This document shows positions 1-33,467 of a stretch of 33,467 bases of DNA, piece by piece (the stretch's first letter is position 1; each line of letters opens with the position of its first letter). The stretch is from positions 2,256-35,722 of IMG/VR virus record IMGVR_UViG_3300030060_006720; one strand, written 5' to 3'. Below the pieces are notes generated by a model that worked only from the letters and a program-made list of their open reading frames with translations, made no database searches and was not told the DNA's origin. The position numbers and the translations under genes were made by a program. The DNA is from a virus.

Positions 1-1102
1 CTTCAGCATGACTTAATCCTTCACCTAAACTTCTATTATAGTTTTCTGTAAATCCTTGTAAATATTCTGTAAAACCTTCTTTACCACTAGCGTAGGCTAC
101 GTTTAAAGCTCTAGCTCCAGTAGTGGCGCCTTTAGCGGCTATAGATCTAGTAATACCTTTATATCCTATTCTTTCTAACAAAGCCCCAAAAGTTCCAATA
201 ACTACTGGAGTAAAATATTCATCTTCTCCATTTGCATATAGTTTTCTTAAGTTTTCTTCGTTAAATTCTCCGTAAAGTCTTTTTGTTTTTTCTTGATTAT
301 AAACAGATTGTGCATTACCAACCATTTCACCAAACAAACTAATACCTCTTGTAGCCGCAGCCATTCCAACACTTCTTACTGTGTTTAGTAAAAAGTCAAC
401 GCCTCCAGCAAGAGCATCATCATACTCTCCTTTTTGTAGAGCGTCTGTAAATCCAGTTACACCTGGATCCATTATAGGTTTTAGCTTTTTTAAGTTTTCT
501 TGAGCCGTCATCTCCATTCGTATAGTAGCTTCATCAAAAACTTTTTCAGGTTGAAACCATTCGTTACCTGCTTTACCTTTTTTTACAACAAATTTTATAG
601 GTCCATCTTTACCTTGCTTGTCGTAAATTTTACCTAATTCATAATATCTATCGTTTTCTCTAGCATCATGACCTTTTAACTTATAAGCTTCGTAATCAAA
701 TCCTACTACTTTACCAGTGTTAGGGTCAACAAAGCCTGCTAGATCAGGACTTTCAACACCAGTATACATTTTTCTATCAACAGTAAAATCCCAATCATCA
801 TCATCAACCATATATGCAACTTCCGCAGCTAATTTTTGAAGATTAAAAACATCAAGCTTATCTACGGTACTTGTAGCAACTTGTGCTGTTTTTATTCCAG
901 CATCTACAAGCATTGTGCCAAATTGGTTTTTAAAAGAATTAATTATACCTTCAAAAATGCCAAGACTTTCACCATAATCTTCAGGTGTAGTCAATCCTCG
1001 CTTTTTTAAAACATCTAATGCTTGCCCAAAAGACATACCATTTTGTTCAGCGTAATCTTGAATCTGCTCTTCAGTAAACTGTTTACCATTAAGTTCAAAC
1101 AT
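1..1102 (-). CDS. Large internal (cargo-type) virion protein, N-terminal part only
   Basis: An open frame starts with ATG at 1102 and reads 367 codons without a stop to the left edge, so only the N-terminus is present. It begins MFELNGKQFTEEQIQDYAEQ and soon has NGMSFGQALDVLKKRGL, a short helical leader of a style I associate with large internal or cargo proteins of marine phages (recollection, not a search). After an acidic stretch (VDDDDWDF, about residue 100), the region near residues 255-340 is rich in Gly and Ala with weak amphipathic character. It starts 15 bases after the stop of the 547-aa gene and is last in the visible leftward block. No enzymatic motif is seen in this part. Being at the end of the structural module after the internal-protein genes fits an ejected or capsid-internal protein; the missing part could hold a catalytic domain. 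Confidence 0.75.
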   Translation of the reverse strand, partial: MFELNGKQFTEEQIQDYAEQNGMSFGQALDVLKKRGLTTPEDYGESLGIFEGIINSFKNQFGTMLVDAGIKTAQVATSTVDKLDVFNLQKLAAEVAYMVDDDDWDFTVDRKMYTGVESPDLAGFVDPNTGKVVGFDYEAYKLKGHDARENDRYYELGKIYDKQGKDGPIKFVVKKGKAGNEWFQPEKVFDEATIRMEMTAQENLKKLKPIMDPGVTGFTDALQKGEYDDALAGGVDFLLNTVRSVGMAAATRGISLFGEMVGNAQSVYNQEKTKRLYGEFNEENLRKLYANGEDEYFTPVVIGTFGALLERIGYKGITRSIAAKGATTGARALNVAYASGKEGFTEYLQGFTENYNRSLGEGLSHAE

Positions 1103-1117
1103 ATTTCTTAATTATTT

Positions 1118-2761
1118 TTAGGCTCTTGCGCTTTTGATTTCTTCTTTAACAGCTTCTAGTAATTTTTCAACGGTAATATCCTCTATATACCCATCTACTC
1201 TACTAACCACTTTAGCTGCTCTTATTAGCACTTCTTCATCTGAAAGATCTTTATTTTGCTCTTTAAAATATTCTAATACAGGAATAGGAACTGTTATATT
1301 GCCGCCATAAGCTGGGTCGTCTATTTGAACTAAGTATGATGGACCGAGCTTTTCGTCAGTATCTTCTAAATATTCATACGCTTCAAGCTCGCTACCTGTA
1401 AAAAACCTACCAAATGCACTTGAAGAGTCAGAAAAGCCTAAAGTTCCAAAATACTTTGGTGGTTGAAGATCACCACCTTTTCCAGGTTCTTTAGGTTTTG
1501 GAGCAGATTCTACAAAAGAATTAAACGCATTATTTACTTCATTTTGCAACTCGCCGTAAGCCAAACTGTTTTCTGTAATAATATCTTTCAATGGTTTTGT
1601 GTGCTCATTGCCACCATCTACGTCTGTTATAGTAACAAGACCTGTTTTTGGATCAAATACATGAAATCTATTGTTTAATTTAACAGAAGCTTTACCACCA
1701 ATTAAAGTAATTAAATCATTTTTTGTTTTAAAAGCATTTCTATAATCTTGAGTTATTTTAAATTCACCACCACCACTTTTTTTATTTTTTAATCTATCAA
1801 GCTCTTGTTGATTAATATCATCACCTAATATATTAAAGTAAAACTTTTGCGCATCTTTAATAGGTGGTTCTTCTCTATATTCTTCTAGTTTAGCTATATA
1901 TTCTGGCGTGCCAGGTACTAAATCTGAATGCTTTTCAGCCATGTGTGTGTCGATGTACTTGGTGTTATCATAACCTTCTAATCCACCAAATATTAAATCT
2001 CTTGCAAAAGTTTCATTTTCAAAAAATATATTTAAAGTAGCTTGTAATTGAGCTGTTTGAGAATTTAAAGGTGCTCCGTTTTCATCATAACCTAAGTCTA
2101 TACCTTCACTAGCAGCTGCTTGAGCAAAATCTCCTAGTTTATAAAAATCTAAGTGTAATTTTTTATCTCTTGTTGGTAAGCCAGCAAGATCTGTTACTTT
2201 TGTTTTACCTAAAGTCGGATGGTTATAATATACACCACTATTTTCAAAAAGAAGATGTTTGTAACCTTCTTTACCTATAAAGTCTTTTGCAGCTAGTATA
2301 TCATCTAGCTTTTGACCGCTAGCCATTTTTTTAATAGCATCAACATTTAAATCATTAAAAGCTTGTAAAGATTTTAAATCATTTTGTACTATTTCAAAAG
2401 AGCTTTTAATAGAATTATATTCTTTTTCTAATTGTATATATTCTTCGCTATTTCTTTTGTGAGACATTTTACCAAGCTCTCTTGAAAGTCCTGTAAGTTG
2501 ATCTTTTTGACCTTGCATCCAAGTAGTTAACTGACCTCTAGTTTCAACAGGAACTATTTCAGTACTAAAATCTTCAGGCATGTTTTTTAAAAATTCAGCA
2601 GTAGTTGTTTCAGCTAAAACCATTCTAGCGTTTAAATAGTCAATTGCTCCACCAAATAAATCTTCACCAGTAAGCCTAGGTTGATTTACTTTTTGAGTTA
2701 GGTACGAAGCATATCCTTGTGCTCCTATTGTTACTGGTTTGCTTTGTTTTTTTTCTGCCAT
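1118..2761 (-). CDS. Putative internal virion protein, 547 aa
   Basis: Unrecognised at family level. The protein is soluble-looking, with no signal peptide or membrane segment. It starts MAEKKQSKPVTIGAQGYASY, has a predicted coiled-coil-like helical stretch at about residues 85-140 (rich in E, K, Q and L), a basic Gly patch near residues 325-335 (KNKKSGGGEFK), and an acidic helical end (VEKLLEAVKEEIKSARA). It lies 2 bases after the 299-aa internal-protein candidate and 15 bases before the large partial gene, so the three probably form one cluster expressed together. In podoviruses of this layout the genes after the nozzle or muzzle gene encode proteins packed in the head or tail barrel and ejected with DNA. 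That role is inferred from position and composition only. Confidence 0.75.
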   Translation of the reverse strand: MAEKKQSKPVTIGAQGYASYLTQKVNQPRLTGEDLFGGAIDYLNARMVLAETTTAEFLKNMPEDFSTEIVPVETRGQLTTWMQGQKDQLTGLSRELGKMSHKRNSEEYIQLEKEYNSIKSSFEIVQNDLKSLQAFNDLNVDAIKKMASGQKLDDILAAKDFIGKEGYKHLLFENSGVYYNHPTLGKTKVTDLAGLPTRDKKLHLDFYKLGDFAQAAASEGIDLGYDENGAPLNSQTAQLQATLNIFFENETFARDLIFGGLEGYDNTKYIDTHMAEKHSDLVPGTPEYIAKLEEYREEPPIKDAQKFYFNILGDDINQQELDRLKNKKSGGGEFKITQDYRNAFKTKNDLITLIGGKASVKLNNRFHVFDPKTGLVTITDVDGGNEHTKPLKDIITENSLAYGELQNEVNNAFNSFVESAPKPKEPGKGGDLQPPKYFGTLGFSDSSSAFGRFFTGSELEAYEYLEDTDEKLGPSYLVQIDDPAYGGNITVPIPVLEYFKEQNKDLSDEEVLIRAAKVVSRVDGYIEDITVEKLLEAVKEEIKSARA

Positions 2762-2763
2762 TT

Positions 2764-3663
2764 TTAATCTTGTAAAATTGTTGAAGTAATTGGACTCGCA
2801 AATATCTCTTCTGTATCTCCTAAAAAGTTAGGTTGCTTTAGGAGTTGATCGTAATTGTAGTTTCTAAGCCACATCATAGGATTTGAAAACATGTTGTTAT
2901 CACTAGAATAAAAACCATCTGTTGAAGAATAGTTTTTAGCCACTATTAACGGGTCATTTGCTAGTGTAGTTGATGTAGTAGATGTAATTTTACCACCTGG
3001 TAGATTTGAAATTGTTTTAGCGTCTATTTTATCAGGAACGTCAATTTTTGGTTTTTTGTTATCTACGTAATTACCAAGAAGGCTTAAACCAGTATTAATA
3101 CCTTGACTAACGCCACTTATTAACTGTTCTGTAGCTTGGTTATATTGAGATTGAGCCGCAGCAGCGCCCATAGCTTCTAAGTTAAAAAGATCTGCATTTC
3201 TCTTGTATTCTGATCTATTAACAGATTGATCAATAGCGGCCTGCGCGCTAGCTGCTCTTTGTTTTAATTGAAGCTCTAAAGCTTCTTGCTTAGCTTGTCT
3301 TGCCGCAGCAGCTTTTTGATTTTGTCTAGCAACAGAAGTAGCTAAAGCCGCGGCCCCACCTGAAGCTACTGCTGGTGATAATCTTTCTAATATATCAGCT
3401 GTTGTTTGGGCTTGTTGATCTTTAATTAACTCGCTAGCTTTGGTTGTTACATCAATATCTTCGTATGGATTTTGTATCCTAAAGTCATGATTTATTAAAT
3501 CGTTTTTACGAGCTTGCATGCGGTTTTCAGCTGCCTCTAGTTCATCTTCAGCATCTTTCCTGCCTTTTATACCTGAAAATATATCATAACCAGCTTTACC
3601 TAGTTGAAGTATTGTTAAAGCAGTTGTAACCCATTGAAAAGGAGATTTTTTATTTTTTTTCAT
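2764..3663 (-). CDS. Putative internal virion protein, Ala/Gln-rich, 299 aa
   Basis: The N-terminus is basic (MKKNKKSPFQWVTTALTILQ) and followed by a moderately hydrophobic helix at residues 8-30, as in small internal virion proteins of the T7 gp14 kind that touch or enter the membrane at ejection. Residues 36-175 are almost continuous helix rich in A, Q, K and E, with an Ala/Ser-Gly patch (SPAVASGGAAALATS) near residue 97. The C-terminal third is Ser/Thr/Asn-rich and looks extended. It follows the 122-aa gene by 42 bases and precedes the 547-aa gene by 2. The call rests on composition, the N-terminal helix and the position after the muzzle-like gene; a hub or plug protein of the tail barrel is the main alternative. 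Confidence 0.7.
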   Translation of the reverse strand: MKKNKKSPFQWVTTALTILQLGKAGYDIFSGIKGRKDAEDELEAAENRMQARKNDLINHDFRIQNPYEDIDVTTKASELIKDQQAQTTADILERLSPAVASGGAAALATSVARQNQKAAAARQAKQEALELQLKQRAASAQAAIDQSVNRSEYKRNADLFNLEAMGAAAAQSQYNQATEQLISGVSQGINTGLSLLGNYVDNKKPKIDVPDKIDAKTISNLPGGKITSTTSTTLANDPLIVAKNYSSTDGFYSSDNNMFSNPMMWLRNYNYDQLLKQPNFLGDTEEIFASPITSTILQD

Positions 3664-3705
3664 TTTATATTAAAATATATGTTTAATAATCACAGTTTTA
3701 ATACC

Positions 3706-4074
3706 TTATTTACTAGATTCTACTACTTCCATCCCAACGCTAAACAGCTCTGATTCATCAGTAGAATTGTTTACAAATTTGATTTCAGCATAATAACCTA
3801 GCAATTTTGAGTTTGATACAGCTTTATCTTTACCAAAAAATATAAAGTCATTTATAGATGGTAACGTTATATTAGAAGTTCCAATATCAACCACTATAGC
3901 GTTTTCTAACACCGCTAGCGCAGTTCCTAGCTCTACTACATCTGTAGAGTTGTTAGAAACATTAAAGCCACCAGAAGAGTTTATGTTAGCATTATATATA
4001 CAGTATATAGTATCGCCTACTGCTACGCCAAAATCTGCTGGATTTACATTAAAAGGTAAAGTTATTTCTGCCAT
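3706..4074 (-). CDS. Small virion-associated protein, unknown role, 122 aa
   Basis: Its start codon overlaps the stop of the 3042-aa gene as TAATG, so translation is probably coupled to it. The protein begins MAEITLPFNVNPADFGVAVG and looks all-beta, with a compact pattern of alternating hydrophobic residues, GDTIYCIYN near residue 21 and no transmembrane segment. It is rich in Ser, Asn and Val, like tail surface or decoration proteins. I do not recognise a named family. Lying between the muzzle-like gene and the internal-protein cluster, it is probably a tail-associated structural component such as a small fibre, plug or adaptor; nothing in the sequence separates these. Confidence 0.7.
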   Translation of the reverse strand: MAEITLPFNVNPADFGVAVGDTIYCIYNANINSSGGFNVSNNSTDVVELGTALAVLENAIVVDIGTSNITLPSINDFIFFGKDKAVSNSKLLGYYAEIKFVNNSTDESELFSVGMEVVESSK

Positions 4075-7000
4075 TATATTACTTGATTAAAGTTTAATCT
4101 AATTGATATATATTGGAATATTCCAGATACATCAGAGTGTTCTATTTTAAATACAACTTTTTTATCTACTTGAAGAGTTGTGTGTATATTACGCAACTGC
4201 TGAGCATCAAACTGAAATCTGAAAGCATGTCCTGAAGGAGCTTGAGAATTTGCTTGTAAATAAGAGCTCGACATGTGAGTAGCCCAAGAAGGTGGACTAC
4301 CAGGGCCTGTTGCTGTAGTAGGATCATCAGCGTCTTCAAAATAATTTACTACTGAAACTAAATGCGTACCAGTTCCGTTATACGTACAGTCTATTGCTAA
4401 ATAATGCTGCGATGAACTGCTTACATCATAAATAACATCAGCTGAACCACACTCTATATTATACTCAAAAGTATTATTAGTAGCATAATATAAGCCACTT
4501 CCAGCTGGAAACTCAAGACTGCATGAAGGAACACTACCTGTACAAAAGCTTCCAACAAAAGATGATTGTATAGGAGTACCTGGCGTCGTATGAACGTTAG
4601 GAGCTGTTCCTGGCGTATGACAAAGATCAAGTTGACTAACTAAGCCAAAGTCTAAGGTAGGTGACATAGGGTCTAAAACAATATTTACGTGGTCCACATC
4701 TGGAAAAGTATCCATCCAAGTCCAAGACGTTCCAAAAGCTGCGTCTACGTCTGCAAAAGAGCTATAAAGTTCTGGATGCGCAAACTCAACTCTAGCAAAA
4801 TACTGCTGTTGAGTAGTAGGCGCTGAAACTTGAATACTAGCCGAACAAGAGTAAGCTTGATTAGGAGATATATTACATATACCAGTACCACCAATATCAG
4901 GATCGTTTGTTATCCAAGCAAATCCAGCAGCAGTAGAAAGCGTATAGTTTAGATCATTTTCCATGTCAAACTGAGTGTTGTAGTATTTAACTCTAGTTAA
5001 AGGTACTCCAGTACAATTAGACCTTATTATAACGCCTGAGTTTTGTATTATGCCGTTAAAAGTTAACAAAGCAGCTGTTTGATTTACTATGTCTGTTTGT
5101 TCTAAGAACAATACTGGTCTACCTTTTTGTGTTACTGTAACAGTGTCATTAGGCGATGTAGTATCGTTATTAAAAGGATGATACCCTTTAACTATTGCTG
5201 TTCTATCAATAGGTATTCTACATAAATATGGATCATTAGCATCATAATCACCAGCAACCCAAGTATTAAAAGCTGGTGTTCCATAAGTTAACTTATACTC
5301 AGCGTTAGTAACTTGAAGCGTTCCATTAGCATCTATATACGTAAAAGGTTGATACAAAGAACTAAAAGAACTTGAAGTCATCCAATGATTACTTTGTACA
5401 GGAATTATATCATTAGGATCATTACTGTAAAAACTTGGAGCAGAGTTATTAGCGTAATAGCTATTAGTAACAGGAAACATTACAGATGCAGGATCTGGTA
5501 CAGTTACAGTTACGTTTATATTATTAAAAGCTGCATTATTGAAGTCAGTACCATAAAAACCATTTGTACCACCACCAAAGTTTGATGGTGCAGAAAAATC
5601 GTCTATATTAGCGTATATTTCATTACTAAAAGCTAAATAATTATGCTCTAAATCAGTACCTATAGTAGCTAATACTCCAGTAGTAGATGAGTTTGGATCT
5701 TCTTGCTCAAAACTAAGTATTAAAGAGTTAGTACTTGGAGCAGCTTCTTGTGTTACTGTTACAGTTTGAGTAACAGTAGGATCTGTTGGATGTGTTACTT
5801 CAATGTCTGCAGATCTTTGAACACTAGCAGTGTTTTGATCTACCATAAATCTAAACAAAGTATTACCAGTGTTTATGTGCACTAAAACAGTTAAAGTAAA
5901 ATGATTTGAAATCCAACTTGTTCCATCTCCAGTATCTATAAAGTTAATATTTGATGTACCAATATTTGGCGGCGCACCTGAAGAATCGTTGTATATTATT
6001 TCAAGCTCTCCGAATACGCTAGGATCGTTAAACACAGATGTGTGAGGCATAAGATACGTTGCTGCAGTTAAGTTTGGAAAATATGAAGCAAAAAAGCCTA
6101 CAGGTGTTGGAATAAATCTAACGCCTACGCCTAAACTAGCAGCGATAGAAGGAGCTTGAGTTATCGTTAAAGTATCTGTTAGTTGAGGATAGTTTGAGCT
6201 AGTAATAACTATTGTAGCAGTGTTAGTAAGTGTAGTACTATTGTTAGCTATAGCGTCAAAAGTTATAAAGTTATTAGAAGCTATGTTAGGATCAAAGTTA
6301 GTCGTAACAGATGCGGAGTTGGCTATAATAACACCTGGACTACCAAAATCAGTTACTTGAACAGTAAAAGGACCACTTGTAGTATTAACACCTTTAGTGT
6401 AACTTCCTGCTTGATAACCTATACTAGCTACATTAGAAGTAACAAACGAAGGCGTGTAATCACCATACTCTAATACACCTGTTGCGGAGTTAGTAGTTAT
6501 AGTTATAACATTGTTAATATCAGTTCCTGGAGTGTTAGTAACTAAAGGGTCGTAGTCTATTAATATAGTTGCACTAGCGCCTGACGGATCAACAGTTACT
6601 GTTGCATTATAATTTCCTAGCTCACCATCATTAATAATATCATTACCAAAAACAACAGTAGGAGGAAGACTAGGACTATAAACAAAGTTATTTCCAGTTA
6701 AAGTAATATTTATGAAATTATTACCTGTCGCTGTGTTGTTAGGAATAGAGTTTATAAGTATTTCACTAGCTGATGTCTGTGAATAACCTGTTTCCCAAGG
6801 ATGCGCGGTGTGCGTAAAACTTTCTGCTCCACCACCAGTAAAGTTTCCAACAAATTGAATAAAGTGCTCTGCTATGACGCTAGGCGCAGTTGCTGTAGCA
6901 CCTGTTGTCCAAGTTATTATAACATCTCCAGTTAGCGCAGCGGCACCAGCAGCTGTTAAATCAAATACAGCAATAACTTGATTACTTAGTAAACCAGGTG

Positions 7001-10000
7001 TAGTTGTATCTACAAAGCTAACACCAGTAACTATAGTGTTAGTAGCAACGCTAGCTCCAGCAACTGTAACATCAAGTGTTCCGTTGTTAAAAGCCGAAGC
7101 TGAAATAGCAAAGTTACTATTAGGAGATATAGTAATTTGCGTGCTACCAGGAAAATTTGTAATTTGACTTGCTGTTGGAGTAGTGCTCCAAGCTTGCCCA
7201 GGGCCAGCTGGAACTACATTACAGCTAAAAGAAAACTGTGTTCCAGGTAAAGTACCTGTAGTTAAAATAGCGTTGTCTGATAAAACATCAATACCTTGTA
7301 CAGATAATGAAGATAAATCTAAGCTAGCAGAGGCATTACTTTTTATATAGTTGTGCCACTTACCTTCTTTTTCTATAAATTCATTTACTTCTCCAGACTC
7401 TTTATCAGTAACAATACTTTCTACATACCAGCCTGTTTTTGCAGTATCATTATAAAACTCGTTATCATTATATGTAACACCTCCACTAACAACATCTGTA
7501 AAAGCGTCAACTTTTGATTGAGTACCTTCGTAAGAAACAGCTTTGTAGTTTTTAACTACATTTGGAGATTCATTAAAAATATCAGTAAGCGTAGCTTCGT
7601 ACTGTGTTCCATAAAAATTACAATGCGTAGTAGTCAACTCTTCAACATGATGAAGATACATTAAACCGTTTTTAAAAGTATAATAGTTGTTACTTAATGC
7701 TACGCTAGATTCTGGAATATAAGATTTAAAACTAGTCCAACCTTTAACGTTTTCTTTAAAACCTAAAGTATAAACATTTTTATTAACCTCAGGAGAAGTT
7801 ACTTCATGTAAAGTTATTATATAAGCATTTTTCTTAGGATCATATCCACCAACTATAGATTGAGAATATCTTAGCTGATCATTAAACCAATCATTCATGC
7901 CCGCTTCCGAAATAGGCGTTATTCCATCTCTTGAAAGTCTTAACACAGATCCTTTAGCTTGATCAACGAAATATATTCTATATTCTTCTTCAGCAAACGA
8001 CTCAGCATTTTGACAACCATAATTTCCAATAAAAGGAATAATACCACCTAAAACTTTATTAGAGGCTATAAAAGTACTTTGACCTTGTATGTCGTAAGCT
8101 GCATCTTTTTTAGCTAATATTTTTAAAACTTTATTTTCACAAAGAGCTATTAAATCGCTATTTCTAGCGTGAAGCTTAGTAATACTTCCGTATTCGTAAT
8201 TTAAAAGCTTTACTATGCTACCTGTAGGATCAGCAACAATAAACTCGTTAAATCCTCCGCCAAAAGTTTTACTATATTCTTGAGAAAATATTATTTGATT
8301 ACTTTGAACTACTTCTCTATAGTTTCCATCGTCAGGTATAGTAGCTTTCCAGCCACTTTGTTTTCCACCATCATAAGTATATAAGACATCTTCATTAAAC
8401 ACGTCTAATATTCTATCTGATTCTACACCGTTTGCAAAACTAATACAGTTGTAAAAAGGAAGAGTTGTAGTAAAAGTTCTACTATAAAATTCACTTCTAC
8501 AAGAATATGGCTTTATAGCTATTACGTTGCTACCATTATACGTAGAGTATACTACTTCAACTTGAACTATAGCTCCAGTCTCAGCGTCTAGCAAGTTTAA
8601 TTTACTACCAGCTAAGTTAGCTGTTGCGTTTAAGAAAATATTATTATAAACAACATTACCTGGAATAACATTACCATTTTGATCAACAGCATCTAATATG
8701 CCAAAGTTATTAGAAGAAAAATCATTTTGTCCAGGTATGTCAAATTCTATAAAAGCTAAACCAGCACCTTCATCTGAAGAGTTTGGATCAATATTTAAAA
8801 CGTGATTAGATCCAAAAGTTTTCGCGCCTTGCACGCTTTTTACTCTAATATTGTTTGTTCTTAATTTTCTGTTAATATCATGTGCGATATCGGTAGAAAA
8901 AGCTATCATACTTTCAGCTGGAACTTGTAATATAAAATCGCTATGTATATAATCTGCAATAGATTTTTCATCTAGCTTGATAGGATAAGCGCTACCAACT
9001 TCGTAAAATAAATCTTGATCAATATTTCTTTTCTTTTCTATTTCAAAAACAGCAGACATAACAGCGCCTTTTTCCGACTGAGATCTCATACCTGGAGAAG
9101 CAAACGTTCCAGTTTGATCAATACCAATAAACTGATCAAAAGCATCAGTAGCTTTTATTCTAACAAAAAATCTACCTAGCGCATCATCTACAGTACAACC
9201 ATAAACAATTTGTCCAGAAGGAGTTACTAAATTAGCCCCTTGTTGAGCGTTGTCTAATTCATTAATTATTTCTAAAACTTTAAATCTTGCGTCAGTATCT
9301 ATTACAGCTCCATTTACATTAACTATTGTAGTATTACCTGATAAAGAAGTAGTACCTAAGTTAACAGGACCACCAACACCGTGTGCTTTTTTTAATACTA
9401 AATAGTCATCAACTTCTATTTTACTTGCTTCTGATGAGCTAAAAGCTAACAAAACATGAGCTGTTTCAGGCGCCACGCCAGGGCCAGGGTTATTAGGATC
9501 ATCAATATCTAAAGGAAAAGCTTTAAATAAAGGTATGTTATAATATTCTCCTGTTAACTCTTTTATATAAAACTTATAATAATCTGCCCAAGCTGGTGGA
9601 TTGTTTTTTATAGCAACAGCTAAGTTGTTAAATAAAGGCGCTTTATTTTTTGGCACTGTTACAGATGTGTTTTTATCGTATAAAACAGGTGTTTCTCTAC
9701 CATAATAGTCTCCATATACTATACCTATTTGATATTCTCTAAGACTTTTTACAGAAGGAAAAGCGCGAGCCGAACTTGTATATTGCGTAGGCGTGCTAGC
9801 TGTTGTAAAAGAAGCAGAAGGACTATTACTAGCCATTCTAACTTTATAATAGCTAGCTTTTATATTTCCAACTTCTGGGTGAACAAGGCTACTACTAGCA
9901 GTAAAACCTACAAACGCATTACTAGTGCCGGGAGTATTGTCAAAATCAAACAAAGTTATTATATCTGTTACCGCAGGAATATTTTCATTATTAATAGTAT

Positions 10001-13000
10001 AGTCATAAGTTATATTAACATGAAGCTTTTCGTTTTGAAGCAAACCAATATTACCAGTAAGAGTAGCAGCTTGGTTAGTTGGCATTGCATAGCTATTTGT
10101 TCCATTAGAAGCGCTGAAATCAACTAAACCAGTACTAACAGTGTTTTGTTGTACCGTTGTTTCATTACCGTTTACATCTGTTTTTATCAAAGACATAGTG
10201 TAAGAAACTTCTATAGTGTTAAATTTAGCTAAAATAAATTCCTTTTGATGAACAGTTGAATTAAGATTACCACCAGTTTGACCACCGGTAGGAGCACTGA
10301 TAGTAAGATGGTATCCAGTAGCTTCAAAATCGGGTGTTGCAGAAATATCATAGGAAACAGTAGCATCTTGATCCGCTGTATATCTAACTTTAACAACCAC
10401 ATTACCGCCATCTGAACCACCAGTGTTATTACCATCATGTAAATTAGCACCAGTATCAGGCTCAAAATAGTTTGGTAATACATCTTCAGTTATATTTCCC
10501 TCAGGATCAAAAATGTTATTATCTACCGCCGCAACACTTGGCACAACCCAAGCAAACTCTGTAGCACTTATTGCAGCAGTATATGGTGGATTATTGTCAG
10601 TATAGTTTACAGGAGAAGGACTAGTAAATAAAGTTTTGCTATGAGCAAATAGTTCAGCAGTAACAGTATGAGTATCGTCACCTTCACCCGTAAAGTTCAT
10701 TAAGTTAGCAACACCGCCGCTAGCAGTAGTTGCTACTAAAGTGGCAACAGTAGGATCTGCTTTATAGAATCCAAAATAATAAGTAGCGTCTTCGTAAGAT
10801 AGTGAGTTCATACCATTAAACACCATTGCTTGCGCTTCACTTAAAAAAGGACCTCTTTGACTACTAGATAAAACACCTACTCCAGTATCAGCATAAACTA
10901 CAGCTTGATTAGCTTGATACCAAACACCAGCCCCTGTTCCTAATAAATTAAAACTATTATGGTGAGACCAAGCTGTACTTTTTTGATTTCCCCACTTAGC
11001 ATTGTGAATCATTTCATTTCTTGACAGACTAGCTGTAGTTCCAGCAGAATTACCTTCATAGCTTTCTAGAAATTGTTTACCATAAGACACCACTGTATTA
11101 TCTGATATAAAATCAACATCATCAGCGCCTGCGTCTACTAAATCATAACCCTCTTTATAGTTTCCATATAAAATTCTAGAAGCTATAAATTCTTGAGCTT
11201 TAGCGCTTCTTGGCACATCATCATAAACTCTTACTAATTGATTTTCAGGTATTGTAGAGCCGAATGTTTCAGTATCAAAAACAACTTTTCCTGTAACAAG
11301 ATTATCACCAGGAGTAATAGCGTTCCACTCGTCAGATCCTCTTTGTATTTTTTTTACTTGATTTAAGTTTATAGATCCATGATTTTTAAATAATATATCT
11401 ATATATTCAACATCATCTGGCACTTCAGGCGTAACAAAGTTAGAAATAACTATGCTTTGCATGTTATTCTGCATGCCTCTGTTCTCTCCAGTTAAAGAGC
11501 TATATGAGTAAGTACCTGGAACAAAAACAGGTATTGAGTATGGAGAAATAGAAGAGTATTCTTTATTTTTATATCTATATCTAATAGCAAAAGAGACAAA
11601 CTCTCTTAGATACATTTGTTTTTTATTTGTTATTACTGATGCAGCAAAAAATTCAACATCAATAGAGGCCGTGCTAGGATTATTAAAATCATTAACAGAT
11701 AAATAGTTTGAGTCGTAAGAATCTATTTGTATAACAAACTGACCAAGTGTTAAACTAGGGTCTGTAGTACAATCTTGTAAAATTGATCCTTCCCATCCAG
11801 CGCCTGTTTCAATACCAATAAAACTTATAGAATCTCCAACTTGCCAGTTTACAAGCGGAAGATTTGCTTCTAAAACCATAGTGCTACCAAGCGGCCTAAG
11901 ATCTACTAAAGGAACAGAATTGCCATACTCTATCATGTTAAACTGACTAGCGTTAACTTGAGCAGCATTAGGATCAAACACATTAGTTTGAACAAAAGGA
12001 ACGTAAGTGTGAACCTGATTTGTAGCTAATTCTGTAAACGGTTGAGGATCTCTTTTAAATATAGTACCTTTTACAGTAGGTGCTTTTCTAGGACTTTTTC
12101 TTATAGTCGTTATGTGTTCTTCTCTAAAAAAATTAGGTCTACTACCCCACTTATAACGGTAAGTACTGTGATACTTAACAGTGGCAAAAGATAAATAATC
12201 ACCAGCTTGAGTTCCGCCGTAACCTGAAGAATCGCTATAAAAGTCTTTTATATGTATTCTTTTAGGCTCATTTCTACTATCTGTATAAAACAATATGTCA
12301 TCAACATAATTTATAGCAGTAATCATCGTGTCTTTTGGACTAGGACTCGATGGAGTTCCAGATACATTAGATTCAGACTCAGACGTGCCTGTGATAAAGT
12401 TTAATATTCTAGGAGCTGTAAATCTATAAACATATCCTTGATCTATTAAAGCTTGAGTCATTAACTGACCATTACTTGGTTTTGTTGTTATTATTTTAAC
12501 GTTAGCAGCGTTAGCACTTTCTATTATTTTTAAAACAACTACCTCATCACCAACAGCGTACGCATCAATACCGTTAGGCCCCATCAACTGAACTCGCATG
12601 CCTGGCCTTACTCCGCTGGGTGTTTTTCTTATTAAAGAAGTAGAATTATTTGGATTTGGATAAATTAAATTTACAGCTGTTAAGTTGTTACTACCAACAG
12701 CTTCAATAACACCTAAACTAGCTTGAACTCCAGGAGGTTCTATTCTTGATTCAAAAACATCAACTAATAAAGGATAAGTATTACCACCTTCTACATTATT
12801 AAAACTTACCCACTCTGTTATAGCATCCGACTTAATTCCTAGTTTTTGAACGTAGTCTATGTTATTTATTGTAAATGTATTTCCGTCTTCAAGATCGCTA
12901 GCTAAACTTATAAAGTTAAAAACTTTTTTATCTTTTTCAATAGCTATGGAGCCAACGGTAGTAGCATTAGAAGCTGAAGTATCACTCATAAAATTAGTAG

Positions 13001-13202
13001 CACCGCCTACAACGTTATAAGCAGCGTCTAAAACTGTAACTTTAGCATTACCTTTTAGACTCTGTACCGCTCCAGTATTAGAATCTTCAGATGTAGATAT
13101 TTCAATATTTAAAGCGTCTCTGTATTCACCATTAGGCACTAGACGCTCATCAAGGTCTTTATTCATTCGACCTTTTAAGTAATTGTGAATTAACTCAGCC
13201 AT
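4074..13202 (-). CDS. Giant muzzle/nozzle-like tail protein with Ig-like and BACON-like C-terminal modules
   Basis: This 3042-aa protein fills over a quarter of the window. It starts MAELIHNYLKGRMNKDLDER, followed by NGEYRDALNIE and a GAVQSLKGN segment. This N-terminal pattern (a short leader, then N-K-D-D, a proline loop, a Y-x-x-x-x-N segment and a G-N turn) is what I recall from tail stabilisation or muzzle proteins of crAss-like and marine podophages. Around residues 1640-1830 there are propeller-like blades (NSDLIALCENKVLKI, GGYDPKKNAYIITL, KGWTSFKSYIP). From about residue 1950 the style changes to Ser/Thr/Asn-rich beta modules; three end in VTQ-type strands (LTITQAPS about 2346, VTVTQEAAPS about 2485, VTVTQKGRP about 2690), as in BACON and Ig-like domains. 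The last 200 residues are Cys-rich. The N-terminal part probably forms the distal tail barrel and the C-terminal part a host- or glycan-binding extension. The tail function is fairly sure; the domain names need a profile search. Confidence 0.85.
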   Translation of the reverse strand: MAELIHNYLKGRMNKDLDERLVPNGEYRDALNIEISTSEDSNTGAVQSLKGNAKVTVLDAAYNVVGGATNFMSDTSASNATTVGSIAIEKDKKVFNFISLASDLEDGNTFTINNIDYVQKLGIKSDAITEWVSFNNVEGGNTYPLLVDVFESRIEPPGVQASLGVIEAVGSNNLTAVNLIYPNPNNSTSLIRKTPSGVRPGMRVQLMGPNGIDAYAVGDEVVVLKIIESANAANVKIITTKPSNGQLMTQALIDQGYVYRFTAPRILNFITGTSESESNVSGTPSSPSPKDTMITAINYVDDILFYTDSRNEPKRIHIKDFYSDSSGYGGTQAGDYLSFATVKYHSTYRYKWGSRPNFFREEHITTIRKSPRKAPTVKGTIFKRDPQPFTELATNQVHTYVPFVQTNVFDPNAAQVNASQFNMIEYGNSVPLVDLRPLGSTMVLEANLPLVNWQVGDSISFIGIETGAGWEGSILQDCTTDPSLTLGQFVIQIDSYDSNYLSVNDFNNPSTASIDVEFFAASVITNKKQMYLREFVSFAIRYRYKNKEYSSISPYSIPVFVPGTYSYSSLTGENRGMQNNMQSIVISNFVTPEVPDDVEYIDILFKNHGSINLNQVKKIQRGSDEWNAITPGDNLVTGKVVFDTETFGSTIPENQLVRVYDDVPRSAKAQEFIASRILYGNYKEGYDLVDAGADDVDFISDNTVVSYGKQFLESYEGNSAGTTASLSRNEMIHNAKWGNQKSTAWSHHNSFNLLGTGAGVWYQANQAVVYADTGVGVLSSSQRGPFLSEAQAMVFNGMNSLSYEDATYYFGFYKADPTVATLVATTASGGVANLMNFTGEGDDTHTVTAELFAHSKTLFTSPSPVNYTDNNPPYTAAISATEFAWVVPSVAAVDNNIFDPEGNITEDVLPNYFEPDTGANLHDGNNTGGSDGGNVVVKVRYTADQDATVSYDISATPDFEATGYHLTISAPTGGQTGGNLNSTVHQKEFILAKFNTIEVSYTMSLIKTDVNGNETTVQQNTVSTGLVDFSASNGTNSYAMPTNQAATLTGNIGLLQNEKLHVNITYDYTINNENIPAVTDIITLFDFDNTPGTSNAFVGFTASSSLVHPEVGNIKASYYKVRMASNSPSASFTTASTPTQYTSSARAFPSVKSLREYQIGIVYGDYYGRETPVLYDKNTSVTVPKNKAPLFNNLAVAIKNNPPAWADYYKFYIKELTGEYYNIPLFKAFPLDIDDPNNPGPGVAPETAHVLLAFSSSEASKIEVDDYLVLKKAHGVGGPVNLGTTSLSGNTTIVNVNGAVIDTDARFKVLEIINELDNAQQGANLVTPSGQIVYGCTVDDALGRFFVRIKATDAFDQFIGIDQTGTFASPGMRSQSEKGAVMSAVFEIEKKRNIDQDLFYEVGSAYPIKLDEKSIADYIHSDFILQVPAESMIAFSTDIAHDINRKLRTNNIRVKSVQGAKTFGSNHVLNIDPNSSDEGAGLAFIEFDIPGQNDFSSNNFGILDAVDQNGNVIPGNVVYNNIFLNATANLAGSKLNLLDAETGAIVQVEVVYSTYNGSNVIAIKPYSCRSEFYSRTFTTTLPFYNCISFANGVESDRILDVFNEDVLYTYDGGKQSGWKATIPDDGNYREVVQSNQIIFSQEYSKTFGGGFNEFIVADPTGSIVKLLNYEYGSITKLHARNSDLIALCENKVLKILAKKDAAYDIQGQSTFIASNKVLGGIIPFIGNYGCQNAESFAEEEYRIYFVDQAKGSVLRLSRDGITPISEAGMNDWFNDQLRYSQSIVGGYDPKKNAYIITLHEVTSPEVNKNVYTLGFKENVKGWTSFKSYIPESSVALSNNYYTFKNGLMYLHHVEELTTTHCNFYGTQYEATLTDIFNESPNVVKNYKAVSYEGTQSKVDAFTDVVSGGVTYNDNEFYNDTAKTGWYVESIVTDKESGEVNEFIEKEGKWHNYIKSNASASLDLSSLSVQGIDVLSDNAILTTGTLPGTQFSFSCNVVPAGPGQAWSTTPTASQITNFPGSTQITISPNSNFAISASAFNNGTLDVTVAGASVATNTIVTGVSFVDTTTPGLLSNQVIAVFDLTAAGAAALTGDVIITWTTGATATAPSVIAEHFIQFVGNFTGGGAESFTHTAHPWETGYSQTSASEILINSIPNNTATGNNFINITLTGNNFVYSPSLPPTVVFGNDIINDGELGNYNATVTVDPSGASATILIDYDPLVTNTPGTDINNVITITTNSATGVLEYGDYTPSFVTSNVASIGYQAGSYTKGVNTTSGPFTVQVTDFGSPGVIIANSASVTTNFDPNIASNNFITFDAIANNSTTLTNTATIVITSSNYPQLTDTLTITQAPSIAASLGVGVRFIPTPVGFFASYFPNLTAATYLMPHTSVFNDPSVFGELEIIYNDSSGAPPNIGTSNINFIDTGDGTSWISNHFTLTVLVHINTGNTLFRFMVDQNTASVQRSADIEVTHPTDPTVTQTVTVTQEAAPSTNSLILSFEQEDPNSSTTGVLATIGTDLEHNYLAFSNEIYANIDDFSAPSNFGGGTNGFYGTDFNNAAFNNINVTVTVPDPASVMFPVTNSYYANNSAPSFYSNDPNDIIPVQSNHWMTSSSFSSLYQPFTYIDANGTLQVTNAEYKLTYGTPAFNTWVAGDYDANDPYLCRIPIDRTAIVKGYHPFNNDTTSPNDTVTVTQKGRPVLFLEQTDIVNQTAALLTFNGIIQNSGVIIRSNCTGVPLTRVKYYNTQFDMENDLNYTLSTAAGFAWITNDPDIGGTGICNISPNQAYSCSASIQVSAPTTQQQYFARVEFAHPELYSSFADVDAAFGTSWTWMDTFPDVDHVNIVLDPMSPTLDFGLVSQLDLCHTPGTAPNVHTTPGTPIQSSFVGSFCTGSVPSCSLEFPAGSGLYYATNNTFEYNIECGSADVIYDVSSSSQHYLAIDCTYNGTGTHLVSVVNYFEDADDPTTATGPGSPPSWATHMSSSYLQANSQAPSGHAFRFQFDAQQLRNIHTTLQVDKKVVFKIEHSDVSGIFQYISIRLNFNQVI

Positions 13203-13205
13203 TAA

Positions 13206-14102
13206 TTAGTGTTTAATATGCTTAGATTTTCCTCTAAGTATTTGTGTTATTTCTTCTAACTTAATGTTAGATAATCTTAATTTAGCTTTTCTAGTAGAAG
13301 CTATTTTTTCTTTGCGAGCTCTTTGAACTATATACTCTGGTATTTTAGAAGCAGTAGAAAGTATAGCGTAAGATATATGCTTATACATAGCTTCTTCTGC
13401 CATTTTATGTATTTGCATCTCACCTTCAGTTCCTAAGCTATCGCTTATATACTTTAATGTTACAGTTTTACCACTTAAATTAGAACCAAAGTGTATTAAT
13501 CCTTTTAAATCATCTATATAAAACGAACCGTTTGACTGCGCGTACTGCGCGTCTATACCAAATCTTTGTCCGTTTAAAAAATCATATCTATCACTGTCAT
13601 AGCTAAAAGAACTAACATTACTAGTTACCGCGCCACCTTTTTTATATTTTTCCCAAGTGTTAGACTCGGTTTGTAAATCAATGTTACCATCAGCATCTGA
13701 ATCATCAAAGTTATTTATACTTATAGAACCATCTTGTTCTGGTGCAGTTGGATTAGAAGTTTGTCTTGCGGGATACAACACGTGCTCTATACCAGCGTCA
13801 TCACAATAACTTAACTTAACATAGTTGACATAGTCTTGAGGCAACACCATTTGAAGAACGTTAGGTATTTCTATTTCATGAGACTTTATAGATTTTAAAG
13901 TATCAAAACTTAATTCTTGTAAAGCTCTTTGAGCATGAAAAGCTACTTCAGGTCTTTTTGCTTTTGTTATAACTTTACCTTCGCCAACGTAGGCTATCAT
14001 AAATTGATTTATAATATCTTGTAATGACGTAAATTGATACTTACCAAAGTTATCACTATTGCCGTAATATTGTGCTTGTGTTTGATTATCTAATAACGCC
14101 AT
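13206..14102 (-). CDS. Ring/head-tail adaptor-like protein, 298 aa
   Basis: Located between another ring-like gene and the muzzle-like gene, with 3 bases to each neighbour. Residues 25-75 are helical and include AKRPEVAFHAQRALQELSFD. A conserved-looking block, VLQMVLPQDYVNYVKLSYCD, at about residues 82-101 precedes a beta region and a helical, basic C-terminus (ARKEKIASTRKAKLRLSNIK). That helix, P-x-D-Y strand and beta arrangement resembles tubular or ring proteins joining portal to tail in podophages (P22 gp4/T7 gp11-like and crAss-like ring proteins). The role of linking head to tail is inferred from order and overall pattern. There is no enzymatic motif. The start is the only plausible ATG near the neighbour's stop. 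Confidence 0.75.
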   Translation of the reverse strand: MALLDNQTQAQYYGNSDNFGKYQFTSLQDIINQFMIAYVGEGKVITKAKRPEVAFHAQRALQELSFDTLKSIKSHEIEIPNVLQMVLPQDYVNYVKLSYCDDAGIEHVLYPARQTSNPTAPEQDGSISINNFDDSDADGNIDLQTESNTWEKYKKGGAVTSNVSSFSYDSDRYDFLNGQRFGIDAQYAQSNGSFYIDDLKGLIHFGSNLSGKTVTLKYISDSLGTEGEMQIHKMAEEAMYKHISYAILSTASKIPEYIVQRARKEKIASTRKAKLRLSNIKLEEITQILRGKSKHIKH

Positions 14103-14105
14103 TTA

Positions 14106-15254
14106 TTATAATTTTTCTTGTTGAATATCTTTCATTTCTTCACTTCCAGCTGCTTGAAAAAGACTTGCATCTTCAATAGCTAGTCCAGCTAAAACTAATA
14201 TTCTATTAACTAAGTTTACTTCTTCTGATCTGTGAAGTTCAAAGTCTGTAGATGCACTAGCTTTAAATATAGGCTTGTTTAATATAACATTATAACCCCA
14301 CTCTACTGTTGCGGGCACTTTAATATAATCATGTGTTATAGTGTCTGTAGAACTAGGCGTTGGATATATAGTTATACTGTTAGCGCCTGACCTAACGTAA
14401 GCAGGGTTACTAGATGTTGGTCGAGCTACAGAAGAACTATTATATAAAGTAGCTTCATGAGAAGTTATTTCATCAACCCTAGTAGGATAAGTAGCGCTTA
14501 CTGATTTCCAGTGAACATTACCCATACGGTAAACTTCGTTTGTACCACCATCTCCTAATGTTGCATTATCTATTTCTTTAACGCATATATATCCAATAGT
14601 TATATAATCACTATTGTTACCAACATCTTTGTTTGTTATTTCTATATTATGAGCTCCAGTAGTGTCTGCAACAAAAGTAAAATTATTACTACCAACATTT
14701 GGTTCTAAATCTTCAAAAGTGTGAGCGGCAGATCCAGCATCGTTTATAGTTACACTATAAGAAGTAGGCTCTTGCATATCTATGACAGTCCATTGAACTT
14801 CATAAGTAGTACCAGCTGTTAAGTTAAAGTTAGTAGTAGTAGCGCCTATAGTGCCAGCATTAGCGTTTTGTAGTATTTTCAAACCACCGTCAAAGTTGTT
14901 GGCTGTAGCAGGAGCTACATGAGTAATATTACCATTAGCTATGTTAACAGAACCTATACCAGTTATGTTTGTAGTAAAATTATTTTCGTACTTTAAAGTA
15001 GAAGCTGTTAAAGCTTGATTGTTTATTCTAAAAGGAGCTAACTTTTCTTCTAATATATGAAGCATATCAGAGTGTTCAGTAGAGTTACCTTTTCTTTTTT
15101 GAAACTGTGATATGTCATAAAAATATTGCTCAAACAGATCCATTTGAGCTTGATTTGCAAGTATATTAAACTCTTGCGGAGTAATATAACCTCTTTGTTC
15201 TTTATTAGCAATAGCTAGTACTGCTTTATATACTGTGTTTATACTTACCGCCAT
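14106..15254 (-). CDS. Ring/adaptor-like protein with inserted beta-sandwich domain, 382 aa
   Basis: The N-terminal 80 residues are helical, with the block ANKEQRGYITPQEFNILANQ at about residues 16-35, a pattern I recall from ring or adaptor proteins of crAss-like and marine podophages. The C-terminal part (about 235-382) continues that family style, with TYPTRVDEITS, a SITIYP strand and a helical end holding SEEVNLVNRILVLAGLAIED. Between them, residues about 88-230 form a Ser/Thr/Asn/Gly-rich beta region (NLTAGTTYEVQWTV, NNFTFVADTTGAHNIEI, DYITIGYICVKEI) that looks like a separate jelly-roll domain of the carbohydrate-binding type. A hairpin lies just upstream (15276-15304). The job is probably a head-tail ring, with the insert exposed on the particle. 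The ring assignment rests on order and motif memory. Confidence 0.75.
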   Translation of the reverse strand: MAVSINTVYKAVLAIANKEQRGYITPQEFNILANQAQMDLFEQYFYDISQFQKRKGNSTEHSDMLHILEEKLAPFRINNQALTASTLKYENNFTTNITGIGSVNIANGNITHVAPATANNFDGGLKILQNANAGTIGATTTNFNLTAGTTYEVQWTVIDMQEPTSYSVTINDAGSAAHTFEDLEPNVGSNNFTFVADTTGAHNIEITNKDVGNNSDYITIGYICVKEIDNATLGDGGTNEVYRMGNVHWKSVSATYPTRVDEITSHEATLYNSSSVARPTSSNPAYVRSGANSITIYPTPSSTDTITHDYIKVPATVEWGYNVILNKPIFKASASTDFELHRSEEVNLVNRILVLAGLAIEDASLFQAAGSEEMKDIQQEKL

Positions 15255-15275
15255 TTAATTATTTTTTTATAGTTA

Positions 15276-15304
15276 AGCAACCACCCTATAACAGAGTGGC
15301 TGCT
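15276..15304 (-). promoter_or_regulatory. RNA hairpin between the 280-aa gene and the ring-protein gene
   Basis: The plus-strand arms AGCAACCACC and AGTGGCTGCT enclose a 9-base loop. Two plus-strand positions mismatch (A/C pairs), but in minus-strand RNA both become G-U wobbles, giving a complete 10-pair stem. This implies the structure acts in the leftward transcript. No U-run follows it, so it is not a standard terminator. It could be an RNA-processing site, a stabilising 5' structure for the tail mRNA, or a weak attenuator. Confidence 0.6.
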
Positions 15305-15318
15305 CTACTATAAGATAA

Positions 15319-16161
15319 TTACGCGTTTAATCGCTTTTCTATGTTGGTATAAACTTCCATACCTTCATCTGTTTTAAACCAAGCAGCTAAAGCAGAATAT
15401 GGGTGCTCATCAAATGGAATACTAAATAGCTTTCTACCAGTAGCACCCCAAGAGAAGTGTCTTTGATCTGGTGATAATCTTAATATACCTTCTTCAGTAG
15501 CTTTAATACCATTGTTTCTAAGTACTACGTTTTCATCTTGGGCTAAATCTAAGAACAAACTAGGGTTTCTTCTAGCAAACAATAAAGCGTCTCGTTTAAG
15601 CTCTTTAGAACTCAACTCTGATACGCTAGATCCAACCTCTGCTCTTAGTATAGCTTCTAATCTATCAAGATCTATACTTCTAGCCATGTCTAACGCTTCG
15701 ATTTCCATCTCTAATACGTCAAGCTGGCTTTTAGCTACCTCTACAGGCTTCCATTCGTAATACAAATTTTCTCTGTGCGGGTGATAAAGAGATAATAGTT
15801 TTTGTAAAGTCTGTTCATTTCTAGGAACAAATAAAGCTCCGTTTCTAAAAATTATGTGTGATAATCTTTGATCACCAACCATTTCGTCTACAAAGGGAGA
15901 TTTTTGATTTTGACAATATTTTAATTCTCTTTCGTAACCTTTTTCTTCGTCAAAGTAATAAATTCCAGAAGATCTTATGCTTCTTGATATAGGTTTTTTT
16001 CTACCTTTTAAATAATAAACTCTATCTTTTATTTCCCATTTAGGTTTTTTTGGCTCTTGTTTTTTTACAACAACCGGAATAGGTTCGTTAATAGCTACTG
16101 CTTCAACAACCTTTGTTTCTGTTTTTATCGCAGGTTTTTCTGCGTTTGTTTTTTTTGGCAT
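15319..16161 (-). CDS. Head-associated protein encoded just after the major capsid gene, 280 aa
   Basis: No family is recognised with confidence. Residues 1-43 are a charged Lys/Glu/Pro/Val tail that looks disordered. Residues 44-130 look beta-rich (DRVYYLKGRKKPISRS, SGIYYFDEEKGYEREL). Residues 130-190 form an amphipathic helical stretch (LDVLEMEIEALDMARSIDLD). The end contains FARRNPSLFLDL and a C-terminal helical block. It comes right after the strong terminator behind the capsid gene, with the A/T-rich leader starting at 16162, so it should be made at lower level than capsid. Position suggests a head completion, decoration or portal-adjacent protein; a role in packaged DNA contact is possible from the basic N-terminus but is speculation. 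Confidence 0.7.
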   Translation of the reverse strand: MPKKTNAEKPAIKTETKVVEAVAINEPIPVVVKKQEPKKPKWEIKDRVYYLKGRKKPISRSIRSSGIYYFDEEKGYERELKYCQNQKSPFVDEMVGDQRLSHIIFRNGALFVPRNEQTLQKLLSLYHPHRENLYYEWKPVEVAKSQLDVLEMEIEALDMARSIDLDRLEAILRAEVGSSVSELSSKELKRDALLFARRNPSLFLDLAQDENVVLRNNGIKATEEGILRLSPDQRHFSWGATGRKLFSIPFDEHPYSALAAWFKTDEGMEVYTNIEKRLNA

Positions 16162-16182
16162 AATATAATATAATAAAAAATT

Positions 16183-16213
16183 AAAAAAAAAGATCGGGGC
16201 CGAAGCCCCGACC
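16183..16213 (-). terminator. Strong rho-independent terminator after the major capsid gene
   Basis: On the minus strand the stop codon of the capsid gene is followed 9 bases later by GGTCGGGGC, a TTCG tetraloop and GCCCCGATC, then nine T. That is a 9-pair stem (one G-U) closed by the very stable UUCG loop with a full U-tract. The plus strand has no T-run after the hairpin, so it works leftward only. Its place inside the structural block suggests partial termination, keeping capsid mRNA above that of the downstream tail genes. Confidence 0.92.
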
Positions 16214-16222
16214 TAATAAATG

Positions 16223-17725
16223 CTATTGTAACAACATAAAGTTGTTAGCACCTTGTGTAATCAAACATCTTTCAGACAGCATGTGAATCTGCATTGCATC
16301 TAAAGCAGTAGTTGCAGCTCCAACAGAACCAGTCACCCAAGACTTCATTCTACGATCGTCAGTTTGAGAAGCTCTATAACGCACGTGTAAGAACGGACGC
16401 TTAATGTTTCTACCTAACATTTGATCATAAACGTTTGAAGTACCAGCAGGAATAAATACTCCACGGATAGCAGCTGTTCCAGCAGTATCATTGATACCAC
16501 CTCTAGTAGCTTTATCGTTTAAGTAACGGAAGTCAGACTTATAGAAGTCATAAGATCCTCTACGGAATCCAGTGAATCCTAAATTAAGAGCCATATCTTC
16601 GTCGTTCTCAAATACTCCGTAAGAAGTACCACCAGCGCCGTAAGAGTTCATCAATGCTAACATGTCATCAATAACTAAGTTAGTTGATCTGTTTAAAAAC
16701 ATCATATACTCTTCGATAGCACCTTGACGGTCAAACTCTGCTAAGATACTGTCAAACTCTCCTAAAGCAGTACCAGCAAGAAGTAAGTCAGAAGACACGT
16801 TACCACGATCAGTAATCGCAGCAAATAATCCTTGAGTACCAGCTTGATCTCCAGCAGTAGGCCCTAAGAAGTTATCAACATCGTCAGTTCCAGGAACATT
16901 GAGTTCAGATTCTAACATAGCCATTTCTAAGTAGTCTCCAAAACGAGCTCTTGTATCAGACTCAGCTTTTAAGTACCACAAGTATCCAGAAGCACCACCT
17001 TCAGAAGCGATTTCAACCCAACCAATACGAGATGCATCTGATCCAGATACTTCGTAGTAATCTTTTAAGATAATTGGTTTGTTGTTAAAACTTCTAAAAG
17101 TAGGTTCGTTAGCTCCTCTTTGATCTGTAGCAACTGGAGCACCACCTAAACTATTGTAGCTTGTTCCTTTACCAAACTCAGATCCGTAAACTAAACAAGT
17201 AGTTGCACCAGCAGTTGTTGAAAGACCAGTACAGTCAGCAGCTCCGTAAGGTTCAACCTCAAAAGTTGCGTTTGTAGCGTGAGTTTCAGTAACTAAAGCT
17301 TTAATAACAGTATTGTTACTTGAAAGTAATACAGTGTCATTAACTCTAACACCGTGATCAGCAGGCGTAAAGCCATCACCAGCGATGTTTCCATCAATAT
17401 CAGATATTACCTCAACTAAACCACCGTTACCACCAGTTAAACCACCAGCTACAGTTACAGTTACTTTGTAAGATAAATGTAAACGGCTTTGCTCTGACCA
17501 AACAACTTGATCAGCAGTCATTGCCTCTTCAGCCCCAACTTGAGATAAAAAACCTGAAATAGTTCTCGGTCCGAAAACTTCAGCTTCTTTCTCCATTAAG
17601 TCAGGAACGTATTGTTGCGCCCAGCCTTCGTTAGCTGTAGACGCTAAATCCAAATAATTTGACTGTAGCGCTTGCTTCTGTGGAGCAGCTACGCTATTCA
17701 AATTAAGTCCATTAGTAATTGGCAT
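16223..17725 (-). CDS. Major capsid protein
   Basis: The 500-aa product has the length and place expected of a HK97-fold major capsid protein of crAss-like and related phages: portal, scaffold-like gene, then this gene. It begins MPITNGLNLNSVAAPQKQAL and has the long N-terminal segment EGWAQQYVPDLMEKEAEVFG, then a mixed alpha/beta body with a spine-helix-like region near residues 245-280 (SDTRARFGDYLEMAMLESEL) and an E-loop-like Gly-rich stretch near 90-105. The leader just before the ATG reads TTTAAATTTTAAAAAA, similar to the leaders of the 137- and 140-aa genes. The gene is closed by a strong terminator, fitting a highly expressed unit. No cleaved N-terminal prohead domain is obvious, in line with a separate scaffold gene. 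Confidence 0.85.
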   Translation of the reverse strand: MPITNGLNLNSVAAPQKQALQSNYLDLASTANEGWAQQYVPDLMEKEAEVFGPRTISGFLSQVGAEEAMTADQVVWSEQSRLHLSYKVTVTVAGGLTGGNGGLVEVISDIDGNIAGDGFTPADHGVRVNDTVLLSSNNTVIKALVTETHATNATFEVEPYGAADCTGLSTTAGATTCLVYGSEFGKGTSYNSLGGAPVATDQRGANEPTFRSFNNKPIILKDYYEVSGSDASRIGWVEIASEGGASGYLWYLKAESDTRARFGDYLEMAMLESELNVPGTDDVDNFLGPTAGDQAGTQGLFAAITDRGNVSSDLLLAGTALGEFDSILAEFDRQGAIEEYMMFLNRSTNLVIDDMLALMNSYGAGGTSYGVFENDEDMALNLGFTGFRRGSYDFYKSDFRYLNDKATRGGINDTAGTAAIRGVFIPAGTSNVYDQMLGRNIKRPFLHVRYRASQTDDRRMKSWVTGSVGAATTALDAMQIHMLSERCLITQGANNFMLLQ

Positions 17726-17751
17726 TTTTTTAAAATTTAAACGTTAATAAA

Positions 17752-18936
17752 TTATTTCTTTTTTCTAATTTTAAACTTAAAATCTTTAGAGTCATCGCCT
17801 AAAACTCTTACTTTTATTCCACCAGCTTCAAACTCTTTATGATTCTGTCTTGGTGACATATCTACGTTTTTAGCTTTAGCAACACTATCTTTGATAGCAT
17901 CAGCTTTTCCTTGCTCATAAAAGTGTTGAGCTATAGCGTCAGCATTCATTGCTGTGTAAAGTGATTTATGATAACCTGCGGCGTCTTCCATCGTACCTTG
18001 TTCGTTCAAAAACCTTTTGATAAAGTTATTAATGTCGCCCTGCGCGTCTTTCACTTTGTCAGCATTTTTAACATTTACTCTGTATTTTTTGTCTCCAACA
18101 CTATATTCAAAACCTTTGAAATCGTTGTTAAAAACCTTATTGGTTCTTTGCATAAATACATCAGTAGCTTTTTTCTGACGTTGTTCAGTCTCTTTAGACT
18201 CTTTGTTGTATCGATTAAAGAAGTCCATTGCTTTCTGCTGTTCAGGAGTTAGCTTTGATCCCGCTTTAATCTCTTCATAATATTTAGACTTTTGCCCGTC
18301 TAAGTAGGATTTAGCCTCAGCAACTTGCTCTTTCAAGGCTATTTTCTTTTTTCTAATATCTTTTTCATCGTCAACCTCTTCATCATAGTTAAAGTTCTCT
18401 TCCATTAAAAACTGAACTTCATCTGCGTCTAGATGAGGTTTTGTTTGTTTGTAATATTCTCTTAGAGCAGTTTGATTATCCATCTCGCTAAAATCTTGAT
18501 TTAACCTAACATAATCTTGAATATCACCACCAGTTTCATTCATGAACTCAACTAGCTTTTGTATATTTTCAGGTAAAGGTTCTCCAGTCTCTTGAGCTTC
18601 AGCAATTGCTTCTTGTGCTTCTTCAGCCAGCTCGTTAGTTTGCTCTACAACTTCTTGCTCAACTACTTCTTCTATTGTTGGCTGTTCTTGTGCTTCAACT
18701 TGCGGTTGTACTTCTTCTTGTTCCTGTACGGGCTCGGAGTTTTCATCGCTTCCAACCACTCCCTCGTCGTTAACTTCAACTCTTGTAACTGTTGGTTCTT
18801 GCGGGTCATTACCTTCTGGTTTATCTAAGTTTACTTTTACTACGCTAGGATCTTCAGCTGTTTCAAACATACTTAAATCCTGCTCTTCTACTTGAGGTTG
18901 TTCTTGAACCTCTTCAATTTTTTCGTTTTCTTCCAT
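17752..18936 (-). CDS. Scaffold-like acidic protein, 394 aa
   Basis: The first 120 residues are extremely rich in Glu and Gln, and residues 110-275 continue as charged helix with coiled-coil character (KKKIALKEQVAEAKSYLDGQ). The last residues are basic (DSKDFKFKIRKKK), a usual place for a scaffold's capsid-binding tail. It lies between the portal and major capsid genes, exactly where phage scaffolding genes sit, 26 bases before the capsid start. No protease motif is seen, so it is probably a pure scaffold. Its function in prohead assembly is inferred from composition and order, which together are fairly specific. Confidence 0.78.
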   Translation of the reverse strand: MEENEKIEEVQEQPQVEEQDLSMFETAEDPSVVKVNLDKPEGNDPQEPTVTRVEVNDEGVVGSDENSEPVQEQEEVQPQVEAQEQPTIEEVVEQEVVEQTNELAEEAQEAIAEAQETGEPLPENIQKLVEFMNETGGDIQDYVRLNQDFSEMDNQTALREYYKQTKPHLDADEVQFLMEENFNYDEEVDDEKDIRKKKIALKEQVAEAKSYLDGQKSKYYEEIKAGSKLTPEQQKAMDFFNRYNKESKETEQRQKKATDVFMQRTNKVFNNDFKGFEYSVGDKKYRVNVKNADKVKDAQGDINNFIKRFLNEQGTMEDAAGYHKSLYTAMNADAIAQHFYEQGKADAIKDSVAKAKNVDMSPRQNHKEFEAGGIKVRVLGDDSKDFKFKIRKKK

Positions 18937-18963
18937 AATATAAAATATAAAAATTAGTGTTTA

Positions 18964-21408
18964 TTATTTAGGGTCAAAAGCCCCTAAACTAAATCCACTT
19001 CCAAGTATATCATTACCTGCAGATTCAAAGTTTTTAGGTGATGTACCTGTCTTTCTTTGCTCTATAAGCTCTGATTGTTGAGTGGCTTGTATTCTTGTTC
19101 TTTCGTCTTTACGATCTTCTTTTTCGTTTTCTTTAGATTTTTGTCCTTCTACCTCTGTATTTTTCAACATCATATTGTACTTAAACTCTTCTGCCATTAA
19201 AGCTTTTTTAGCTTCAACTTCTGCTTGCATACGTCGTAATTCTAATTTAGACTTTACATCTTGTAAAGTCATTTCATTTTGCATTTGAACTTGATTCTTT
19301 TGCATTTCAACTTGAGCAGCGGCTTGTTGCGCTTGTGAATTAGCGTTAGCTTGTGCAACCATGTTTTGTTGTTGCATCATTTGATCTCTTTCAAGCTTTT
19401 TCTTTCTTCTAATTTTTAAAAGTTTATTTGCTAGCTTGTAATTTTTTATTTCTCTAATATCTATAGCATCTTCAAGATCTATGTTTCCTGTAGCTAAAGA
19501 CTGTTGTATATTGTTTTCAAGCTTTGCTTGCTCTTCTTCGTCCGGAGCTAAATCAATAAATATACCAAAATCATATAAGTGAAGCTCTGACATTTCGTCT
19601 AATACAGCGACATTGTGAGATCCAATAGCTTGAACAAAAGCGTCAGCTGTTGGAGAATATTCTAATATGTCAGATATTCTAAGTGATAAAGCTTCTGCAG
19701 TTTCAGCTGTTAAAAATAAACCTGATTGTAATATATGTCTTGTAGCAGTATTACTGTTAGCTGCAGCCATTTTTTGAATACCAACTAGAGCGTTTTTATC
19801 AGGAGTACTACCATCTCTAGCTTCGTTTAATCCGGTTACGTCGCGGATCATTTGTAAATAATAGTTATAGTTTGATATTAAGGCGTTAATCTTACTACCA
19901 TTAGCATTGCTAGTTATAGGTTGAATAGGAACTTTTCCAGGATTAATATCTCCATCTTGAGTAAAAGATCTACCAATAACACTACCAGTTTGGAAATACA
20001 TATTTAAAGCTTCCTGTGGATTATAGTTTGTACCATTACCTAAATCTATTTCAGCCAAACCATCTGCGTCAAGATAAACACCGTCTGGTACCATGCGTGA
20101 CATAACTTGTTGTAACTTCAAATGTGTAAGTTGTATCATGTCAGCAAAGCCAGTAATACGTCTAACTAATGAATCTATTTTACCGTTGTATAATCTAGGA
20201 GCAACAATGCTATAATTCATTTTAACCTTAGTGTAATCGCTTTTAGGTCTAAGCATATTTTTTTGAAGCTCCCATTTTAATAGTTTATCTGTGCCAACTA
20301 TAAAAACACCTTCGTACACAACTTCTACAACTCGTTCTAATCTACCAAACTCTCCTTCCATATCAGGTGGAGGATTAAAACTATCATCTTTTTGAATTAC
20401 TTTATCAGCTCCAGAAGCTGTTTCTTTTATTTTATAAACATCGTTCATATATGTTTTATAGTTAAAGTATAAAACTTGAACAGTGTTATTATCGTGATCT
20501 TTTCTGCTATTGTACTTTTGGTGATTAGTTCTATTTTGAGTCATCACCTCTTCAATCTCTGATTGAGTTAAGTTGGGAAACTGTTTAACTAACTCGTTAA
20601 TAGGTATATGTTTTACTTCACCTACATAATACAAATCTTCAAAGTATGGAGACTCTGTAAAAGAGTAAACTAAATTAGCAGGATCAACATATTCAATAGT
20701 AACTCCAGTTGAGTTGTTAAATCCAGTTTTTACAGCGCCAATACCTAAAACTGTTAAATCATAAAAAAATCTTTTTTTAACTAACTCGTATTTATTACCT
20801 TCCATTAAAACAGCTAAAGCTTGCTCTTCTGCTATTTCTACAGCTTGCTTATATTCTAGTTGCATGTGAAGATCTAACTCCTCAGCTGTTTGTGGAAGAT
20901 CTATTTTTTTATTTCTTCTTAAATCTATGCCTAGCTCTTTTGTAACGAACTTGTTTACATCTTGATTTTCCATATCTGACAATATGTCTTCAAGATATTG
21001 AGTTCTTTTTTCTACACCAAAAGGATCTTGTGCATAAACATTTATATCATAAGTTCTTTCAGCTATACCATTAACTACTATATCTACAAACTTAGGTATA
21101 ATAGGAACTGGCTTCCAGTCTAAATTTAAATAAGACAAATCACCGTTAATAGATAATTCATCTTTATATTTCTGTATTGATTGCTCTCCTCGAGCATATA
21201 ATCTTAATCTATGAAACTCATGCTGATTATTTCCATATTTAGCATTAGTTCCTACCGCAACCCCTCCATTACTATTGCCACCACCATTAAACCATTCTTG
21301 TTGTATAGCTTTCGCTATTTTTAAACCATAGTCGTAGCTTATCTTTTCTAGATCACTTACAGCTTGGCTTGGAAAATAATTACTAATTACTCCTGCTGTG
21401 TAACTCAT
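18964..21408 (-). CDS. Portal protein
   Basis: An 814-aa protein whose ATG overlaps the terminase stop by 4 bases (ATGA). Terminase followed by portal is the standard order. The protein shows a portal-like mixed body: LYARGEQSIQKYKDELS near residue 70, KPVPIIPKFVDIVVNGIAER near 100, a long helical middle including YNYYLQMIRDVTGLNEARDG near residue 515 (the helix and M-R-x-x-T-G-x-N-x pattern common in crAss-like and T4-like portals), and a Gln/Met-rich coiled coil at about residues 670-780. The C-terminus ends SGFSLGAFDPK. About 800 aa fits crAss-like portals. The ring forms the DNA entry vertex and docks terminase and the ring proteins. Confidence 0.85.
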   Translation of the reverse strand: MSYTAGVISNYFPSQAVSDLEKISYDYGLKIAKAIQQEWFNGGGNSNGGVAVGTNAKYGNNQHEFHRLRLYARGEQSIQKYKDELSINGDLSYLNLDWKPVPIIPKFVDIVVNGIAERTYDINVYAQDPFGVEKRTQYLEDILSDMENQDVNKFVTKELGIDLRRNKKIDLPQTAEELDLHMQLEYKQAVEIAEEQALAVLMEGNKYELVKKRFFYDLTVLGIGAVKTGFNNSTGVTIEYVDPANLVYSFTESPYFEDLYYVGEVKHIPINELVKQFPNLTQSEIEEVMTQNRTNHQKYNSRKDHDNNTVQVLYFNYKTYMNDVYKIKETASGADKVIQKDDSFNPPPDMEGEFGRLERVVEVVYEGVFIVGTDKLLKWELQKNMLRPKSDYTKVKMNYSIVAPRLYNGKIDSLVRRITGFADMIQLTHLKLQQVMSRMVPDGVYLDADGLAEIDLGNGTNYNPQEALNMYFQTGSVIGRSFTQDGDINPGKVPIQPITSNANGSKINALISNYNYYLQMIRDVTGLNEARDGSTPDKNALVGIQKMAAANSNTATRHILQSGLFLTAETAEALSLRISDILEYSPTADAFVQAIGSHNVAVLDEMSELHLYDFGIFIDLAPDEEEQAKLENNIQQSLATGNIDLEDAIDIREIKNYKLANKLLKIRRKKKLERDQMMQQQNMVAQANANSQAQQAAAQVEMQKNQVQMQNEMTLQDVKSKLELRRMQAEVEAKKALMAEEFKYNMMLKNTEVEGQKSKENEKEDRKDERTRIQATQQSELIEQRKTGTSPKNFESAGNDILGSGFSLGAFDPK

Positions 21409-23621
21409 TGTTTAATTAATTTAGAGAAGTTTCCTTCGTTATTATATTTACTAAAACTAAAGTCTATTGCTTTGTTTTCACGTTTAGCTACAGGTCTATA
21501 CTTATGTCTGTTGCAAGCCATTATAGCAAGTCCTGAACTAATACTAGCATCAAACTTAGTTCTTTTCGTTATGTCAAATTTTGCCCAATCATTTAGTGTT
21601 TCGTTAAAATATATGTTACCATAATTACCATTACCTAAATCACCAACGTGGTCGTTTATATATGTTTCAATAGCAGCTGCGTGAGCTTGTTTTATGTCTT
21701 CGCTAGAGTTAGGTATACCACCTACTTCTTTTTCTGCCACTGATAATTTATTCCAAGTTTTATCTGGTCTGTTCATACTAAAACCTCTATAACCTCTACG
21801 TCTCAAGTAGTATAGTAATCTTGGTTTGTTATTCTCTGCGAGTAATGGCATACCATAAAAAACTAAAGCCATCAATACGTCTTCAAAAAACATATCAGCT
21901 GTTTGTGGTCTAGCTAGGTACTCTAAGAAAAAATGGTTTGCCGGAGCATCTTCCATAGAAAACTTAGTTAATCCATGTAGTGATCCTTTAGAACCTTTGC
22001 CACCAACAGTACCACTAATGTCGTAACTGTCACAACCAAAAGCGCCAACATGATCGTTTCCTGGGTATTTAATTCCATTTTTTAATATTACTCTATTCTG
22101 CATGTTGAGATTAGGTACCCAACTAACCTTAAATCTTCCATTAGGATTTGGTGTAAAATTTACTTTAGTGTCTTTTATTCCTCCAGCCCATTGAAAGCTT
22201 CCTATATTAACGCTGGCATTATTCATTATACCATCGTTATAATCTATTTGCTCGTATATTTTAACTAGGTTAAATATACTATTTTTTGTTTCATCTCTAA
22301 ACGCGTGTTCTTCAGTTCGTGGAAACTGTCGATAAAACTCGTTTAACGCGTCTTGATCTCCTTTTAATCCGTCAGCTTCGTTTTCCCAGTGATTAATAAC
22401 GCCTATGTCTATTAGTTCACCGTGGGGTCCATAACACTCTCGTGTTGGGGTATCGAACACTGGTCTTCCAAACTCATCAATAAATCCTTCATAGTTCCAT
22501 TCCATTGGGATAAACAAAGAATATAAACCAGAACGTGTTTGACCATTTTTATTTCTTTTTGTGACATCACTGTCGTTATATAACTTTTTAAAGTTATCAC
22601 CACCTTTATCTAAAGCATTTGACGTTGATCCCATCATACACTTACCAACAATACGAGCACCTAATCTTAAACAAGTTTTTGTTACTCGCCAATTGTTTAA
22701 TATATTATCAGGTCTCTCCCATTTACCACTTTCATCGTGAACTAACAGATTAAGTTTTTCTCCATCATAACTATTGTCACCTGTGTTTTTCCAATCAATA
22801 GTAGTGTCAAGTCCAACCAACTCTTCCTGCTTTTCGTTGGCAGTAATTTTTTTACGCGTAAACTTACTTGCAGGTACACGATAAGCAAGCTCAGACTTAG
22901 GTCTGTCCATACCGTCTTGTATCGGTTTAAAGAAAAACGGATAGTTGACAGATATTGGTACAACTTTATCGGTAAACATTTTTTTAGCATCAGCACCACT
23001 TTTTGATAGTATTCCATATCTAGAGTCACTTGATATAGTAGCTAAGTTAACTGTTTCAGCACTACTCATAAATGAAAAACCACTACGTCTGTTTTTTAAA
23101 TAACACATACCGTAGCAGCGTTTGTCAGCTTTGCAAGCTTCCCAAAATATAAAGAACAGTCTGTTGGCTTCTCTAAAATCTGGAGCACCTACATCTATTT
23201 TGCTCCACTGTAAATACATATAGTGACTACCTGTTATATACGTAGGCTCACTATTATTAATAAACCAAAAGCCTTCGTCTCTACGTTTAAACTCATCGTC
23301 TATAAAATCATACCACTTATCTTTACCTTCTTCTGGATATGTTCTCCAGTCAAATATGTTTTTAAGTTTACTTAATTCTTTTGGGTACTCTATTTTTTGC
23401 CATTTGTTGCCTTGCACACGCAAGTCTTGTGGTTCCAACGGCAAGCCAATTCGCAAACCTTGAATCTCAAGTATTTGTCCAATTTTTCCAGTTTTGCTAA
23501 TAACCACAATGTCATGTTCTTTATTGTATCCATATTCCCATTTACGTTTTTTGTTAAGTCGATTTATTGTTGTCTTCTTAACTGGTTCAACTATTTTATA
23601 TAAACTTTGTTCGTAACTCAT
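21405..23621 (-). CDS. terL: Terminase large subunit
   Basis: This 738-aa packaging motor has both halves of TerL. In the ATPase half, CYLKNRRSGFSFM (K176 to S183) sits where the variant Walker A lies, and LNLLVHDESGKW has the Walker B Asp296 and catalytic Glu297. MGSTSN near residue 331 fits the coupling motif. In the nuclease half, AFGCDSYDIS gives Asp531, FFEDVLMALVFYG near 578-590 holds acidic residues, and KFDASISSGLAIMA gives Asp691, a plausible metal-binding set of the RNase H-like fold. The gene overlaps the 92-aa gene before it and the portal after it by 4 bases each. The style, with a long N-terminal part before Walker A, recalls crAss-like and marine flavophage terminases. Confidence 0.92.
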   Translation of the reverse strand: MSYEQSLYKIVEPVKKTTINRLNKKRKWEYGYNKEHDIVVISKTGKIGQILEIQGLRIGLPLEPQDLRVQGNKWQKIEYPKELSKLKNIFDWRTYPEEGKDKWYDFIDDEFKRRDEGFWFINNSEPTYITGSHYMYLQWSKIDVGAPDFREANRLFFIFWEACKADKRCYGMCYLKNRRSGFSFMSSAETVNLATISSDSRYGILSKSGADAKKMFTDKVVPISVNYPFFFKPIQDGMDRPKSELAYRVPASKFTRKKITANEKQEELVGLDTTIDWKNTGDNSYDGEKLNLLVHDESGKWERPDNILNNWRVTKTCLRLGARIVGKCMMGSTSNALDKGGDNFKKLYNDSDVTKRNKNGQTRSGLYSLFIPMEWNYEGFIDEFGRPVFDTPTRECYGPHGELIDIGVINHWENEADGLKGDQDALNEFYRQFPRTEEHAFRDETKNSIFNLVKIYEQIDYNDGIMNNASVNIGSFQWAGGIKDTKVNFTPNPNGRFKVSWVPNLNMQNRVILKNGIKYPGNDHVGAFGCDSYDISGTVGGKGSKGSLHGLTKFSMEDAPANHFFLEYLARPQTADMFFEDVLMALVFYGMPLLAENNKPRLLYYLRRRGYRGFSMNRPDKTWNKLSVAEKEVGGIPNSSEDIKQAHAAAIETYINDHVGDLGNGNYGNIYFNETLNDWAKFDITKRTKFDASISSGLAIMACNRHKYRPVAKRENKAIDFSFSKYNNEGNFSKLIKQ

Positions 23622-23896
23622 TTCGATCTGCCTTCCGCGAAGCCTTTAAATACTCTGTCTTTTTTTTCTTCAGATGTCTTTCCTTCCAAAATATTTTCTT
23701 CCTCTTGTATACGGTTGAGTATTTCAAATGCATCAAATATAGCTAACTTTTTAGTAGCTGCGGCATTTTTCAGTCTATCAGCAGATACATCATCTTCTGT
23801 ATTTGTGATAATCTGCTCTTGAGCAACTTTAATTAACTCATCAACTGCTTTTTGCCCAGCTTGGATTATACGTTTCTTCGTTTCCTTCACGCTCAT
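23618..23896 (-). CDS. Small protein in the small-terminase position, 92 aa
   Basis: A short helical, charged protein (MSVKETKKRIIQAGQKAVDE, then SADRLKNAAATKKLAIFDAF) that overlaps terL by 4 bases and whose start lies 56 bases inside the end of the preceding GroES-like gene. No later in-frame ATG removes that overlap. Small terminase subunits are often short helical proteins encoded just before TerL, so that is the leading guess, but no helix-turn-helix is clear and the length is on the low side. A packaging accessory or terminase chaperone is the alternative. Confidence 0.6.
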   Translation of the reverse strand: MSVKETKKRIIQAGQKAVDELIKVAQEQIITNTEDDVSADRLKNAAATKKLAIFDAFEILNRIQEEENILEGKTSEEKKDRVFKGFAEGRSK

Positions 23897-24428
23897 ATTT
23901 AATTGTAATAAATTTAGAATATACTCTATATAGCTTTTCTCCGTCTATGATAAATTCATATTTAGAAAAAGGTGTAAAGCTAACTAAATCACCTTCTTCA
24001 AAAGATCCATCAGTATATTTTATAATACCCATAGTTGGATCTTCTTTATCATTACTCCACTTGCCACTAAACTTTATTGGTTTAATAAAACAAAATCCAT
24101 CAACTGCTTTCCAATTATTTTGTTTATATAAAAATATTTGATCTTCAAATACTATATACTTATCTTCACTAAACCAACTTCTACTATTTTTTTCTTCACC
24201 ATATTGGTTGTACCATCTTCTAAACACGTTGTGATGAACTATTACTTCATTTCCTGGTTTGATTGATGTAGAACGTAACATAGGGCAACTACGCACAATA
24301 CCTTTACGATTAATATATTCATGGTTAGATACTTCAGAGTTTAGTATTAACTGCTTGTCACCAATTTTTTTTATATTGTTATATCTTTCACCAACTGGAG
24401 ATATTACAAAACTGTATGGACTTTTCAT
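23841..24428 (-). CDS. Tandem GroES-fold-like protein, 195 aa
   Basis: The protein reads as two successive GroES-like beta barrels. In repeat 1 (about 20-108), LILNSEVSNHEYINRKGIV resembles the mobile loop and first turn, SIKPGNEVIVHHNVF is the K-x-G-(N/D)-x-V strand, and DKYIVFEDQIFLY matches the closing strand before the end of co-chaperonins. In repeat 2 (about 110-180), DGFCFIKPI is the new first strand, MGIIKYTDGSFEEGDLVSF is the G-x-V and E-x-G-D-x-V region, and FIIDGEKLYRVYSKFITIKY closely follows the GroES end (D-G-x-x-y-x-V-x-x-x-d-I-x-a). It starts in a TAATG overlap with the 85-aa gene and is two genes before terL. It may help fold packaging or capsid proteins. The fold match is my reading, with no alignment score. 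Confidence 0.65.
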   Translation of the reverse strand: MKSPYSFVISPVGERYNNIKKIGDKQLILNSEVSNHEYINRKGIVRSCPMLRSTSIKPGNEVIVHHNVFRRWYNQYGEEKNSRSWFSEDKYIVFEDQIFLYKQNNWKAVDGFCFIKPIKFSGKWSNDKEDPTMGIIKYTDGSFEEGDLVSFTPFSKYEFIIDGEKLYRVYSKFITIKYEREGNEETYNPSWAKSS

Positions 24429-24661
24429 TAATACTCTAAATTATACTCTACAGAGATAGCCATGTTTTTATTAAAATCTTTCCAAGGTATAACGTCTTTT
24501 TTCTTTTTAATATATATTGAATACTTTTCTTCTTCTTCAACAATATCACAAATCGTATGACCTCCGTATACTTCTTGCCCTACAGAGTAGTGCATAGAAT
24601 CTATTTTATAATCTTTACCTATCGTAATTTTACGAATCAGTTTCATTTCTTGCATTTTCAT
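24428..24661 (-). CDS. Small unknown protein, 77 aa from the chosen start
   Basis: A small beta-rich protein with GKDYKIDSMHYSVGQEVYGG and ending WKDFNKNMAISVEYNLEY. The open frame reaches ATG at 24685 (85 aa), but that start lies 56 bases inside the previous coding region. ATG at 24661 (MKMQEMKLIRK) or 24646 shortens the overlap, so I prefer 24661 with moderate certainty. The stop overlaps the next start as TAATG. I recall similar short proteins, ending in a W-K-x-F-N strand, near terminase genes of marine phages, but no function is known to me. Confidence 0.65.
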   Translation of the reverse strand: MKMQEMKLIRKITIGKDYKIDSMHYSVGQEVYGGHTICDIVEEEEKYSIYIKKKKDVIPWKDFNKNMAISVEYNLEY

Positions 24662-24917
24662 TATATTTAATTTCTCTAGTAACAATATCTACATCATCAC
24701 TACCATATCTTTCTTTAAAAGTTTCTCCAAGCTTAGCTACTTCTTTTTGTAGATTAGCAACCATGTGAAGTATTTGATGTTTCTCACTTTCTAACTTTCC
24801 TAACGCGTAATGCATCTCTGTAATCTTAGAAGTTAAAGTTGTTGCCATCTTTTTTTCTTCTTTAGTAATGTGAGTTGGTCGAAGGTTCTCTACCTTCGGA
24901 GTTTTTCTTTTTGCCAT
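24630..24917 (-). CDS. Small coiled-coil protein, 95 aa
   Basis: Starts MAKRKTPKVENLRPTHITKE with a basic N-terminus, then residues 28-66 form one long heptad-like helix (ITEMHYALGKLESEKHQILH and on to VANLQKEVAKLGETF), probably a coiled-coil dimer, with a short beta tail (DIVTREIKYNE). Its end overlaps the next gene by about 32 bases. No catalytic motif. It belongs to the small-gene row before terL, so a packaging or assembly accessory is possible; function unknown. Confidence 0.7.
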   Translation of the reverse strand: MAKRKTPKVENLRPTHITKEEKKMATTLTSKITEMHYALGKLESEKHQILHMVANLQKEVAKLGETFKERYGSDDVDIVTREIKYNENARNETDS

Positions 24918-24940
24918 GATTTTATTTAATTAAATTAATA

Positions 24941-25174
24941 TTAGTCTAAAGGACCTGTAAGAGAATCTGGCATAGAGTCTTTACATTTATCCTTTTGATC
25001 TTGTGTTAAATTGTTATAGTAAGCATCTGGTATACATACTAAGTATTCTGAACCTGAAACTAATAAAACTTCAGCAGTTGTTAAAGTTCCATTTTTAGGA
25101 TATTCAAAATGAGTATCCATGTCACTTAATAAAGTATCGCAGTCGCTTTTTGTTGAATAATAAAATTTACTCAT
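24941..25174 (-). CDS. Hypothetical small protein, 77 aa
   Basis: A short acidic protein beginning MSKFYYSTKSDCDTLLSDMD with two central beta strands (TTAEVLLVSGSEYLVCIPD) and an acidic end. Its start overlaps the LamG-like gene's stop as TAATG, so it is probably translated with it. No family is recognised. It might be a small partner of the lectin or another virion component. Confidence 0.6.
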   Translation of the reverse strand: MSKFYYSTKSDCDTLLSDMDTHFEYPKNGTLTTAEVLLVSGSEYLVCIPDAYYNNLTQDQKDKCKDSMPDSLTGPLD

Positions 25175-25896
25175 TATAATCCATTTCTTGTTAAAATATC
25201 ATTTCTAACGTTAGTTAAATCGGCACCACTTAAAGCCTCACTAAATATAGCTATTTCAAAAACGTGACCATTTATATTTGTAGAATTATTTCTTTGCGTA
25301 AACACTTGATCAATAGCAAAAGTATTAGCTGGGGCAGAAGAATTACTACCACTAGCTGGAGTCTCATTAAGATGCTCTCCGTTATTTCTAAAAACTTCTA
25401 CTTCACTATCTGAAGTTCTAGTTACTTCATACATAAACTTTGTATCAGCACTTAAAGTTTTTCCACTAGTATAATCGAATATAACAGTTTCAACTCCATT
25501 TCTAGCTTTGTGTCTGTAGCCATCAGCGTCTGTTATTCTAATGAAGTTTCCAGAGTTGTCAGATTTTCCAATCAAAGTTTGATTAGTAAGATTGTCAAGA
25601 TCTAAAACAATAAATAGATGAAAACGCTCTAACGATAGTGATGATGTTAAATCAAATCTATCATCAGATCCATCAAGTAAAGCACCACCGCCGTCTGCTT
25701 GTGGTTGAAAACTAGCTGTAGTTTGCACCGCGTGATTATTATTTCCAGACTCATCGTTCCACTGCGATATATTACCACTGTTTAAAGTTTGAGTACCTCC
25801 GTTTTTTAACCAAACCTCTAAGTTAGATACAGTTGTTATATCAAACGCGCTTTTTAAAGCTGCACCACCTGTTATACTATTACCTAGTCCTAACAT
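25174..25896 (-). CDS. LamG/concanavalin-like lectin protein, 240 aa
   Basis: After a short Gly-rich start (MLGLGNSITGGAALKSAFDI) the body reads as one concanavalin A-like (LamG) jelly roll. It has LEVWLKNGG, then WNDESGNNNHAVQTTASFQP at residues 46-65, the typical W-x-D-x-S-G-N-x-N-x-A opening. It ends with NGHVFEIAIFSEALSGADL, the G-x-(I/V)-x-E-(I/V)-x-(I/V)-(F/Y)-x-x-x-L strand and turn that closes such domains. There is no signal peptide, as expected for a protein built into a virion. It directly abuts the 197-aa gene and sits near the holin. The likely job is glycan binding on the particle surface or tail. The fold is fairly clear; the ligand is unknown. Confidence 0.78.
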   Translation of the reverse strand: MLGLGNSITGGAALKSAFDITTVSNLEVWLKNGGTQTLNSGNISQWNDESGNNNHAVQTTASFQPQADGGGALLDGSDDRFDLTSSLSLERFHLFIVLDLDNLTNQTLIGKSDNSGNFIRITDADGYRHKARNGVETVIFDYTSGKTLSADTKFMYEVTRTSDSEVEVFRNNGEHLNETPASGSNSSAPANTFAIDQVFTQRNNSTNINGHVFEIAIFSEALSGADLTNVRNDILTRNGL

Positions 25897-26490
25897 TTAT
25901 TGTCCAAAGTAACAGATTATACCGCCATCTGTATCATCAGCGGCTAGCGATACTGAATCCCATCTACCATATATTGTTAGTCCGGCAGGAAATTTTTGAG
26001 TGCTATCAATTGTTTGCCCACCAACACCATCGTGTCCATATTTTTTCTTTTTCAAAAAACTAACTGTAACACCATCGCTTATACTAGTATTTGCTGCAAG
26101 TTGTATTTCTTTAGTGTTATCACCGTCAGGATCTAAAGTTAATACAGTACCAAGTAAAACACCAGTTGAAGTAAGATATATTTCATCTCCAACCTCTATT
26201 TGATCCGCTTGACTTACAAAGTTTTCTTGATCAAATATTACTTTAGCTGCAGAAGTAACAGCTCCATCAACTGTTCTAGTATAAGCACCTTTTGAGTTAG
26301 CTGACTCTGCAGTGTTAGGAAACTTGGTTGGCTCTTTAGCTACTAAGCTGTCAAGAGTAGTTTCTGCTATAAATGTTATAGCTATTATAGCAAGTTCTTC
26401 TGGAGGTGTAACTGTGTTAGCAGCTGTATCTGCAAAAGCTGATCCAAATTGACCAAAGCCGTAAGCTACTTCTGTTGAATTTTGTCCCAT
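25897..26490 (-). CDS. Virion-type protein, 197 aa, unknown
   Basis: Starts MGQNSTEVAYGFGQFGSAFA, a Gly/Phe-rich start that I recall from virion proteins of uncultured marine phages. It continues with an Ala/Thr-rich segment (LAIIAITFIAETTLDSL) and beta-rich regions (AAKVIFDQENFVSQADQIEV, GVLLGTVLTLDPDGDNTKEI) that suggest a small barrel or decoration fold. It stops exactly where the LamG-like gene starts and begins 2 bases after the holin gene. No catalytic motif. It is probably a minor structural or receptor-binding partner of the lectin; this is inferred from context. Confidence 0.65.
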   Translation of the reverse strand: MGQNSTEVAYGFGQFGSAFADTAANTVTPPEELAIIAITFIAETTLDSLVAKEPTKFPNTAESANSKGAYTRTVDGAVTSAAKVIFDQENFVSQADQIEVGDEIYLTSTGVLLGTVLTLDPDGDNTKEIQLAANTSISDGVTVSFLKKKKYGHDGVGGQTIDSTQKFPAGLTIYGRWDSVSLAADDTDGGIICYFGQ

Positions 26491-26491
26491 T

Positions 26492-26914
26492 TTATTTTTC
26501 TTTTATTTGTTCGTTTTTCTTTGAGCTTCCGCCGAAGAAGAAGTCTATTATTGTATTTACCTTAGCACTCATAGCGCCAAATATTGTGGAGATAAAACTA
26601 ATTTCAAACTCTCCTAGTTCTATTGATTTTGTAACAAAGTAGTTGAACATTACAAATGTAATACCAAAGTATGCTACAGTAAATAACGTTGCTAATACTT
26701 TTTGTATAATAGCATCGTCTTTATACATATCTCTTGCAGACTTACGATCTTCTACTTCTTTAGCAAAAGCTTCACGCTCTGCATCTAATAATAGTTTTTT
26801 AAGAGCTAGCTTTGCTTCGTCTCTTTCTTTGTCAGTAGTAATTACTTTGTCGAGGATACCTTCTGCGTTATCTACGATCTTACCGAATAAACCTCCTACT
26901 AAATTATTTATCAT
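26492..26914 (-). CDS. Holin, 3TM/GTA-holin-like
   Basis: A 140-aa protein with a helical charged N-terminus (residues 25-65 rich in K, E and D) and two clear hydrophobic segments at about 70-94 (IQKVLATLFTVAYFGITFVM) and 103-127 (FEISFISTIFGAMSAKVN), ending IDFFFGGSSKKNEQIKEK. The R-x-x-A-R-D-M-Y-K-D-D stretch before the first segment and the F-F-F-G-G-S end match the pattern I recall for the GTA_holin_3TM type. It would form holes in the inner membrane at lysis. It overlaps the HExxH gene by 4 bases (26911-26914), so the two may be translated as a pair. No classical endolysin is visible here. Confidence 0.8.
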   Translation of the reverse strand: MINNLVGGLFGKIVDNAEGILDKVITTDKERDEAKLALKKLLLDAEREAFAKEVEDRKSARDMYKDDAIIQKVLATLFTVAYFGITFVMFNYFVTKSIELGEFEISFISTIFGAMSAKVNTIIDFFFGGSSKKNEQIKEK

Positions 26915-27318
26915 ATCTTATTATTTTCCCATGGAAGATCTCTACTTCCTTCTGGATATGCTTTGCCAGTGTGCGGATCTATGATTACCGCTTGACCAGC
27001 TATTTCAGTTCTAGGCCAAGTCATGCCTTCATAATAAACAGCATTATCGTCATAAGTCTCTTCACCAGTTTGCATTTTTGTTTTATGCTGCATTTCGTGA
27101 TTTAAAGTATAACTAAACATAGGATCGTTAATATCCATATCTTTACTAACAAATATAGAACCGTCCATGTTTGCTTCTGCTAATATACCATCACCTAGCT
27201 TTTTTCTATATATAGGTGTTCCAGGAACACTTATATCTGTAGATTTAAATTTAAACTTACTCTTAATGTCTCCACTTCGAGCTTGTAGCTTTTTTGCTTT
27301 ACCTAGTTTAAATCCCAT
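26911..27318 (-). CDS. Mini HExxH metallopeptidase-like protein, 135 aa
   Basis: The basic N-terminus (MGFKLGKAKKLQARSGDIKS) resembles the MAFKMK group, and the core holds TLNHEMQHKTKMQTGEE: His74, Glu75 and His78 form HExxH, with Glu86/Glu87 and Asp90/Asp91 as possible third ligands. The rest (AVYYEG, then VIIDPHTGKAYPEG, and W-E at the end) is short and beta-like. I recall similar tiny phage proteins with H-E-M-x-H and a PWE-type end, function unknown. It overlaps the holin by 4 bases and shares a TAATG joint with the winged-helix gene, so a lysis-linked or virion protease role is possible. Zinc binding is inferred, not shown. Confidence 0.7.
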   Translation of the reverse strand: MGFKLGKAKKLQARSGDIKSKFKFKSTDISVPGTPIYRKKLGDGILAEANMDGSIFVSKDMDINDPMFSYTLNHEMQHKTKMQTGEETYDDNAVYYEGMTWPRTEIAGQAVIIDPHTGKAYPEGSRDLPWENNKI

Positions 27319-27758
27319 TATCTATCTTTGTCTTTAATCATATCATCAATAGCTTTATTATAAACTTTATCAGTGTATGATTTGTTATTATAGAATATAC
27401 TTCTGTCTGATATAGGTAAATCTTCTTCGCCTAATAATATTCTATATATTCTACTTATTAATTGGCTGCACTTAAATGAAGTTTTATATACGCTATATTT
27501 TATCGTCGTGCGATTTCTATGTCTCCAAACTTCTATCCAGCCTTGCTTTCTTAGACGCTCCCACCTCTCTTTATCCCAAGAGTATGTATATGTACCGTCT
27601 ATAAATTCTTGTCTTGTAAACCGATCTTTACAATCTAAATAAATTAGTAATTCAAGATCAGCGTCTTTTAATCCGTAAGTCTTACAGGCCCATTTTCTAA
27701 CGAGCCTGTAATACTTAAAGATTTGTAATTCACGTAAATCGTGAGAAGTTAACCTCAT
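27318..27758 (-). CDS. Winged-helix DNA-binding-like protein, 146 aa
   Basis: The helices around LRELQIFKYYRLVRKWACKT and the pair ADLELLIYLDCKDRFTRQEF, then WDKERWERLRKQGWIEVWRH and RNRTTIKYSVYKTSFK, read as helix, helix-turn-helix and a wing, the layout of MarR-like winged helices. The recognition helix would be near residues 62-75 and the wing near 77-92. The C-terminal part is helical (CSQLISRIYRILLGEEDLP). I recall close relatives in marine phages, annotated hypothetical. It may regulate the leftward genes or bind DNA in the head. It overlaps the HExxH gene as TAATG. Confidence 0.65.
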   Translation of the reverse strand: MRLTSHDLRELQIFKYYRLVRKWACKTYGLKDADLELLIYLDCKDRFTRQEFIDGTYTYSWDKERWERLRKQGWIEVWRHRNRTTIKYSVYKTSFKCSQLISRIYRILLGEEDLPISDRSIFYNNKSYTDKVYNKAIDDMIKDKDR

Positions 27759-27764
27759 TCAAGA

Positions 27765-28178
27765 TTAGTCAACTACGTTCATTGTTACTTGGTGTATTCC
27801 AGTAATACCTGTAATACCTGTACCAGTAACTCCGTCAAAAACAACGATCATGCCAGATTTGTGAGGCTTGTCGTTAATTTTATCTACTAATTCTTGGTAA
27901 AGATTTTTAAAGTCAAAGTCTCCAGAAGTTACATCAAACACGATGTGATCAGGTCTGTCATTTCCAGCTGCGGCTGGATCACCTCCTCCAGGTATTCTAG
28001 CTGGTTTGAAGAAGATTGTAAATCTATCGTCATCGTCTGTTATGTTACCTTCCGGGTCAACCGCATCACCTGCGGTAATTCCCATTATAGATGAAACTGG
28101 GTAGATTACAGATCCTGAAGTCTCGTCTTGATCAGCTGATACAGCTGTTGCTCCTCTAAAATAAAGAAATTTTTCCAT
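27765..28178 (-). CDS. Putative virion protein, 137 aa, possible paralogue of the 140-aa gene
   Basis: All-beta style protein with a Gly/Asp-rich middle (ARIPGGGDPAAAGNDRPDHI), one helix (FKNLYQELVDKIN) and a final strand (GIHQVTMNVVD). The layout of strand, helix, S-G-x-x-x-V strand and terminal strand is also found in the 140-aa protein encoded just upstream, though identity is low. The leader at 28179-28240 looks like that of the 140-aa gene. Function unknown. Small beta proteins near the head genes are often decoration proteins. Confidence 0.65.
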   Translation of the reverse strand: MEKFLYFRGATAVSADQDETSGSVIYPVSSIMGITAGDAVDPEGNITDDDDRFTIFFKPARIPGGGDPAAAGNDRPDHIVFDVTSGDFDFKNLYQELVDKINDKPHKSGMIVVFDGVTGTGITGITGIHQVTMNVVD

Positions 28179-28240
28179 TTTTAAAATTTTTTAATAATTA
28201 ATAATTTGTTGTTTATGATTCCTGGTTTATGGGTTATGGA
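28179..28240 (-). promoter_or_regulatory. Leader of the 137-aa gene, CATAA-repeat type
   Basis: On the minus strand, right after the TAA stop, the leader carries repeats of the kind CATAACC and CATAAACC, then turns A/T-rich and ends in AAATTTTAAAAATG. The gap before the 140-aa gene has the same plan. It may be a translation enhancer for a strongly expressed gene; no terminator or clear promoter box is visible. Confidence 0.4.
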
Positions 28241-28663
28241 TTATCCTGCGTCAGGCGTGTCGTAAGTTATAGTAACTCTTGCTATATGTTCTGAGCATGT
28301 AGCTTCTCTACTATTACTTGCTATTGATATACTTGCTGATCCATCTTGACTAGGATCACCAATGGTTACAAAGCCTTCACCAGATCTAGCCGCTTGCCAT
28401 ACTGCAGCTAATATGTCTTTACATACTTCTTTTTGTTTGTTAGCAGCAATAAGAAGTGTTATTTTATCAGGAATTGTTGTAGCTGCGGTTGAGGCAGATG
28501 CTCTAAGGTTATCAAATAATAATGATAGAGCTGTTGTGCTACCACTAGCGGCAAACTCAAACCCTCTAAATTTTTTCCAAGGTACACAATAAGCTGTATC
28601 TGCTGTGTCAAACAAGCCGTCTGAAAAAGAAGATGCGTATATTACTACTTCGTCTACATTCAT
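28241..28663 (-). CDS. Putative virion protein, 140 aa, possible paralogue of the 137-aa gene
   Basis: Starts MNVDEVVIYASSFSDGLFDT and has a Ser/Ala/Thr-rich surface style, a central helix (VCKDILAAVWQAARSGEGFV) and a closing strand (EHIARVTITYDTPDAG). It looks like a small alpha/beta virion or decoration protein with no catalytic motif. It follows groES after a 60-base leader and precedes its possible paralogue by 62 bases. Function unknown. Confidence 0.65.
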   Translation of the reverse strand: MNVDEVVIYASSFSDGLFDTADTAYCVPWKKFRGFEFAASGSTTALSLLFDNLRASASTAATTIPDKITLLIAANKQKEVCKDILAAVWQAARSGEGFVTIGDPSQDGSASISIASNSREATCSEHIARVTITYDTPDAG

Positions 28664-28723
28664 AGTTTTAAATTTTTATTGTTAATATTTATGTTTTATG
28701 TTTTTAGGTTGTTGGATTATGGT
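28664..28723 (-). promoter_or_regulatory. Leader of the 140-aa gene, CATAA-repeat type
   Basis: Directly after the groES stop the minus strand reads ACCATAATCC, then several ACATAAA-type units, then AAAAATTTAAAACTATG. It parallels the 28179-28240 leader, and its final A-tract resembles that of the capsid gene. This suggests a duplicated leader and gene, or a shared expression signal. Confidence 0.4.
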
Positions 28724-28981
28724 TTAATCTACTAATACAATATCACGTGCTTTTATTACAAAATAAAATTTATCTTTGTATTCTATACCATGACCAGCGT
28801 GTTTATCATACCACACTACGTCTCCTTCTTTTAAAAACTCAACTAGGTTACCGTAAGAAACAACTTCTGCTTTATAATATCTAAGATCTTCATTAGTCTC
28901 TTCTGTCATTATTAATCCAGACTGTTTCTTCTCTGTTTCTTTTATTTTATTTATTATTACAAAATCATTTACCGCCTTCAT
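28724..28981 (-). CDS. groES: GroES co-chaperonin
   Basis: An 85-aa GroES, slightly shorter than the bacterial 95-97 aa. Starting MKAVNDFVIINKI, it has the mobile loop with ETEKKQSGLIMTEETNED (the G-x-I-M tip contacts GroEL), then KAEVVSYGN, LKEGDVVWYD (the K-x-G-D-x-V strand) and the closing FYFVIKARDIVLVD. A roof loop is present but short. It starts 17 bases inside the end of groEL, so it is translated right after it. In bacteria groES comes first; here the order is reversed. It would form the lid for the phage GroEL, but could also act on the host chaperonin, as T4 gp31 does. The paired GroEL makes the first more likely. Confidence 0.93.
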   Translation of the reverse strand: MKAVNDFVIINKIKETEKKQSGLIMTEETNEDLRYYKAEVVSYGNLVEFLKEGDVVWYDKHAGHGIEYKDKFYFVIKARDIVLVD

Positions 28982-30530
28982 CTAATCTCATGTTTGATAT
29001 TACACAATCTGCAGAAATAATAGTAGATACGACACTAACTGCATTTTTTAGCGCCGACTTGGTAACAAGTACGGGGTCTATAATACCAGCTTCAACCATG
29101 TTAACTGGTTTTCCAGTAATAACATCTAAACCACAACCATCTTCTAACTCAGTATTAAACTCAATACCAGCATTATCTAATATAGTGTTGTAAGGAGAGG
29201 TTATAGCTTTTAGCAATAACTCTTCACCGACATTGTCGGTCGAAATTTTTTGAGATGCATTAAGTAACGCTATACCACCGCCGGGAACAATGCCTTCTTT
29301 CAGTGCCGCTTTAGTTGCATATATAGCGTCCTCAACACGATCTTTCTTTTCTTTGAGCTCTACTTTTGATCCAGCACCTACGTTTATAATACCAACACAA
29401 CCAGATAACATAGCTAAACGATCTTCTAACTTCTTTTTGATAAAACCGTTTTTTTCTTCAGCTATACGTTTGTGCACGTCATTAATACGCTCTTCAGCAA
29501 GCTGATACATGTCTTCTATTGTTATTACTGTATTATTGTCATCTGTTTCAGCGTAATCAGCTTCACCAAGATCTTCTGGCGATATAGCATCTAAATCATC
29601 ACCAAGCTCTTCGTTGAATAGCTTAGCACCTGTTAATATAGCTAAATCTTCACACGTGTCTTTTTTAGTAGGACCAAAACCTGGCAGATCAATAATATTA
29701 ATTTTAATATTACCTTTTACTTTGTTCATCAGAAGCGCCGACTTTACTTGTTGTGATACTGGTGCTACTATAAGTAAAGATCGGTTTTGTTTTATTACAT
29801 ACTCAAGTACACTTTGAATTTTACGTATGTTTGGTATTTCAGACATACATATAAGAACTAAAGGATTATCTAGCTCTGATTTTTGCTTGTCTGTGTTTGT
29901 AACAAAATGAGGTGATGTTAAACCACAGTCAAACTGTATGCCATCCACAGTCTCTACATAAGTTTCTTCTGTATTAGAAGATTCCATAAGTACAACACCG
30001 TCTTTACCTACAGCTGTATAAGCTTCAGATATTATGCTACCAAGCTTTGAATCATTGTTACAAGATATACTAGCTACATGAGAAAGCATATCATTATCGA
30101 CTTCTATCTTTATTGAGTCTAAATAATCTAATACTTTATCAGTACCTGACTGTAAACCTTGTTTTAATTCTCTAATAGTAGCCACATCCATAGAATTATA
30201 GACATGTGTAAGCAAAGCTTCTGCCAGGACGGTTGCTGTAGTAGTACCGTCACCGGCTTGCTTTACAGTATTGTTTGCGGCTTCTTTAATAAGTGTTGCT
30301 CCAATATTCTCAACAGGATCAAATAACACTACAGATTGTGCTACTGTAACTCCGTCTTTTGTAATAACTGGTTTACCACGACTATCTTCGTAGATAACAC
30401 ACTTACCAGAAGCGCCTAAAGTTGATTTTACTGCTTGCGCTAACTTATTAACGCCAGCAATTACCTTATTTTTGGCATTATCGCCAAAATTGAGATCTTT
30501 TACGATCTCACTAGGAAGATTATATTCCAT
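28965..30530 (-). CDS. groEL: GroEL chaperonin
   Basis: A full-length 521-aa GroEL. The ATP site is intact: STLGASGK at 37-43, ITKDGV with Asp59, GDGTTTATVLA with Asp94, and KDRVEDAIYATKAALKEG with Asp401, the hydrolytic Asp; VPGGGIAL lies at 415-422. The apical domain is recognisable (SPHFVTNTDKQKSELDNPLV, then PGFGPTKK at 283-290). The residue matching E. coli Tyr203 is His208, next to Phe209. The C-terminus ends NMRLDEGGK, so the usual GGM tail is missing. It is encoded with groES on the same leftward message and probably folds phage virion proteins that the host chaperonin handles poorly. There is no sign of frameshift or loss of function. Confidence 0.97.
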   Translation of the reverse strand: MEYNLPSEIVKDLNFGDNAKNKVIAGVNKLAQAVKSTLGASGKCVIYEDSRGKPVITKDGVTVAQSVVLFDPVENIGATLIKEAANNTVKQAGDGTTTATVLAEALLTHVYNSMDVATIRELKQGLQSGTDKVLDYLDSIKIEVDNDMLSHVASISCNNDSKLGSIISEAYTAVGKDGVVLMESSNTEETYVETVDGIQFDCGLTSPHFVTNTDKQKSELDNPLVLICMSEIPNIRKIQSVLEYVIKQNRSLLIVAPVSQQVKSALLMNKVKGNIKINIIDLPGFGPTKKDTCEDLAILTGAKLFNEELGDDLDAISPEDLGEADYAETDDNNTVITIEDMYQLAEERINDVHKRIAEEKNGFIKKKLEDRLAMLSGCVGIINVGAGSKVELKEKKDRVEDAIYATKAALKEGIVPGGGIALLNASQKISTDNVGEELLLKAITSPYNTILDNAGIEFNTELEDGCGLDVITGKPVNMVEAGIIDPVLVTKSALKNAVSVVSTIISADCVISNMRLDEGGK

Positions 30531-30556
30531 TTTAGTAAATTAAATTATAATATTGT

Positions 30557-30853
30557 TTATTTATCGAAAGTTTTTATAACTTTTGGGCCTTTTGTAGCCT
30601 CTAGTTTTTTAGCAAAGTGCTCAATTGAGCCGTCTATTGCTTTTTCCGCACCTTCAAGCGTTTCTCTACGCGTCACATCAGACCATTTTTCATCGTCTTG
30701 TGGATGTGATACTTCTGTTTGGTAATAACCGTTAGGCAGTTGGGTGATTCTCCAGTGACTTTTGTCAGCTAGATGCTCCCATTGAGCCTTGGTTTTGTCA
30801 TTTATTTGTGGATTACCGGTCCACGAACTTGTTTTGTAATACAAATACGTCAT
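30557..30853 (-). CDS. Hypothetical small protein, 98 aa
   Basis: A soluble charged protein starting MTYLYYKTSSWTGNPQINDK, with WRITQLPNGYYQTEVSHPQD, then W-S-D-V-T-R-R-E-T-L-E-G-A-E-K-A-I-D-G-S and a basic end. It looks like a small alpha/beta fold with a conserved-looking R-R-E-T and acidic helix. I recall related proteins in marine phages with no assigned role. It lies between groEL (26 bases) and the 256-aa gene, so chaperonin or assembly related roles are conceivable. No catalytic or membrane feature. Confidence 0.65.
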   Translation of the reverse strand: MTYLYYKTSSWTGNPQINDKTKAQWEHLADKSHWRITQLPNGYYQTEVSHPQDDEKWSDVTRRETLEGAEKAIDGSIEHFAKKLEATKGPKVIKTFDK

Positions 30854-30886
30854 TTTGGTTTTATTTAATGGTTAATAATTACTTGT

Positions 30887-31657
30887 TTATTTGCCTACGT
30901 TCTTTTTTCTACGAGTTGACGCAGTCTTTTTAGCTTGTGTAGGATTCATAGTTGCTTGGCTTATTTTCATAGCAGACTTTCTAGTATTAGTCTTAACTAT
31001 TTTTTTAGGTGACTCTTTCATCATCTTCATTGCAGCTTTCTCCAATTCCATTGCAGACTTTTTCATCATCATAGCTGATTTCTTCATTTGGTTTGGTGAA
31101 GGAGCTTGATTTTGTAACATCATCAAAGCTTGGTTATAACCCATATCGCCAGGATTATACTTTTGATGTAATTCACCTTGATTGTTATAAACCGCGATAC
31201 CCTCTCCAGTAGCAGCTTTTTTAGCTTTAGCTTTCTTAGGAGACTTCATATTGTTTGGAGAAGTACCACCTAATACAGTACCAACGCTTGCTGGAGTATA
31301 ATTTCTACGACCTCCTTCCGTTACAGGATTACCATCAACATCTACAGCCATAGGTTTTCTCATTTTAGCTCTACCTTGAGCGCCTGACATACCAGTTGAT
31401 GATCCTAATTTTTTAGGAGACTTCATTCCCATTGGTGATTCACCACCAGCGTCGATGTATGTTTGTTTTGCTGCGTTATATCCAGCGTCACCAGGAGCGT
31501 ATTTAGATACTTTACCACCTTTACCTGTTACAGTAATACCTGCTTTTGATGCAGACATTTTTGTATCATCGCTTGTTTTTACAGTGGTAGCTTTAAAAGC
31601 CCCCGGAAAATTTTTTTTCATTGGGCCTTCTTTGCCCGCTTTCATTTTAAATGCCAT
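30887..31657 (-). CDS. MAFKMK-group basic repeat protein, 256 aa
   Basis: Starts MAFKMKAGKEGPMKKNFPGA and is strongly Lys/Met/Ser/Ala-rich. Residues 40-85 and 153-190 are an internal duplication: each runs G-I-x-V through K-Y-x-P-G-D-x-G-Y-N-x-A to an S-P motif. S-P-K-K or similar motifs recur at 80, 139, 187 and 216. Residues 191-218 are three heptads (MKKSAMM, MKKSAME, LEKAAMK), an amphipathic Met-rich helix, and the end is basic (STRRKKNVGK). The composition suggests a DNA- or RNA-contacting protein, perhaps packed in the capsid like histone-like internal proteins. It opens with the same hexapeptide as two neighbours. No known family is recognised. Confidence 0.75.
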   Translation of the reverse strand: MAFKMKAGKEGPMKKNFPGAFKATTVKTSDDTKMSASKAGITVTGKGGKVSKYAPGDAGYNAAKQTYIDAGGESPMGMKSPKKLGSSTGMSGAQGRAKMRKPMAVDVDGNPVTEGGRRNYTPASVGTVLGGTSPNNMKSPKKAKAKKAATGEGIAVYNNQGELHQKYNPGDMGYNQALMMLQNQAPSPNQMKKSAMMMKKSAMELEKAAMKMMKESPKKIVKTNTRKSAMKISQATMNPTQAKKTASTRRKKNVGK

Positions 31658-31677
31658 TTTATAATTGTTTTAACTAG

Positions 31678-32283
31678 TTACTTTTTTTTTATACCCAACA
31701 TCTTTAATGCTGAACTTTGTTTTGCTTGATCTTTTTTTCTTTCGTCTTGATTCATAGAAGATATTTTAGATTCTTCTACTTGTTTAAGACTAGCTTTTAA
31801 GTCTTTTTCTTCTTTTTTAGTAAAAGGACCAGGAACCTCACTTTTTTTTCTACCTACATAAGGATTACCTTCATCTTCAAAAGGCTTATTACCACCTGGA
31901 GGTGTAGGTCTTAAAGCAGAGTGCTGAGGACCAGAAGGAATACTTTGAGGTTTTACAGGACTAATACTACTAGGAGAACTAGGTGTAGGTCTTACTGCTG
32001 TGTTACCGCTAGGACCGCCTAAAGTTTGAGGCTTTACGTTTGAAATCGTAGATGAGCTTGTTGATCCTGTAGAGCTTGGTGGTGTTGGATCTATACCAGT
32101 TTGAGAAGCTGTAGATGTTGGAGGACCTGAAGGAGTAGGATAAGTTATAATCTTATTAGGAGATTTATTGCCAAGCATTTCAAAATCTACTTTTGACAAT
32201 TTTCCATCTTTATTCATATCAATCTTTGATTGATTACCTACTAGCTCTTTAAAGCCAGAGAACTTTTTCATTTTAAAAGCCAT
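31678..32283 (-). CDS. MAFKMK-group protein with EF-hand and Pro-rich linker, 201 aa
   Basis: Starts MAFKMKKFSGFKELVGNQSK and continues with DMNKDGKLSKVDF at residues 22-34, a good EF-hand loop: Asp22, Asn24, Asp26, Gly27, Leu29 and acidic Asp33. Residues 41-150 are a Pro/Ser/Thr/Gly-rich flexible linker with a direct repeat: V-K-P-Q-(T/S) near 83 and 110, each followed by a (V/L)-R-P-T-P unit. The C-terminus is helical and Lys/Glu-rich (FTKKEEKDLKASLKQVEESK, ending LKMLGIKKK). No known family is recognised. Calcium binding by one EF-hand is possible, and the linker suggests a stretched or scaffolding role. It shares its first six residues with its neighbours. Confidence 0.75.
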   Translation of the reverse strand: MAFKMKKFSGFKELVGNQSKIDMNKDGKLSKVDFEMLGNKSPNKIITYPTPSGPPTSTASQTGIDPTPPSSTGSTSSSTISNVKPQTLGGPSGNTAVRPTPSSPSSISPVKPQSIPSGPQHSALRPTPPGGNKPFEDEGNPYVGRKKSEVPGPFTKKEEKDLKASLKQVEESKISSMNQDERKKDQAKQSSALKMLGIKKK

Positions 32284-32320
32284 AATATATATTTATCTAT
32301 GTTATAGTTATTACAGGTCG

Positions 32321-32578
32321 CTATTCGTTTTTAGTTCCGATGCCATCATTACCACGGTTAGCTTTAACAGATTTAAACTTACCGTCTTTGTGATCGTAGT
32401 CTTTACCACTAATATTAATACCTTTTTTCTTAGCAGATCTACGAAGAACTTGGTTTTCTGCTTTTTTAGATTTACGATCAGCTGTTTTAGCATAAGCAAG
32501 ATCTCTAGCTTCTTTAGCAGCTCTAGCTCCTACAGATAAGTCTTGTCGTTTTAAAGGTGATTTCATTTTGAACGCCAT
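32321..32578 (-). CDS. MAFKMK-group small basic protein, 85 aa
   Basis: Starts MAFKMKSPLKRQDLSVGARA, then a helical Ala/Lys/Arg-rich stretch and GINISGKDYDHKDGKFKSV with R-G-N-D-G near the end. The D-x-D-H-x-D-G-K pattern with the following N-R-G-N faintly recalls the core of small HNH-type domains, but the His pair is incomplete, so I do not call it a nuclease. High basicity suggests nucleic-acid binding. It is the first gene of the leftward block and carries S-P-x-K once (SPLK). The start is well placed 3' of the control region. Confidence 0.72.
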   Translation of the reverse strand: MAFKMKSPLKRQDLSVGARAAKEARDLAYAKTADRKSKKAENQVLRRSAKKKGINISGKDYDHKDGKFKSVKANRGNDGIGTKNE

Positions 32579-32639
32579 GATAATATAATTACATAGACAT
32601 AATAAACTTTACTCGTGACATAAGCCTGCTACTATATAT

Positions 32640-32680
32640 CTCTATACCCTATTGTCACTATCACAAATATAGGGGTAGAG
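32640..32680. repeat. Imperfect inverted repeat upstream of the leftward genes
   Basis: Arms CTCTATACCCTAT (32640-32652) and ATAGGGGTAGAG (32669-32680) are near-complementary with one inserted base pair and a 16-base spacer holding TGTCACTATCACAAAT. It overlaps the candidate leftward -7 box, so it could be an operator; a DNA hairpin at the switch point is another possibility. Confidence 0.6.
32664..32671 (-). promoter_or_regulatory. Candidate Bacteroidetes-type -7 box for the leftward block
   Basis: Minus strand TATATTTG matches the Bacteroidetes -7 consensus TAnnTTTG exactly. A TTTG-like -33 box at the usual spacing is not clear; the nearest TTG is about 28 bases upstream. The box lies about 86 bases before the 85-aa gene and overlaps the inverted repeat. 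It is a plausible but weak promoter call. Confidence 0.35.
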
Positions 32681-32817
32681 CGTCATATATACATATATAC
32701 AACATAGCGCCGAAACAAAAACGCAATTTTTTGCATAGGCCCCACCTCAACAATACGCATTTGCTACAAATTTTTTACGTTTTGCGTAGAATTTCTGCAA
32801 CTAATATTTGACAAAGC

Positions 32818-32856
32818 CGCCCGTAAGGGCGCCAGGGCGGGCCCGTGTGTATAGCA
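32818..32856. repeat. GC-rich hairpin element, copy 1
   Basis: A sharply GC-rich patch in an AT-rich setting: CGCCC, GTAA loop, GGGCG (32818-32831), then GCCAGG...CGG...and the tail GTGTATAGCA (32847-32856), five bases before promoter-like repeat copy 1. A similar element (GCCAGG, CGG, GTGTATAGCA) recurs at 33441-33464. It could be a terminator-like or promoter-linked hairpin module. Confidence 0.6.
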
Positions 32857-32860
32857 TTTT

Positions 32861-32901
32861 ACACAAACTTAGTACGACTGCATAAGATAATATAGTTGTA
32901 T
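32861..32901 (+). promoter_or_regulatory. Promoter-like 41-bp repeat, copy 1
   Basis: Opens ACACAAACTTAGTACGACT and continues with AAGATAATATAG. Aligned without gaps to copies 2 and 3 it shares ACACAAA, TAC and GATAATA. It stands 65 bases before copy 2 with no gene between them, so it may add to a tandem promoter or be an operator. Confidence 0.6.
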
Positions 32902-32925
32902 ATAATTTGTAAAGCAATAAGCTAA

Positions 32926-32966
32926 ACACAAACTTAATACTAACAACAAAGATAATACAACTGAAT
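32926..32966 (+). promoter_or_regulatory. Promoter-like 41-bp repeat, copy 2
   Basis: Opens ACACAAACTTAATACTAAC and continues with AAAGATAATACAACTGAAT. It ends 15 bases before the start of the 49-aa gene, the place expected for a promoter with a short leader. It is closest in its second half to copy 3 (ACAAAGATAATA and ACTGAAT are shared). Confidence 0.65.
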
Positions 32967-32981
32967 ATAAACTTAAATAAT

Positions 32982-33131
32982 ATGTTAAAAGAAATTACAT
33001 TTAAAATAGATGAAGACAATGACATCTATGAAATAACAATCAACAATGTAACTTATACACTTGATGATATATATGAATCAGAATACTCTGAACTATTTGA
33101 TGAACTAAATTTACTAATTGATAAATACTGA
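32982..33131 (+). CDS. Small acidic protein, 49 aa, first rightward gene
   Basis: A short open frame from ATG at 32982 to TGA at 33129-33131. The protein starts MLKEITFKIDEDNDIYEITI and ends NLLIDKY. It has 14 acidic and 3 basic residues, and its alternating pattern suggests a beta hairpin followed by an acidic helix. It is preceded by repeat copy 2 and followed by copy 3, so the repeats support it as a real gene though it is short. Early phage regions often encode small acidic host-takeover or DNA-mimic proteins; that role is only a guess. Confidence 0.6.
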   Translation: MLKEITFKIDEDNDIYEITINNVTYTLDDIYESEYSELFDELNLLIDKY

Positions 33132-33132
33132 A

Positions 33133-33173
33133 ACACAAAGTCAATACGACCAACAAAGATAATATAACTGAAT
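33133..33173 (+). promoter_or_regulatory. Promoter-like 41-bp repeat, copy 3
   Basis: Opens ACACAAAGTCAATACGACC and continues with AAAGATAATATAACTGAAT, starting one base after the 49-aa gene's stop. It ends 27 bases before the start of the 74-aa gene. Together with copies 1 and 2 it defines a consensus with AATACGAC and GATAATATA. Confidence 0.65.
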
Positions 33174-33200
33174 TAAATAACTAAATTAAATTAAATTATT

Positions 33201-33425
33201 ATGCAAACAAAAAGATTTGTAATGCGCAAGACGCTAATCGGAACTAACACAATTATTACATTCACAAACAAAAAAGGTGTTACATACACTTACGATCACG
33301 ATGCAGTTTACTCTGCTAATCAAGAAAAGCTAAACAACATGGAATGTTGGCATAAGTATGGTAACTATACTAACTCAAACAACTTACCAACTTGGGCTCG
33401 TGAGCATCAAGTAACAGCTGAGTAA
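33201..33425 (+). CDS. Small protein, 74 aa, second rightward gene
   Basis: Starts MQTKRFVMRKTLIGTNTIIT and has FTNKKGVTYTYDHDAVYSAN with a C-terminal WHKYGNYTNSNNLPTWARE. It looks like a small beta-sheet protein with a Tyr/Trp-rich end and no signal or membrane segment. I recall short marine-phage proteins with the T-N-K-K-G-x-T-Y-T-Y-D-H block, role unknown. It has its own upstream repeat (copy 3) and a hairpin spanning its stop codon. Probably an early protein. Confidence 0.7.
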   Translation: MQTKRFVMRKTLIGTNTIITFTNKKGVTYTYDHDAVYSANQEKLNNMECWHKYGNYTNSNNLPTWAREHQVTAE

Positions 33426-33431
33426 TCAGCT
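33416..33431 (+). terminator. Hairpin with the stop codon in its loop
   Basis: AGCTGA, GTAA and TCAGCT form a perfect 6-pair stem with a GNRA-type tetraloop, and the loop holds the TAA stop of the 74-aa gene. No T-run follows, so it is not a standard terminator. It may protect the mRNA 3' end or act with the GC-rich element that follows. Confidence 0.5.
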
Positions 33432-33440
33432 AAGGCTAAC

Positions 33441-33464
33441 GCCGCCGCCAGGCGGTGTATAGCA
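33441..33464. repeat. GC-rich hairpin element, copy 2
   Basis: CGCC, GCCA loop and GGCG, then GTGTATAGCA (33455-33464), the same decamer tail as copy 1 at 32847-32856. The window ends 3 bases later, so whether another promoter-like repeat follows cannot be seen here. Confidence 0.55.
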
Positions 33465-33467
33465 CGA

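Follow-up and report, generated by a model that had tools for sequence, protein, structure and literature searches.

One of the features of a widespread clade of uncultured marine podovirus-like phages is a tag of ~13 residues (core M-A-F-K-M/L, hereafter the head) that is carried at the N-terminus of considerably more than 100 small proteins with no other relationship to one another, and that probably serves as a capsid-targeting signal bringing these proteins into the phage particle. Because the tag is shared, and because the scaffold-like protein of the same phages terminates in a related motif, loading into the capsid is its most likely role, as for the capsid-targeting sequence (CTS) of phage T4. 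The head was recognised in a window of 33,467 nucleotides (the whole stretch of DNA analysed, part of a 35.7 kb IMG/VR record), in which the following features are considered:

16223-17725, minus strand: major capsid protein (MCP), phrog_13704, marker of the tag-carrying clade.
17752-18936, minus strand: scaffold-like acidic protein between the portal and MCP genes, ending in DFKFKIRKKK.
18964-21408, minus strand: portal protein, by family match to phrog_6547.
26911-27318, minus strand: HExxH putative metallopeptidase with head MGFKLG, from a family in which proteins selected by their bodies retain the head.
28724-30530, minus strand: phage GroES (28724-28981) and GroEL (28965-30530), adjoining tagged genes.
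30887-31657, minus strand: 256-aa tagged protein, starting MAFKMKAGKEGPMKKNFPGAFK (head codons 31640-31657), with Met/Lys repeats and three SPKK motifs.
31678-32283, minus strand: 201-aa tagged protein, starting MAFKMKKFSGFK (head codons 32266-32283), with a Pro-rich linker and a weak EF-hand/dockerin-like loop.
32321-32578, minus strand: 85-aa basic tagged protein, starting MAFKMKSPLKR (head codons 32561-32578), body phrog_6437.

The original prediction held that three adjacent genes (85, 201 and 256 aa) start with the same hexapeptide MAFKMK, that the HExxH protein opens with the related MGFKLG, and that all three tagged proteins carry S-P-x-K-type motifs, all of which is borne out by reading the minus-strand ORFs (SPLK in the 85-aa protein, SPNK and SPVK in the 201-aa protein, SPKK three times in the 256-aa protein). 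Conservation at the protein level is likewise upheld by the synonymous codons, which differ among the three heads (Ala/Phe codons GCG/TTC, GCT/TTT and GCA/TTT in the 85-, 201- and 256-aa proteins, respectively). The shared head is real, but the hexapeptide is not its unit, which is better described as a core M-[A/G]-F-K-[M/L/I] within a module of ~12-13 residues. Regarding the bodies, the 201-aa protein gives sub-threshold matches to Dockerin_1 (E=0.006) and to EF-hand_5 (E=0.025). The 256-aa protein has relatives that share its long head in loci L006, L039, L053, L095, L097 and L107, and 0 cultured homologues in the phage collection searched.

How widespread is such a head? The M-A-F-K-M-K starts that were expected in other phage genomes do recur: DNA encoding MAFKMK with any codons is present in at least 120 IMG/VR stretches, compared with 94 single matches across the entire collection for the permuted MAMKFK (same codons and degeneracy). 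A hexapeptide can still be matched by chance, so the query was lengthened by GF, and MAFKMKGF is still found in at least 120 stretches, as opposed to 0 matches in IMG/VR for the permuted MAMKFKGF. Among the MAFKMK matches listed, most are genuine ORF starts, and a single contig often has two to four of them. In loci picked only by the HExxH body, ORFs start with MAFK in 95 cases (mostly the HExxH proteins themselves), with MAKF in 15, with MFAK in three and with other orders in none. The 497 tagged ORFs of the gathered loci (heads of the form M[AGPS]FK[MLIV]) fall into ~146 body families when bodies are compared by BLAST from residue 9 on, a count from far from saturated sampling, in which low-complexity bodies are perhaps over-split and a small number of singletons probably reflect chance starts. 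A typical tagged ORF is ~120 aa long and basic (median net charge of the bodies about +11 per 100 aa), and SP-x-K motifs are approximately fivefold more frequent in tagged proteins than at the shuffled level. A fixed bipartite signal combining an F-K-hydrophobic-K motif (FK-phi-K) with SP-x-KK was considered (29 of 146, against ~16 with shuffled bodies) and is not claimed, because the excess is only modest. For nearly all tagged proteins no relatives are known, and a Pfam scan of 106 of them gave almost no matches apart from DUF5872 and DUF6321; one tagged 302-aa protein (L381:4724-5629), with 0 Pfam matches, contains a GCSTYAC stretch resembling a cysteine-peptidase active site. The shared head is therefore confirmed as a real, widespread, protein-level feature. 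In the literature searched, no description of the MAFKMK head was found, nor any prior description of a shared head in flavophages, and within those limits the feature has not been described earlier.

The HExxH protein is the commonest tagged body, and its family allows the head to be followed in proteins picked by body, among which all 78 readable starts are MAFK[L/M/I]. With an HMM that left out the first 20 residues, and in loci selected without regard to heads, 75 of the 76 readable proteins carry the head, and the sole headless one still has FKLG near residues 11-14. F3 and K4 persist although the identity of the bodies falls to ~20-60%. The expectation that the head is kept while bodies vary consequently holds for this family; it is only partly borne out by the homologues of the 85-aa protein, from which the hexapeptide is often absent, an outcome that had been named beforehand as counting against the tag. 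The HExxH motif and a distal Glu are conserved within the family, and the structural model predicts an ordered body at good confidence, preceded by ~28 residues of low pLDDT. The best Foldseek matches, among them selecase, abylysin and IrrE/PprI, are weak (E of 0.6 or more in every case), and homologues of the body in the phage collection are remote and cover it only in part. The seven matches in GTDB genomes allow no firm host call, since they are mostly MAG contigs of mixed labels. The HExxH protein of the window also has a second FKFK at residues 22-25, a tetrapeptide identical to that of the scaffold tail.

Depending on the query, records were picked by the MAFKMK start, by the HExxH body or by a second head described below, and the three sets lead to the same capsid. 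The MCP family phrog_13704 is present in 35 of the 40 long records picked by MAFKMK (Fisher p ~1e-15 vs permuted), in 23/25 of those picked by the HExxH body (p ~3e-14) and in 14/15 of those picked by the second head (p ~3e-11), compared with 0/33 records picked by the permuted peptide. Tag sites all lie on the MCP strand in 35/35 records with comparable strands, all tags are co-stranded in 126/126 multi-tag loci, and 136 of 217 neighbouring same-strand tagged pairs are less than 300 nt apart. Conversely, a variant of the head occurs in 9/10 long MCP-relative contigs that were not picked for heads; exact MAFKMK is found in only 4/50 MCP-relative records, a low figure that is due to variation of the head and to most of these records being fragments that surround the capsid genes. 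The window phage has the gene order TerL-portal-scaffold-MCP of Elemovirus/Pervagoviridae-like marine podoviruses, with related MCP, portal and TerL, and its MCP is 39-43% identical, over 93-100% of the query, to those of Panino, ctfjg026 and Elemovirus. The nearest cultured phages are the podoviruses Maribacter phage Panino, Elemovirus and Callevirus (Pervagoviridae). In the same window, a 3042-aa virion-type ORF (4074-13202, minus strand) occupies the place of phi40:1 gp097, a protein detected by MS/MS.

Homologues of the 85-aa body vary at their starts (MAFKMKSPLKR in the window, MAYVQSNNPFKK in L317, other basic starts, or the bare body), and those that are devoid of the hexapeptide either begin with a second shared head or another basic one, or have no head. 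The second head, MAY-x-Q-x-NNPFKK, occurs in L120, L051, L095, L309, L317 and other loci, on DUF5872-like, DUF6321-like and other bodies; its form MAY.Q.NNPFK is present in 34 IMG/VR stretches, against 0 for the permuted form, and 12 of the 15 long records that contain it also have MAFKMK starts. Heads are exchanged exactly at one junction between L508 (MAFKMKGFTPFTK followed by SAEPRRTIGPGKNF) and L120 (MAYIQSNNPFKK followed by SAEPRRTIGPGKNF), and a swap at one junction is also seen between L492 (MAFKMKGWSPYTK followed by ADPRRTIGPGKNF) and L051 (MAYTQSNNPFKK followed by ADPRRTIGRGKNF). These swaps point to at least two interchangeable address modules, of ~12-13 residues each, and several body families are also found with neither head. 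A third basic start, RRxRxHGKxRR, precedes the 85-aa body in L006, L051 and L089, and is possibly another type of head; in L051 and L089 it is followed by a CSPLKK/CPMKK stretch.

Another line of evidence comes from the protein encoded between the portal and the MCP, labelled scaffold-like in view of its gene order, its acidity (net charge -36) and its model, mostly helical with disordered ends and a tail of low pLDDT. Of the 86 non-redundant scaffold relatives, 74 have an FK-phi-K-like motif within their last 16 residues and 16, all in one subclade, have one within their first 22 (e.g., MSEVKQEGEFKIKKRKTPKK); these counts are not independent, as the proteins are homologous. The Elemovirus scaffold-like protein begins with MFKMK. 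In other ORFs of at least 250 aa from the same genomes, the motif is C-terminal in 2/507 and N-terminal in 3/507, the latter three all being tagged proteins, and internal FK-phi-K shows no excess over its shuffled frequency in the cargo bodies. Judging from these sequences, cargo heads and scaffold ends may dock on the same partner, and the tag possibly copies the scaffold's own binding motif; the match could also reflect convergence of two Lys-rich ends, FK-phi-K being only four residues long.

Virion data come from a cultured relative, and are taken here from the GenBank notes on phi40:1. The 85-aa body is homologous to gp080 of phi38:1/phi40:1 (52% over 42 aa), and phi40:1 gp080 is annotated as a structural protein from experimental MS/MS of virions; the scaffold homologue gp092 of the same phage was also detected in virions by MS/MS. 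The 85-aa body class is thus virion cargo in phi40:1. However, the likely start of phi40:1 gp080 is MAPPKKKG, without the MAFKMK head, which shows that the head is not essential for entry of the 85-aa body, and the proteomics accordingly supports the body class as virion cargo rather than the tag as the cause.

The proposal of an encapsidation or localisation tag on diverse cargo is favoured by these data (~146 bodies, one capsid family, the scaffold motif and the MS/MS of gp080), and would operate as follows. A flexible N-terminal module of ~12-13 residues (M-A-F-K-[M/L]-[K/N/G]..., in many cases preceding SPFKK, SPLKK or GFxK) would be recognised during prohead assembly, and many small, mostly basic proteins would thereby be enclosed in the phage head and might be delivered into the next host. 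Since the scaffold ends, and in one subclade also begins, with the same F-K-hydrophobic-K kind of motif, the head most likely binds the scaffold's partner (for example, the inside of the capsid or of the portal), or becomes part of the scaffold core. Heads and bodies recombine freely, so that the cargo turns over fast under a constant address. In this scheme, attachment to the capsid or scaffold core, tag-driven packaging and ejection into the host are all inferred steps.

As a targeting signal, the head works like the T4 CTS, of which the first 10 residues suffice to bring unrelated basic or foreign proteins into the prohead core (PMC9026906), and whose internal protein cargo varies between relatives (PMC9026906, PMC3012670). 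As in IPI, IPII, IPIII and Alt, a short N-terminal segment precedes unrelated, mostly basic and quickly varying bodies. The head is nevertheless outside the homologous family of T4, because it is linked to phrog_13704 capsids of Elemovirus/Pervagoviridae-like podoviruses; it differs from the CTS in its sequence, in the unrelated podovirus-like clade that carries it, in a far larger number of body families, in the existence of a second interchangeable head and of a similar motif at the scaffold termini, and in the absence, from the positional profile, of a conserved prohead cleavage site after the head. Ejection proteins of SPN3US and other phiKZ-like phages also have N-terminal stretches, some common to diverged proteins, for which prohead targeting was inferred, but these are mostly propeptides of at least 100 residues that are cleaved (PMC5694885), compared with ~13 residues here. 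In P22, the C-terminal coat-binding region of the scaffold can likewise carry cargo inside (PMC9962691), by means of an engineered fusion and a folded helix-turn-helix, whereas a natural short linear motif would be involved here. Finally, crAss001, a Bacteroidota phage with a podovirus-like head, contains protein cargo (gp45, gp46 and RNA polymerase subunits), which is large and placed by its own domains, with no common short head described in the portions of the report used here (PMC10172136).

Could the head instead be an address for another destination? The main rival, which is unlikely, holds that it marks clients of the GroEL/GroES encoded by the phage itself, or directs proteins to the nucleoid, the membrane or a replication compartment. 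GroEL is encoded in 29 of the 40 tagged records and adjoins tagged genes in the window, and the basic bodies would suit DNA binding. On the other hand, G038 (52 kb, six heads) and G024 are without GroEL, though they may be fragments, Elemovirus and ctfjg026 encode GroEL with 0 MAFK-tagged proteins in the stretches read, small and probably disordered bodies are unlikely chaperonin clients, and the motif recurs on the scaffold and not on other large ORFs. A 195-aa ORF near TerL (window 23841-24428, minus strand) resembles, by position and reading, the 'co-chaperonin GroES' of phi38:1 and Elemovirus, and would be a second GroES-like gene.

That the head is a functionless, recombination-friendly 5' end, or a trace of shared ancestry spread by shuffling, would fit the swaps at one junction, and mosaicism of the T4 type is common in phages. 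It is very unlikely, as neutral hitch-hiking would neither keep heads and F3/K4 on bodies at such low identity nor place the motif on the scaffold, and as synonymous head codons differ within one genome. A propeptide that a prohead protease cuts off, with targeting secondary or absent and the HExxH protein as the possible protease, would agree with this protein being the commonest tagged body and with the cleavage of targeting propeptides in T4 and SPN3US (PMC5694885); this is improbable to a similar degree, given that the profile of heads reveals no conserved cleavage site, only a drop in conservation past residue 7, and that the fold matches to minigluzincins and IrrE are only weak, even if processing and targeting could both hold. 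Selection on the mRNA for an A/T-rich translation start, which could yield the same residues and agrees with a mild start-codon effect (GCA for Ala2 in 65% of heads vs 30% in bodies), is nearly excluded by the permuted peptides, which use the same codons and are missing or no commoner than chance, and by the occurrence of all four Ala codons in heads, and would leave the capsid linkage and the exact head swaps unexplained.

Capsid targeting by the head, as preferred here, opens onto a wider proposition, tentative and rated at somewhat less than an even chance: an abundant marine clade may load an open-ended, quickly exchanged cargo into its phage heads through a scaffold-mimicking F-K-hydrophobic-K motif, the tag revealing more than 100 families of injected effectors, including a metallopeptidase, nearly all of them without known relatives. 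If true, a six-residue query would pick out the proteins packaged in the heads of one of the commonest uncultured marine phage groups, and dozens of dark genes per group would become testable injected proteins. It would also represent a second, independently evolved capsid-targeting system besides that of T4, one whose link to the scaffold is visible, and might provide a genetic handle to package foreign proteins into flavophage heads.
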